NCBI GenBank assembly: GCA_963855995.1
Contig: OY979716.1
Coordinates: 87,018,173 to 87,082,172 of the forward strand
Reading direction: 5' to 3'
Origin: Muricea muricata
Taxonomy: Eukaryota > Cnidaria > Anthozoa > Malacalcyonacea > Plexauridae
Length of the DNA: 64,000 nucleotides
Both the position numbers and the translations under genes were made by a program. Below the pieces are notes generated by a model. The model was not told the origin of the DNA and searched no databases. It saw nothing but the letters and a program-made list of their open reading frames with translations. Position 1 is the first letter of the stretch. Every line of letters starts with the position of its first letter. Shown here piece after piece: positions 1 through 64,000 of the stretch.

Positions 1-3000
1 TTTAGAACAGCTGCGCACAGTTCTAATCTATCAATCGATATCTTTTTCACCGGAGCAAGGCGATTTTTAGATGCTATTAGGTTGCATTGGTACGTACCAT
101 CCTCGACCTTCCATCTGGCGTAGGCACACGTACCATATGCATCTTGCGAGCTATCGCTAAAAGTAACCAGGTCAGGATTGCTGACAGCTTCGGCTGGTTT
201 TAGACATCTCTTGAATTCGATTTCTTGCATTTCGAAAAGGTCGCGAAAAAACTCAATCCAACTTCGTCTGAACTCTTCGGCTACTGGGTCATCCCAATTG
301 AATTTCGTTTTGCTACCCCACAGTCTTCGCATCAATATTTTTGCTCGAACTGTGAACAGACCCGCTAACCCCAGTGGATCGTAAATGCTGTTAACTTGCG
401 ACAGGATCATTCTTTTTGTGAGGATGTCTGGGATCTCGCTAGGGATCTGTTCACTCTTCAAATCTGGTCCCACCCTTAGCTTCCTACTTTTTGGCGAAAA
501 ATTTAGCTTGACTTCAAAGTGGAAGCAGTCTTTTCCAGGGTTCCACACGGTCCCAAGGGCCTTTTGCTCTTCAGCTGGTACTTCAATATGGACCTCTGTT
601 CTACTCGTAATTTCTCCCGATAATATCCAGCTCTTCATCTTGAACCCTCCGGCATTGACTACAGTTTCTATTTCTTTGGTCATCTGATATGCTTTCTCCT
701 TTGTATTGACACTATCTAGAATGTCGTCCATGTAGCTGTTGTTCTTGACGATCTTCGCTGCTTCAGGGAAATCCTTCTCACGCATATCAGCTGTTTTCCT
801 CAACGCAACTGTAGCAATGGTTCCCGCGAGCTTGTCTCCAAACGATACGGTTTGAACGATGAATGTGTCCGGGTCTCTGGATGTATCCATGTCTCGCCAC
901 AGAAATCGATGTGTGTGCTGTTCAACTGTTCCAATTTTCACTGAATGATACATCTTCTTTATGTCTCCCATCATTGCAACTTCGTTCTCTCGGAAGCGTA
1001 ACAGGACTCCAAGAAGATTGTTTAGCAGGTTGGGACCTTTTGCCCAGTACTCGTTCAAGGTGTGCCCCATGTAATTGGCACTGCTGTTAAATACAATTCT
1101 CACCGGTGTAGACTTGGAATCAGGTTTCAGCACTTCATGATGCGATATGTAGAGTATGGGTCCATTGTAGCTCTCTAAATCTTCGTAGTTCAACTTCTTT
1201 GCGACACCCCGGTGTATCATGTCTTCTATCTGCTTTTGGTATACAGCCGCGTGCGCCGGATTTTTGGCTGGTCTCTTTTCAGTTGATCTTAGCCTCCCCA
1301 TTGCTGCCCGTTTGTTGTCAGGTAATTCTTCCGGGCTTCTTATCCAGGGGTATTCTGCTGTCCATCTCTTTTTTCCGCTGTCAAACACTAGTTTGCTTTC
1401 AATTAGTTTTAGCTCTCTTTCTTCCTTTAGGGTGTAATCACTGCTTCCAATAGGACATTTCCCACATTTGCATCCCCCACAACGTGGCGAACAAGCTACC
1501 CCAAGGCCTTCTATGTTGTAGAAATCTTCAACGTTAACTGCTGCAACATGATGAACTCGGGCATCTTTTATCTCGCTCTTTGTGTGAGTCTCTTGGAAAC
1601 CAGGATGTTTTCCGCCAAGGCATTTTCCAAACTGATTTCTCAGCAGCAGGAGGTGTCCTTTCTTTCTCTCCAGTTGAGGGTGGAATCCGGCGTACTCATA
1701 TCCAATCAAGAGGTCTACCGATCCAGTCGGTCTTGTGACTTCTCTGATGCTAACTCCTTTGAATATGTGTTCCAGCCCATCAATACTGACATTTTGAATG
1801 TCCGATGTGATTTTGTCGATTCCGTATGCTTCAATGAGGACAGTTTTACTGTACTGATTTAACAGGGGGACTTGATATCTGCGTGACACAAGCTTTTCTT
1901 CTATTCCCCCGACTTTGGTAATTGTCAGCTGGATTGGAGTTCCACGAAGATTCTCTTCTTTAGCCTTACTGTACGTGATAAAGCATAGAGATGCTGCATT
2001 GTCCCACAGCACATTCATCCAACCTTTACCAGCTTTGATTCTCTGGATTTGTAGGAGACATCCAATGTCGTCTGAAGTTTTCTCACAAGCAGAGGCGCCC
2101 CCATACTTCCTCTCAGTGTGAACTGTTTTGTGGTGGTATCCTTTGCATCCGCTTTCACCACAAATCACTTTCCGCTTGCATTCAAACAACCGATGACTGA
2201 CTCTTAGACATGACCAACATGCTGCTTTTTCTTTTAGCATTCTGAATCTTTCTTCCACTGACATTGACAAGTAATGACTGCACTCATTTGTCCAATGATC
2301 ACTGTTTGGGTGGAATAGGCACTTATTGTCTTGTGGATTGTGACCATCGTTGTTCTGGTTGTTTTCGTACTCTCCAGGGTTCTCTCTATCTCTCGCTCTT
2401 TCTGCACCTGTAAGGTGAACTGCCCCTCCCACAGATTGCGTATTCTTTGACCGTATGTTGCTGGAGTCGTATTCGATGGCCCTTTTGTGGTTGAGTAGAA
2501 ACTTTAGGAGACTTGGAAACTTGTCTTTCTTGTCGACTTCACTTGTGTCAAAGCTAACCAACTTGGCCCACTCCTTTCGAATATCAGGTGGCAATGTTTT
2601 CTCAATAATGCTGACAGAGCTGGTTGTAGTGATTTCCCTTTCTAACCCCAGCCGAAGTAGATCTCGATAAGCATCTTCAACAACATCAACAAATTCGATA
2701 AATTTTTCATGATCTCCTTCTTTTATCACCTTAACTCTCTTGATGCTATCGATGACTACATCTGCAATTTTCGCTGGGTCGCCGTACTTTTCGTCTAAAC
2801 GTTTTAGCATCTCATCTATGTTATCATCCACACTTCTAACAACGCCTAGTGCTTCTTTGGTAAGACATGAGCGCAGCGCATAAGGTGCAGATTCTTTAGA
2901 CACACTTTGCAACACTTGCGTCTCGAAGTCCCTTTTGAATCTGGGGTATTGCCTAATATTTCCAGCAAAGGTTGGCATCTTCAGCTTTTCCAATCTTACA

Positions 3001-3440
3001 TTCAACTGCTCACCTTGGCTAGTAGACTTTTCTTTCAGTAGTTTCTCATTGTTCTTTGCCATAACTACTGCTATATTAGACGTTACTTTATTGTATTCGC
3101 TTTGAATCTTTCTTGTCCAGTCAATCTCTGCGTCGGCTTTATCTTTGTCCAGGAGTTCAAGGTATTTTAAGTTAGCTTGTTTGCAATCTGCCACCGCTAA
3201 ATCCAAACTATTCTGGGCCTTTTCTAGAGCCGTATTGACGCTTTCCTCTGTAATCATTGTTTGTACATCCTGTATTAGTTGCTCAAGAACACTTTCAGTT
3301 ATTTTTCTTTTAACTAATCCGTGCTCTATCATTTTTTGAAAATTTTCTAGCTCTTTTCTGGCTGCTTCTTGTTGTCTCTCCTCTTCTTCTATTTTCTTGT
3401 CGACAGCTGTTTTAGTTTGTTTATATTCATATATAAGCAT
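1..3440 (-). CDS. BEL/Pao retrotransposon Gag-Pol polyprotein, partial (runs off left edge)
   Basis: An uninterrupted minus-strand frame enters from an ATG at 3440 and is still open at base 1. In order it shows a Lys/Glu-rich coiled-coil-like start and a Gag-like region around 2700-3050 with the 'LKMPTFAGNIRQYPRF' type of motif seen in DUF1759 proteins. Next come Cys/His clusters including a CX2CX4HX4C knuckle near 2185-2226, and an aspartic-protease-like segment ('LWDNAASLCFI', about 1980-2020). The reverse transcriptase has the BEL-type 'SYMDD' box (about 730-745), and the start of an RNase H-like region ('TFSDSSQDAYG') lies at about 115-165. This order (Gag, protease, RT, RNase H) is that of BEL/Pao elements, and integrase would lie left of the window. 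The preceding 91-codon ORF is in another frame and overlaps by 14 bases. Class confidence is high. Activity cannot be judged without the missing 3' half. Confidence 0.9.
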   Translation of the reverse strand, partial: MLIYEYKQTKTAVDKKIEEEERQQEAARKELENFQKMIEHGLVKRKITESVLEQLIQDVQTMITEESVNTALEKAQNSLDLAVADCKQANLKYLELLDKDKADAEIDWTRKIQSEYNKVTSNIAVVMAKNNEKLLKEKSTSQGEQLNVRLEKLKMPTFAGNIRQYPRFKRDFETQVLQSVSKESAPYALRSCLTKEALGVVRSVDDNIDEMLKRLDEKYGDPAKIADVVIDSIKRVKVIKEGDHEKFIEFVDVVEDAYRDLLRLGLEREITTTSSVSIIEKTLPPDIRKEWAKLVSFDTSEVDKKDKFPSLLKFLLNHKRAIEYDSSNIRSKNTQSVGGAVHLTGAERARDRENPGEYENNQNNDGHNPQDNKCLFHPNSDHWTNECSHYLSMSVEERFRMLKEKAACWSCLRVSHRLFECKRKVICGESGCKGYHHKTVHTERKYGGASACEKTSDDIGCLLQIQRIKAGKGWMNVLWDNAASLCFITYSKAKEENLRGTPIQLTITKVGGIEEKLVSRRYQVPLLNQYSKTVLIEAYGIDKITSDIQNVSIDGLEHIFKGVSIREVTRPTGSVDLLIGYEYAGFHPQLERKKGHLLLLRNQFGKCLGGKHPGFQETHTKSEIKDARVHHVAAVNVEDFYNIEGLGVACSPRCGGCKCGKCPIGSSDYTLKEERELKLIESKLVFDSGKKRWTAEYPWIRSPEELPDNKRAAMGRLRSTEKRPAKNPAHAAVYQKQIEDMIHRGVAKKLNYEDLESYNGPILYISHHEVLKPDSKSTPVRIVFNSSANYMGHTLNEYWAKGPNLLNNLLGVLLRFRENEVAMMGDIKKMYHSVKIGTVEQHTHRFLWRDMDTSRDPDTFIVQTVSFGDKLAGTIATVALRKTADMREKDFPEAAKIVKNNSYMDDILDSVNTKEKAYQMTKEIETVVNAGGFKMKSWILSGEITSRTEVHIEVPAEEQKALGTVWNPGKDCFHFEVKLNFSPKSRKLRVGPDLKSEQIPSEIPDILTKRMILSQVNSIYDPLGLAGLFTVRAKILMRRLWGSKTKFNWDDPVAEEFRRSWIEFFRDLFEMQEIEFKRCLKPAEAVSNPDLVTFSDSSQDAYGTCAYARWKVEDGTYQCNLIASKNRLAPVKKISIDRLELCAAVL

Positions 3441-3702
3441 CAGCTTCAGCTTGTTCCTCCTCTTTGATGAGCTCAACATACGTGTCATGCTTGGATTCTA
3501 CACTACCCCACGCTTCATTTAACTCTTTGAATGTTCGCTTCACAATCTCTAGTCCCTTGTCCTCGTCCACGGCTTTCAGAAATTCTTTAAGCTTTCTTGT
3601 GAATCTACTTTTTGCGCTTGTTCTTTGTGTTTTCGCACCTTCGATGTTGTCGGCCATTTCGGTATTTTTTCCTCCGTGCTTCCCTTTACGAAGATCGCTC
3701 AA
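3427..3702 (-). CDS. N-terminal ORF of the BEL/Pao element
   Basis: This 91-codon minus-strand ORF is rich in Lys, Glu and Arg. Its stop lies 14 bases inside the start of the long Gag-Pol frame, which is shifted by one base. Both continue the same charged, helix-forming composition ('KRTFKELNEAWGSVESKHD' style). It is therefore most likely the original N-terminus of the polyprotein, separated by a one-base shift. A programmed frameshift is possible, but no obvious slippery heptamer is visible at the overlap. The listed start codon may be non-ATG and the true start could differ. Confidence 0.6.
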   Translation of the reverse strand: MSDLRKGKHGGKNTEMADNIEGAKTQRTSAKSRFTRKLKEFLKAVDEDKGLEIVKRTFKELNEAWGSVESKHDTYVELIKEEEQAEADAYI

Positions 3703-3720
3703 TAAGGAAATTTACTTTTA

Positions 3721-4875
3721 GACTGCGGAAGCACCGTATTTATTCCACTAAAACTGTTCGGAAACTTGCAGATATTTTGCCACTATTCCCTCGAAAATAC
3801 TTACTTCTGTCTCTTCTCCCTTTTCTGCAGAGACGGATTTCGAATGTTTCGCCAGCCGTTCAACAAATAATGAAACAAACTACCATTCCAGAAACATGTA
3901 TTTTATCCTTTTATCAGTACCACCAACAATACATTAATTTCAAAATCTAAAATATTTACGAATACAAACTATAAATAAACCCGACTAAACTACAATCAGT
4001 ACGAATAAACAATGTTAAATATTTACCCGGTAGTCTCTTACGACTTGATAAACAGCTGCGAATTACACATAAAAGTCCTCTAATCTATTAAACTCTCAAT
4101 AATATTGTTCAATTCGCGGTTCGTCCGACAATTCACCGAGTCTTTCCGAACGCTGTTCGACTATTTCGTGCAACACGAAACAGATATGATGCAACATTAT
4201 GCTTTAGCAGATTTAGCTTAATTGCAAGGCAAATCAGCTGTACTTGTCGCCAACCAAGCTTTCCGATGAATAAAAATATGTCAATAGCGCAGTAGAAGAC
4301 ATAATAGATAACTGCATGTGTGCCAAGAAATGCAACTTTACCTATGGCGTGAATTGTCACCTGGGAAAACGTATGTAGCCTGTGGTTGTATATCCTTTAC
4401 TGCTTTATAGAGATAAGTCCACATGAGCTACATGTACCTTGGTTTCCTTTTTTCTTTTCCCATTTTCACAAATCACCATCGTGTTGTCCTCTTCTTGTGA
4501 TTTTTCCTAGATATAGCATACATTTAACCTTTTTTGTGGTGCGTATAAAGAACATATTTCACGTGATGTATAACAGTATACTATAGCGTTGTTTTCAGTC
4601 AATTTTGTTATCATAATGTTTTTTTTTTCTGGCTGGTGACAAATGGTTCTCAAAAGGTCATTTTAATGACAAAAGTTTGTATCAAATAGTTTTCACTTAC
4701 TTTTTTGCATATGCAATATTGATAGTCACCAACTTTGCTTTTATCTATAGCAAACAATTGGGTAATTGTGAGTTAGATCATTGTGCGCAGTGACCCCAGC
4801 ACGACAATATCTTTCCTCTATGCAAATGTTTTGGCATTCATTAACTGTAACAGTTTTCTAAGAAATAAATATTAA
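3721..4875. other. No gene seen; expected 5' LTR/leader of the BEL element
   Basis: AT-rich sequence directly upstream of the minus-strand BEL ORF. The LTR and primer-binding site should lie here, but the partner LTR is outside the window, so I cannot place the boundaries. No ORF here looks coding. Confidence 0.4.
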
Positions 4876-4976
4876 TCATAAATTTTCATTGCTTGGCGCC
4901 AAAACTGTCCTCATGGTGATACGACAAGTATGATTAAAATAACATGATAAAACAAAATAAAGAATGTTAAATTCTT

Positions 4977-5101
4977 CAGTGTGTTCAAGAAAGAATACCT
5001 GATAACTTCTGTTTTTTGGAGCATTCTTGGGTTTCCTTCCCGTTTCTTTTTCTTCCACTGATAGTCCTGTGTAAGTCCTGATCATCAATACCTTGCGATT
5101 C
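4977..5101 (-). CDS. Candidate small exon, unknown gene
   Basis: On the minus strand a frame reading 'RTYTGLSVEEKETGRKPKNA' ends in Q just before a GT donor near 4999 and is preceded by an AG. The strongly charged content and splice-like borders suggest a short exon. It may belong with the minus-strand exons at 6876-8577, but no homology is recognised. Confidence 0.3.
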
Positions 5102-5194
5102 AATTGTTAAAAAATGAATGTTTACTTATTTAGAAATGTTAGTAAGAGATAAATAACCAAATTTTTGGATAGACGCAAATAAAGAATCGTTACA

Positions 5195-6003
5195 CTAACT
5201 GTCTAAGAAAATTCTGCTGTCGTCTAGCGTGCATGTCGATGTAACAGATACTGGTGTGACGTTGACTGTGGGTGAGCCAACGGGTAAATTGGATGGTGAT
5301 GGGACAGGTGTTGTTGGTGTTAGTGAAGTGACTGCAGTAAATGTTTCTGGTATAACAGGTGTCGTTGCGAACGTTGGTAGAGGTGTACGGGCGGCGAGTG
5401 TTGTGAGGATATCTGGTGTAGTACAAGTGACACAAGTTGGCATCGCAGAAACAGCTTGTGGCGTTGTAGTGATAGCAGTAGTTGTAAGGACTGTTTGTGG
5501 TGGTGTTAAGACTGCAGGTGTTTCAGGCAATGCTGATGATGTTACAAGGACAGATTTTTGTATTGTAGCGGCTGCTTTTGGTAGCGTTGGAATTACTGCA
5601 GGTGTTGTTTTACAGTCAGTTGGTGATTTTGTAGGGAACGCTGACGTCGTAGGTACACGATGCGATATTGCAGCAACAACAACCGTTGTAGGGGCTGATG
5701 GTTTTTTTGGACTGTTGGCGATATTACCGAATGAGAACGTGTCGCAGGTACAGTTGCTGAGGTTTCATGAAAGACAACCGACGATGTTGTTGGCGAGCAC
5801 TGCGATGCTATAGAGAACGAAGGTCTTGCAGGGATAGCCGATGTTCGTGTTCGGACATCTGGATGTGTTATACAACTAGTTGATGATGTTGAATGAGCAG
5901 CTGATGAACTTGCAACGCGATCTGATGAAATAGTAGTTGTGGCCGAGGCAATTATACAGGTATCTGAAGATGGAGTAAGACCAGCTAACAATGGTGCGGG
6001 TAC
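5195..6003 (-). pseudogene. Thr/Pro/Ser-rich (mucin-like) ORF broken by a shift at a homopolymer
   Basis: Two minus-strand frames (about 5593-6003 and 5195-5710) share the same unusual Thr, Pro, Ser, Val and Ala composition and are joined by a one-base shift at a 7-base homopolymer (5702-5708). The downstream part ends with a stop at 5195. There are no cysteines in a regular pattern, no signal peptide and no membrane segment in what is visible, so this looks like a low-complexity linker or mucin-like exon. The plus strand is also open here because of the repeated GTN/ACN codons. That plus ORF (5229-5813) is Val/Gly-rich and judged a mirror. Function is unknown. Confidence 0.4.
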
Positions 6004-6875
6004 GGCGGCAGTTGTTGTAGATTCCCAGAGGGTTTACATTACCAGACTGGACATTGGTGTTATCATTTGTTGACTTCACATTAAAAGCTATGTAAAATTT
6101 CATCAGATAATTATTAAAACGTGGTTAGAACGTTAAGTCGTATAAATTAAATGTGTCATATATTGCTGATATGAATTTTTTTGGCCCATTTGACTGGTTG
6201 CTAGCTCCTTGTTATTTTATGTTATATAATTTGATATTTCATAACTCAATTCGAATTATTTAAAAGTTATATTTAAACCACCAGTCACAATAGATGACGC
6301 CTCATTGGTATTCTTTATATCTGGTCATATAAAGAATACTTTATCAGGTATAAAGACACTTCACGTGACATATTATGGTTATTGTGATTTGTCAATATGC
6401 TTGTGGATTGTTAATGATTGTTTGAATAGTATTTAATAACTGCATGATCTGTAAAATAACCTTCGGAGAAGATTTTCCATGCATCAGGTCCGAATGCTGA
6501 GTGATTCACAAAAATACACTTTCGCGATACAACTTCAACACCTTCAGCCCCTCTACAGATAGTTTGGCCATCTGCGTTTTTGTGAAGTACTGTTTTTTGT
6601 TCCCTATTGCGCCGACTCCAAACGATTCAATTTCACGCCTTATTGGCTCTTCTCATGGCGGAATATTTCCACTATTTCTCACCAGCCCACACAACCATTT
6701 CAGGGACACCGCAAAACCGCGAACTTTTTGAGTTGAGCTGGGAGACGAAAAGGCTATGTCGGGATTTATACACGTCAACATCTATAGAAAAGGAGAAGTT
6801 ATACTTACGCTTTATTTTCCTAATTTTTTGGACATACACCATATTGGTTAGCACAGCCTAAACGTAACGTAAGAA

Positions 6876-8577
6876 TGTGATGAATACCTTAGAGACTGAA
6901 ATGTCGTATTCGTTTAGACATTTCACAATTAAGTCGACAATGAGCAATTCACCCTTGTCTGATGATGATGCAGACTGCTCCTTGGCCTCCTCAATTTGGT
7001 AGCGATTCACCGTGTTAGGGACTATTACATCTTGGAAGAAGGAATATGCCATCTTAACATCGGTTCCGTCTACGTCTGCAAGTTGAATTACCTAAAATAA
7101 TGAGAATAAACCTTAAATACTGTGTAATATTGTGTACGAGCTTATACTTAAATATCTTATTAAAATTCCAGACCTGAAGTATATGTTAGAAAACACATAA
7201 AAACCCTTTAGGCCTAACCGTGTCATATCACTCTTTTAAATCGCATACATTTCTAAAACGAACTGTGTTATAAGGTTACGATCAACGGATGAATTATACC
7301 AAATGTTATTCACTGCTTGTATCTAGTATAATTACGCATACATACAAGGCAAATTACCTTTTCCGCAAAGCCGATCAGAAGTGCATAATTTTTCATGCAC
7401 CTTCCATCCACATGGGGAACATCATGAGCCATTTCAGTTCAAATTAATTTGGAACGGATTTTGCAGATATATTCCACGTCTTGCGAAACCGCGATTACGG
7501 TTCCAACAGCGCTTGAAGCATGCTCCAAAACTTCCTCACATCGAAATATAAAACATTTTTTCCGTATTGATATACAGTTATATCAACACTCGTGAAAATT
7601 GGAAAAACTCGAAATTGTGTGAAAACATAATTTCCACGCAATTTCTTGTTTTTCCAATTTCCACTCGTGTTGATATAACTGTATATCAACACGGAAAATG
7701 TTTTATATTTCTTGACTGTTTTTAAAGTATCTTAGGACACAAAAGAATGCACGTTGTTAAGTTAGAATCATACGTGCGCACGACGTACCGATTGTAAAAA
7801 TCCCCGCCATCACATTATGGTGTAGAGTATTGCGTAGTGATCGAACAACATCTCCTAACGTGAGGGAACTTAATGGAAGCTCAATGGAGAGCAAGAAACT
7901 GTTGCATGAACGGGTAGTTCCTTGTCCTTGGGGGGTTGCATCTTCTGGCTCAAAGAGATGTTTTATGAACACATATGATGTTTCATTAACGATATGACCC
8001 TCATCGTTTATTTGGAGATTTTCTCCAAATATCCAAACATTGCTATTTGGTTGACGTCCAATGCAAACTGCTGCTTTATAAGTGTCTCTTACATTATTAA
8101 TGTGACACTTTCTGCAAAAAAAGGATGTTGTATGAATGAAACAATTATAAATTAACAACAATATTTGCACCATGCAGGCTACATTTTCATTAAACGTCCA
8201 TGCAGACGAAATTCCATGGGGAAATAATGAATTTACAGGGAGGTCAGAATATATCAAATGTACTGAATTTACTCAACTTTGATATACCCTATTAAGCAAA
8301 AAATTTTTTGTGCCTGGCTTTGCAATAATTACCTAAAATAACTTTTCATTAGCCATTTCAAAAAGTTTCTGAACTCCTGGGGTTCTAAATTACAAGTTAA
8401 AACACCAGATCCAAATGTGGTGTTTAGTTCTTCTAAAAACTGAGCCGTTCCTCCTTTCATAACTTTTTGCAGCCGAAAAAAGCATAGCCTAAAATGGGTT
8501 GAATAAAACGAGTTCAAAATTCTAACTTTAGAATAACTGTTTAAATTAATAAATTGAAGTAAAGATATAATTCTCAT
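6876..8577 (-). CDS. Multi-exon minus-strand gene fragment, unknown family
   Basis: Four minus-strand exon candidates have plausible splice borders. 8334-8490 ('ELNTTFGSGVLTCNLEP') ends before GTAATT. About 7788-8118 follows a polypyrimidine-AG ('ttttttgcag') and reads 'AAVCIGRQPNSNVWIFGENL' then 'EPEDATPQGQG', ending before GTACGT. About 7360-7440 ('DVPHVDGRCMKNYALLIGF') ends before GTAATT. About 6887-7091 follows TTTTAG, reads 'DVIVPNTVNRYQIEEAKEQS' and ends before GTATTC. Together they look like a real spliced gene, either host or a large DNA transposon. The 'IG.QP..NVW' segment resembles recurrent uncharacterised cnidarian proteins that I cannot name. A foldback repeat (7543-7711) lies in one intron. 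Exon joins are inferred. Confidence 0.45.
7543..7711. repeat. Foldback (MITE-like) palindrome
   Basis: The left arm begins GAAATATAAAACATTTT and contains GATATACAGTTATATCAACA. The right arm is its near reverse complement and ends AAAATGTTTTATATTTC. The arms are about 80 bases each and meet around 'ATAATTTCCACGC'. A self-complementary 169-bp unit in non-coding sequence is typical of foldback MITEs. Confidence 0.75.
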
Positions 8578-9777
8578 CGATTTATACTTTTGCTCTTTCT
8601 TGAAGCGAAATTGATCGACCCAGCCTCATTTTTTTTAAAATACATTCGGTTTTTCTGATATCGCTTTTAATATTTTACCACATACAGAGTCTCATTTTAG
8701 TCCGTCAGTGGAGCAGTTTTCGTTTTGATATAAGTGTGAGAGCGAACCGTGTTTATACATCTCGATCACACGATATTTGTCTGTAAAAATATATGCTTTT
8801 TTCATGCCTCTTTAGATGCAAGTTGATAACTATATTTCTATAAACCTCATTAATGATTGAGGAAAACGCAAAGGAAGTCATAGCCGTAACTAAATTCTAT
8901 GTATGATAAAACACAGGTGGATTTTCACAAAACTTTTATCTCGACTTTCTTGGCTTATACAACATCTGTATTGAAAATTCTTTTACAATCAGACAGACAA
9001 GATGGGTATAAAATAAATCGGTTTAGAAGTCATTTAAAGCACTCCTGCTCGTGTTTTAATTCCTTACATATCCACCTTTCGAACAACTGCAGCTAAATAT
9101 ATCGCCCTCATTGGGATATTGATTATTGCATAGATGCATGGTGACCAGCACAAGAACACTGCTGTTGGAAACTTAATTTTTGGACTAATTTTTGAAAGTA
9201 TATGCCTTTAGCCCGACTTCGAATTGGAATTCAATAAAAATTATAAATACCTAATAACTTACAAAAAAGACTCTTATTACAAGTACGCGTTACACGCCGG
9301 AAAGAAAAAACAGGGAAAATGACAAAAATCAAGATCTTATCGTGTCGATGGTATTTTGATCTAAAGTTACCGCTATAAGTCATTTATTCTGTATATTCTC
9401 GCAGTCGCAGTATGTCTCCTCAAATAGAACGATTTGATCGTCTTTGACTTTGTTATGTATGTTTTAAATTCGCTTGCGTAAGTGTCGTTTTAAATGCGGC
9501 ATATTAATTGCTACAAGAACCTTTTGCAATGAGGGCTGTCGTGCGCGCACTGCTTGCTATCCCAATTGAACCTTTTCATGTATATAATCTGTCTAAAAAG
9601 AACAACCGCCCAAAATACCTAATTAACTACATTCTAACTCACAAAACGTTAAAATTATATGGCGATTTAACGTCATAACAATACTTAATAGCTGTAACAC
9701 ATTATATGAATGTGCTTACATAAATAGAATTTTGGCGCCAAATTTATAACATCACAAAAATAAAATATTTCAATTAA
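8578..9777. other. No gene seen
   Basis: AT-rich sequence without a convincing ORF on either strand. The 5' terminus and promoter of the Helentron that follows may lie near the right side, but I see no diagnostic end. Confidence 0.4.
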
Positions 9778-10665
9778 AATCAGAGTAAAGCTTACAACTG
9801 CTATAAGAATTTGAATCACAGGTTGAATTATTGTAAACTTAGTCTCAGTGGAGACATTGAAATTAATCCAGGCCCAACCTTTACTAATTATGGTAGAACT
9901 ATTTGTGCTCCCTACAGTCAAGGTGATGTGAATGTTTTTGGTGAAAATGCTGGTCGACAATGTGTAGCAATGAGTTTATGTTCCTTGATACATGTGTACT
10001 GCCATGGTTCAATATCGGGTTCAGGGGCTTTAGTTAACATTATGAACATGGGTAATGAATTATATTCAATGCTTTCAAGGTTATCAAGGCAACAATATCT
10101 ACTACTTTCAGAAATACCAACAATGGTTTCAGTTGATAATAATGACTATTCACTTGAGTTAAGTGAGAGTTACACTGATGATCTCCATTTACATCATGAT
10201 ATAAATGAAAATATTGCTTATGTGATGCCTTTTGATGTAGCTTTAGAGGAGTTACAAAATGAACATTTTAACATGTTTCTATTAACTATTGAGTATAATA
10301 CTGTGTCGATCATCTTCGACAACAATGGTTTGTTAAAGCTTTTCGATTCACATTCAAGAGATTTGTGTGGTATGCCAACTCCTCATGGGTCATGTGTGTT
10401 GTTGGAGTTCGAGTCTATCATCAAGCTAACAGAATATCTGAGGTTTTTGTTCAGACCTGGTGTTGTATTTGAGCTTAAGGGTGTGAAAATTGTAAATTTT
10501 GCAAATAACGAGCAGTTGCAAAATAAAAATGAAACAGTTGCATGCATAAATAGAACAACCTATAACAATCTTGTCTTTGATGAAATCTTGTCTGAAATGA
10601 AAAGGTTCGTTATACAGAAGAATGTTCAATTTACATTTATTCGCTTTGTTTTGCCACAATTATGA
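9778..10665 (+). CDS. Helentron ORF: 2A-like motif followed by a cysteine-protease-like domain
   Basis: The frame opens after a stop at 9775 and has no ATG before the first motif; the first usable codon listed is TTG at 9811. Residues 'LSLSGDIEINPGP' (core 9853-9876) match the 2A ribosome-skipping consensus D(V/I)ExNPGP with a hydrophobic lead. About 30 codons later comes 'GRQCVAMSLCSL' (Cys codon 9961) and further on 'FDSHSRD' (about 10342-10360). This Cys...Asp-x-His arrangement fits a papain-fold protease of the viral deubiquitinase/OTU kind. Family knowledge: Helitron-group elements often carry OTU-like proteases, and 2A-like motifs are known from animal retrotransposons. Inference: the protein is released after 2A, so an upstream start or exon is probably missing. 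The stop overlaps the next ATG (ATGA at 10662). Confidence 0.65.
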   Translation, partial: NQSKAYNCYKNLNHRLNYCKLSLSGDIEINPGPTFTNYGRTICAPYSQGDVNVFGENAGRQCVAMSLCSLIHVYCHGSISGSGALVNIMNMGNELYSMLSRLSRQQYLLLSEIPTMVSVDNNDYSLELSESYTDDLHLHHDINENIAYVMPFDVALEELQNEHFNMFLLTIEYNTVSIIFDNNGLLKLFDSHSRDLCGMPTPHGSCVLLEFESIIKLTEYLRFLFRPGVVFELKGVKIVNFANNEQLQNKNETVACINRTTYNNLVFDEILSEMKRFVIQKNVQFTFIRFVLPQL

Positions 10666-11598
10666 ATTGCAGTTATTGGAGTAAGCAAACACAAATAGCA
10701 ATTATTGAGAATGCATTGGAAAGATATTTTGGGTCGCTCATTGATGAGAATCAAATTTGTCCTTTTCCAAAATCAGTAATAATATGTGATGAAACAATTA
10801 AAATAGATTATAGCTCCACATATGAAGGAAAACTCTATCCAACATGTTTCAAAAGTGAACCAGCTTTAGAAACTTTAATCGTAGCCAATTCTGTGGGAAA
10901 CACAGGGTTTTTGATCTGGCTTTCAAGCTATTGTTTTGCATGTGTCATTGATTCCGGAGTGTATGGTAAAAGAAAGAAAACAAAATATTTTATACTTGTG
11001 TGTGATGAAAATTGTGAGCTTGTATTACATACAGATACAGGTGATCCCCATTGCATCATTGCTTCATACTGTGATTTACTTAATTTATTTGATACGGAAA
11101 TACAAGATGTTGCTTATACTGTTCAATTTTTGTCAATTTCAAGCACACTAACGAAATCAAACAAACAAAAGGTTTTACGAAAGCACAAGTCTGGAAAAAA
11201 TAATCAAAGTATTTCTGCAAAGAGAAGTCTAAAATACAAGGAAATGCACTTTATTAAGAAACAAGAACTAAGACAAAAAAATGCTTTAAAGTACAAACAA
11301 ATGGATTGTGTTAGAAAAATCTACTTAGTGAACAAAATGCTCGAAAGTATAAGGAAATGGACCCAGTAAAAAAGCAAGCTCTTATTTCAAAGCTAAGTAA
11401 TAGAATGTCTTGTCATTAACATGCATTGAGTCCTTCTGATAAGAAGACCCTTCTTGCTAAACAAGCCATTTGTTACAAAGAAATGGATGTCGACAAAAAA
11501 GAAGCATGTCTTGTGAGAAAAAGGTCTAATGAAAAACGTAAATACCAGAGTTTAGATTCATCTGAAAAAGTAAAGAAACTTGAGTCATTGAAAAAATG
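10662..11598 (+). CDS. Helentron second ORF with Lys-rich tandem repeats (broken)
   Basis: The ATG overlaps the stop of the preceding ORF by four bases. The first 170 or so residues form a globular domain similar in style to the upstream protease-like ORF ('GNTGFLIWLSSYCFACVIDS', then 'VLHTDTGDPHCII'). The C-terminal part is a degenerate repeat of about 20-23 residues with the core 'KYK.MD..KK..L..K'. The clean frame stops at 11369, but the repeat continues in other frames to about 11598 ('YKEMDVDKKEACL'). A Lys-rich repeat upstream of the zinc-finger/Rep region suggests a DNA- or RNA-binding linker. The function is not established. Confidence 0.55.
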
Positions 11599-12404
11599 AA
11601 GTCCAACAAGCAAGATCTGGAATATTTTTTATCAAATTTCCGTAACAAAATAAAAGAGGGACCATGCTACATATGCTCTGTTTGCAACCGACTTCTGTAT
11701 AAAAAATCTGTTAAATTGTTTGATAAGAGTACTTGTAGTTTGTCTTTGCCAAAGAATGTGTTTACAAATATAACATCGTTTGACAACAAGGAATATATTT
11801 GTTCAACTTGTCATTCCAAAGTATCAAAAGGAAAAATTCCCTGTCAATCTGTTTACAACAACATGGCTGTTGATGAAGTACCTGTAGAACTCATGCTTCT
11901 TGAAAAACTGGAGCAAATTCTCATTGCGCAAAGGATTGTTTTTGAAAAGATAGTTGTGATGCCTAAAGGGCAGCAAAAAAAAGTATCTGGAGCCATATGT
12001 AATGTGCATGTAAAGTGTTGCCAAGGCCACCTGAAAGATCGGGTATTATTATGTTAAAACTTAAACGAAAACTCAAGTTTAGGGGTCATGTTTATTTTCA
12101 AGCTGTTCGTCCAAAATTGATTGAAAATGCTTTAAACTGGTTAAAGCAAAAAAATCCATTGTATTATAATGTAACAACTAACATGAATAATATTGATATC
12201 GATCTCCAGAATGTAAAGCAAACTGATATACCTGATAATCCATTTACAACATCAGCAGAACCATGTTCAGGATCAGCAGAATGTTGCTCTTCTAGCACTG
12301 TCTCAACAACTGAAAATGATCTTGAGGAAAATGATGATCCGTTAAACGAACATAGGCAACTCATGAAACATGTTTGCAGTCAGTGCTTCCCAACTACCCT
12401 GTGA
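11596..12404 (+). pseudogene. Helentron zinc-finger region upstream of Rep (frameshifted)
   Basis: The first frame (11596-12057) carries paired CX2C motifs ('CYICSVCNRLLY' and 'YICSTCHSKV'), then 'VPVELMLLEKLEQILIAQRI'. This order is typical of the cysteine-rich domain preceding the Helitron-like Rep (DUF6570-like). The second frame (12015-12404) continues with 'MLPRPPERSGIIMLKLKRKL' and 'GHVYFQAVRPKLIENALNWL', also characteristic of that region. The frames overlap at 12015-12057, so a one-base shift breaks an originally continuous protein. The end is acidic and Ser-rich, like a linker into the Rep domain. Confidence 0.65.
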
Positions 12405-14389
12405 CTATACAATGTTCAGAAAGAAATCCATTAGGAAATGAAATATATAATATTGCTCCTGGAGAAAGAAGACATCCTGTCTCCATTATGACTGACAAGA
12501 AATGTGAAGAACTTGCATTTCCAGTGTTGTTCCCAAAAGGACGTTTTGGATATATGGCAGAGAAAAATTAAATTATCTCCTGTTAAGTATTTTAATGCTA
12601 GACTTCTTCTCTATAGTGGAAGATTTGCTACAAATTCCGAATATCTTTTTTTTTGCACAGTTTGTAATTGAACAGAAAAAGGTTGCCGATAGCATTAACA
12701 TAGCCCTAAAAAAATTCAAGGTCAGGCTCTTACTGCATCACAAATAAAGTCAGATGTGAATAAATTAAAAAATTTAGTTTGTCAAGATCAAGCTTATCTA
12801 TTCTTAAGACAAATACCTGGAACACCCCCATACTGGCAAAAGTTTATGTATGAAGTTATAGCAATGGTGAAACAACTTGGTATACCAACCTGGTTTATGA
12901 CACTTTCTTGTGCTGACCTAAGGTGGCCTGAGTTATTTCAAATAGTAGCAAGAACGCAAGGTAAAAACCAGTCTGAAGAAGAGGTGAAAGCGCTCTCTTA
13001 TGTTGAAAGGTGTCTGATGTTAAATGCAAATCCTGTTGTTGTTGCAAAGCATTTTCAACACAGAGTTTAAACATTTTTCAGCGAGGTTCTTCTGAGCAAT
13101 AGTAATCCAATTGAGAAAATTTCTTATTATGCCTTCGTATTGAGTTTCAAATGCGAGGCTCCCTCCATTTACATGCATTAATATGGACGTCTGACGGTCC
13201 TAAACTTACAGCAGAAACGAAAGATGATTACGTGGAGTATATTGATAAACATGTACAAGCTTTCCTTCCTAGTCAAACTGATGATCCAGAGCTGCACGAG
13301 TTGGTCAAAACATATCAGAAACATAATCATTCCAAAACCTGCAGAAAGTACAAAAATATAAATTGTCGTTTTAATTTTGGTCAGTTCTTCAGCAAACAAA
13401 CTATTGTTGCTGAAGCGCTGGATAATAATATGAATGAGGAAGTGAGGAACCGAGTGTTAGACAGACGCAAGGAAGTGCTCTCTTTAGTTAAACAAAAAAT
13501 AGACGAAGTCTTGAATCCTTCAAAGGATAATTATGACAATACTTTGACTGACACAGAAGTTTTGAAATCTGTTGGAATAAGCGAAGATGAATATTATAGA
13601 GCTTTGTCGATTTCTCCAGATTCTGATTTTGACATTTGTCTCAAAAGACCAGTAGACAGTTGCTTTATTAACAATTACTTTGTTGCTGGGTTAAAAGGAT
13701 TTGCCGCAAATGTAGACTTGCAACCAGTGTTCAATCACCACAAATGTATAACGTATGTTTGCTCTTATTTTACCAAGGATGAAACAGAATGTTCCCAGGC
13801 AATAGTTAATGCAGCAAGAGAAGCCAAATCATCTAACATGAATGTAAGAGACGGGTTAAAAAAAATTGGTGCTGCTTTTCTCTCTACCAGAGAAGTTAGT
13901 TCTCAAGAATGTGTTTATAGATGTATGCCTGAACTATGGTTGCCCAAAATATTTCCTAAGGCAGTTTTTGTAAGCACTGATCTGTCTGACAAAAGAGTGC
14001 GTGTGACCAAAACTCAAAATGAGCTGGACGATCTTGACGATGATAGTACTGATATTTATAAATCTAATCTAATTGAACGGTATAGTTTAAGACCAATATC
14101 CATTCCTCGTGTTAATAATTTATGTTTAGCAGAGTTTGCTGCCTTCTACTATAAGGACCATACAGCACATGAAGAAATGAAAGATTCACAACCCAATATT
14201 TTAAATGATGAATTGCTTGAGTCACACAATTCATCAGGAAATCAAGAGGTATCTCTTCCTTCTAAAATAAAGTTAATGAATAAAAATGAATATATGAAGT
14301 GCAGAAGAGTCAAAGCTGTGATAAGGTATCACACACCTAACAAAGCGAAAGAGCCTGAATTGTATTCCATGATTTATTAATGTTGTATT
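12374..14389 (+). pseudogene. Helentron Rep (HUH) endonuclease region (several frameshifts)
   Basis: Fragments in order are: 12374-12571 with 'ELAFPVLFPKGRFGY'; about 12570-12670 in a shifted frame ('KYFNARLLLYSGRF'); 12756-13070 with 'PPYWQKFMYEVIAMVKQLG' and 'PTWFMTLSCADLRWPEL'; and 13151-14380. The last contains the two-His Rep motif 'HLHALIW' (13166-13186) and the candidate Tyr motif 'YVCSYFTK' (about 13754-13777). These are the order and motifs of the Helitron-like N-terminal domain and rolling-circle Rep. At least three frame shifts separate the parts, and a TGA interrupts the frame leading into the helicase at about 14393. The copy cannot make an intact RepHel as written, unless some shifts are sequence errors. 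Confidence 0.8.
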
Positions 14390-14490
14390 TGCCATGAAGA
14401 AATGAAAATGAACTTCTTGGTCCTAATCAAACGCATGCATCTAAATTCTATGAAGCTAGTATCCAGGAGATAATTGAACGAAACAGAGCA

Positions 14491-16923
14491 ATGTTCGAGC
14501 CTGACGCTGATGCAATAACTGATGCTCTACAAGCGATGAGAAATAATGAAGGGAATCCAGTGCATTCACTTGATGTTTTAAATGATCAGGAAAATTGTGA
14601 CATCCGAGATGAAGTATCAAATGTGACAGATCCTAATGAGTCATTTAATCAACAACAACCGTCTGATCTTGATCCTTCACAATCGAGTAATCAGGCATCT
14701 GGAGTAGTTACCTACCATAATCAACCATCTGAAATATCTGATGATGAATTAAGAGAGTCTGTCAGATCTTTAAACGCAGAGCAGCGATACGCATATGATA
14801 CTGTTCTCTCATGGTGCAGAAAACTAATTAAAAACATGAATAGCTTAAAACCAGCGGACGTGAAACCAATTTATCTATTTCTAACAGGTGGAGGTGGTGC
14901 AGGAAAGAGTCATTTGATAAAAACTATGTACCACACAGCATTTAAAACATTTAGACATCCCCCATTCAATCCTGAACTACCAGCTGTTTTATTATTGGCA
15001 CCAACAGGTGTTGCTGCAATAAATATTAATGGTACTACAATAAACACAGGCCTTGGTATTCCCAAAGAAACAGGTGCTTATCTTCCTGCAACGTGTGACC
15101 AAAGAAAAACACAATACAGGCTTGCGTTAAAAGAACTAAAACTGATAATTGTTGACGAAGTTTCTATGGTTGGCAATGTAACTTTACTACATATCCACCA
15201 ACAATTATCTGACATTTTTGGTTCTACTGATTTATTCTCAGGTATTAGTATTATTGCTGTAGGCGACCTATACCAGCTTCCCCCGACAAAGAAAAGGGCA
15301 ATTTTTGAAAATTTTAAGATTGAAAGCCACAACCTTTGGCACCCATGGAGTATTTTTCGAATGATTGAACTGACAGAGATTATGAGACAAAAAAATGATA
15401 AAACATTTACTGAGCTGTTAAATAGAGTACGTACTGCTTTGCATACAGAAAATGACATTGAAGTTATTAATTCTAAATGTGTCACACCATCTAATCCTAA
15501 TTACCCATCAAATGCCATTCACATTTGGGCTGAAAAAACTCCAGTTGATGAACATAACCGTAGAGGACTTGATTTAATTGAAGCACCATTAGTTATTCTC
15601 AAAGCAAACGATCAGTATCCAAAAAATGTTGACAAGCAAGATATTGAGAGAGTGTTAGCGCGAGGGTGTTCAGAAACCTGTGGACTGGATTATGAGATAC
15701 ATGTTAAGGAAGGTGCCCGAATTATGCTCACAACAAACATCAACATTCAAGATCGTCTCATTAATGGGCAAATGGGAACGATAGTAAAAATTGGTGTGAA
15801 TGTTAAAAATGATCCGTCTGTGTTATGTGTTGGGTTTGATGACGTAAAAGCTGGAGAGATAACAATTAACACTAGTGCTAATTGTTTTGCTAAAATAAAT
15901 CACCTCGTTCCAATCGAACCTGTTCTTGCCAAAATCAAGATTAAACCTAGTAAACCGTCTTCGCCCGAAATTCAGAGAATTCAATTCCCAGTAACACTTT
16001 CATGGGCATGTACTGTACACAAAGTTCAGGGCCTTACTCTACAAAATATTGTTGTCAGCCTAGACTTAAGAAAGCAGCGGTCATTCAACTATGGACAAGT
16101 TTATGTTGCCTTAAGTCGTGCAACATCTTTGAGTGGTTTACATATACTTGGAAAACTAGAACCACAACATATAAAAGCAAATCCTAGAATGAAAGAAGAG
16201 TATGAACGACTTCGAAACTACAACATCAGTTTGAGACCGTCATCAGAGATAGAACATCCTGACAACACAGTTTTGACTTTGTCACTTCTGAATGTTAGAT
16301 CACTAAGAAAGCATTGTAAAGATGTTAAAGTTCACCCTGTGTTGTTTAATTCTGATGTATTTGCACTTACTGAGACACAATTATTTGCCGGTGAATCGTG
16401 TGATGAAATATCAGAAAATTTAAGACCATTTCAAATATATGATCAAGATCATGCTACAGACAAGTTCTCAAGTATGGCAGTGTGCATTAAAAGTACATTA
16501 ACAATGGTTAACCAAGAATATATCCCTTCTCTTAATGCACTAAAGTTTGTTCTTCTCCAAAATAGTACACAACTATCTCGTTTTCTTTTACTGTATAGAA
16601 AGAACAATTCTAATGTCCCACAATACCTCGAAGCAATGGCCTATACCCTTCACAGTTTCGAAATTGACGCGATGTTGGGTGACTTCAATATGAATTATTT
16701 AAGTGAAACTCAGTGTCAATCGCTAATGTCTTTGATGAATTCTTTGGACTATATTCAAATTGTCACTGAGCCTACGTTTGTTTCCTCAGGCAGCTTACTT
16801 GACCATGTCTACGTCAAACAACTTACTATATAAGTACTCAAAAATTATGTAGCAGCTGTTTATTTCTCCGACCATGATGCTATTGTTACTAAACTAAAGT
16901 TTTTCCCAAGTAATTCAGACTAG
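14491..16923 (+). CDS. Helentron PIF1-type helicase fused to AP-like endonuclease
   Basis: The 780-codon frame starts with an acidic linker. It then shows SF1 helicase motifs: Walker A 'GGGGAGKSHLI' (about 14890), 'LAPTGVAAININGTTI', Walker B 'IIVDEVSMV' (about 15145) and 'VGDLYQLPP'. C-terminal motifs include 'TVHKVQGLTLQNIVV' and 'YVALSRATSL' (about 16015-16130). From about 16270 a second domain begins: 'LLNVRSLRKHCKDV', 'VFALTETQL' and 'LGDFNMNY', the signature of endonuclease/exonuclease/phosphatase domains. The frame hits TAA at 16831 but continues in phase to 16923 with 'FSDHDAI', the usual terminal Ser-Asp-His box. A helicase with a C-terminal AP-like endonuclease is the hallmark of Helentrons, as opposed to canonical Helitrons. 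Confidence 0.9.
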
Positions 16924-16929
16924 TAAATG

Positions 16930-19380
16930 AGTAGTATCATTTCACAAATATTTCACTATCATTCTGCGTACGCTTGGATGCCCTATTTAGTATTTAGCTA
17001 TTATCTGTATTATCTAGGATGCCTATAAAAAGATTAACTTTCATTCAAGAATGCCGACATCCCTTCCACAGAAACACGATTCTTGCTTCTTCCCCCCAAA
17101 CACAGGATCTCCCCGCCTTACAAGACCTCGTGGCAATATTAAGGTAGGTTTATAAATAAGATCTTGACGTGCTCAATTCGCATCGTGGTTTTTTTCCTAA
17201 ATTCAAATTACGTTTATATAGGCAGTCATGGAAATAATCCAGCCCATAATACAAACACAGCAAGGTGCGTGAGAATAATGTTCTTATGGTAAGAATGTAA
17301 ATCATGTGTTTTCAAAGTGTTCTATGTTAAACACAGTCACAAGGCTTCTATAATTTTGAAAAAAGTGGTTGCCTTCGGCTTGGCGCAGGCATCATTGGGT
17401 GATTTGGTTATCCGAGGCCATTTCTCGCTTGCCCAGTTAAGTCTTATAATATAAAAGTAGTCAAAACATAAAAGTGTTGTTGCCCTTCGAGACATTTGTC
17501 AAGAGATTTTAGTTTCCAGACATAAATTTTTAGTTACCCGAGAACGTCGAGGAAACCTATTTTGGAAGCCTTTATTAAATGTTTCTTGAGCAGGGGCACA
17601 CACAGTGAAGATACTGCATGGTGCTTAGCAATTGATATGTAAATAAAATATAAAGAATACCTGTATGACAAATGGAGTTAAAATAGTTTCCTTGCTTTTT
17701 TAGATCCAATTTTCACTGAGTAAATTAATCATTTATACAGTCGGAAAAGCGGACATACGAACAAGTAATGTTGTCTTTAAGGGCATATAAGCTGTGTATG
17801 TTGTTAGTAAAAATGTTTGTTCCAGATGTTTATCACTTATTAGCTGGTTACTTCTAACACTAAAAGAACGAAAAATGTTGGTCACACTTAAATGGACATG
17901 GACAAGTACGCCGTAGATTTTACAGCAATAAGCACATAATTATTGAAGAGATGATGCTATAAGTTTTTAAAAAATCATAACTTGTACTGTGTGAACTCGT
18001 TGCTTTTAAAAGTGTATAATTATTTTTTATTCTAACAGTATTTGGTAATATAAATATAAGTACTGGGAGTTCCTGTAAGTGTGTATTGAAGAAATCATTG
18101 CTATATGCCTACAGTATGTTTTCCATTTTCAATTTTTCATATATCAGTATTCTTTGTAGACGATACACTCCCGTTTAATAATAATTATCATAATTTGACC
18201 CACATGGTTTTGATACAATGTGAACCTCCCGAACGCAACTGTAATTCCTTAGGCCTATACCACCCTCGTCCACAGGGACATCTTGGTGATGAATGACATG
18301 AACAGAAAATATTCACACTCCTGCATGCAATAAATCTTTACTCCATCACCAAGATAATCCTGGGGACAAGGTCAAGCTTGTACAAGTTCTTAATACAAGG
18401 AGTTATACCTGGGGGTGGTGATACATATAGGGGGAACTTGCATGAGATCATAAATGTACAAGTCTTAGAATTATATTTGGGGTTGAATGGTTTATGCTAC
18501 ATAGTAACTACATTATTATAAAGGTGGAAATAAAGAGAAACAACAATCAGATGCAGTACCAAGAATTATTCTCAAAGCCCAAAAATGCACAACTTGCATG
18601 TTTTATAAGGTTAATGAGATGTAAGATTTTTAGTGCAATAGTATATAATCTAATGGCTTATATTTGGGGTGAAATGAGGTGAACTTCAGTAATGTGATGA
18701 GGGTTTTATAGGAGGCTAATAATCAGACCTTTCATCTGGCATAACCTAAAATATGCAAATATGAGCTTAACAAAATGAAAAATAAACACATATGTTCAGA
18801 GTGTTTGCCAAGAAAATTATAACTAACATGTTTATTACCAACAATAATACATATACATTTGATCAACCCTTAAAATATCAAAATACGTATTGCATACATA
18901 ACACTGTACAAAGGGTGTCCCAAACTATGTGCCCTGTTAAATCTAGAGTAGATGCTAGTAAAGCTCTAGCATTGTATCTCCTTTGCTACAAATTTCAAAT
19001 TTTCTAGGCAAAAAATATATAGAAAATTTGTTCCTGGTTTGATGAGACTTATAAAAACTTGCACCTTGAGCCTTGGCTAAAATATTCTGTTTATTGGGAC
19101 ACCTTAAACAATGCTAACATTATTCATAGTATAGTACTATAATCATGTCACATAATGTAGCATATATCTGTCAAGCTGAAAGTTCCAGTTTGAATGTTAC
19201 AGCTGTACTAGCTAGCAAATAACTACTTACATGTATATGTTTCTGAACATTTAAATTTCAATTATAACAAAAACAAGTGTAATTATAAACAACTATGAAG
19301 TCTTTTCATAATACCAGTACTGTACATACAGTTTAATGCTGGTTTTATTCTAGTATTAATCAAGCTTTGCCTTTCCACCT
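16930..19380. other. No gene seen; 3' Helentron tail then non-coding DNA
   Basis: No convincing ORF on either strand. The Helentron 3' end must lie in the first part, but I could not fix it. An imperfect inverted repeat at 18253-18380 is the only structure noted. Confidence 0.4.
18253..18380. repeat. Imperfect inverted repeat (possible MITE remnant)
   Basis: The left arm 'CACAGGGACATCTTGGTGATG' (to about 18290) pairs, with a few mismatches, with 'CATCACCAAGATAATCCTGG' at 18345-18365 and the bases that follow. The loop is about 60 bases. The arms share roughly 24 of 28 positions by eye. Confidence 0.5.
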
Positions 19381-19385
19381 TCTAC

Positions 19386-19662
19386 CTCCATCTCCAATAA
19401 CGCTCATTCTTCTTCTTCTGTTATAACATCATCATCATAGATATCAGCATGTTCTGGCTTCTTAGCTTGTAATTCCTCATTGCTTGTCAGATAAGAACTA
19501 CCTGTAGCAGCAGCACAAGATACTTCTTCTTCAATAGAAATATGCTCAATTACCTTCCTTTCAAGGTCCACTCAAACAGTGTAACACGACTTGATCTTGC
19601 TCTTCTGGTGCAATTTTAGACTTTGCCCAATCAAACAAATAATGTGTGACCTAAAATAGCAA
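19386..19662 (-). CDS. Candidate 3' exon of the RPA-like gene (uncertain)
   Basis: After a TTTTAG on the minus strand, a frame reads 'LFDWAKSKIAPEEQDQVVLH' and then, after a one-base shift, an acidic tail with 'ERKVIEHISIEEEV' and 'DDDVITEEEE' to a stop at about 19386. Its acidic end and position downstream of the OB-fold exon make it a possible terminal exon. The shift and the missing middle exons keep this weak. Confidence 0.3.
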
Positions 19663-20309
19663 ATGATTACTGGTAAAATGCCATAATTTTATCATTGCTT
19701 CTCAGTTAAAAGAAGTCACTTATCTGATTGTTGATACCTACAGTAAATTTGTTTCCAAATACTCATTACTAATTGTTTATCAAGATAACTCACATTTCTT
19801 ACACACCGCTGGGAGCTGCTGCAACATTGGCTGGAAGCTTGAAATTTATATCAAGTGTATATATATACAGTACTGACAGTTAATGATAAGCAATGTCCCT
19901 ATTCCACTTTCTTGGCCTTGCACAAGACTAGCTATTTTTCTCGAGACACTTCACTGAATAAGGGGCTGAGTGGGTGGGCAATTCCTGTCAAGCTTTGCCG
20001 AGCAACAACAAAAATGTGCTCAATATAACCTGCACCACCTGCCACCACCCTTATTTCATCAGGTCCCAGCAGAGTGTGAGAAAACATTTTTCGCTTCTTT
20101 CGTATCTCGGCCAGCAGAAAATACCGCTTACAAAAATATGCTATGCACATGTTAAGTTATTTTTCTTAAATAAAACACAAGACCATGTAGTTAAGTTAGT
20201 AAGTAAACACTAATTTAGCCTTGCTGCTGCACAAACATGGGTTGGGGGTCTTTCAGTACCCAGATTTTAATTTCATATCTTATTACTACAGTACCAGAAT
20301 ACTTAAATT

Positions 20310-21242
20310 TCAATTGTTTGTACTTACTGCTGAATTTGCAAAGAACCACTGTTGATTATAGGACAAAAGCACCTTGCATTCATTGATTATGGATGCTGAA
20401 CTGGACAAGAACACTGTTCCACAAGTACAACATGTTATGAGTAACTGTGAGCCACCACTGCAATCTATCTCCCCTTTACAACAGAAGCACTTGTATACAG
20501 CTTTGAAATCTTTAATGGCTAGCACATCACTTTCCACTGAGGAAATCAAACTTCGCTTTCGGCCTGGTTGTCTTCCTCCAGCTGGAACATTTATATCCTT
20601 TCCAACTTTTGTTATAGTTGATTCAAAAGCTGTTGTCAACATTATATTGTTATTAAATGTTGTTGTGACATCATTGACATGAAAGTTAAACTTTACAGCC
20701 CTTTCTTTCCACAGAACCAGAGATATAAACCCAGATTCATCTGCCAACTTGACATCTCTCTTTTCCAAAATGTTCGGATGCTTACCAACTACACACACAT
20801 CTTCTACACCAATCACTTTCGCTGTTACATCAATAAAACGGTGTCGCTGGCATTCTTTTTTTAGTCTTTGAGCAATATTAAATGACTGATTTTCGATCTG
20901 AAATTTATCAGCTGCTTCCTTTATGATAGTAGCGTTATCAATCATAACTTCAACATTGCCACTATTTGTGTTGAATGCCTTTTTCAATTTAAAGCATTCT
21001 ATATCATAGCTTTGTTTTGTTGAAAACTGCTCAAACATGCTTTCTTCAAAGCACACTGCTCTTATACAGGAAGAAGGATCACCTTCACATAAACTCATTG
21101 TAAACATCTGACCATTTTTGGTGGGTTTTAGTGGACTCTTCGTCAACACAGCACAATGCAGTGTTTCTCGACATTTTTGGGGGGACTCAGGTGGTTTTTG
21201 CTCCTTCAGAGACTTCACTGTCACCTTGGATGATGAAGACAT
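20310..21242 (-). CDS. RPA1-like OB-fold / zinc-ribbon protein, first exon
   Basis: The frame starts at an ATG at 21242 and runs 310 codons. A Ser/Lys-rich leader is followed by two OB-fold-like stretches ('GQMFTMSLCEGDPSSCIRAV' and 'DVTAKVIGVEDV...VKLADESGFISLVLWKE'). Next comes a basic segment ('GGRQPGRKR') and a four-Cys ribbon 'CFCCKGEIDC...CCTCGTVF'. This order resembles the DNA-binding part of RPA large subunits and of RPA-like proteins in some transposons, so ssDNA binding is the likely role. Near the end the sequence GCA|GTAAGTA (exon end 20328) is a strong splice donor, so the last few listed codons are probably intron and the gene continues leftward. Whether it is a host gene or transposon cargo is not resolved. 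No frame breaks are seen, unlike most neighbours. Confidence 0.6.
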   Translation of the reverse strand: MSSSSKVTVKSLKEQKPPESPQKCRETLHCAVLTKSPLKPTKNGQMFTMSLCEGDPSSCIRAVCFEESMFEQFSTKQSYDIECFKLKKAFNTNSGNVEVMIDNATIIKEAADKFQIENQSFNIAQRLKKECQRHRFIDVTAKVIGVEDVCVVGKHPNILEKRDVKLADESGFISLVLWKERAVKFNFHVNDVTTTFNNNIMLTTAFESTITKVGKDINVPAGGRQPGRKRSLISSVESDVLAIKDFKAVYKCFCCKGEIDCSGGSQLLITCCTCGTVFLSSSASIINECKVLLSYNQQWFFANSAVSTNN

Positions 21243-23854
21243 TTTGATTGTGTACTATAAAAATTAAGAAAATTTGTTCATATCTTTCTCCTTGGCAGTC
21301 CAAAGAGCTCTGGAAGTGATTATTTTGCCTGATTTATTTGGTTTTGTATGACCAAAAAAGGTCTTGCAGGTAATTTTCCCTTAATATTATGCAAAACACA
21401 TTTGTTATACAAAAATTTGGCGAAACAAATTATATTTCCAATGTTCCTGCCAAACATGGCTAAAGTTTCAACTACTATAATGTTCATTTTTTGCCAAAAT
21501 TTTCTTGATTTACCCTAGTTTGAAAATTCTAGGCGGACAGCTGTCCTCCCCAGTACTTTTTCAACTTTTCTTCATTTTAGCATTATGCTTAATTTAAGTA
21601 TTCAATATCTTTACAGTCTGGCACCTGACTGCCTTCAAGGTTTAATGTTGGCGAATATCAATTCGCATCTCCTTTTCTGATTCGCAATTAACACATTTAT
21701 TTGCTGAAAGCCCCCTCAAAGGAGAGAGTTGCAAGTCAATCACTGGTACATGATGTATGTGTAGTGTAAGTTAATAAACACGATAGTATGTGAAACAATT
21801 ATTGAACGAGTAGGATATGAGGAATTATTAAGGCAGAAGTTTGTGTTATCTGCCAAAGCCAAAGGCTGACACAGATAACACAAACCGAGGCCTTAATAAT
21901 TTCTCATCCTACGAGAACCGATTTCAGTAATTGTTTTATTACTTATTTGTATTTGCAAACTTTTCCTTGAAAAAGTTATTTCTATTTTAAATTTTGGCAT
22001 AAGCAGCATAAATTAGTGTGACGTAATAAGGTCGTATAACTGTTTTCAATATAGGAACAAATTACATCATAATGTCATATATGTGTTTTCAGTATTCTAT
22101 GATGATGTCATAACTCCAAATTTTGGCTACTACCGAACGGATATGACGATTTCATCCATCGCTCTTAAAGAATCAAAACTTTTGAATTGTTTTCAATAAA
22201 TAATAATAATATTTCATTCGAGTAATACCAGACTCGCACAGACTCACAAAACGTCAGCTACTAAATTAAAGAGGGGTTACAGTCCGTTCTGTGCATCGAC
22301 TCTACTCATAACAAAGGTGGGCCACCAAATATAAACATTGTCCAAATTTCGCATTTTTCGAACTCTTTTTGAATTGAAACTCTGGTTTACATTCATTTAT
22401 AAGCATAGCAAACTAGAAAAGTGTCAGATATTCATTTAGTCAGTCATATTTTACAAATATACAATTTCAAAATGTAAATAAAGCGTTTGTTTACATTACA
22501 CCAAATATTTTGACAACAAACTATTCTTATTTTAAAATTTAACTAAATCGATACAATCTACCCTATTAAGACAAACTGATTAAAAAAAACACTAACCTTT
22601 CTCGTAAAACAGAACCAATTTGTGGCTGTTTGACTCCAACACAACCAGTTGACCACGTGAAAGATGCAAAATGTTATTACCTGTTGATTCTTTCTTGATC
22701 CATCAAGATCCCGCCAAAATCCCTGACAACCTCTCTTCTCTTAATTATAAAATCAGTGACCTCCATATATATCTGGAGTGATATAAATCTGTATTTACCT
22801 CGATTAAACTTTGATAAAACCACCCTGGCCGTACTAGAAATCCCAAAAATTATTAAACGCCGCGGCGTTTATTGAAGTAAATACAGTGTGGTTCATGTTC
22901 CTATGACATGCAAAAATCATAAAGACCTTAGTGTAGGAACGCGAAGCAAGTGTACTATTTAACCCTGGGGCTCCCAGGATCGACGTTGACAGGCCAGTGT
23001 GAACGCCTGACCGGGCGTCTTGTTACATTTAATTTTGCCATGTGTTACTGAAGGTAGGGACGCTAAAATATATGTTTTGTATGCAAGCAGGCATGTAAGC
23101 ATTCCATGGATATTTATTTTGAGTATGGCTTGATAGAGGTATTTATACAGCATTGTGTCTGCAGTTTGAAGTTCTGCGGCGGTGCGGGACATAATTTGAG
23201 AGCCCGACCAACTATCTCGCAGCCGCGTCCCGGAAAGCATATAAAAAATCATTGGCGAATCTGCATGTATTAAACAGTGAACTCGAAATTTTGATATCTA
23301 AAATGATAACCTCAACCAAAAATTGAAGCTGACAAAAAAATCACGACATAAGTATTCGTCATTGTATTTGTCATTATTCGCCATTGTTCACCATATAAGG
23401 CAACTCCTTTGGCAGAGGGGGAATGAAACCAACGTCCAATTCGTGTAAACTCAACGTTTGAGGGACTGGAACTGACGTCCAATCCGCGTAAGACTGGTAC
23501 CGATGCTTCATTTTTTCCCTATTGAATGACTGAAGGTTATCATTCCAGTTATCAGATTTCGAGTTCACTGGTATTAATTTACACCATTTGAACATAGTTT
23601 ATTTCTTTATAGCCCTAGAGGCGAGTTTACACCTTTTTTATAAATACTTAAGACATATCTGGCGAGAAAAGAAAAAACACAGTCCAGTATGCAGTCCTTG
23701 TCCGTAATTGTCCAAATTTGGTGCCCCCCTCTCCCCCTTGGATGTCCAGCATGCTTTGAAAATGTATGCAATTTTTGATTTGTCATTATAATTTCACTAA
23801 TCCTTCTCAAAAACACAACTTTTTATATAACTAATATCAATATAATATCAGTGA
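21243..23854. other. No gene seen; holds one foldback repeat
   Basis: Mixed non-coding sequence. The palindrome at 21793-21937 is listed separately. The short minus-strand ORFs at 22959-23816 have no recognisable motifs and are not supported as genes. Confidence 0.4.
21793..21937. repeat. Foldback (MITE-like) palindrome
   Basis: The arms read 'AAACAATTATTGA...GTTTGTGTTATCTG' and, reversed, 'CAGATAACACAAAC...TCAGTAATTGTTTT'. They are separated by a short GC-richer centre (CCAAAGCCAAAGGCTGACA). Each arm is about 60 bases with few mismatches. Confidence 0.75.
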
Positions 23855-24051
23855 CAAAAAACACAGCCTCAAATTGTTCTTGGAAAAAACTAGTGTTACT
23901 GACAACCTCGACTGGCCAGACAAATGTGCAACGAGAACCTCTGATAATATCATATTAATATACAAATATGAGCAGAAATTTAAAATCTCATGAGCATTTT
24001 AAACATCACCGTCGCTCTGTTAAGTTTACAACTGCAACATACAGATTATCA
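23855..24051 (+). repeat. Left copy of an inverted repeat pair flanking the LINE
   Basis: This 197-bp stretch is about 80% identical by eye to the reverse complement of 26821-27010. Landmarks are 'AAACTAGTGTTA', 'ATCATATTAATAT', 'TTTAAAATCTCATGAGC' and 'GCAACATACAGAT'. The pair encloses about 2.8 kb. Confidence 0.7.
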
Positions 24052-24142
24052 TAACGTTTTATTTAGCTTGATGGCAAGCTTTCATGTTGCTTAAGTCAGC
24101 TATGCCAAACAGTAGAACTAGAAGGAGAGAAATGTTCAGTCA

Positions 24143-24347
24143 AAAAAGCATAAGGCGATTCGTCAGCATTCGTCATGGGCGCCATGTTCTTAGCCAGTGC
24201 CCTAAACAGAAGTATTTCCCCCCAGTATTAGTAGGCATTTTTTAATATTTCCGGGGGGTGACTGCCTCTGTTTAGGGCACTGACTAAGAACATGGCACCC
24301 ATGACGAATGCTGACAAATCACCAACGAATTGCCTTAACGCTTTTTC
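24143..24347. repeat. Foldback (MITE-like) palindrome
   Basis: The left arm runs from AAAAAGCATAAGGCGATTCG through 'GTGCCCTAAACAGA' and the right arm is its reverse complement, ending 'TTGCCTTAACGCTTTTT'. The arms are about 70 bases with a short centre around the C- and G-runs. Confidence 0.8.
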
Positions 24348-24545
24348 CTATCTACCTGTCTCTCTTTGTAGTATCTACTCTTTGGCTATGCCTTTTAATT
24401 TTAGTTGCCCTGAGTATTTAAGCCACATAAAAGGGAAAGAATTGAGTCAGCCCAGTTAGCCGGGCTAGCCCAGCTCATATGAACAGCCCCTAGGTCTCAC
24501 AACCTTGCACAATCATTAACCCTGTATTTATATCAATTAGTTCAA

Positions 24546-24546
<1 letters not shown>

Positions 24547-24578
<32 letters not shown>
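24547..24578. repeat. (ATT)n microsatellite, 3' tail of the LINE
   Basis: About ten ATT units on the plus strand. They sit exactly where the minus-strand LINE should end, and simple-repeat tails are usual for CR1/L2-type non-LTR elements. Confidence 0.75.
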
Positions 24579-24580
<2 letters not shown>

Positions 24581-24745
24581 ATATTTATCCAGGATACCCA
24601 CGTCACCGAAGTGATTTTCAGTGGGGTCCTGCACATCTATCTTACATGAAATTCAGATTTTATGCATGCATTATTTACATCATCAAATTTTAACAATAAT
24701 TATCTAAACATGAGTTCACAGAATGCACATGAGTTATACGGTACA

Positions 24746-24862
24746 AAACAACAAAATACAATAAACACAATACAGTACAATACAATACAATAAATACAAT
24801 ACAATACAATAATACAATATAATAGAACACAATACAATAGAACACGGTACAACACAATACAT
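24746..24862. repeat. Degenerate (CAATA)n repeat in the LINE 3' UTR
   Basis: Repeated ACAAT/ACAATACAAT units with interruptions, lying between the RT stop codon and the ATT tail. Confidence 0.75.
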
Positions 24863-24873
24863 TACTAACTGAC

Positions 24874-26580
24874 TTATCGTGTTTTCAAAAGGTTCTTAAA
24901 GTTAGATAACGAAGTTGCGTCTTTTAGTTTCTGTTCCAAGTTATTGAAATCCACTATAGCTTGATATGTTGGACGTTGTCTTCCTTTGTTAGTCTTTGCT
25001 CGTGGTAGATGCAGATTGCTACGTTGTCTTGTATTGTGATGATGGATGTCTTCATTCTTTGTTAAGTTAAAATCAAAGTCAATTAAGCCATGCATGCATT
25101 TGAAGATGAATGTGCATCGGTGATTATGCCTTCTCGTCGCCAGTGTTGACCATTTAAGTTCTTGTAACGCCTCGGTCGAAGAATATCGCGGATGTTTATC
25201 CAAAATGAGCTTTGCAGCCTTGTTCTGAAGCACTTGAAGCGAGTTCATCAATCCCAGATTGTTCTTGTCACCCCAGATCACGTCACCGTAGTCAAATAAG
25301 GGTAAAACTAGTGATGTGTATAACATACAGCGAGTGTTCAGATCTAAATAATCCTTTATTCTTCTTAATAACCCGAGTCTTTGGTTAATCTTCGACATGA
25401 TATTGTCAACATGTTCATGCCAAGTTAAATCACTCGTTAGAGTTACACCAAGATATTTAAGTGATTTTTCTTGCAATATTTTCTTAGTTTGGATACAGAT
25501 ATCTACAGTGGAAGCCAGGGTTGGTTGTTTTTTGTTAGCGAAGATCATAAATTTGGTTTTCTCGTAATTCAATGTTAGGAGGTTGTTGTTTAGCCATTGA
25601 TTGAGTGAATTCAGATCCTCGTTGATTTTATCCTGTAGTTCAGTTTCTGTTCTGGCAGTGTAGTAAATTAAAGTATCATCTGCATACAGAATTGATTTGC
25701 AGTGTTTCAAACATTGGGGCAACTCATTGATAAATATCAGGAAGAGTAGTGGCCCTAGGATACTTCCCTGAGGCACACCCACGGTTACTGGTTTTGGACT
25801 TGACGTGATGTTGTTAATGGATGTAACAGCTGTGCGTAAAGATAAGTAGGATGAAAACCAATTGATAACAGCTTCCGAAAGTCCAATGTGCTTTAATTTT
25901 CTTATTAGAAGGGTGTGATCCACTGTGTCGAAGGCTTTTCGTAAATCAATGAAAACTGCACCGGTATTTAATTTGTTTTCCATATTGTACAGAATTTCCT
26001 CCGTGACCTGGGTCAAAGCAACATTTGTGGATAAGTTCGGGCGAAAACCAAACTGCTCTGAAGTGATAAGTTTGTGTTCCTGTAGATACTTGTAGATTTG
26101 TCTATGAACAATGCGCTCCATAATTTTGCTTAAGGTAGGTAAAATAGTGATAGGTCTGTAGTTGTTTGGTGCTGTTGGGTCGTTGCATTTGAAGAGGGGA
26201 ATGATTTTTCCTCTTTTCCAAATATCAGGGAACGTTTGTAAGGCGAGCGAGGCATTGAAAATCTTCGTTAAACTGGAGGCAATGGTAGAAGCTGAATCTT
26301 TTAAGAGCTTGGCACTGATTTGGTCAAGTCCAGTTGCTTTATTAGTTTTCAGAAATGAAAGTTCTTGATGGACAAATGTTTCGTCGACTTCTTCAAATTC
26401 AAAACTGGAGGGCAAGTTAGTCAAAGGTGGATGTGGTTTAGATTGGAATGTACTCTTGATCTTATCTGCCAGTTTTGACCCAATAGACGTGAAGTACTCA
26501 TTTAGGATTGTTGCCATAGATTTTTGATCAGTGGTAATTTTATCTTCAGAGATTATACACGACGGACTTGTTTCTGACAT
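24874..26580 (-). CDS. Non-LTR retrotransposon reverse transcriptase, 5'-truncated
   Basis: A 568-codon intact minus-strand frame carries all RT boxes: 'KATGLDQISAKLLK', 'WKRGKIIPLFK', 'YRPITILPTLSKIMERI', 'FIDLRKAFDTVDH', 'GVPQGSILGPLLFLIFIN', the catalytic 'YADD' and 'KYLGVTL'. A C-terminal region of about 180 residues follows ('HNTRQRSNLHLP') as in CR1/L2-type elements. The endonuclease domain expected upstream is absent, so the copy is truncated at about 26580, as is common after incomplete reverse transcription. The tail is an A/T simple repeat. The long intact frame suggests a relatively young insertion. Confidence 0.92.
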   Translation of the reverse strand: MSETSPSCIISEDKITTDQKSMATILNEYFTSIGSKLADKIKSTFQSKPHPPLTNLPSSFEFEEVDETFVHQELSFLKTNKATGLDQISAKLLKDSASTIASSLTKIFNASLALQTFPDIWKRGKIIPLFKCNDPTAPNNYRPITILPTLSKIMERIVHRQIYKYLQEHKLITSEQFGFRPNLSTNVALTQVTEEILYNMENKLNTGAVFIDLRKAFDTVDHTLLIRKLKHIGLSEAVINWFSSYLSLRTAVTSINNITSSPKPVTVGVPQGSILGPLLFLIFINELPQCLKHCKSILYADDTLIYYTARTETELQDKINEDLNSLNQWLNNNLLTLNYEKTKFMIFANKKQPTLASTVDICIQTKKILQEKSLKYLGVTLTSDLTWHEHVDNIMSKINQRLGLLRRIKDYLDLNTRCMLYTSLVLPLFDYGDVIWGDKNNLGLMNSLQVLQNKAAKLILDKHPRYSSTEALQELKWSTLATRRHNHRCTFIFKCMHGLIDFDFNLTKNEDIHHHNTRQRSNLHLPRAKTNKGRQRPTYQAIVDFNNLEQKLKDATSLSNFKNLLKTR

Positions 26581-26662
26581 ACAGCAAAGGCAACATTATT
26601 CAGTTGCCTTTGCTGTGGTGTTACTAAGGTCGCTGGTAACACCACGGCAACGGCAACTAAAT
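26578..26662. repeat. Short palindromes at the truncated 5' end of the LINE
   Basis: ACAGCAAAGGCAAC faces GTTGCCTTTGCTGT across an 8-base loop. Next to it GTGGTGTTAC faces GTAACACCAC, followed by GGCAACGGCAAC. Two adjacent hairpins lie exactly at the truncation point. Confidence 0.65.
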
Positions 26663-26820
26663 TTGAACTAAATGTAATAGCGGAAAAAATTGTTTTCTAT
26701 TATGCCGAGTACAGTTTTAGAATTCACATAAAAAATGGGATTAATAACTGTGTAAGGTTGTAAGACCAAATTGAAAGTACTAGTTATACCAGCTTCAAAT
26801 TTAGACATTGTGTACAAGAT

Positions 26821-27010
26821 GTGATCATCTGTATGTTGCATTTGTAAACAGAGCAACAGGGATGTTTAAAACGCTCATGAGATTTTAAATTTTGCTCATA
26901 TTTGCATATTAATATGATTTTATCGGAGGTTCCCGTAGCACATTCATACGGGCAGTTGAGGTTCTCTATAACACTAGTTTTTCCCAAGGGCAATTCAAGG
27001 CTGTTTTTTT
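26821..27010 (-). repeat. Right copy of the inverted repeat pair flanking the LINE
   Basis: Reverse-complement partner of 23855-24051. Together they may be terminal inverted repeats of an old 3.16-kb element (23855-27010) that later received the LINE and a MITE, or two independent insertions in opposite orientation. Confidence 0.65.
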
Positions 27011-27120
27011 AAGCTCCCCATACTAGAATAAGCTGGTATGTGCTACTAATGATGGCAGAAGGCCTACATAGTACCTCAGTAAAGATCATTTTTTATACCA
27101 TATAATGTCAAGATTTTGTA

Positions 27121-27128
27121 TACTATTC
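27121..27128. repeat. Left target-site duplication of element A (TACTATTC)
   Basis: Perfect 8-bp match to 33618-33625. It abuts the outer end of the left terminal inverted repeat. Confidence 0.8.
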
Positions 27129-27325
27129 TACGGTGGCCCACAGCGGCAACACAGATATATATTTAATTGTAGATATTTTAATTTACTAAACTGATATATA
27201 TTTCCAATACGACATATATATCTTAGATATTACAAAAATATATTTCCAGTACAAAAATATATTTCCAGTACAAAAATTTCCAGTACAAAAATATATTTCC
27301 AGTACAAAAATATATTTCCCATTGG
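27129..27325. repeat. Left terminal inverted repeat of element A
   Basis: Reverse complement of the right end (33330-33617). It contains about five tandem 'TTTCCAGTACAAAAATATA' units. The first coding ATG (27367) lies about 40 bases further in, so the promoter probably overlaps the repeat. Confidence 0.85.
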
Positions 27326-27366
27326 GAAAGTTACAAAAAGCACATGTTGCACACATCCAGTTCAAA

Positions 27367-30300
27367 ATGGCGGAACACCAGACATCTCGATTACTAAACA
27401 AACAGTCTACCATGAATTTTTGCTCAAACTGTGCGTTTCATGTAGAAAAAAGTTACCGTTTTTGCCCAAAATGTGGTGAGGGCATAAAAACAAATGGAAT
27501 TTTAGACCATAAAAAAGAGCCTGAAACTACATCGACCGACAAAAGTTGCAGAACAAGCAAATTCACGTTGCCGAGGTTTGCTCTACCAAGTTTTGCCGCA
27601 TTCAAATCACCGAAAAAAAAAGAACGACAAAGTCTTTTTTTTGAAAAAGAGTGGGGGGCGAAACAAAAAACGAAAAGTTCAGACAAAGGAAGTTACTATT
27701 CAAGTTGGCGTATTGGATGACTTCCTGAAAATTAAACGTGGTGAAACCATTCCTTTAAAAGTTAATTCACTGGCAACACATGAAGAAATCCTTGCAGCGG
27801 CAATAAAGAAACATGGTGATTTCAATAAGCGTTTTTATATCGAAGGAAACTACCAGCTAGTTTTTAAAGATGGAACCAAAGTTAATTTTATTCCAGGGAC
27901 TGATCCTCCTGAATCTTTTGTACTTCAGCGCTATAAAGATTTATCAGGATTTGGATTTTCGTGTATAGTTTTGTAGCTTTCCCCTAACAGTCATTTCACC
28001 GACAGTGATAATGAAAGTGCAGAAGAGAATGATATCCTACCGCCAGCTACCTGGCTAACCAGTAGCAATGATTATGCAGTGGTGACTGGGCATGAAGTAG
28101 TTGAATGCACAAACAATATAGGTGGTCAAGGTAAGAGTAAACAGGCAAGTAGGTAAAAAGTAGGCAAGTATAAAAATGGATATCAATCAATGTAAAAAAA
28201 ATAGGTTAAACTTCTTGAAGAAATGTTACTGATATAGATATTGAAAACAAGTTGTGTATACTAGTCCGCAAACAAGCAGTGGTAACTTTCACCTGTTCTC
28301 TCATGAAAAATTGGTAAACTTGATGTGACTCCTGTTAGCCAATTAGATTTCACTTCAGGTCATATTGTCCAATCAAAATCACACAGGAAGTGCAGAGAAA
28401 CGGGTCAATTTTCAAGTCTTGATTAATTTTCAAGGAAACTGTTAATTTTCTATTAAATGTTATCAAACCTTAAGATTCAAATTTGATGTTTCACATATTA
28501 TTATTTTGTTTAACAGTAATGTTACCATTTTTAAATCCTTTTGTAGCAATTTCAAACGAAGTCATTGAAACAAAAGATTCCATGTAAGTCCATGATTATA
28601 ATCAGACAAAATGGTGAATGAATCACCAACTATATGTACTTGGCAGTAAGTAACATTGCTGGACAGGATTTTGTAAAAGACACCTTTTTACTTGAAAAAG
28701 TCTTAAAATTTTAAAGATGACATAAATGTGTTTTGCTAACAAATTATACTCCATGTTATTCATTTTGTCAGTATATTTCCTTTTTACACAAAGGATACCA
28801 CAGACATCTTCAGGAATTATGCACCATGACCCATGGATACTAGTTGAGAGTGATAGTAGTGATGATGAAGAAGTTGTGGGGGCATCAACCTCAAAGGACG
28901 TTGAAAGGCAATGTGAACTACTCACTAGGCTTTTTAGAGTGTGCATGCTGACTGTATTGTGCTGTCATAGTGCGGTTTATAATGACGATCTTCTAGACAG
29001 GATAGAGACTTTTAGACGTCAATCAATCATTTTTTGTTAGGGATAAAACTCCTCCTTGTGATGAAGTGTTGGATGTGGCAACTCTATTAAGAAATCACAT
29101 CACTACCACCGTGTTGCTTACCAAGACTGTTGTATTTATCATCCGGAGATCTAAGCCCTGGAAAAGCTTTATGAGGGAAATGATGCAACATAAGGTTGAT
29201 GATTCTATGGATTTTGAGGTATTTATTTCAAAATTTTCATTGTAATTGCTGCAATAAAGTCTATTTTAACAGAATTATTACAGTAAAATCAGAAGCGCGG
29301 TCAAATGTCTGCGTGCCTATGTGCAAAAACATCATTTTAAAGACTGAAATTAGCATATTTTTTGAAGCTCTAACAAAACGTGTACAGTCAGCTGAAGCAA
29401 ACTATGAGATTGAGAGTGTAAACTCAGTATAAGCTCGTCTTGATACAAAGAAAAAGCTGTGAAATTCACTACCAACAATATATCCACTAAATGCTTTACT
29501 TTTGATTATATTTGTTCGTATTGTTTTGGCAAACAATTTTCCGCCAATTCCACATACTCGCGCATGGGCGAGATCTTTGACTGAGGTTTAAAAATTGGAT
29601 TTTCTGGCTGATAAATGTAATATGTATTGCGTGTGTGTTTTAATTTAGGTGAAGTTCACAGACAGCATGCAAACTGTGGATGACCATGGACCCAAACGTG
29701 ATTTCTTGCGACTACTCAGGAACGTTCTTGTTGAATGTTGTGGCATTTTCCAGCAAACTGGGAAAGCTTGGCATATGTCTTGACACATGACGCACAAAAG
29801 TTGCAAAGCCACGAGTACCATATGGCTGGGAGAGAATTTGCAATAACGTTGATTTTTGGAGGTGATCCTCCTTGTGTTCTTTCAAAATCAATTTATAGCT
29901 ACATGACTGTTGGCTACGACAAGACAAATCCATCTGTCGAAGAAGTTCCTTATTTAATGCATAGGATGAATCTCATGAGGGTAAGTTATAAAAACACATT
30001 TTAAAAGTAAATCTCACACTCGTCAATAAATAATGATCTTTTTTATGTGCTTTTTATTAGCTCATGGGAACTGAAAGTCAAGAAGAGCTAGATGCAATAT
30101 CAGAGGAAGAATCTGTAGCTGATCTTATTCTTGATGCAGGCTATCAAAATCTGTCCTTGAAATTTGATCACGTGAAATCAGTAGTTGACAGCGTCGTCAA
30201 GCACTTAGTGATTGGAAGGTGCAGGTAATAAAATGTGTTAAGAGTGAAGAATACAAATTTGAGACATACATCCTAAAGAGTGTCGTAATTTGTATGAATT

Positions 30301-31367
30301 TTGAATTTAGGAAATATTTTTGCGTGTTGCACGAGCTGTCAGCTCAATCTACCTAGTACCTACCTATCTGTTTATGTAGAAACAAACCTGAAGAGTTTTG
30401 TCAAGGATTACAACATTACAAAATGTTGGAGCTCATCAGAGCTCACATGCTTTCATTTCTTTGCGTTTTTGTTCATGGGGAATCGATGGTGGATCCAGTG
30501 TGTGCAAATTATATCATTGATAAATTTGTACCACAATTCAGTGATGCTGGCTCGAACAGACGGGAAAAAGAGGAAGACATTTATGATTTATGGGTGTCCT
30601 TTGTCCGAATTACATCAGGTTGCTTTTTCAATATCTAATATACGTGATATTCGTTACTTCGATATTAACATTGATATGGGCTATAAAGTTTATATTTTTC
30701 AAGCATATATTTATTTTGGTTATAAAAGCTATTCAGTTTTATAGATATTGCAGAAACCAAAAATTATGTTATCATAGCATGGTGTCATCTCATGATACGC
30801 TTTCTGGTTTGGCATAAGAAATAATAATACAATTTTTGGTTTGTACTTTTTTTGGGCAGGGGTTATTTTTAATAACCCTTTGATTAAGAAAATGAAAACC
30901 TTGAGGAAATATGTCACCTTAATTAGGATTAATTATATAACCATAAGTATTTTATAGCAATTGTTCTTGAGACCAAAAAAAGTAAAAGCTGCCATATTGT
31001 TTTCGTTACTATTCACACAGGACCATTCAGATTGCAGAATAACTCAAATACGACGTCATTATTCTAGAACATAATATGTATTAACCTTTAATTCATTTTA
31101 AACTTTTTTAAACAACCAAAGGACATTTTGCGTTTTGCAAGTGGCTCCGAACTGAAACCATTACTCGGATAGGGTGTGGGCAAGTCTCCTGCACTAATGT
31201 TTATTTCGGAATATGAGGAAATGGACCCGTTACATGAATCAAAGTTACCTCAAGCAAGAACGTGTGGGCCTACCATTTTGTTACCAACTGCCTTGTACAG
31301 CGATTCCGACTTAAATGATAAGATGACAACTGGCATTGTTGGTTTACCTCAAATCTTACTTGCTTGA
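27367..31367 (+). pseudogene. HECT-domain E3 ubiquitin ligase gene of element A (multi-exon, decayed or mis-sequenced)
   Basis: The first exon (27367-28130) encodes a zinc ribbon 'CSNCAFHVEKSYRFCPKCG', a basic stretch, and a beta-rich domain beginning 'EVTIQVGVLDDFL'. Further exons by GT-AG borders are 28547-28583, 28794-29218, 29649-29981, 30061-30224, 30380-30618 and 31122-31367. They encode an acidic linker ('ESDSSDDEEVV') and a HECT fold: 'VDDHGPKRDFLRLL', 'EYHMAGREFAITLIFGGDP', 'DILRFASGSELKPLL' and the catalytic box 'LPQARTCGPTILLP' (Cys codon 31263-31265). HECT enzymes take ubiquitin on this Cys and pass it to substrates. Breaks are one-base shifts at T-runs (27635-27642, about 29027) and near 29755, and in-frame TAGs at 27974 and 31170. 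The layout recalls G2E3-like HECT proteins of cnidarians. Confidence 0.75.
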
Positions 31368-32116
31368 TAAAATTTAAAAAAACTTGCAGAAAACTTTACA
31401 CATGCAGACTCGGTCTTGGACACATTTATGTTACAAATACTAGGATGTTTACGTTTACATTTTGTTGTTCAAACAATAAAAATATAAATATCACAGTGCT
31501 AATAAAGAATAGGGGGGAGAAGCAACTTTTGCGAGTAGTAGCGTTGCCAGCCCTACGATTTAGTCTATGCGAATATCTTTGTGTTCATTGACAGTAAAAA
31601 CAATGAATTTCTATTGACTGTAAAAAACACAAGTCAAAATTTGCATAGCAGGACTAAATTGCCTGACTGGCTACATCACAACTACGTCACTTTATTAAAA
31701 TAACCCAAAACACTCGTATAAATAGACCATAATGAGGTCACCGAAGTTCTAAATACCCATTACGATGACAACAAAAGGAAAATGGCTCGCTAAAAGCTAC
31801 ACGAAAAGCCTTGCTATTTTACTTTGGACTTGCCTTAGTCGTGAACGAAGCGTTTTTACGAGGTTTTCCCGCCTAAAATTGGCCGCGGCCAATCTAAGAC
31901 GAGGCCCGAACCCTGGGCAAAAATTAGCCACGGCTTATTTTAGTTGCAAAGACATTGTATGTTTATACAAACGTTCTCGACTTATTTAAGCCGCGACCTA
32001 TTTAAGCCGCGGCTTGTTTTCGCTTGTATAAATGGCCCTATTATCCAGTTTATATTGTTTATGCACAAATGTACATGGTTATATATTTCCACCGTGTGGT
32101 TCTTGAATAATTATTC
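31368..32116. other. Convergent intergenic region of element A
   Basis: No ORF supported. It contains a GC-richer patch at about 31880-32030 with repeated TTTAAGCCGCG units and short palindromes, perhaps a small inserted repeat. Confidence 0.4.
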
Positions 32117-33301
32117 TATGTTCCGTTTGCAATTGCCATTAGAGTGAAGTACAACTGCTCGGCTTCTTGCCAATTCACTATTTGGAGTAAACCACCATTT
32201 TCAAATATGTGCTCGAAATACTCTTGTACAAGGTTTTGCTCCTCATGGAATTGTAAAAGGTTCTCTTCTACATAACTAGATGTGATCATCAGCCAGAGGC
32301 ATTGCTAGGTTCTCCACACCACCACTCTTTTCTGGAAAATAATACAACTCATCAGGTATTCCTGAGATTGTCTCGTGTTTTGAATCTCGAATCCTATGAG
32401 TATTCCATTGCTCTTTCACGTAGTCCAAGTCTTTTTGGATGACATCAGAAAAGCATAACCAAAGGCACTCGCTTTCAAGTTCATTGTGAGGGCTGAAAAT
32501 ATTTCTTTCACAGAGATCTTTAAAATAGTTGATCCACCAGGTGGAACGATTCTTTCTGAATTGAGACCACCAACTTTCAATTCTTTGATTGGTTGGCGAT
32601 GTTCCGTAAAAGTGGGCATTAGCTTGTGAACGAAACCGGCATTGCATGGCTGCCATAATGCCATTTTCTGTTCCACAATCGCTGTGCAACTTCACTGGAC
32701 AGCTGTACAATTGCACACTTTTTAGAAAAAACGAAGCAGGAATTTTGGGTCTGTTGTTGAACCGAGCAACATGTAGCCATATTATCTTTCGGCTCCATCC
32801 GTCAATACAACCATGTATTGGGAAGCCGTAGGGCTTCAGCTTATCATAGCCGTCTGTATGCCAACAGTAATTAGGACCAGGGACGCGATATGTTCTTTTC
32901 CGTAACCGTTTAGCGCACCTAGACTGACAGCCTTCGGGGTTGAGCTCCCTCAGTTGTTGTTCAACCACATGCCTCGGAATTTGTAGCCCTTGCGTTCGAA
33001 GAGCATGCCACATGGAGCGGTAGCCTCCCATATTACCGAGACCGTTCAGTAATTCTTGCATTGCTCTGTGTACATCGTTAATATCGTAGCTTGGAGATCG
33101 CCTTCGAAGACCATATTCGTTCAATCGCTTCCGCAACGTCCGTTCCGAAATAACTATACTGTGTCCTTTTCGGAGGAAATCGATAATACTTTTATACTGA
33201 AATCCTCTTGAAAAGTAGTATTCTATTAAACTTTGTTCAGTAACTTCGTCACTATCTGAGTCCGAATCTGAGAGGTGATTATTGTCTATATTGTCAGCCA
33301 T
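32117..33301 (-). CDS. rve-fold integrase/transposase of element A
   Basis: A 341-codon frame starts at an ATG at 33301, beside the right terminal repeat. The N-terminus is acidic (D/S run), followed by a helix-turn-helix-like segment 'GHSIVISERTLRKRLNEYGL'. The catalytic core has D1 in 'CWHTDGYDKLKPYGFP', a following 'GCIDGWSRKIIWL' strand, D2 in 'LHSDCGTENG' and E in 'NQRIESWWSQFRK', the DDE arrangement of rve integrases and IS3-like transposases. The listed frame stops at 32276. However, the homologous copy (37400-37837) has a longer C-terminus, and its counterpart is readable here one base out of frame to about 32117 ('LVQEYFEHIFENGGLL'). So the stop is probably a single-base lesion in a dispensable tail. 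Role: cutting and joining element ends. Confidence 0.85.
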
Positions 33302-33329
33302 GTTTTAAACATGTTAAAGAAAATATGTA

Positions 33330-33617
33330 TGTTAAGAAATGTATTTTATATGGCAAATATATTTTTGTACTGCAAATATATTTTTGCTCTGGAAATGTAT
33401 TTTTGTACTGGAAATGTATTTTTGTACTGAAAATATGTTTTTGTACTGGCAATTTTTGTACTGGAAATATATTTTTGTACTGGAAATATATTTTTGTACT
33501 GGGAATATATTTTTGTAATATCTAAGATATATATGTCGTATTGGAAATATATATCAGTTTAGTAAATTAAAATATCTACTACTAAATATATATCTGTGTT
33601 GCCGCAGTGGGCCAGTG
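33330..33617. repeat. Right terminal inverted repeat of element A
   Basis: Contains about eight 19-bp tandem units of the type 'TTTTTGTACTGGAAATATA' and ends GTTGCCGCAGTGGGCCAGTG. The innermost unit is within about 60 bases of the integrase start codon. Confidence 0.85.
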
Positions 33618-33625
33618 TACTATTC
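33618..33625. repeat. Right target-site duplication of element A (TACTATTC)
   Basis: Perfect partner of 27121-27128. Confidence 0.8.
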
Positions 33626-33654
33626 GACTTTAATGTCTAAAATATTTCTTTATA

Positions 33655-36600
33655 GATATCTCCAAACCTTCATCCAGCAATTCTTCTGTAGAAAAACCTT
33701 GTTCATTTGAGGCTTATCGCAAAAGGAAAGAACAAGATCGGTCATCAAAATTCAAACTGAAATCAGGTGGTAAACGAACAAAGGCCTGCTGAGAAATTAA
33801 AATCCAAGTTGGCCTTGTGAGAGATAAAAATGATGATGGTGTTTTGGTAGAAGTAAAGTCAAGAACGATAACTCTTGATGAAGATAGTGATGTTGATGCA
33901 CTATTAACAAAAGCTGTAGAGAAGCATGCACACCATCATAAGCAATTTGATGTGGATTGTAAGTACGGCCTTTTATATCATGATATGTCCATGGTACAGA
34001 ATCTACCTCAAAGCAACACACCATTTGTTTTGTTCAAGTATCGGAAAGATTTGCGAATTCCATATTCAAAAATGTATTTCTGGTTATACCCACAGCTGAT
34101 TTTGAAAGCTTGTTGTCCGATGAAAGCTCTGACACAGACGTTGAGATGATACATGTTAAAGGTGCTGCAGAACGAGAACAGTGGCAGCCCTGCACATTCA
34201 AGTTTTACTCTATCCAATACCACCAAAAATAATAAAACTCAAGATGATGTCGGACAAGGTACACAATTGCCATCAAGTGAAGTCTCTGCAGTGCATCCTC
34301 CAAATGTTTCAAGCAGCTCATCATCCTGCTTTGATCAACAAGGATCCATCGAAAATTATTTGCTTTCCCATCAGTGTCCCACTTGCCTTGCTTTTTTTTC
34401 ACGAACTGAAATTGAGGTTCATGCTGAAGTGTGCAGAGAATTGGATTGATCCTGTTGGTGAGTGTGGGGATTTTAGTGATGGTCATGAAGAAACTCTTAC
34501 TGCTGATGAATTGAGCCCTTTTAACTGAACTAAGACAGAATGTTATCGAGAAAATCAAAATTAATGTCAAAAGAACATCAATAAACTGGATAACAATTCG
34601 AAGACGGGAAGCCTTTCAAGATTACTTGAATTCCAATAGAAAAATGGTTTACAGAAGGAGCAATTCTTAAGATCAATTTTGCAGGTGAACCCGCAGTCGA
34701 TGGTGGTGGGCCAAGGCGAGAGTTTTTTACAGGTAAGACTTATGAGTACTACAAGTGTTTTAAATTATATCTTTTGAGTTTCTCCAATTTTTATAAGCTT
34801 CACGTCTAACGCAATCATGTTAAATTCCATGTATTCATCATTTATTACCCCATGCTAAAACATGTTGTGTATACTGTAAGCTAATATGTGATAACCTTTT
34901 TCTGTAGATGTTTTGCAGTACATCAAGTGCACATTGTTTGATTCGAATGGATATGCATTGATCAACACGCGAGCACTGGCAAACAATGAATTTAAAGTGG
35001 CAGGTAAATTAATGGCTTCATCGCTGGACCAAGAAGAACCTGCACTGTGTTTGTACAACTGGCTGGAACATGTGGAAGACAAAAGGTTGAAATTGCAGAT
35101 TGAAGTGTGTATTACAACAGTACTGTCTGACTGCATCATAATTACCACAGAATACAGCTTTAGTGAGTCCCGTGGCGAAGAAGTGACAATTTTTTTTTGA
35201 CAATGAGCCTTTTCAAAATGGTGTCCACACTAGCAAGCATCAATGTTTATTGTTGAGAAAAACTTGACGGGAAGGACGTACACATAAACAACTTTGCTGT
35301 TTGAAAAGCTGGCACATTCAGATTTTGAACAAGGCTCCTTGTCAAATAAGAATTGTCAAATTTTTGCTGTACAGATGGGCAAATAATACTCGTCAAGGAA
35401 AATGTCTAAATGATGTAACGATAGGTGATTGGTCATTGAGCGACCAAGAAAAAGACACGTGGGACACATGCTCAAATCAAGGGAATTAGAACAAACTGGG
35501 CTTTTGTCATAAGGGAAATTAGATTAGCAAATGAGTAACTCGGTTATAATAAAAAGAAATAAATGTCTAAACTAGAAAACATGATCGTTTTTAATGCAGT
35601 ATCTTTACAGATGGTTTGTTGGTTTAAACGTTACATGCTAGATTGAGGCATATAATTTGGAATTGCAAATCCACAAATCGAAAATTGTTGATAAAATTCT
35701 CTTCTGATGCCTTAAAATTCCTGATTTGACATGCCTGGTAACTTTGAACAAGAGCTAAAAAACAGTAAAGATGAAATTTGTCATAAATGAAATATATAAA
35801 ATATATTGAATCTTAATTGAAATTTACAAGCTGTTAAAATTTCCATGTGTCCACTATAAGCAGTATGAATCCCTGCAATGTTCCAGTGCACCCAACTTAT
35901 TTTAGACGAACAATATTACTTGTCAATAGGGAAGCCCTGCTGCTTAATTGGACATGTGCACATACATTTACCTTCTCATGCAGTCCTAGGCATATGGTAT
36001 TACATAATTTATTGTTGAAAAACTTTGATATTTCAGGTTATTATTTGTTGTATTAATTATTGTACCTGTAGCAAGACTGTCAGAAAGGGAAGTTTGTATC
36101 CTTAATTTTGGAACATCAGTTTCAGTTGAAGAGCTGCAGAGATGATGATGAGCTAAGGACAATGCTTTATGAAGATGACACTATGGATGTTCTCCAGTCA
36201 ATTGGGTACAGAGGTGTTCCATCAAAGGAAACTTTACATTCACGGGATGAAATTATTCGGTATGTACTACAAAACACAATATCACACAAATGTCCATACA
36301 ATGTGTGTCCATACAAATGTACATCAAAACTGAAGAACCGCTGTATTATATAGTATGCTGTACAGAGAAAGACTGTCTTGTAAATACTACGCATGACACT
36401 CATGCCTGCACATAAGGCATATTTATACTGATGTTGCAGTAGCTGTTATAATTACTCATTTCAGTATTAATAATCAAGCTTTTAAATGTCTTTCAGATCA
36501 CTAGTGATTTCAGGAATGAGCCAGATGCTGGGAATGATGGATCAGCTGACTTCTGGTTTTATGAGCTTTGGAGTGGTAGAGCAAATAAAGCAACACACAG

Positions 36601-37148
36601 AAGTCATGGCAAGTATGCTCACTTTAGAAGGTGCTGCTAATTTTAAGCTGATTTCCGATATCATGTTGGACAACCTTACCGTAGAATTTAGTCCTGAAGG
36701 AAGCAACAAGAAATTTCCAGAAATTAATATACACAAGTACTACTGTGATTATGTTCAAGAGGTCGAAACTAGAGAAGGTAAAGACCTTCACAAAGTTTGT
36801 TTCTTCTTTTTCAGGCACCAGTATTGACACACTGCTCAAAGACATATAGACAGAACAAAAAGTAAAAATTCATTGCCAGTCAATTGTTTGTTTTCATAGA
36901 TATGAACAGTGGATTATCAAGGCTCTACCACTTCATTACAGGAAGCAAAACTGTAACTCCACTTGGAGCCGAAAAGCATATCATCCTGAAATTTAAGCAT
37001 GGATGTCCTGCACAGGGTAAATGCCGTCCAACTGCTGCAACTTGTGACCCAAGCATCACATTCCCGATAAATTTTAATGAAACAAAGGGACTTTGAACAG
37101 GCGCTGGACACTGCGCTAGAAGAGTATTCGGGATTTGGCCTTGTGTAA
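33655..37148 (+). pseudogene. HECT-domain E3 ubiquitin ligase gene of element B (multi-exon)
   Basis: Divergent paralogue of the element A ligase. After an AG at 33654 the first visible exon has a basic stretch and the beta-rich domain 'EIKIQVGLVRDKNDDG'. A C-C-H-C finger 'CPTCLAFFSRTEIEVHAEVC' (about 34375-34435), resembling a RAD18-type ubiquitin-binding UBZ, follows. The HECT fold begins at about 34535 ('INVKRTSINWITIRRREAF', 'FAGEPAVDGGGPRREFFTG' ending at a GT donor at 34734). It continues in exons at about 34908, 36075-36259, 36499-36778 and 36900-37148. The catalytic box is 'CRPTAATCDPSITFP' (Cys codon 37043-37045) and the end reads 'ALEEYSGFGLV'. A TGA at 33790, a stop near 34668 and at least three frame shifts break it. 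The 5' exon with the zinc ribbon is not found where expected. A possible start, ATGATGGCAGAAGG at about 27050, lies left of element A. Confidence 0.7.
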
Positions 37149-37399
37149 TTTACTATTATGCCGTCTTATCACATGTTTTCCCATGGAAATACTCGCATGC
37201 AGATTTAAGTTTTGTTTTGTTTATGTTGTAGGTGGGACACAAATTCAAAGTGTATATTTTGTTATTGTATTCATGTTTTCTACAATTTACCTAAAGGCCT
37301 GTTCACACAGGCAATTTTTGCAGCAATTTTTTACGATTTTTTATTGTTTTAACCTAACTGAATTCACCAAAAATGGATATGTGTACAAGCAATAGTGTG

Positions 37400-38735
37400 T
37401 CATGCATGACTCATCAGGACATCAAACATTTGAACAGCCTCGTTATAATTTGATGGACATTGCAGTTCATAAAACTCCATGAGATAGCAAAAATACTCCT
37501 GATACAATTGATTTTCATCTTCTATTTCTTCTCTTTGAGTGCATTCCAGTTGAACTTCTTGCAGCTTCTCATTGGATACTGGAACACAGCAATCAAATCC
37601 TCCAAACTCGTCTGGGATTGTAAAAAAAATATCTGGCACTCCAGCTGTGGTTTCATGTTTGGAAGACCTTATGTAATGTGTATCCCAGTATAACCGCACT
37701 TCATCAAGAGAATCTTGCAGGACACCATTAAAAGAAAACCATAAGCATTCTTTGGTGAATTCATCACATAAATTCAATTGCTTCTCTTTCACCAAAAATG
37801 TAATCCACCAACTTGAACATGCCTTTTTCAAACACAACCACCAAATTTCTATCCTCTGGTTATGGTGAGAGGTTCCAAAAGAATGAGCTTGTTCCCCTTG
37901 AAATGGATAATCATCATTAGATCTAAAATAGCATTGTGCAGCAGCAAAATAGCATTGTCACACCATTCTCGGTACCACAATCAGTTCTCGTCTGCAGAGG
38001 ACAACCTTTATGGTGTCTCACGCAATCCAAATAAAGCTTTGCAACAGTTTCTGGTGAATTATTTGACTTTGTCACTTCCACCTAAAGAACTTTTCTGCTA
38101 AAACCATCTACTGCACCATGGATAGGGAAGCCAAATGGCTTCAACTTATGAGGGATTCCCCATATAACTATAATGAAGTAAGGTACTGGCACGCAGATGT
38201 AAGCACTAAGGGGGGCGGGGCAGACTAAGGACCAGAATGACTGCCCCCTTGCCTTTGCCAGAGAGGTGGGGTAAAAGGTGACCTTGACGAAGATGAAGCA
38301 TTTCTCCTTAATGCAATGACTGGTAAGCAGGTAAGTGCATAAAAAATATATTTTTCTTCTCTACGATCACTTGCTTCTGGGTCCAAATTTTTTAGGATTG
38401 TTGCTAATAGCTTCCGTGGTACATGCATGTGGTGCTTCAGCCGCAGTATATCCACATTCTCCTGTAACCGGCCAAACAACCTGCCACCCCTTGCATTTCC
38501 TGCCAAATTAGATTTCTAATGTATTCCTGATTAAAGTTTCCATCCTCTTCCAAGTCTACTCGACATGACAAATTGTACAAGTTCAGACACTTTTTCAGTG
38601 TTTTAACTGACATTTCTATTCCATGCTCACTTTTCAGAAGGGAAACAATGTGATCATATTTTCAGCCATGGTTAAAATAGCTCTCTGACTTTCTGCTCCT
38701 TGTCTATAGGATAAATGAACGCCTTATACACATGG
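37400..38735 (-). pseudogene. rve-fold integrase of element B (frameshifted)
   Basis: Aligned by eye with the element A integrase across its length. An HTH-like 'YDHIVSLLKSEHGIEM' (about 38660) is followed by 'CLAGYRRMW', 'HMHVPRKLLATILKNLDPEA', 'KPFGFPIHGAVDGFSRKVL' (about 38110-38160), D2 'TRTDCGTENG' (about 37965-38000) and E 'NQRIEIWWLCLKK' (about 37815-37860). The clean C-terminal ORF 37400-37837 ends 'YNEAVQMFDVLMSHA'. The D1 segment (about 38150-38200) is disrupted, and extra sequence (about 38215-38380) interrupts the middle. It cannot encode an active enzyme as written. It shares the convergent orientation with its HECT gene. Confidence 0.75.
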
Positions 38736-38924
38736 ATATTCAATATATAATATGAAATTTACATGAAAATAAGTCATTGAAGTCTTACATGATCTTTTAA
38801 AGCTGCAGAAAGGGCAAAACGTGATGCAAATTTCGTCAGCCAATTGAGCAAAGCAGTGCTTGCAAGCTGGAATTGTTAGAACAAGAGGAACTTCAAAGGC
38901 CTAGGGATGACAACATATTTACAT

Positions 38925-39190
38925 GCGCGCGCATTAATTGTATGCTTCTACAGAAAAGCAGTACTTTCTTGTATGGAGACGTGACCATTTTCTACGAAAA
39001 AGTATTGCATTTCTATGGAAAAAGAAAAAAACACACTGCGAAGAAGCATCGAATTTTCAATGAAAGACACTTCATTCTACAGAAAATAACTAAATTTCAA
39101 TGGAAATGACTGCATTTGAACAGAAAACAGCCTATATTCTACAGAACGAACATGATTTTCTACTGAAAATGCGTGTCTCTAACAGGCCAT
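38925..39190. repeat. Degenerate subterminal repeats, likely right end of element B
   Basis: Seven or more loose copies of 'ATTTCTACAGAAAA'/'ATTTCAATGGAAA' spaced 20-30 bases. They lie outside the element B integrase start, the same position as the tandem units in element A. The exact terminus was not found. Confidence 0.5.
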
Positions 39191-39407
39191 CGTAAAACAT
39201 TCCCTAACTATAATTTTTTCAGAGAAAATCACCACTCAACATGCCAGGTCAGCAGCTAATTATGTATAAAATCACTTAAATTGCTGGCAGAAATTTAAAT
39301 TTCAGGTTTCTTAAAAAAATTATAACATGAAAAAACCATGTTCAATTAAATTCAGTTATTGCAGATTTCAAAAGGAGTGACATTATTTTGCAACGAACTA
39401 TGCCGAC

Positions 39408-40302
39408 TTGTCCACCAAAGTGTTGCATCTCCTGTTGGCACAGCAAAACCTATCCCTTTCTCAGTCGCATTACACTCTTCTACAACGCCTCGTCAACCAC
39501 GACAGAGCAGAAAACTCTGTCGTCCCAGCACCCTCTGAAGCGGCACAAACAAGCACGACACCTACCTGTACCTCACAATTTTCAGCTGAGTCTCTTTGTT
39601 CGCTGACCTCTGATCTCGCACCATTGCTCCGAGATGTCCTAACGCACAAGAATAATTCGTCACAAATCCCGCCAAACCACCCACCACCGCCAGAAGATTT
39701 TCCCATGCCAACGCAATCCTTGGACCTTGGCAATCCTTTGCACGTTGCTGCTTTAATATCAACACCAGCTACACCGCCTGTTACGAATGTCTCTTCGCCA
39801 CTGGATACTTCAAGTCTGCCCAAAAAACTTGAGGACCAGATCTCAAGCGGTGAGCTTGTTGACTTTACTTTGCTTCTCCCGGTAATTCAGACTGCCCCAC
39901 TTTTGGTCCAATTCGCCTGTCAGTCAAAGGCGATCAGGAATTCTCGATACCTATTCCGAATTTTTCAAATTTCGGCCCAAAACTGACAGTATCGATAAGT
40001 GGCTTACAGTGTTTGGCATCCACGCGTTGATTGTTGTCGAAAAATTTCCACGTGAGGCGTCGCAGTTCTTTGCTTACCAGCACATAATCCGAAGCCTCGC
40101 AAAAGTTTAAGGGTTTACCATGGTATTCTTAGACATAGCCTTTCGAAAACTTGCCGCTAAAAACCCAGCATTAAATTGGGGAGAACGCCATCTCCAGCTT
40201 TGGCTAGATAAGTTTACTGGACTTGCGCTATCAATTTGTTTCGTTTGCAGCGGCGCAGATCATCTTTCTGATTTATGCCCTCTTTCCTCATCAAGGTTAT
40301 GA
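39408..40302 (+). pseudogene. DIRS-like element Gag region
   Basis: A 192-codon Ser/Thr/Pro-rich frame (39408-39986) is followed in shifted frames by 'LTVSIDKWLTVFGIHALI' and 'WLDKFTGLALSICFVCSGADH'. The latter ends in a CX2CX4HX4C zinc knuckle (about 40224-40280). This fits the Gag that precedes RT in DIRS-like elements. At least two frame shifts break it. Confidence 0.65.
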
Positions 40303-42064
40303 GGTAACCGGCCACGCTTGTCCAACCAACGTGCCTTCTGCCGCAATTTCAATGGGGGAATCCCACGCGCAGAGAATCCATGTCCCTTCACACACCGCTG
40401 TAACTATGGAGACTGTGGCAGACGACATGGCGCCTATGAACACAATGATGCCAGCGCTACACAAACTGACACTTCGCATGGCAGAAAACACAAGTAAAGA
40501 TTTTGTTGACAGATTAAAACCTGTTACACCAATTAATATTAATTTACTTGAGTGTATGCTAGTTGACCACCCAGATCGTGAATTTGATGTTGGCCTCTGT
40601 TCGGGTCTGAGAGAGGGTTTTAAAATTGGTTATCAAGCCCCCCATCAGCCTCATGTTTCAAAAAATCTAAAAACTGTCTACATGCTGCCGGAAATAGTTG
40701 ACGGCAACCTACTCGAGGAGGTCAAACCGGGTCATACTATTGAACCCTTCACTCAGCCTCCTTTCAAAAATTTCCAAATTTACCCCCTGGGTCTCTTCCC
40801 TAAGAAGATTTCATCCAAATGGAGAACAATTTTTCACTTGTCTTATCCCAAAACCTTGCACACTAGCATCAACGCTAATATTTCTTCCAAAGATTTCTCT
40901 TCACAATATGTTTGCATCGACGAGGCTATAAGAATCCTAAAACTAGGCCCAAATTGCTTTATGGCTAAAACACACGTCCAATCTGCGTTCCAAAATATCC
41001 CAGTACATCCTCAGGATTGGGAACTTCTCGGCATGCAGTGGCGTGGTTTATATTTTTTCGATCGGGTATTGCCTTTTGGCCTCCGCAGTACCCCTTTGAT
41101 ATTCAATATACTTTCGGATGCCCTGGAATAGATTCTTATACAAAAATTAGGCGTTTCCAATGTTCTCTCCACATCCTGGACGACTTCTTCCTGGCGGAAG
41201 CTGGGACCGATGCCTCTTGCTCGACTTTACTATGCCACCTGCTGTGCCTTTTCACTGAATTAAATGTTCTGGTGGCCCCTGGGAAAATGTCCTGGTTTGC
41301 CCCTAGCCAGTCCTTAGAATTCCTTGGGATTACTCTGGACTCTGTATGCATGTTGGCTTTACTTCCTACTGATAAGCTAGACAGGGCCAGGTCTCTTCTC
41401 CAAACTTGGAAAAAACGCCCCTCTTGTCAGTTAAAGGAACTCCAGTCCCTGATTGGAATTCTCCAATTTGCATGTCGGGTTATTGCCCCGGGTCGCACAT
41501 TCCTTCGTCGCTTGATTGCTCTCACCTGCGGCATAAAACAACCTTATCATTTCGTCAGATTAAACCAGTTTTTATAAGGACCTATCTATGTGGGAGGTTT
41601 TCCTGACCAATTGTAATGGTATTAGCCTTTTTCTCAAATCGGAACAGACGCCATCCCTGTCACTCCAGCTATTTACTAACGCGGCAGGGTCGATTGGCTT
41701 TGGTGGTTATCTAGAAGGCCAGTGGTTTCACAGCCACTGGTTACCTGAACAAGAGATTATTAAAACAACCGGCATTTCGATCGCCTGGCAAGAGCTTTAT
41801 CCTATCTATCTTGCCTGTTGTCTCTGGGGTTCCCAGTGGGCAACTAAATGCATTGTGTTTTTCCGTGACAACGAGTCCGTCGTTCAGATTTTGAATCAAA
41901 AGACGTCAAAATGCCCAAAAATAATGGATTTACTGGGTCCAATTACTGGGTCCTTTGCACGCTGCGACACAACTTTACGTTCACAGCAAAAAATGTACGC
42001 GGCCTCAACAATGGCATTGCTGATTTGCTCTCTCGTTTTCAGCTGGATCACTTCAAACAATTAG
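40223..42064 (+). pseudogene. DIRS-like reverse transcriptase and RNase H
   Basis: Overlapping frames at 40223-41131, 41017-41577 and 41588-42064 carry consecutive pieces. RT appears as 'LGLFPKKISSKWRTIFHLSYP', 'PVHPQDWELLGMQWRGLYFF', 'LPFGLRSTPLIFN' and the catalytic 'LDDFFLA' (about 41180), then 'LEFLGITLDS'. RNase H follows: 'LQLFTNAAGSIGFGGYLEG', 'WQELYPIYLACCLWG', 'FRDNESVVQIL'. The 'LDDF' box and the tyrosine recombinase downstream place it with DIRS-type rather than LTR elements. One early Asp motif reads 'FMAKTHVQSAFQNIP', where the usual first-box Asp is replaced by His, so the enzyme is probably dead. Confidence 0.8.
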
Positions 42065-42459
42065 CACCATTGGCCTCTCTTCTGCCTTGCATCATCCTGT
42101 CATCAATGATCCAAACTTAAAGAACCGCGTTCACGAGCTTATTCCAAATTCGTGGGCCTCATCGACCAAACATACATATGCATCGCGTATGAAACAAATC
42201 ATTTTATTCTGTCTGTCGAAAGGTATTGTGACACCCCGTTCGCCTTTACTGCCTGCGACTGAAATTACTCTGCTCTATTTCATGGGACATTTATCCAAAA
42301 CAGTTTCCTATGCAACAGTAAAAACTTATATGCCTAGCATCTCATACCTCCATGTAATTTTCCAAATCCCATTTAACATGGGTCACATGCAATTGCCTGA
42401 AAAGTGTTTGAAGGGTCTGAAACGCCTCAAGGGAGAAAAGCTGAGGGATCGACGACCTA

Positions 42460-42468
42460 TTACCGTAA
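42460..42468. repeat. Left 9-bp target-site duplication (TTACCGTAA)
   Basis: Identical to 44476-44484. It lies in the recombinase frame of the DIRS element. Confidence 0.9.
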
Positions 42469-44475
42469 CAACCACGAGAGCCAGGGTCTTTACCTATGCC
42501 CGGCACTGCGACAAAGACCCTGGTTCAGGCTGGTCACGTGACTCTTTCAAAAATCTTTTGCTCTGTGTGGTGGGGAAAGTATCAAATTACATGCTTCCAC
42601 ATACAAGCGATACATTTCAAATGCAAGGAGCGAGATGTAATGTTGCGAAAAATAACATGAATTTTTTGATATAAAATTATGTACTTTTGTTTTTTTTGTA
42701 CGTATTTGTTGTCAGCGTTTGAACTCCAAAAGCACGAGTATTTCATTGACAGTTTAAGTGTTAAGTTGGGCTTGGGCAACTGGCATCGGCACGCGATCAT
42801 AAGTTTATATTAAGTCTGTCTTCCGTTGCCGTGTTTGTTTTAAGAGACATTAAAATGGCCTCTCACTGTTGCTTTATTCATTTATGTCTTATACATTCAT
42901 GACCTCTGAATTATTTCATTAAATTGTGTGGTACCGATGCAAATATTCAGTGTATGCGCAGAGTGTACGCCTTATGCGTATCATGTCTGTCATCAGTAAA
43001 GATCAATATTGCCAAGGGCATATAATTAGATGAGCTATGAGTGCCTTTACAAAACTCTCAATGATCATGTAAAGCTACTATGTTAAAACTACTTTGAAAG
43101 TAATGGATTACTGATTTAAAAAGGGCAAGATACTGTATTACAGGGGAGTTCTAGAGCATGAAATAAATACGAAAATGGGAATGTCCAACACAGGCTTCAT
43201 GGAGTGAAATATATTTCACCTTTTGCAACTGACATTTGCACATAATATAATTTCTATATTATATTTTTTATATATACATATTCTTTTTATCATTTGTTAG
43301 TTTTGACCCTGTGAATCGAGCAACAAAATAACAGCAATGAAAGAGTTAAAGTAAGAAATAATGAGGCCCTTCTTGGGTAAATTTTCTTCAAAATAGCACA
43401 AACGCTGGCTATAGCGACAGCGCCATAGACCATAGTCAATACTGTCATAGTCATATGTAAGGGGGAAACAATTAAAATTTTCGAAAGAGACCTAGCATTG
43501 TTTTCAAGAGGCGAGACATAGCATTGTTTTCGAGAGGCGATATATAGGATATCTTGAAAATCAGACGAGAGTGACATCCACCTTCCCTACCAGGACCTCA
43601 ATATGTATATACATATATGAACAGAAATTTTACACCGACAATTATTATGTAACATAAGTTGCACACTATTTACAGCACTACCTCTATAGATATTCCTTGT
43701 TTAATAATGTGCAAGTACTGTATTCCTGTATCGAACAAAATTATTGTTCTATGTTTCTACATGTAAAGTATAACTACATATCCATACATATTGCATAGTG
43801 CATATAGAAGATGACTGGATCAACTAAAAAATTGTATTGTTAAAAATACACGTATAGACGAGCCTTTGACTTATATTTGAAAAATTCTTGTTGGCTTTAT
43901 AGTAAAGTTGATAATATGGATGTATCTCCTCGCCCTGATATGTCTCTCGTCGCCTGGTTGCCGCGATGCACAGTTGACATTTGTTTGCAAATTTTGACGT
44001 CGCTTGCAGTAATTTTTTCTATATATTTCCACAGAAATTTCGCAGTAATATAAATCCAGACTCTAAATTTGTCCTTTGGTATCAGTGATCGTATACAGAC
44101 TGCAAACGCCATCAACACGACCCCAAAGCCAATATTACAGGATTATTTTCTCTTCGACTCTTACATTGCGGCGATGCGTAATCTTTTGAAATCTGATCCA
44201 TGTTTGTGTTTCATGTGAAAGTCGACACGCGCTTGAGCTTTCTGCATAGAAATTAATGAGCCCGGCAGCAAAGTACAATTTTTGATTAGCTTTCTTGGCA
44301 ATTTGACCAACTTCTTACGAGAAATGCATTCATATGCCACTCTACCACCCATTCCCAATAAAATAAAGGTCGCTAATTAAAAGTATCCCAGATTTTGGGG
44401 TGTCACGTGACCAGCCTGAACCAGGGTCTTTGTCGCAGCGCTGGGTGTAGGTAAAGACCGTGGCTTGCGAGGATG
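42469..44475. mobile_element. Non-autonomous Mutator-like (MULE-type) element inside the DIRS recombinase
   Basis: Terminal inverted repeats of about 80 bp begin CAACCACGAGAGCCAGGGTC on the left and CATCCTCGCAAGCCACGGTC on the right (reverse complement), and share 'GACAAAGACCCTGGTTCAGG' and 'CTGGTCACGTGAC'. Perfect 9-bp direct repeats flank it. A 9-bp duplication with long inverted repeats is characteristic of Mutator-like elements. The 2,007 bp inside hold no transposase. The short ORFs at 43290-44358 have no recognisable motifs, so the element would need enzyme from elsewhere. Confidence 0.85.
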
Positions 44476-44484
44476 TTACCGTAA
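44476..44484. repeat. Right 9-bp target-site duplication (TTACCGTAA)
   Basis: Partner of 42460-42468. Confidence 0.9.
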
Positions 44485-45064
44485 AAGAGCTTAAATTCCT
44501 CCATGCAGCATTACATCCCCAATTTACGGATTCTGTAGACAATGTGATGCTCTGGGCTGCCTTTACCCTGGCCTTCTTTTGGTTTCTATGATGCAGTGAA
44601 TTTACGTGCAACTCCCCATTCGACGTAACCTGCCACCTTTCCCGAACTGACATCATTTTCCACCCCAGCATTTTACATGCTGCATCCTACAACATTATTA
44701 AACGTTCCAAAACCGATCCGTTTCGTCACGGATGCCATTTCACCATTGGATCCTCTTATAGTGAACTTTTCCCTGTACGGGCTATGAAGACCTATCTCCT
44801 CCAGTCGCCGTCGGAACAAACACTCCACCCTTTGTTTAAATTCAAGTCTGGTGACCCGCTTACGCGCACCACACTAATGTCACATTTACGCTGCTTGCTT
44901 CGAGACTATGGACTAGATGGGAAACTCTACGTGTCGCATAGCTTCAGAATCGGAGCTGCTACGGCCGCTGGCTCACCCAGACTACCTTCTTGGCTAATTA
45001 GGACACTGGGTAGTTGGACATCAGACTGTCATGAACGTATATTCGAACTCCCAAGGAGGTTTTA

Positions 45065-46553
45065 ATGTCTGTTCCATATCAAATAACTGCAAGTAACCAT
45101 TACAACTATTGTTACTGACATCTGTTTAGGTTTTATTATAGCTCTAGCTCAGTTGTGTGGATCCTTGCTGTCTGTGTATGATGTTACTGTTTGTTCCAAA
45201 CTCCAATCGCCATGTCCACTATTTTTTAATCACACCAGGCACCAACGATCCACACAACTTATACAGATGAGGAAGTATCATTACCAGGGGACTGTATTAA
45301 ATGATGGTCCCATATCGGCTGGAAGTCTACCCCTAATACCTATCTAGGCCGTGGTCACCATGACGAATAAATACCAGTGCAATTCAAAGCTGTGACCAGC
45401 GTTTGTTTGTTTATGCTTTCAAGCACGCACGTGAAGTTCTGTTTTCATCACGCCATCATTCACTACTAGTTCCCCTGTTATTTTTTGATGCCGCTTCTCA
45501 TGAATGTAGTGTACTAGTACAGATTGTCTTTAATGGCAGGGAAGTGCTGTCCCTTGGGACAACACTTCGCGTGGCGAAGTGTATTTTACAGGTCATTCAG
45601 ATCACAAACCGACCAGTATGACCTGACCTAGAGACTCGATGCGTGAGTCATTTCAGTTGAGTGCCGTTAACAATGTTTGGTCACCAGTCCAAACGGTACT
45701 CAACATCGACGAGATGACGAGCCTGAACGGGGGTTCGCATGTTCCCCCTGTTATCTAGAGGTCCACCTGTTCCTCTAGAAAAACCTACAGTTTTTGCATG
45801 CTCTCTCGGGTTTTGAGTACCCTTACTGTCCCAGTATACCAAGGGTGGTCCCTAGACCATCAGGACTCATTTCGCTGACAACATGCACAGAGATGCGTCA
45901 TTTCCTCTGAGTCTAAAGGTCTGCCTGTTCCTCTAGAAAATGTAGGTTAGCAAGAGCCTCTAGACCAAACATTTTGCCTGAGCACTTCCTTGCCCTAAAT
46001 TATATGCCACAAACGAGTCTCGAATTTGTTTTGTTTGAGCGTATATATGGGTTGTTTTTGCAGAGATGCCACTAGTTTAATTCCATATTTCGATTATGTT
46101 AACATATTAACAACATTAACAAGTGTTAAGCACAAACAGGAACACGTCTGTATATGTTTGATCATGATGCAGGAGTAGGATTGTGAAGTGTTTTTGCATG
46201 GGGAATCATTCGTGTATCAGCCTCTTCATGATCACAGCAAATCTATGAGAGCTTTCTTTGACTGCTAAATATACTTCTATGCCCTTTAAAGGACATTGGC
46301 AATAAATTTTTTTATTCTTTATATCTATTACACATACGTACGGCATACTTATTACGTATTTTCACTTGTCCATCGCGTTTAGTTGCTTAGAAATATTGTA
46401 AAACTTTCTACCTTCGTCCGCCATCTTGAAAAAAAAAACAGGGTATGCTAATTTATGCGTAAATAAATTTGTGATGTCAGGTGCAATGGAAAACAGATAT
46501 TATCAATATAAAATAATACGTGTGCAATCACATTATAAGAAGATTTTGACTAA
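45065..46553. other. DIRS 3' tail and non-coding sequence
   Basis: No coding ORF supported. An inverted pair GTTGTGTGGATCC / GATCCACACAAC (about 45153-45260) and a direct repeat around CTGTTCCTCTAGAAAA (about 45768 and 45928) may be part of the terminal repeats of the DIRS element. Confidence 0.45.
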
Positions 46554-46663
46554 TTAACAATTAGTCGCCGAAGGCGAGATGATTACAAGCCTATAGTCAC
46601 TGAGCCGAAGGCGAAGTGACTATAGGCTTGTAATCACCGAGCCTGAGGCGACTAATTGTTTTA
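46554..46663. repeat. Foldback (MITE-like) palindrome
   Basis: The arms 'AACAATTAGTCGCC...TATAGTCAC' and 'GTGACTATAGG...GGCGACTAATTG' are about 46 bases each with a short centre carrying the repeated word CCGAAGGCGA. Near-perfect pairing suggests recent origin. Confidence 0.85.
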
Positions 46664-46935
46664 GTATATTATTCAGTATTGAAAACGCTTTGAGAAATTT
46701 TAGATTTATTTACAAGTACACAAATATACAACATTCTTATTTTAATGAATAATTTGCATCGTTTCCGAGTCATGCATCTATGATCACATGATGTACAAAT
46801 TACAACATCGATTCGAGTCAGCAAAAACAACACGATGTAATCGCTATAATGTCTCGAATTTTATCGCTTATCATGCAGAAAGAGGAAAGGTTTAATACAA
46901 AACGATTGAAATAGTAGTGTTATTAATTGTTAATG

Positions 46936-48362
46936 TTAAACGTAAAGGAACATCCATGGAAAGTGCCGCTTGGAAGAATGATTGAGGGACACACCATGCG
47001 TTTGAAGGATGTTTGCTTCATTCCTTCCCAAGGAGATTGAGCTGTTGTCAACAGGTGGATGGCTTTGTACTGCAGGAACTGTTGTAGGGACGATTGATGA
47101 AGAATCGGACGAAGATGAGGTTGTTGTTGTGCTTTTTTCGCCATGAACAAAATGACTGAGCGTTGATGACATGTGTTTGAATTGATTCAAAATTGGTCTT
47201 TCGCAGTAACTTTCGATGCTTGTGTCGCTTCTGTGGCCAGTCACGGCTTTAATTTTCCGCGTTTCGACGTTGTTAGATGACAGGATGGTGACCGTGGTGG
47301 CTCGAAGCGAGTGGTTAGTATAATACGGCAAGATGGCAGCCCTTTCAGACATATTTCTCAACATATTGTCAAGCGTGTTATGGCCAAGCGCCTTCTGCTC
47401 GTACCATATAATCGCCTGGTTAGGATTGAACTTGGCCGTAAGATCCTTTGGTCGCTGAAATAGACGGTCAGTATTTGGATTGAGATGACTGAGGTACGTT
47501 TTGATGGTCTTAACTGGACATCTTGGCGAATTTGTTATGGCAAAAATCTTGCCGTCCGAGTGGTCTTCAGTTCCTTCAAGGCCACCGGTGTGATTCTTGC
47601 TGGAAAGTACTGTCCCTGGTTCATCTTTGTTTAGCTCAAAGTATTCGTTTCCATCACTTGTTATGCAAAGTCGTAGCATGGATTTCTTCAGGACACTCTG
47701 GTTTTCACGGCCTCGTTTGCCAAGGGAGATATAAAACCAAACTGTTTGAAGCAGACTGCGAGGATTACTCGTTTCAGCGCTGGTTAGTTCGCCTTTCTCG
47801 AAGAGCTGTTGTACGGCTTCAGCAGTCAAGGGATTTTTATGCACTGTTCCAGCAATTTTACCACTTCCAACAAGATGCTTCAGGTAGGCATGAAGTGTTT
47901 TATTTGCTTCATTAAACACAACAGCATCGCAAATTGAATATGTTTTGTTGTGCGGTTCTGACCGAAGATGGCGATCCAAGGCTGCTCGGGTTGACATCAA
48001 GCTTGTTTTCTTATAGTTTGAGCCATCTTTTTTCCTCGCAGAAACGTAAAACTTTGACAAACATTTGTTCATCTCAGGAATTTCCATGTTTTCGAATTCC
48101 GTCGTAAACTCGTTTTGTTGTAAAAACCATTCTGTTTTAAAAACAGTTTAAAACATGTAAATTTTATTGTGTCGCTCCTCACTGTTTTTACAAGTTCTTA
48201 TTGGTAAAATAAATTGTTGAATACACGTAAAAGAGGGTTTTTCTTACCTTTAAATAATTTAACACCATATTTCGTGGCTTCCTTTGTTTTTGAAGGAATG
48301 GCAGAGGCTTTTATATTTTCTATATCAGCTGCAGAAATTTTAGCAAATCGATTTTCAGCCAT
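46936..48362 (-). CDS. Crypton-type tyrosine recombinase, two exons, apparently intact
   Basis: Exon 1 (48362-48248) starts MAENRFAKISAADIENIKAS and ends 'YGVKLFK' before GTAAG. Exon 2 (48131-46936) begins after AACAG and continues in phase 'EWFLQQNEF...EIPEMNKCLSKFY'. The joined protein is about 436 residues. The recombinase core shows the first Arg in 'LGKRGREN', 'YYTNHSLRATTVT' (His-x-x-Arg), and 'VTGHRSDTSIESYCERP' with the second His and the Tyr nucleophile. All catalytic positions are therefore present. The tail is Ser/Thr-rich. This DUF3504-like architecture is shared by Cryptons and by host proteins derived from them, so either an active Crypton or a domesticated gene is possible. The 115-base intron and absence of stops set it apart from its neighbours. 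Confidence 0.85.
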
Positions 48363-48375
48363 TATTTTTGGAAAA

Positions 48376-48419
48376 GCAATAGTTACTGCTCAGAGCAGTC
48401 TCAGCAGTAACTATTGCCT
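48376..48419. repeat. Short perfect palindrome upstream of the Crypton start codon
   Basis: GCAATAGTTACTGCT and its reverse complement AGCAGTAACTATTGC face each other around 'CAGAGCAGTCTC', just 5' of the ATG. It could form a hairpin in the leader mRNA or be part of the element end. Confidence 0.6.
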
Positions 48420-48501
48420 CAGAGTTACTGCAGAGGGAGCCAATCAAAATACTGTAAGGCCATTTTTCAATACTGAATTTATACTAAAACAGAATAGATA
48501 A

Positions 48502-50060
48502 ACTTAAAATTTTTTCTATAACCACGTAACAATTTAGCAGCACTACTCTACTACATGTTTCGACTGTGTTTTTAAAATAAAGGCGTTTATTTTGGCAGTA
48601 ATGTTTGTGCGCTTTGTATACACCACTGGTAATATCTACACTTTATTAACAGAATTAAAAGCACCACCTGTCGGCACTGAGTGTTTATTTATATTCCTAA
48701 TGTAAAGTTATAAAAACCATGTAAAGTAAAAAAGCAAATTCCGAAAAAAGACATCTTGAGAATGAAAAGTATGCTTCAAAACAAGACGCAGGTTGAAGCT
48801 TAATCATCATTTTGTCTGTATCAACAGAAACAATAGCGCGTTAACTAAACAATATAAATGAATTGACAGGGTACAATATGTTTTTGTTTGCAGTGCACGT
48901 TATGTTGATGTAATATTGCTTGTGAGGAAGCCATTTAGTAAACTGCACATGGCATTAGTGTTAGTTTTACAGACCTCCCAGGTTCCGAATGTGAGACTCA
49001 AACCCTGTCAATGGACATTCAAATTATTGAGGAGGAAGACGAAACACAAGTAGACACAAACCAAAAACAAGATCGGTAAAAACACAAACTCTCATTGAGG
49101 CGACATCAAGTTTCTTTTGCGAAATGAAACAGCCACTTCCCACGTTGGAATGGACACCAGAAATTTTACCGGTAAAAGAGCAATCCGGTAGTGTTGCTTA
49201 AACAAGCGGAATACAAAAGGAAGTCGAAATTTACGAATCGAGCAGTGCCAGTGTATAACTGTGTACACTATGTACCGTTCTTATTATTATATAGACAGAA
49301 ATTTTGTGATCACTCCAATACTCGATAGTCTTGATGTGAAATTTATTTCAATTTAGGATTAATAATTTGTTATTTTGTTTCAAACAGCAGAAGGGACCTT
49401 ATTCTCTCAAATTGTAGATACTGTTTTATTTGATATGACCCTGCTCCATGTGCAAAAGCGATAACTTTTTGCTGCCTGATTTTTTGGCATATTTAAATGA
49501 GTATAAATGCCATTAGGCGACGCAAACTGGTCTCGGATTTTCGTGTAAACACACGACTGCCCACACCATCTCAAGGCGCCATGCATTTTCGGCCTCAAAC
49601 ATATGGCCGACTTCGTCTTCAGACGATTCACTCTCTTCTTTCAAGTCGCTCTCGTCATCGCTGTTGCTTGCCTTCATTCCTGGTTCAAGTTCAAATTGAT
49701 AGGGTAATACCCTATCTCTTTGATTATCATGAATATTTTCAATTTAAATAATCAAAAACCTCCAAATTCCTCACCAGAAGTACGAAATCGCGATATACAC
49801 ATAATAAAATATATTTGATGTTTTGATTCTCCCCTACACCTGACGTCACACAGGTCGTGACCTGTGAAGATAATTTTTTGAAAATCTATCCAAGATGGCG
49901 GCCGTATCGAATGTTCAGATTGAAATAACTCAAGAATGAGACAATTTGGATAAAAAATAATGCAATATTTGTAATCAGAGGGTAAAATATTACTAGTATC
50001 AACAATAAAAAAATTATTGCCATTGTCCTTTAACAGCTGTGAATCTGCCTTTTTCCACAC
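48502..50060. other. No gene seen
   Basis: Short ORFs on both strands lack motifs and splice-supported continuity. A fragment around 48965-49200 reads as charged sequence but has no start or recognisable domain. Confidence 0.35.
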
Positions 50061-50602
50061 ATCAAATATTAACTTCATCAGCTCCTCCTTGTTTTAGCCA
50101 GAAGACAAACTTTTTCCACTAACGTGGAACCCGCTGTTACTGGCCATAAATGTAAATTATCTGGACATCGCAGGCAAAATCCTCTAGTTTGAAATTGGAA
50201 TAGATCGTGGCGTTGACAACCCCATAAATCAGTTGCTAGTTAACCAAATGTGGGTGGAAGAACTGTCAGCGTTTGCAGCATTCCAATTGCATATAAAATA
50301 TACACCTTCTTTCCAATGGGAAGATGTACCAAACTACCTTACACTTCCTCTTTAGCAGCATGAAGTCAATTTTGCCTTTACAGTTTTGACCAGATCTCCT
50401 TCATTTATCACCAGTGTGCATGGGAATGGTTGCAGAAAATACTTCAACACTTCTTTCATTTGTACATTTCAACTCTTAGCAATGAGGCGCATTTTGGCAA
50501 AAAGACTTTGAGTTTTGCAATGCGACAAAAGTTTGCCTTTCTTGTTCTTGCTCGTGACCTTTTTCCTAAACGAGAATGTTTGCACAAGTTTGTTTTGCTT
50601 AT

Positions 50603-50887
50603 TTATAAGTAGATATTCAGTTCTTCTCCAATAATATGGGTTTTCATAAATTCTAGTGCAGCACTTTCCCTTTTTTCTAGCACAATTCCCATATCATTCA
50701 TTACTGCAGAAGTAGCAGTAGTTCCACTTGCCAAATGAACTGGTACATCATGGTCATTGTGGAAGTGATTAATCATGACTTCCATTGTTTTGGTGACATC
50801 TGCAACTGCTTTTTCACTTGCATCTATCCTCGTTTTGTCCAAATCTTTTTTAGCCTTAGGTGGGGTGGCGAGACAAAGTATAACAAA
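50603..50887 (-). CDS. Exon of an old, unidentified transposon-type gene
   Basis: The minus-strand frame reads 'PPKAKKDLDKTRIDASEKAV', then 'VPVHLASGTTATSAVMNDM' and ends 'HIIGEELNIYL'. It is the most downstream recognisable part of a multi-exon minus-strand gene whose other parts are at 52270-52440, 52620-52679 and 58567-58740. The family is one I associate with recurrent uncharacterised anthozoan proteins. No biochemical role is known to me. Confidence 0.45.
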   Translation of the reverse strand, partial: FVILCLATPPKAKKDLDKTRIDASEKAVADVTKTMEVMINHFHNDHDVPVHLASGTTATSAVMNDMGIVLEKRESAALEFMKTHIIGEELNIYL

Positions 50888-50961
50888 GTAAAAACATATA
50901 CTGAAATACCTTAATGCTGTGTTACCGTATTTGTCATCCTAAATCTTTCAATTAATGAAAG

Positions 50962-51359
50962 TTGAAAATGGACCATTCCCCAATTAGACAAACTTTTAAA
51001 TTCGAAAACAATTTTAGCACAGTTAGAAAGAGCTTCCTAAATTTAGTGAAATTGTGAAGTGTGGTTGCAAAATATTGTAAAATGTGGAAAATATAGCCCT
51101 GTAAAGTTGGCAAATTTTGTATACTTTTGTATTACGAACGGAAAAGCGTTACCACTACGTGGAAACGTAGTAATGCTTTTTCCCGCGTAATACAACAGTA
51201 TACAAAATTTGCAAACTTTAAGGGGCTATAATTTCCACATTTTACAATAGTTTACAATCAAACTTCACAATTTCACTAAATTTAGGAAGCTCTTTCCAAC
51301 TGTGCTAAAATTGTTTTCGAATTTAAAAGTTTGTCTAATTGGGGAATGGTCCATTGAAA
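50962..51359. repeat. Large foldback element (about 400 bp)
   Basis: The arms are almost 190 bases each, running from TTGAAAATGGACCATTCC to its reverse complement ending GGAATGGTCCATTGAAA. They share 'AAGAGCTTCCTAAATTTAG' and 'TATACAAAATTTGC'. The centre is CG-containing ('CACTACGTGGAAACGTAG'). Very long arms and a small loop predict strong cruciform or hairpin formation. Confidence 0.85.
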
Positions 51360-52269
51360 TGTCAAAATACCTTTTAAATTCTGTTGTTTGCCCTTGCTTT
51401 ACATTGTCTGGTGATAGCACTTCTCTCAGCTTGTGCAATTAACTAACGACGCATAGCTCCTTTATTCAGCGTCATCCCTACGAAGCCACCTTTCATTCTG
51501 GAATCTCTGAAAACAAAAGAAATATAACCATTAACATCCTTAGGTATATAATGTGAGAGAATTCTAAGTTGTTTAGTGTCTGTTAAATCTTCACAACCTA
51601 TGCCTGAAAACACATCTTCTTGTCTTTGAACAGTCCAGTTATTTTCAATATTTTCAGCCTTATCTACCAGAGATTAAAAATAGAAAAATTCAGAGTGAGT
51701 GCTTTTGCACATAAGATTACGCATAATAACCTTCATAAAACACGTACTGGAAGTTTCGTAGTTTACAAAATGGATTAGTGTTAAAGGTACAATACATACA
51801 TGAATCTTTTTAACAATCGTCTACAGTCCACTATGCTATGTGTTGTCCAAAATACATTTAAATAATAACCAAAGCTGTTGATCGGATTAGACAAAATGTC
51901 GACTGCATAAAAGGTCAGTATAGTTGCATGGGTTAGTTTCCTTGAGGGACACCATTTCTAGCCAGTAGCAAGGCAAATAGCAAGAATAATTAATGTGATC
52001 TGTGGCAAAAAACCAGGGGATCATAGATCGGAGGGAACTAAGGTGTAGGGTCATCTAGTCTCACGTTTTAGTCACTCGGATATAAAGAAGAAGAAGCTGT
52101 ACCATCTCTATGTATTATGACCAGAATGCAAACAACAGGTTTTCCTTGCTTTGATTCTTGATAAACAGCTTGTACTCTGTTTTTGCATCAGTGACAATAT
52201 TTCTCTACAGATATCCACAAACATTTTTTATCCACAACATTTGCCGTTCTGAATCCTCTTGTACATTAA

Positions 52270-52679
52270 TGCCAATCACGTGTAGTGGACTGTCTTCGGC
52301 AACTGGTAACAACTTCTCAAATGCTTGAACACGTAACCTTTCCATCGTTTCATTTTACGAGCCCTAACAGAACGGTTGTAATGTTTTCCAGATAGCATGC
52401 CATTCAAGGAACCCGATGCTACAATCTCTGCCTTGATTATTACGCCCAGAAAATTATATTATATTAAATTATAGATAGAATTAAATTATTTAGTAATTTA
52501 TATGACCCAAACCCTGCTGGCATATTGCCAGACTAACACATGCAGACTGACACACAAAGGTATAATGGAATGCATACTGGTATACTGAAAGATTGAACAA
52601 CCACTTGATACTTACCTGCAGTCCTGCATCTTTGAAAATTTTAGATATTGCACTGCAAAATTGTGTGGAATTGCACATC
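52270..52679 (-). pseudogene. Exons of the same old minus-strand gene (interrupted by insertions)
   Basis: At 52679-52620 the frame reads 'CNSTQFCSAISKIFKDAGLQ' up to a GTAAGT donor. At about 52440-52330 it reads 'EIVASGSLNGMLSGKHYNRS', followed by decayed frames. The upstream coding continues on the far side of the insertion at 58567 in the same strand and phase style. Frame shifts show it is no longer functional. Confidence 0.5.
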
Positions 52680-52692
52680 TTTAACTCTTCAT
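52680..52692. repeat. Left 13-bp duplication (TTTAACTCTTCAT)
   Basis: Perfect match to 58554-58566, exactly bordering the tRNA-like repeat cluster. The length is typical of non-LTR/SINE insertion. Confidence 0.8.
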
Positions 52693-52719
52693 TTCAGAAC
52701 CATCCTCGGAGATATGAAA

Positions 52720-52890
52720 AACTAGATTCACATTAATCTGACACTGCAGAGAACAACGAAAAATTCGTTGTCTCGAGCGGGATTCTCGACCGCCGTTCTA
52801 CCAATGAGCTATCGAGTTGCGAGTTCGAATCCCGCTCGAGACAATGAATTTTTCGTTGTTCTCTGCAGTGTCAGATTAATGTGAATCTAG
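52720..52890. repeat. Head-to-head tRNA-like palindrome
   Basis: 'ATTAATCTGACACTGCAGAG' and 'GTCTCGAGCGGGATTCTCGA' on the left face their complements on the right ('GAATCCCGCTCGAGACAATG', 'CTCTGCAGTGTCAGATTAAT'). The middle retains 'GTTCTACCAATGAGCTATCG'. It is a foldback derived from two inverted copies of a tRNA-like unit. Confidence 0.75.
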
Positions 52891-53201
52891 TTTTTCATAT
52901 CTCTGAGGATGGTTCTGAAATAGAATTCAAACACTTGGCGTCCTCAAAGACAAGCGTTAAGTCGTCACGAAAATATTTCGTGCACTTAAACTGGATAAGA
53001 CTCGCTACCAATCCCAGTTGACTCAATAGCTCAATTGGTAGTGCGGCAGTCTAGAAACCCGAAGATGCGAGTTCAAATCCCGCTCAAGACAACGAATTTT
53101 TCATTGTTCTCTGCAGTGTCAGACTAATGTGAATCTAGTTTTTCATATCTCTGAGGATGGTTCTGAAATAGAATTGAAACACTGCGCGTCCTCAAAGACA
53201 A

Positions 53202-53209
53202 GCGTTAAG
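53202..53209. repeat. Left 8-bp target-site duplication of the hAT element (GCGTTAAG)
   Basis: Perfect match to 58370-58377. Confidence 0.88.
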
Positions 53210-54343
53210 CCAGGGTGCATTCCGTGAACGTTTTGTGGAAGATCTTCGGCGTGAGGTTTGGATTGCTGGCGCATAATCACGTGGAGTTTGGCGCACAAGT
53301 TTTAAATTTCGGTAGTTGGCGCATGATCATCGCATGTTCGATCCCAAGACGTATAAATTAGTTAATTAAACCTTTCCTTCTATCGTGCATTCACTCTGTT
53401 ACATTCTTAAGCTCAAACAGTCCAACTCCATGACTGAACAATTTAGAAAAAGCATATTCTGAAACCGAAGAGTGGAGGCACAGAGCTTTGTTTTTCACTT
53501 TTTTCCCTTGTTTGCAATAATTGAATTATAAACAGTACTCACCAATTACAACATTATTTATGTAATCATCTTCCGAATTCCAATTTAACTGTAGTATAAA
53601 AAGAGTGTATGATGTAGCTTCTTTTCTGTATCACAAATAAACCTATTTTTGCTGTTTTTGAATCAATTCGCACCCTTTTTTGTTCACAGCATAGCTTCCA
53701 CTCGCCAGGAAATTTCCTGGCAAAAGGAATTTTACACGTTTGGCAGGAGAAATGCCAGGAAAAAACATTTTGCCAAGCAATTGAAAGGAAATTTGACCAA
53801 GTGCCAAGAAATTTTTGGAGTTCTTTTAACTGAAAGGGGGGGGGGGGGAGAATTTGCTTTCAATTTTCAATCATCCCAGGTTAAGTTAGAGGCTTTTGAA
53901 AAACCTCAACCTGTTGATTAATTCGAAAGGCAAACTGTCGAAACAAAGACTAAGTTATAAAGTAACTCAAGCAATTCTTGCTAGTTGGAACGATATTAAA
54001 CTATGTGTATATATTGGGGGAACGGTTGTATAAACGTTGTCTATTACTACTTGAGTGAAATTATTGTGAACATTCCTTACTATAAGATCAAAAAAGTGCA
54101 CAACCTTGCCCTGGATATGAATTGGAGTTCATGCATACTGTAATTCATAAATTGTACGTTCGTATACTAAAAATCTTTGTAGCATTGCTGAAAATAGACA
54201 TTGCTTTCGGATTGAAAATGACAAAACACAGATAATTTATTTTGTCCAAGTTGTTAGTTATTTATTTGATCAATTTATCAACATAGATTGATTACTGTAG
54301 GTTATATTTCTTTGTATTGATATTAAAATATTCAGTTTTCAGC

Positions 54344-55036
54344 CATGGAACATGTTTGTGCTGTCTGTTCGCAATCAGTAGGTAATGCACATACATGCAG
54401 CATGTGCAACAAGTTTGTGCACCTTATTTGTGGTATCCCAGAAGGAGAAGGATTTGGTCAAAAATTGAGATGCAACAACTGCTCACAAAAGGGTATGATG
54501 CCAAGGTCAATTCTATAGTATTGAATTACATTTATCACAAACGCAGGTTGACACATCCAATATTCAAAACTACATATTATATTCACAGCTACAATCAAAG
54601 AAGATCATCAATCACATGAGACGAAAACTGCTAAACTGTCATTAAAGAGAAAGTTAAATTGGGATTGGAAGGAGACGTCGTTGAGCCACACATCCCAGAG
54701 AAAATCAACAAGTTCAACGAAAGTTACGTTTGCCTAGAATGTCTCGAGAGGTCATTTGATGGGCAATATGAAGAAAAAAATGCAAGTATTTGCAGAATAA
54801 ATGCATCTTCCATCGATCGGCATAAAGTCAGATGGCACACCGCTGCCAACAATCAGTCCTGTACTGTAGTGCCATCCAGTGCACCCGATGTCCGTCAGCT
54901 GTATGCAAAATATGGTAAAGCTAAAAAGGTCCATGCCCAAGCTTCCAAAGATAACAGTAGACCACAAGCAACCAATGCTGTCACAAGTTCTTGTCAGTCA
55001 ACAAGACAAAAAACGTTGTTGTCCTTCTGTCACTAA
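54344..55036 (+). CDS. hAT transposase, N-terminal zinc-finger exons
   Basis: The first exon starts at ATG 54344 and encodes a Cys/His-rich finger: 'HVCAVCSQSVGNAHTCSMCN', then 'VHLICGIPE' and 'LRCNNCS'. It ends before GTATGA at about 54495. The second exon follows TTCACAG at about 54589. Its later frame (54659-55036) has 'YVCLECLERSFDGQ' and 'DRHKVRWHTA', a CX2C...HX4H BED-like or C2H2 finger usual at the N-terminus of hAT transposases. The frame connection between 54590 and 54659 is uncertain (possible one-base shift). The last listed frame ends at 55036, about 80 bases before the main body opens. Confidence 0.5.
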
Positions 55037-55114
55037 AAAACCAATAAAGATTCAAATCAACCCATTCAACCCATTCAACCCACTGATCAAGCAATTGATA
55101 ACAATTTCAACAAA

Positions 55115-57750
55115 GTGACGGCCCTAACAAAAGCCAAAAGAGATTCATTGGAATCAAGTGATCAAGGAGTTCAAGGAATTAACTCAACTTCTAAAGATTT
55201 GACGAAAATCAACCGAGATCCAACTCCATCAAGTTGCCAAGCAAATATTGATGACGTAATGAAAGCCATATCTAACTTGTCTTTAAAGGTTGAAAACTTT
55301 GGTAAACTGCACTCTAGCTTGGAACAACTTGTGGCAGAAGACAACGAAGTCCTGAAATCTTCAGCGGCAATGCGAACGGCAAGCAATATCCATCAGTTGG
55401 CCGAGGCATCCAAATACTTGGAATTTTTTTATAACAAGGAATCTGAAACTGGATTGCTGCATTGCAAGCCTTGCTTTAAACTGCAGGTTACAGCCAGACC
55501 TACTATTAACAACCTATCCCCGTTTCAAGCCCAAAGAATTATAAATTCTAGTGAAAGTGGAACATTCGGCACCGGGAGAATCTTCAGCAAGGATGTCACT
55601 CAACTTCTGGTAGAAGGAAACAACCAGATCTGGTATAGGCAGAAGAAGTCGTGCATTGACTACATATGTTTGCTGGGCGATGGTAACAAGTTACACAAGA
55701 AGGCTATGGAAGCTTTCAGAAAAGAAGAGGAAATTCAAAAAAGAAGATCAACCGCGGCAAGCAACATATTTCGAGCGGCTATCGTTGATTTGAAGCTAGG
55801 TGGAGCAGCCAGACATTTTGAGACTATGATCTCCTTCTTGCCATGCTGTTCAGTCAATGTCGGAAGCATTGGACATGGGCGAAATAATTTTAACGACATT
55901 CTGAACTGCTTGGAGAAGTCAGTTAATAGAAGAATCGAATCGTGGTTAAACGAGCTTCTACCATGAACGTTATTACCACCACATTTCTGGGCCACAATCG
56001 ATAAAGCAACACCATCGCGCACAACAAATCAAGCTGTCCTTGTTGTAGCTCGAAACGAAGTTGGAATTCCTTGCCCAATCCCTGTTGCTGCTCCACAAGT
56101 CTATACCGAGTTCGCACCAGCTATGTATGATGCCATGGCAGAACTTTTGATCAAATCAATTAAGGACAACTTTTCAAAAGATGGTTTTTCAAGGCTTTGT
56201 GGCGTTTCGGCCGATGGTCCCTACCAAGCAGCAGGATTCCGCGAAAGGCTGTTGCAAGAACTGGAAATCAAAGGCTCCGACAATGGTCAACTTTCACTTC
56301 CTGTTACCTGGGATGCAGCTCATCTACTGAATCTTGGAGTGGTCGAGGTAAAAGACAAAAGTCCCAGTAGTGATCATTTCAAAACATTCTTGAAAAGATG
56401 TAATGTTTTTAACACCGTTCTGGCAAATGGAAAGGACTTTGCTTTTCTGCAACTCGTTGACCAAGAGGCAAGAAGACCAGTTGCTTATGCTTTTCAAAGA
56501 TTCGCCAGTTCATCATACGAACAGTGGCTTAAAATTGAAAAGAGCTACAGTGCGATGTGGAAAGCGTTCGATAAATTGTATCCAAATCGACTAGAAGATG
56601 AACAGTACCAGTACATGATTGCTGGTTCAGATTTTATTGCCGACCTGTTGTCATTCCTCGACATATTAGATCCAATTGTTGATTTGATGTTAAGAGTCCA
56701 GTCGCTTGACGTTCCTGTTTGGAAGCTTAAACTTTGGTGGCCCAAAATTAGAGCTAAACTGGAAAAGGCTGCAAATGGCGATGCAGACTGTTTTCCTCGA
56801 CTGCAAGAAGTTGGTGAGAGAATCAACCCTGGCGACCATTATCAAGGTGTTAAACTTCTTCAGGGGTGGTTGGTAACTAATGAGGGTGGTGGAGAAGGAC
56901 AGAGAGGAATACTCAACTGGACACAGCGAGAAAAGATGGAAATTGAGGGAGACCGCCTACAACTAGCAACTGATCTAATGAACGCTCTTGATAGAAGGGT
57001 TTAGCCTGTTTTAAACGACAGCTGTTTGTCCACACTACAAGTGTTTGATGCTTCAGCCCTTGTAGCTCTACACTGTGGTACTTGTGAAGACGATACTTTG
57101 CAGATGGCTGTGTCAAATGGAGAATACGAAATGTATGGTGTGAAAGAATGTCAAGAGGTATTGGCTGTTATTTCAAATATGCCCCATATTATCAAGTCAG
57201 GGATGGATTTTGATCCGCGTTTGGCATTCCAATTTATGGAAAAGATCAAGAAAGCTGTCAAGACTGGCATCTGGGATGAGTTGTGTTTTGATTGGTTTGT
57301 ACTTGTTGAAGACACTACCATGTTACCAAGAAACACCAAGCTGACATCCTTCGAGTCTGTCGAGACGGAAACACTGGATGCATTGTTCAAATTGAGATTC
57401 GCAAGTGGAAAAGAGTTCACTGTTCGCTTGGATGAGCAAAGGTTTTACAGATCGTTTTATTCCGACAAGGACATCTACAACGTTGCAACGCCACCATCTT
57501 GTGCCCTTCTAGACATAGTGCTGTCGAAAGGAGGACCAGAAGCAATTGCCGAGAGTTTCTACAATTCCATGTGAGCGCAGCAACAGTCTGGTGGCCAATC
57601 AAACGAAAACCTGGCAAGAAGAACGAAGCTCAACTGGTGTTTGCCCCCATTAAAGAAATGTGACGGAATCATCAGAGAAGACATCAGATTGTACTTCACA
57701 GGAGATGGTGTGTTGAAACCTCACCGAAGCCTTTATGTGCATTCTAGCTG
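55115..57750 (+). pseudogene. hAT-like transposase main body (three in-frame stops)
   Basis: One continuous phase runs from about 55115 to 57750, interrupted only by TGA at 55964, TAG at 57002 and TGA at 57572. Recognisable parts are a coiled segment ('ISNLSLKVENFGKL'), 'HCKPCFKLQV', 'FWATIDKATPSRTTNQAV' and 'RLCGVSADGPYQAAGF' with 'PVTWDAAHLLNLGV', which fit the two acidic motifs of hAT cores (Asp, then C/D-x-AH.LNL). Next come 'YEQWLKIEKSYSAMWKAFDK' and the tail 'AIAESFYNSM...GGQSNENLARRTKL'. Two stops look like CGA-to-TGA changes, consistent with decay of methylated CpG. The hAT assignment rests on these motifs plus the ends and duplication. Confidence 0.7.
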
Positions 57751-58369
57751 AGCCGACAAGTATATGGTGTCTAAAGTCGTCGATCGATTGGATGCAGAGC
57801 TTGGTCGTTGCCCTTTCTTGGCTAATGACTAAACTCACAAACGTCTACTGAAGTGTTTATATAGGTTCTTAAGTGTTACACTGACATGCGATTGACTGAA
57901 TGCATTATAGAAAAAACTAGCTTAAGATTGAAGTTTGTGTTAACAATAACTATAAACTCTTACAAACAACTAAACAGTCTAAAGGTACATATTACTCTGA
58001 GATCGCAACTTAGTATCATGCTATAAGATGCAGATTTTTATCATGCAGCGCGTATTACTACAAAAGTACTTTACTTATGTAGTTATGTTATAATCTCTTT
58101 AGGCTTAGCTCTATTTCCTGATTGAGTGAGATAACTTGTTGAATCTTGTTGTTTGTCGTGTGCAATTTGTGTGTAACTTTAAGCACAGTTAACTGTGCTT
58201 TAAGCATGATGACAAGGAGCTGAATAGAGATTTTAACTAACTATTAAACTAATAAAAAATTATGGTGCCCGCGATGACTAGCGCCGGCGCGCAAGTTGAC
58301 CTCACTTGGTACATGACAACACAGCCTCAGATCACCTTCGGCATGAGGTTTACACAGAATGCACCCTGG

Positions 58370-58377
58370 GCGTTAAG
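58370..58377. repeat. Right 8-bp target-site duplication of the hAT element (GCGTTAAG)
   Basis: Partner of 53202-53209. Confidence 0.88.
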
Positions 58378-58432
58378 TCGTCATGAAAATATTTCGTGCA
58401 CTTAAATTGGATAAGACTCGCTACCAATCCCA

Positions 58433-58507
58433 GTTGACTCGAAAGCTCAATTGGTAAAGCGGCGGTCTAGGAACCCGAAGATGCGAGTTCGAATCCGCTT
58501 GAGACAA
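58433..58507 (+). repeat. tRNA-like unit of the SINE-type cluster
   Basis: It contains an A-box-like 'AGCTCAATTGGTAAAGCGG' and a B-box-like 'GAGTTCGAATCC' at tRNA spacing. The acceptor arms mismatch and the sequence is embedded in a repeat, so it is annotated as tRNA-derived repeat, not a tRNA gene. Confidence 0.65.
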
Positions 58508-58553
58508 CAAATTTTTTGTTGTTCTCTGCAGTGTCAGATTAATGTGAATCTAG

Positions 58554-58566
58554 TTTAACTCTTCAT
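58554..58566. repeat. Right 13-bp duplication (TTTAACTCTTCAT)
   Basis: Partner of 52680-52692. Confidence 0.8.
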
Positions 58567-58740
58567 CCTTCCACCTTATTATTTTGAGCTTTGCAAGGCT
58601 TCGTCGAAGACTAACACAATTTCTGGAAGTTGAAGGTGTTTGCAAATAGCAACACTGTGTTGGAGTATTGTATAAACTGTAGCTATGTCAGTGACTGGTG
58701 CATCGATCACAGGCAAGTAGCCAATTTTAGTAACCTACAG
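58567..58740 (-). pseudogene. Upstream exon of the old minus-strand gene
   Basis: The minus-strand frame reads 'DAPVTDIATVYTILQHSVAI', 'LQLPEIVLVFDEALQ' and, after a one-base shift, 'IIRWKDEEL', which meets the coding resumed at 52679. The protein continuity across the insertion independently supports the nested-insertion model. Confidence 0.5.
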
Positions 58741-58767
58741 TACTGTCCAGAAATAACCTAACAAAAC

Positions 58768-58862
58768 CCGTGGTAGAACCGCGGCTGAACCGAGGTTAAA
58801 CCCCAGCTGAACCGTGATTAAGGTGAGGGTGAACCGCAGTTTAACTGAGGTTGGACCGCGGT
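58768..58862. repeat. Degenerate GC-rich tandem repeat
   Basis: About eight units of 10-13 bases around 'GAACCGCGGTT' with variable spacing, standing out against AT-rich surroundings. It probably belongs to the end region of the adjacent Tc1-like element. Confidence 0.65.
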
Positions 58863-59026
58863 GCTGCAAGCGCACATATCGTCAAGTATTTTCGGAGAAT
58901 GCGAATGGCGAGCATTTCCGAACTTCCACGTCTATTCAAATGTTTTCTACGCGTTCGCTCGGTGTTTGACAACGGCAAAAAACGGCAATAGAAAAAGTTC
59001 TAAATTTTCGATAATTAAAAAGTTAC

Positions 59027-60471
59027 ATGGCAAAATTGTCTATGTACGCTAGAGAACGGGTTGTTGCGTTGCACTGTTGGAATGCGAAGGAATCAAAACA
59101 TCACGATCAGCAGTAAGTTTATTCCTCTCGCGATATCAAAACACTGGCAGTCTACAAGATGCAAAAAGATCTGGACGAAAATCCAAACTGTAAAACGAAC
59201 ACATCAATTTTATTGACAACGCGTTGTCGGAAAACGATGAGTTGACATCAAAAGAGTTGGGCGAGAAGTTGTCAACTGAATGTGGCCTTCAAGTCTCGGC
59301 GACTACAGTCCGTCGTGTCCGACGCAATGTTCTAGGCTGGAAAACTGAGTCTGCTTGGTATTGCCAGTTTGTGAGGGATTCAAACAAGATAAAAAGGCTT
59401 GTATTTGCGTTGAAAACAATAACAGAGAAGGATACGTTCGAAGATGTCCTTTTTACAGACGAAACATCTGTGCAAATCAAACAATATGCACGGATTTGCT
59501 TCAGAAAAGATGATGCACAATTGAAGCGTAAAGGACGTCCCAAGCACCCTTTGAAGGTAAGGAAAATACTAAAGCTCGGTTTGTTTTAAGGGCCTGTTCA
59601 AACGGATGCAACATTGTTGGACCAACAACACCAACAATGTTGAACAACGTTAATAAAGCGCTTCCTTAGCGTATTGCTTGACATTCCAAGGCAATCTATT
59701 GTTGTTGAGAACTTTTACCTTAAAATAACTGAGATTGATATAGCACAAAGCACTATTTGAAAAGTGTTGGATGATGTTGGTCCAACAATGTTGCATTTGT
59801 TTGAACCAGGGATGCAAAATCTTCTTATATTATTTTAAGCAGATTTTAATGTGGATGAAAAATCTTCTTATATTTTCTTATAAAGTTAATAAATAAACAT
59901 TAAATAAAAATGTTTTAACACTTTCTCATCTCAATTTCTTATGTACTGTATTAAACTCATAGTAATTTTCTATCTGCCATTTTAAAATGGAAGTGGATGA
60001 CGACTAAAAAATAGTTCTTCAAGATTTCTGATGACCCCTATTCCTTGTACATGTTAGGTTTCAAAACATAACAAGTAAACATTCAATTTATTAGTGTTTA
60101 AGTTTTTTATACAATAAGTTTTCAAAAGGCTTTTCTAGTTGTCAATGTGACAACACCAGAATCACCAGTATGTTATTTGATATATGTGCCACTCTACAAT
60201 TTGGCAAAACAATGTTAACTTGTAAACTAACATGCATTGATAACGTAATTTTGTGTTTAACATAGGACGTAAATGTCATCAAAAACTTGTGGGCAGCCTT
60301 AAAACACCACCTAAGAAAATATGTTAAGCCAACAACTAAAGAAGAATTAGTTGAAGGAATCAAAGACTTTTGGAGTAAACTCACTGTTGAAATGTGCCAA
60401 AATTACATAAGGAACATTCACAAAGTTATCCCAGCTGTAATAGCTAGTGAAGGTGGACCCACTAAATACTA
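59027..60471 (+). pseudogene. Tc1/mariner-like transposase, decayed, with a MITE inside
   Basis: An ATG at 59027 opens 'MAKLSMYARERVVALHC'. After a shift the paired-type HTH 'SAVSLFLSRYQNTGSLQDAK' is visible, then a TAA and the ORF 59224-59589 with 'LQVSATTVRRVRRNVLGWK' and the first catalytic Asp in 'DVLFTDETSVQIKQYARICF'. The middle, with the second Asp, is missing, replaced by a MITE and non-coding sequence. The C-terminus at about 60265-60471 ('NVIKNLWAALKHHLRKYV', 'NIHKVIPAVI') has Lys where the third catalytic acid is expected (NPIE in relatives). It is a dead copy. Confidence 0.8.
59590..59812. repeat. MITE inserted in the Tc1-like element
   Basis: The left end GGGCCTGTTCAAACGGATGC and right end (reverse complement CCCTGGTTCAAACAAATGC) are inverted. 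Both continue 'AACATTGTTGG(A)CCAACA'. It is 223 bp with no ORF. Confidence 0.8.
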
Positions 60472-63253
60472 AATGCACTACTGCGCGGAATGGTTCCTAT
60501 TATTAATTAATAGGTTGACACTAAATACTCAGCAGCTTACGGCATAATGCAGGTTTTCCCTACATTTAAGTCTATACCACCAAAGTATATGCTTAGTGAT
60601 AAGGAGAATAGCTAAGGCCAAACTTCACGTAAGTGGAATACTATAGACGGCAGGTGGTTGAAAAAAGTATCAATATTGGCAATATCAATTGTTTCCATAA
60701 TTTTGACCTTCAATTGATTATTTTGACTTGAACACCCATATTAAAAATGACACCAAAAAGCCTAGCTGAAGAAATGCTATAAAACCTGAGTAACTGTAGT
60801 ATCAGAGTTTGTTGCTTTGTTGGTTATAATCAGAAAGTTATATACCAGTTGATTCTTAAATGAAAATAGTCTTTTGTGTTATGGTTTGTTCAAGTTGTTA
60901 GAAAGAGTTGTATTTCAATTATGAAATACTTTAACAATGAAAAAAAAATGGTACTGCTCATTCCTGCAGGAAATATAGTATTCACCTTTTATGCTGTGTG
61001 TTTTATACCTCGAACAGGCAAACTGAGGCCCACTTGATATATGTATTTTGGGTTTTTTCATTTACTATTCTTGCTAGTGATTGGTTCAACTTCATTCAAA
61101 ACATAAAGAATGAGCAAATGTAGCCTCGGTGTTCCTGTTTGAGCTGTACCTTGTCTATTAAATTCAATAAAAATGTAAACTATATTAAATTGATATTTAC
61201 AATATAAATAACCCATAACAACTATATGCTTACATAATACAAATTTTAACATATAACAAATGTTAACAAGCACAATCTTCTCATTAATCGATTCGCTTGT
61301 GAAACAAAATATGTTTAGTCCTACTTAATTCTATGCATTTCACATACACGTACCATGTTTGTACCTTCAACTTTTAACTTCTTTTGCATACCCCACAGAT
61401 CACCATCAATTCACATCTTTGATAAAATTCTCCAAATGTTTCAAAGTTTAGCATAAATCAACAGAGCATGTTTGTTTTAGACTGTCACTTATCCAGTGAG
61501 CTTTAATTTTTGGATATACAGTATAAGGCTAGTTTGGTGAATCAATGGTACAATTTTTGCCAAAATGACAAAAGATCTCTCGCAACCAAATTTTGATATT
61601 CCTTAGTGCTAGCTTCAAAATTCCTCAGATTTTCCCCAAATTCCATAAAAGAAAAATCCTATTTCTAAGGAAAAGTTCCCCACCCTGTACACAATTTAGT
61701 CCACAGGCCTTTTAGTACGATTTTTCGGGTCCTTGTCACTTTACCTTAGCTTGAAGGAAAGAATTTCTTGATGCTGATATGTTGTGCAAGATGATTTATT
61801 TGCTTGTGGGATCTCATACATTTATAAAAGGTAAGAGACAGTTAACATTGAATTCCAGAAATACATATGTTGGTCTAAAGTTCCAAACAAATTATTTCGT
61901 GGAGACTTCAGGCAGTGTGCTACAGAATTGACTTAAATGATGCTATCAGGTTAATATATTTATGTATTGTATACTCTTTTAGTAAAATTTTCTTTACTTG
62001 AAACTACCCAAAAATAAAACAGCCATATGTTGGTGGTATTATGACAAAAGAATCTTGTTTAATATATGTACTATCAAAGTCTTTAATTTAAATTAATTTC
62101 TAAAAAATGTAATCTTACTAGGACTCTGGGCAGAGTGCCTCACAAGTTACTCAGACATTGATTTTTGGTGATTTTTGGAAGGTATCCTGATAATAACTGA
62201 TTTAAAAAGGAGTTCCAATTCGTTGGGCAGAACACATGCAAATAAGTGAATATACCCCACCCCCAATGAACGCCCTAGTTACAGCCTTGTGCCCATTTTC
62301 GTTTTGGCAGACGGAGTGAACACCTTAGCAGGCGTGTTGTTTTTATTACAATTGGGCAATTTCTGGGAGGTTATGACGGTCGACTTGCTTTGATCTTTGT
62401 GATTTTTCTGAGGATAAAGTGAAAAATTCCAAATTTCTGAGGGGTATTTTGTTTCGGCACTTTGATCTTTTTTTCCAAAGGTTTAAACATTTTCAAAGCT
62501 CATCCATAGGAGGGGGGGGGGGGTATGGAAAGTGATTTGGTGCAAAATTCAAGTGCTAAAAATCTATCAGTTTCAACAAATCTTGATCAACATTAACCAC
62601 TTTTTTATAATACATTCAACAAACTAAATCAACATCAATAATTTATATCTATCAAATTCAACGATTAAAAATGCTTCTAAATCAAAGACAGGTTCAACCT
62701 CAGTCCCAGGGTCTTCTTGGGTAACGGCCGATGGCGGCTGACGAAGACCCTGGTAAAATTCATTTCATCTTCCCCAGATTTTGGGGAAAAAATCGCATGT
62801 GCAGTGAGGCTCAACGTATGCTGCTGATTAAAAACAATGCTGGCGCTTACGATTTCTCAAACAAATTACAGGTAATATAGATTGCTTGCTTATGATGTTA
62901 AAATACGCTCGATTTTCAAAAATTATCTATTAATTTCGTGAGATATGGCGAGACATGAATGTTCGTTTCTTTATTCACATTTAACCATAACGATTATACG
63001 CTAGGTGAAGACATATTCTCTTCGACAGTCATCAAAGATGATGTAGCAGTGTCCCACTTTTAATACGGTGAGTAAAGCAAAATGTTTTTAGTGAAAAACT
63101 CGTAAGCAAGTGTAACTATCCATCATGGCGGTCGTTTGTAGTTTGAAGAGCTCTTGACAAATTCCTTTAATGTTAAGGATTGTTGTGATATTTGCTCTTA
63201 TAAAAGCATCAATCTGGATAGGATGCCATGGTATCTTTAAAAATCGACTTTAC
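60472..63253. other. No gene seen; leader of the 3'-most non-LTR element near the right side
   Basis: Mostly non-coding, with a poly-G run (about 62512) and a hairpin at 62708-62753. The region from about 62800 may be the 5' UTR/promoter of the retrotransposon ORF that begins at about 63254. Confidence 0.4.
62708..62753. repeat. Hairpin related to the MULE terminal repeat
   Basis: CCAGGGTCTTC and GAAGACCCTGG face each other across 24 bases. Nearly the same 11-bp inverted words (CCAGGGTCTTT/AAAGACCCTGG) occur within each terminal repeat of the element at 42469-44475. Confidence 0.6.
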
Positions 63254-64000
63254 ATGGCCAAGTGTGATATTGATTACGTAGAATTTGAACATCATCGTGA
63301 TGTGTATGAAATCGATGATACTGGATGGAAAACTACGGCAGTTTGTTCTGGAACGTGTGGATTCTCTCTGGGTTTTCCGACGAGAGCCAAAATTGGCTCA
63401 ATTGGCCGTGAACAATCATTAAGAAACAGGTCTCTACAGATGAGTATTGCTAAATCTCATCTCAAGTTTATATGTTATGAAATTGTAATACCATCGCGAC
63501 GCTTGACTGCCCTGCGAAGCTATGTTATTAAGTGGTCAAAATCTCGTGTTCCATATCATACAAACTCTTTAGCAGGATTTCATATTAACCTGTCAAGAGA
63601 TGTGGAGAGCAATCCTGGTCCAAACCTTAGACAACCGTCAAAGCCTAGAAGACCTCAATGCCCTGAATGTGGCAAAACTGTTAGATGCAATAGTAAGCGC
63701 CTAGTTTGTATAATATGCAAATCAGTCAATCATCTAAAATGTGCTTACTCTAACACTACGGCTAAATCTTTGTATGACTCGGAAGCAAATCAATGGACAT
63801 GCTCTTATTGTACCCTCTCGTGTTTACCTTTTCATTCACTAAGGAGTCTTGACGAACTTGTGGATAACAATTTAAACACACACGATAATAGTTATGCGGA
63901 AACAAACATCCATCTGCAGCGCCCGCAACAATTTTCGAACCATACCAGTATATGCCATCTTAACACACAATCAATGTGCTCAACATTCGACGAGTTTTAT
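63254..64000 (+). CDS. Non-LTR retrotransposon ORF with 2A-like motif, PHD-like finger and endonuclease start (partial)
   Basis: Open to the window edge from an ATG at 63254 (a later ATG lies at about 63438). After about 115 residues comes 'HINLSRDVESNPGP' (core 63599-63622), a match to the 2A ribosome-skipping consensus. It is followed by a Cys/His finger 'CPECGKTV', 'LVCIICKSVNHLKC', 'WTCSYC', in PHD/RING-like spacing. The frame then reads 'SICHLNTQSMCSTFDEF', the typical first motif of AP-like endonuclease domains in CR1-type retrotransposons. RT should follow outside the window. Known biology: 2A-like motifs precede such ORFs in several marine invertebrate elements and separate an N-terminal peptide from the polyprotein. 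Confidence 0.8.
   Translation, partial: MAKCDIDYVEFEHHRDVYEIDDTGWKTTAVCSGTCGFSLGFPTRAKIGSIGREQSLRNRSLQMSIAKSHLKFICYEIVIPSRRLTALRSYVIKWSKSRVPYHTNSLAGFHINLSRDVESNPGPNLRQPSKPRRPQCPECGKTVRCNSKRLVCIICKSVNHLKCAYSNTTAKSLYDSEANQWTCSYCTLSCLPFHSLRSLDELVDNNLNTHDNSYAETNIHLQRPQQFSNHTSICHLNTQSMCSTFDEFY

Follow-up and report, generated by a model that had tools for sequence, protein, structure and literature searches.

A decayed IS3EU-like transposon of Muricea muricata carries a HECT ubiquitin ligase gene that looks like standard equipment of the element

The 64,000-nucleotide stretch of Muricea muricata DNA analysed here (the window) contains a decayed copy of a cut-and-paste transposon, E1, in which a gene for a HECT ubiquitin ligase faces an integrase-type transposase gene and both genes are damaged. 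Judged from its relatives in the same genome, the HECT gene looks like standard equipment of the transposon, not a stray passenger, and we consider it very probable that E1 represents an IS3EU-type element built of two genes, with HECT belonging to its core. A first-pass annotation of the window had proposed a single transposon in which a HECT gene and an integrase gene face each other, a reading borne out by the ends, the duplication and the convergent gene pair. The features of E1, and of a second, older element termed E2, are as follows.

27123..27128, no strand: left target-site duplication, CTATTC (sequence, boundary scripts)
27129..27319, plus strand: left terminal inverted repeat, tip TACGG, including the 19-bp array 27231-27319
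27367..31367, plus strand: HECT ligase gene, damaged (tblastn of P0121, splice sites)
27421..27474, plus strand: zinc ribbon formed by two CxxC pairs at the N-terminus of the HECT protein (Pfam zinc-ribbon matches below cut-offs, best E=1e-5)
29649..31367, plus strand: HECT domain; QARTCGPTILLP, close to the C-terminus, contains the candidate catalytic Cys
32119..32274, minus strand: C-terminal tail of the integrase, out of frame with the core (tblastn of P0001)
32279..33301, minus strand: DDE integrase/transposase, open core, 341 aa (Pfam PF24764, homologues, DDE positions)
33336..33619, minus strand: right terminal inverted repeat, including the 19-bp array 33336-33517
33620..33625, no strand: right target-site duplication, CTATTC (sequence, boundary scripts)
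33656..37145, plus strand: HECT gene of E2, decayed (P0121 match 33703-34086, ORFs, profile match 36866-37093 with E=4e-8)
37403..38685, minus strand: decayed integrase of E2, facing the HECT gene of that element (Pfam PF24764 on 37403-37957)

The inverted ends of E1 lie at 27129-27277 and 33471-33619 (149 nt, 143 matches, 96% complementary), with tips TAC...GTA that give TA..TA termini and 19-bp tandem arrays on both sides, and the long repeats with matching tips and internal tandem units described in the first pass are thus confirmed. The perfect 8-bp duplication described with them was kept only in part. Identical direct repeats do stand immediately outside the element, and they are best read as a perfect 6-bp target-site duplication, CTATTC; the 8-bp form, TACTATTC, was rejected, since its extra TA comes on the left from the sequence before the duplication and on the right from the closing TA of the element. 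Since other loci have 6-bp duplications of varied sequence and TA..TA ends, the corrected limits of E1 are 27129-33619 (~6.5 kb). A search for the empty site using the joined flanks of E1 matched only the two flanks themselves.

The multi-exon HECT gene is on the plus strand, convergent with the integrase, and begins 47 nt inward of the left array. Its exons were placed by eye and are approximate, some splice boundaries having been moved by one or two bases: ~27367-28130, 28547-28583, 28794-28907, 29041-29218, 29649-29980, 30061-30224, 30380-30618 and 31122-31367. Compared by tblastn with its Dendronephthya gigantea homologue P0121, the gene shifts frame twice, at about 27.6 kb and about 29.77 kb, and is interrupted by two in-frame TAG codons at 27974 and 31170. 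An apparent third frame change, at about 28.9-29.04 kb, was discarded in favour of a putative GC-AG intron, to which the splice sites and the P0121 alignment point. A spliced HECT gene beside this end, as first described, is present in structure but, with these lesions, the E1 copy is evidently a pseudogene. Its Pfam HECT score (19 bits, E=0.0012) and that of P0121 (20.0 bits) are below the cut-off of 23.9 bits, and its identity is assigned because of the match to P0121, the relatives that pass the Pfam cut-off and a leave-one-family-out HECT profile (E=0.0005).

The integrase ORF (32279-33301, minus strand) matches the Pfam family rva_4 (PF24764) with E=2e-36, has candidate catalytic residues D150, D208 and E242, and starts 34 nt inward of the right array, so that both E1 start codons are less than 50 bp from the same repeat array. 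The intact DDE core noted in the first pass is indeed an open frame, yet its tail, 52 residues with 77% identity to P0001 by tblastn, has been put out of frame by a change near 32277. An IS3-type HTH_21 match of the transposase fell below the Pfam cut-off. A PDB sequence search with the integrase gave a single weak and irrelevant match, and viral contigs, searched both with P0003 and with an alignment of integrases, contained no relative. A search of genome contigs yielded one integrase contig, catalogued under Myxococcales (29% identity), that is too short for a check of pairing.

E1 adjoins or sits inside E2, in a transposon-dense area, and ends about 30 bp upstream of the first recognisable E2 HECT exon, whose start is inferred. 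No ends of E2 itself were found by an end search, nor any HECT match by a Pfam scan of its HECT pieces; it was recognised through P0121 and the HECT profile, whose only matches within the 64-kb window are those in E1 and E2.

Relatives were sought in the 453-Mb genome that holds the window. Copies with the same ends that lack HECT, named in the first pass as evidence that would count against its reading, were not seen among complete copies of the E1 family, as all four two-ended copies found have both genes; among its one-ended loci, L013 has the integrase without HECT and L014 has neither. Beyond this family, 20 other PF24764 loci were fetched from the best-scoring 23 matches, a sample that is not random, and HECT catalytic lobes were called with the leave-one-family-out profile (ORF E≤0.05). 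Such a lobe was present in 19 of these 20 best-scoring loci, L016 being the one without it by profile, so that the earlier statement that HECT ligases are not standard transposon equipment fails for these elements. The match in L011 is borderline (E=0.049), and the HECT assignment there rests on tblastn; a stray match within a terminal repeat (L033 9285-9485, E=0.011) is probably due to chance.

Eighteen of the 26 loci examined have TA..TA ends and a 6-bp duplication with at most one mismatch, 16 of them being independent insertions. The duplication is perfect in 16 of the 18 (one mismatch in each of L011 and L012), and 17 of the 18 contain a HECT lobe by profile. L021 and L022 are 99.7% alike yet have different duplications, GAAAAG and TTAGAC. 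Other loci start with TATGG or TATGA, E1 with TACGG. Integrase and HECT ORFs were on opposite strands and convergent in all 21 pairs checked (a set that leaves out L011, L013, L014, L016, L025 and L028), and the pairing extends to integrase families that are ~30% identical to E1-type transposases. Pfam HECT matches exceeded the cut-off in all six HECT-lobe ORFs scanned, from six families (~29-32 bits), and all 15 families aligned, E1 and E2 included, retain the candidate catalytic Cys; nine of the ORFs had been selected by a motif that includes this Cys and six had not. Outside the HECT domain the families vary: L020 has a CUE domain above cut-off, L024 a weak C2HC finger and E1 the zinc ribbon. 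Profile comparison found no N-terminal domain shared between E1-type and other HECT proteins.

Genome-wide, 150 of 1177 candidate integrase loci were above cut-off. Among the Pfam matches listed, at least 26 of the 150 had a HECT match ≤6.5 kb downstream, every one on the opposite strand, and two had one upstream; random placement gave a mean of 0.37 pairs and a maximum of 4 in 2000 trials. With two element-HECT queries added, at least 67 of the 150 were paired (66 on the opposite strand; random mean 1.1), a lower bound and not a co-occurrence rate, the other 83 being without a HECT match among those listed. The random mean is somewhat low here because only 26 of the 139 PF00632 matches, those downstream, entered this count. 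A third element-HECT query paired 17 of the 150, all 17 on the opposite strand, with two upstream; ten of these were new by hand count, which brings the total to at least 77 of 150.

E1 fits the IS3EU superfamily in its ends and duplication. In the available text of two reports, IS3EU/GingerRoot elements have TA..TA termini and usually 6-bp target duplications (PMC10045372, PMC12730594), and E1 shares both of these as well as terminal inverted repeats. Fungal IS3EU families that bear TET genes are described, in the part of the source available, as ending in TAYGG..CCRTA with terminal inverted repeats >30 bp (PMC12730594); E1 likewise begins TACGG and has a second gene opposite the transposase, this being a HECT ligase here and an alpha-kinase, with TET in between, in the fungal families. 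As with the fungal DNA transposons that bear TET/JBP genes, the element has aboard a regulatory enzyme of a kind thought to be helpful in the host, but according to the same partial source fungal TET moves between superfamilies, whereas in the families sampled here HECT and integrase have remained together (PMC12730594). Helitrons and Helentrons with VTD or OTU deubiquitinase domains, cnidarian ones included, also encode a ubiquitin-pathway enzyme, as stated in the accessible sections of PMC9741609; theirs strip ubiquitin whereas HECT attaches it, and the transposition chemistry differs. Ginger1, Ginger2 and Polinton/Maverick elements share integrase-like DDE enzymes with E1. E1, at 6.5 kb and with integrase and HECT/zinc-ribbon matches only among its ORFs given to Pfam, is unlike Polintons, which are far larger elements encoding a DNA polymerase. 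The 6-bp duplication of E1 differs from those of Ginger1 (4-bp) and Ginger2 (4-5-bp), that of Polinton being 6 bp in the portion of the source at hand (PMC10045372). No report of HECT in IS3EU elements was found in the literature searched, which did not cover Repbase.

In D. gigantea the integrase P0003 and the HECT protein P0121 are each on a contig of 1,230,288 bases in a 286-Mb assembly (PMC6447388, available part). Protein searches with HECT returned 2 and 6 matches. The homologues of the E1 HECT in D. gigantea and Paramuricea clavata are named "G2/M phase-specific E3 ubiquitin-protein ligase-like", a name that reflects HECT similarity to G2E3, and these models are probably transposon genes.

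HECT and integrase divergence are correlated across 12 families (Mantel r 0.60, 0/5000 permutations), E2 and the discordant L017 having been dropped from 14; r is only 0.44 over all 90 measurable pairs of the 14 families with these two included. L017 differs in position between the HECT and integrase trees, with low support. In 17 of the 20 integrase-closest pairs the HECT proteins are less identical than the integrases. Within the E1 family, dN/dS ranges from 0.48 to 1.03 for HECT and from 0.51 to 0.78 for the integrase, so that these relics give no clear sign of selection.

We propose that the terminal repeats, which lie shortly before the two start codons, would drive expression of both genes and that the transposase would excise and insert the element. 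The HECT protein of intact relatives would then be an active E3 acting mainly on its own transposase or on the transposase-DNA complex, with turnover, dose control or clearing of the complex to let the host repair the gap as the possible effect. Such a link between ligase and transposase is favoured by their co-divergence, the start codons near the same array and the zinc ribbon, present on the E1 HECT protein and, as a CxxC pattern, on 36 of 120 transposases listed. Linkage by itself, though, would also produce co-divergence. The zinc ribbon is a short common module, and that it occurs in none of the 21 integrase ORFs of this genome tested, E1 included, counts against the link. That the ligase acts on the machinery of the element itself has, in our estimate, slightly under an even chance, and the whole statement, comprising a decayed two-gene IS3EU-type element, expression from the repeats and a self-directed ligase, is evenly balanced.

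The main rival keeps the same two-gene element and aims the ligase at host silencing, DNA-repair or chromatin factors, and we regard it as a real though doubtful possibility. Viral ligases ubiquitinate host factors that would block them. The greater divergence of HECT than of the integrase in those 17 of 20 pairs would also fit an arms race with the host, the non-HECT parts differ by family (CUE in L020, weak C2HC in L024, zinc ribbon in E1), and the available text of two sources describes transposon enzymes directed against host systems, namely TET in fungal IS3EU and other elements and the Helitron deubiquitinases (PMC12730594, PMC9741609). Against a host target, HECT divergence tracks the linked integrase in 12 families, unlike the TET genes of rust-fungal PU-type transposons, which cluster by host genus and not by transposon superfamily in the part of the report available (PMC12730594). 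It is unlikely that the HECT protein acts as a structural partner that could dispense with ligase activity and would serve in targeting, in multimerisation or in the sensing of ubiquitin: the Pfam similarity is low even above cut-off (~29-32 bits), and binding to ubiquitin or to partners could be the role of the CUE- and zinc-finger-like pieces, but the candidate catalytic Cys is present in 15/15 families, including the six ORFs not chosen by motif.

Recent capture of a host HECT gene by this single element, as a neutral passenger, would suit a host-type enzyme and the broken E1 gene; it was rejected, as very improbable, by pairing across diverged families, the same gene recurring in the same orientation with integrases ~30% identical to E1-type transposases and a HECT homologue lying on the contig of the integrase in D. 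gigantea. That the two genes are chance neighbours, or a product of nesting or assembly error, is suggested by the transposon-dense area and the position of E1 beside or inside E2, and has a negligible probability: independent sites show the same combination of ends, duplications and both genes, near-identical copies such as L021/L022 have different duplications, and 0.37 pairs were expected at random against at least 26 observed.

More broadly, and with the balance somewhat against it, we tentatively suggest that cnidarian IS3EU elements may be two-component machines whose transposition requires a dedicated HECT ligase, for example in remodelling or clearing the transposase-DNA complex, this ligase having diverged with the transposase ever since the sampled families separated, and that many "G2/M phase-specific E3 ligase-like" genes may be transposon genes. 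Should HECT belong to the core genes of an abundant superfamily, the element itself would tie transposition in these animals to the ubiquitin system. This would offer a direct test of whether ubiquitin regulates or dismantles eukaryotic transpososomes, an origin for some of the lineage-specific HECT gene models, and a way of annotating these as transposon-derived.

The transposon E1, an IS3EU-type element that carries a HECT gene beside an rva_4 (Pfam PF24764) DDE integrase, was placed at 27129-33619 by comparison of its ends and duplications. Its terminal inverted repeats (149 nt, 143 matches) contain 19-bp tandem arrays and have the tips TACGG...GTA, and CTATTC flanks the element left and right as a 6-bp duplication. 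The first-pass annotation had described an 8-bp duplication, a length reached by also counting the dinucleotide TA ahead of the left copy and the TA at the element's own tip; as other loci have 6-bp duplications with TA..TA ends, that of E1 was read as 6 bp.

Features of E1 and the surrounding window
13115-16833: Helentron-type rolling-circle transposon; weak Rep-like match followed by a PIF1 helicase (E=1e-21), with an endonuclease-like C-terminus (by eye)
20313-21254, minus strand: open reading frame weakly matching the OB domain of replication protein A, possibly a Helitron companion
23857-24051 and 26822-27010: repeats of about 190 bp, inverted to each other (83.6% identity), the latter just left of E1
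24877-26595, minus strand: LINE reverse transcriptase, long open frame (RVT_1, E=1e-42), just upstream of E1
27367-31367, plus strand: E1 HECT gene, matching the homologue P0121 exon by exon
32279-33301, minus strand: E1 integrase open reading frame (Pfam rva_4, E=2e-36)
33656-38685: E2, a second, older HECT/integrase pair downstream of E1 and arranged as in E1
40208-45065: weak reverse-transcriptase match, then tyrosine-recombinase-like frames (by eye), perhaps a DIRS/Ngaro element

Within the 64-kb window, a HECT C-lobe profile matched E1 and E2 only. An end search for the termini of E2 found none. E1 stops about 30 bp ahead of the first recognisable exon of E2, which makes the anterior part of that element the probable insertion site of E1.

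The intact DDE core and spliced HECT gene initially reported are both there, and in each the start codon is less than 50 bp away from a tandem array, but both are damaged relative to homologues. Against P0121, a Dendronephthya gigantea protein named 'G2/M phase-specific E3 ubiquitin-protein ligase-like', the HECT gene is interrupted by two frameshifts and two in-frame stop codons, while one frame change in the integrase displaces 52 C-terminal residues. Other copies of the family in this genome (about 94-95% identical to E1 at aligned positions) are broken too, so that this copy is, judging by its reading frames, a relic; dN/dS within the family was uninformative on selection.

The 453-Mb assembly containing the window (74 contigs) was searched for further copies. 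The left end of E1 matched 19 places, and five further regions with such an end were examined. All four two-ended copies, E1 included, carry both genes in convergent orientation, so the refuting case named at the outset, copies with these ends but no HECT gene, was not seen among complete copies; among one-ended copies, L013 has the integrase without HECT and L014 is only an end. A Pfam rva_4 search scored 150 loci among 1177 candidates, all above cut-off, and 20 of the best 23 were examined. TA..TA ends with a 6-bp duplication (at most one mismatch) were found at 18 of 26 loci (E1 and L010-L034), representing 16 independent insertions because L025 and L028 share the duplications of L024 and L027. 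With the family under test left out of the profile, the HECT C-lobe matched 19/20 rva_4 loci and 17/18 two-ended loci, at odds with the earlier statement that HECT ligases are not standard transposon equipment. In both counts the one miss is L016, a shorter locus whose partner frame resembles by eye the front part of the L023/L024 HECT genes. Integrase and HECT frames were convergent on opposite strands in 21/21 pairs, and all six HECT-lobe frames scanned scored above the Pfam HECT (PF00632) cut-off. A CUE ubiquitin-binding match was seen in two HECT genes, above cut-off at L020 (3670-5130) and below it at L018 (3273-4406).

Pfam HECT gave at least 139 matches genome-wide. Among the matches listed, at least 26 of 150 integrases had one in the 6.5 kb downstream, in every case on the opposite strand, and at least two had one upstream; random placement gave a mean of 0.37 downstream pairs (maximum 4 in 2000 trials). 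Adding two element-HECT proteins as queries raised this to at least 67/150 among the matches listed (random mean 1.1, maximum 4 in 500 trials), 66 of them opposite; the one same-strand pair has another integrase nearby. A third such query paired at least 17/150, all opposite, among the matches listed. These searches are weak: among the matches listed, 17 of the best 60 integrases lacked a HECT match after the two added queries, and of the six examined (L015, L016, L024, L025, L031 and L034) five have a HECT lobe by profile.

The two genes have diverged together. Their protein distances correlate over 12 families (Mantel r 0.60, 0/5000 permutations) and less closely over all 90 measurable pairs from 14 families (r 0.44), with L017 a visible misfit. 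Both gene trees group L031+L034 (support 100 in each), L018+L020+L032 (82 and 96, with L019 also inside in the HECT tree) and L027+L030+L033 (97 and 81, with L022 added in the HECT tree); the remaining nodes are weak. Near-identical pairs such as L021/L022 (99.7%, different target duplications) and L027/L029 (99.0%) show, on sequence identity, recent movement.

The catalytic-type Cys is kept in 15/15 families, nine of the frames having been selected by a motif containing it; together with the pairing, this argues for HECT as a useful, putatively active enzyme. The ligase would act on the element's own transposase, a reading towards which we lean tentatively, at slightly less than even confidence, because HECT diverges with the transposase, the same terminal arrays mark the beginning of both genes, and the N-terminal zinc ribbon of the E1 HECT has counterparts in at least 36 of 120 transposases among the matches listed. 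Each point is circumstantial: linkage alone yields co-divergence, and the ribbon, a small motif of wide occurrence, was absent from 21/21 integrase frames tested in this genome. A ligase aimed at a host target, the main rival and in our view somewhat less likely, would also fit the faster change of HECT than of the integrase.

Among the matches listed, the nearest named homologues are from octocorals. The D. gigantea integrase P0003 is 83% identical to that of E1, and P0121 is 55% identical over the whole query (69% in a second alignment); P0122 of Paramuricea clavata is a further close HECT homologue. An rva_4 integrase (L001, E=3e-37) also lies on a contig filed as uncultured Myxococcales bacterium, perhaps eukaryotic contamination. 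The predicted transposases P0029 and P0072 open with translated tandem repeat, suggesting that terminal arrays were read into some relatives' gene models.

TA..TA termini and, as a rule, 6-bp duplications are described for IS3EU elements (PMC10045372), TET-bearing IS3EU families of rust fungi end in TAYGG..CCRTA and place TET between the transposase and an opposite-strand alpha-kinase (PMC12730594), and some Helitrons carry deubiquitinases (PMC9741609). E1 shares the termini and duplication length of IS3EU elements but has HECT as its second gene. The open-access literature searched yielded no report linking IS3EU with HECT or describing transposons that encode HECT, and for IS3EU with ubiquitin it gave work on a fungus and on buffalo mastitis; such a link may already be on record in Repbase reports or subscription papers. 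With these corrections the first observation stands, and its reach is greater than supposed at first: the IS3EU-type elements in this genome seem to have HECT as one of their core genes, as probably do those of related octocorals, integrase and HECT homologues sharing one contig in D. gigantea.
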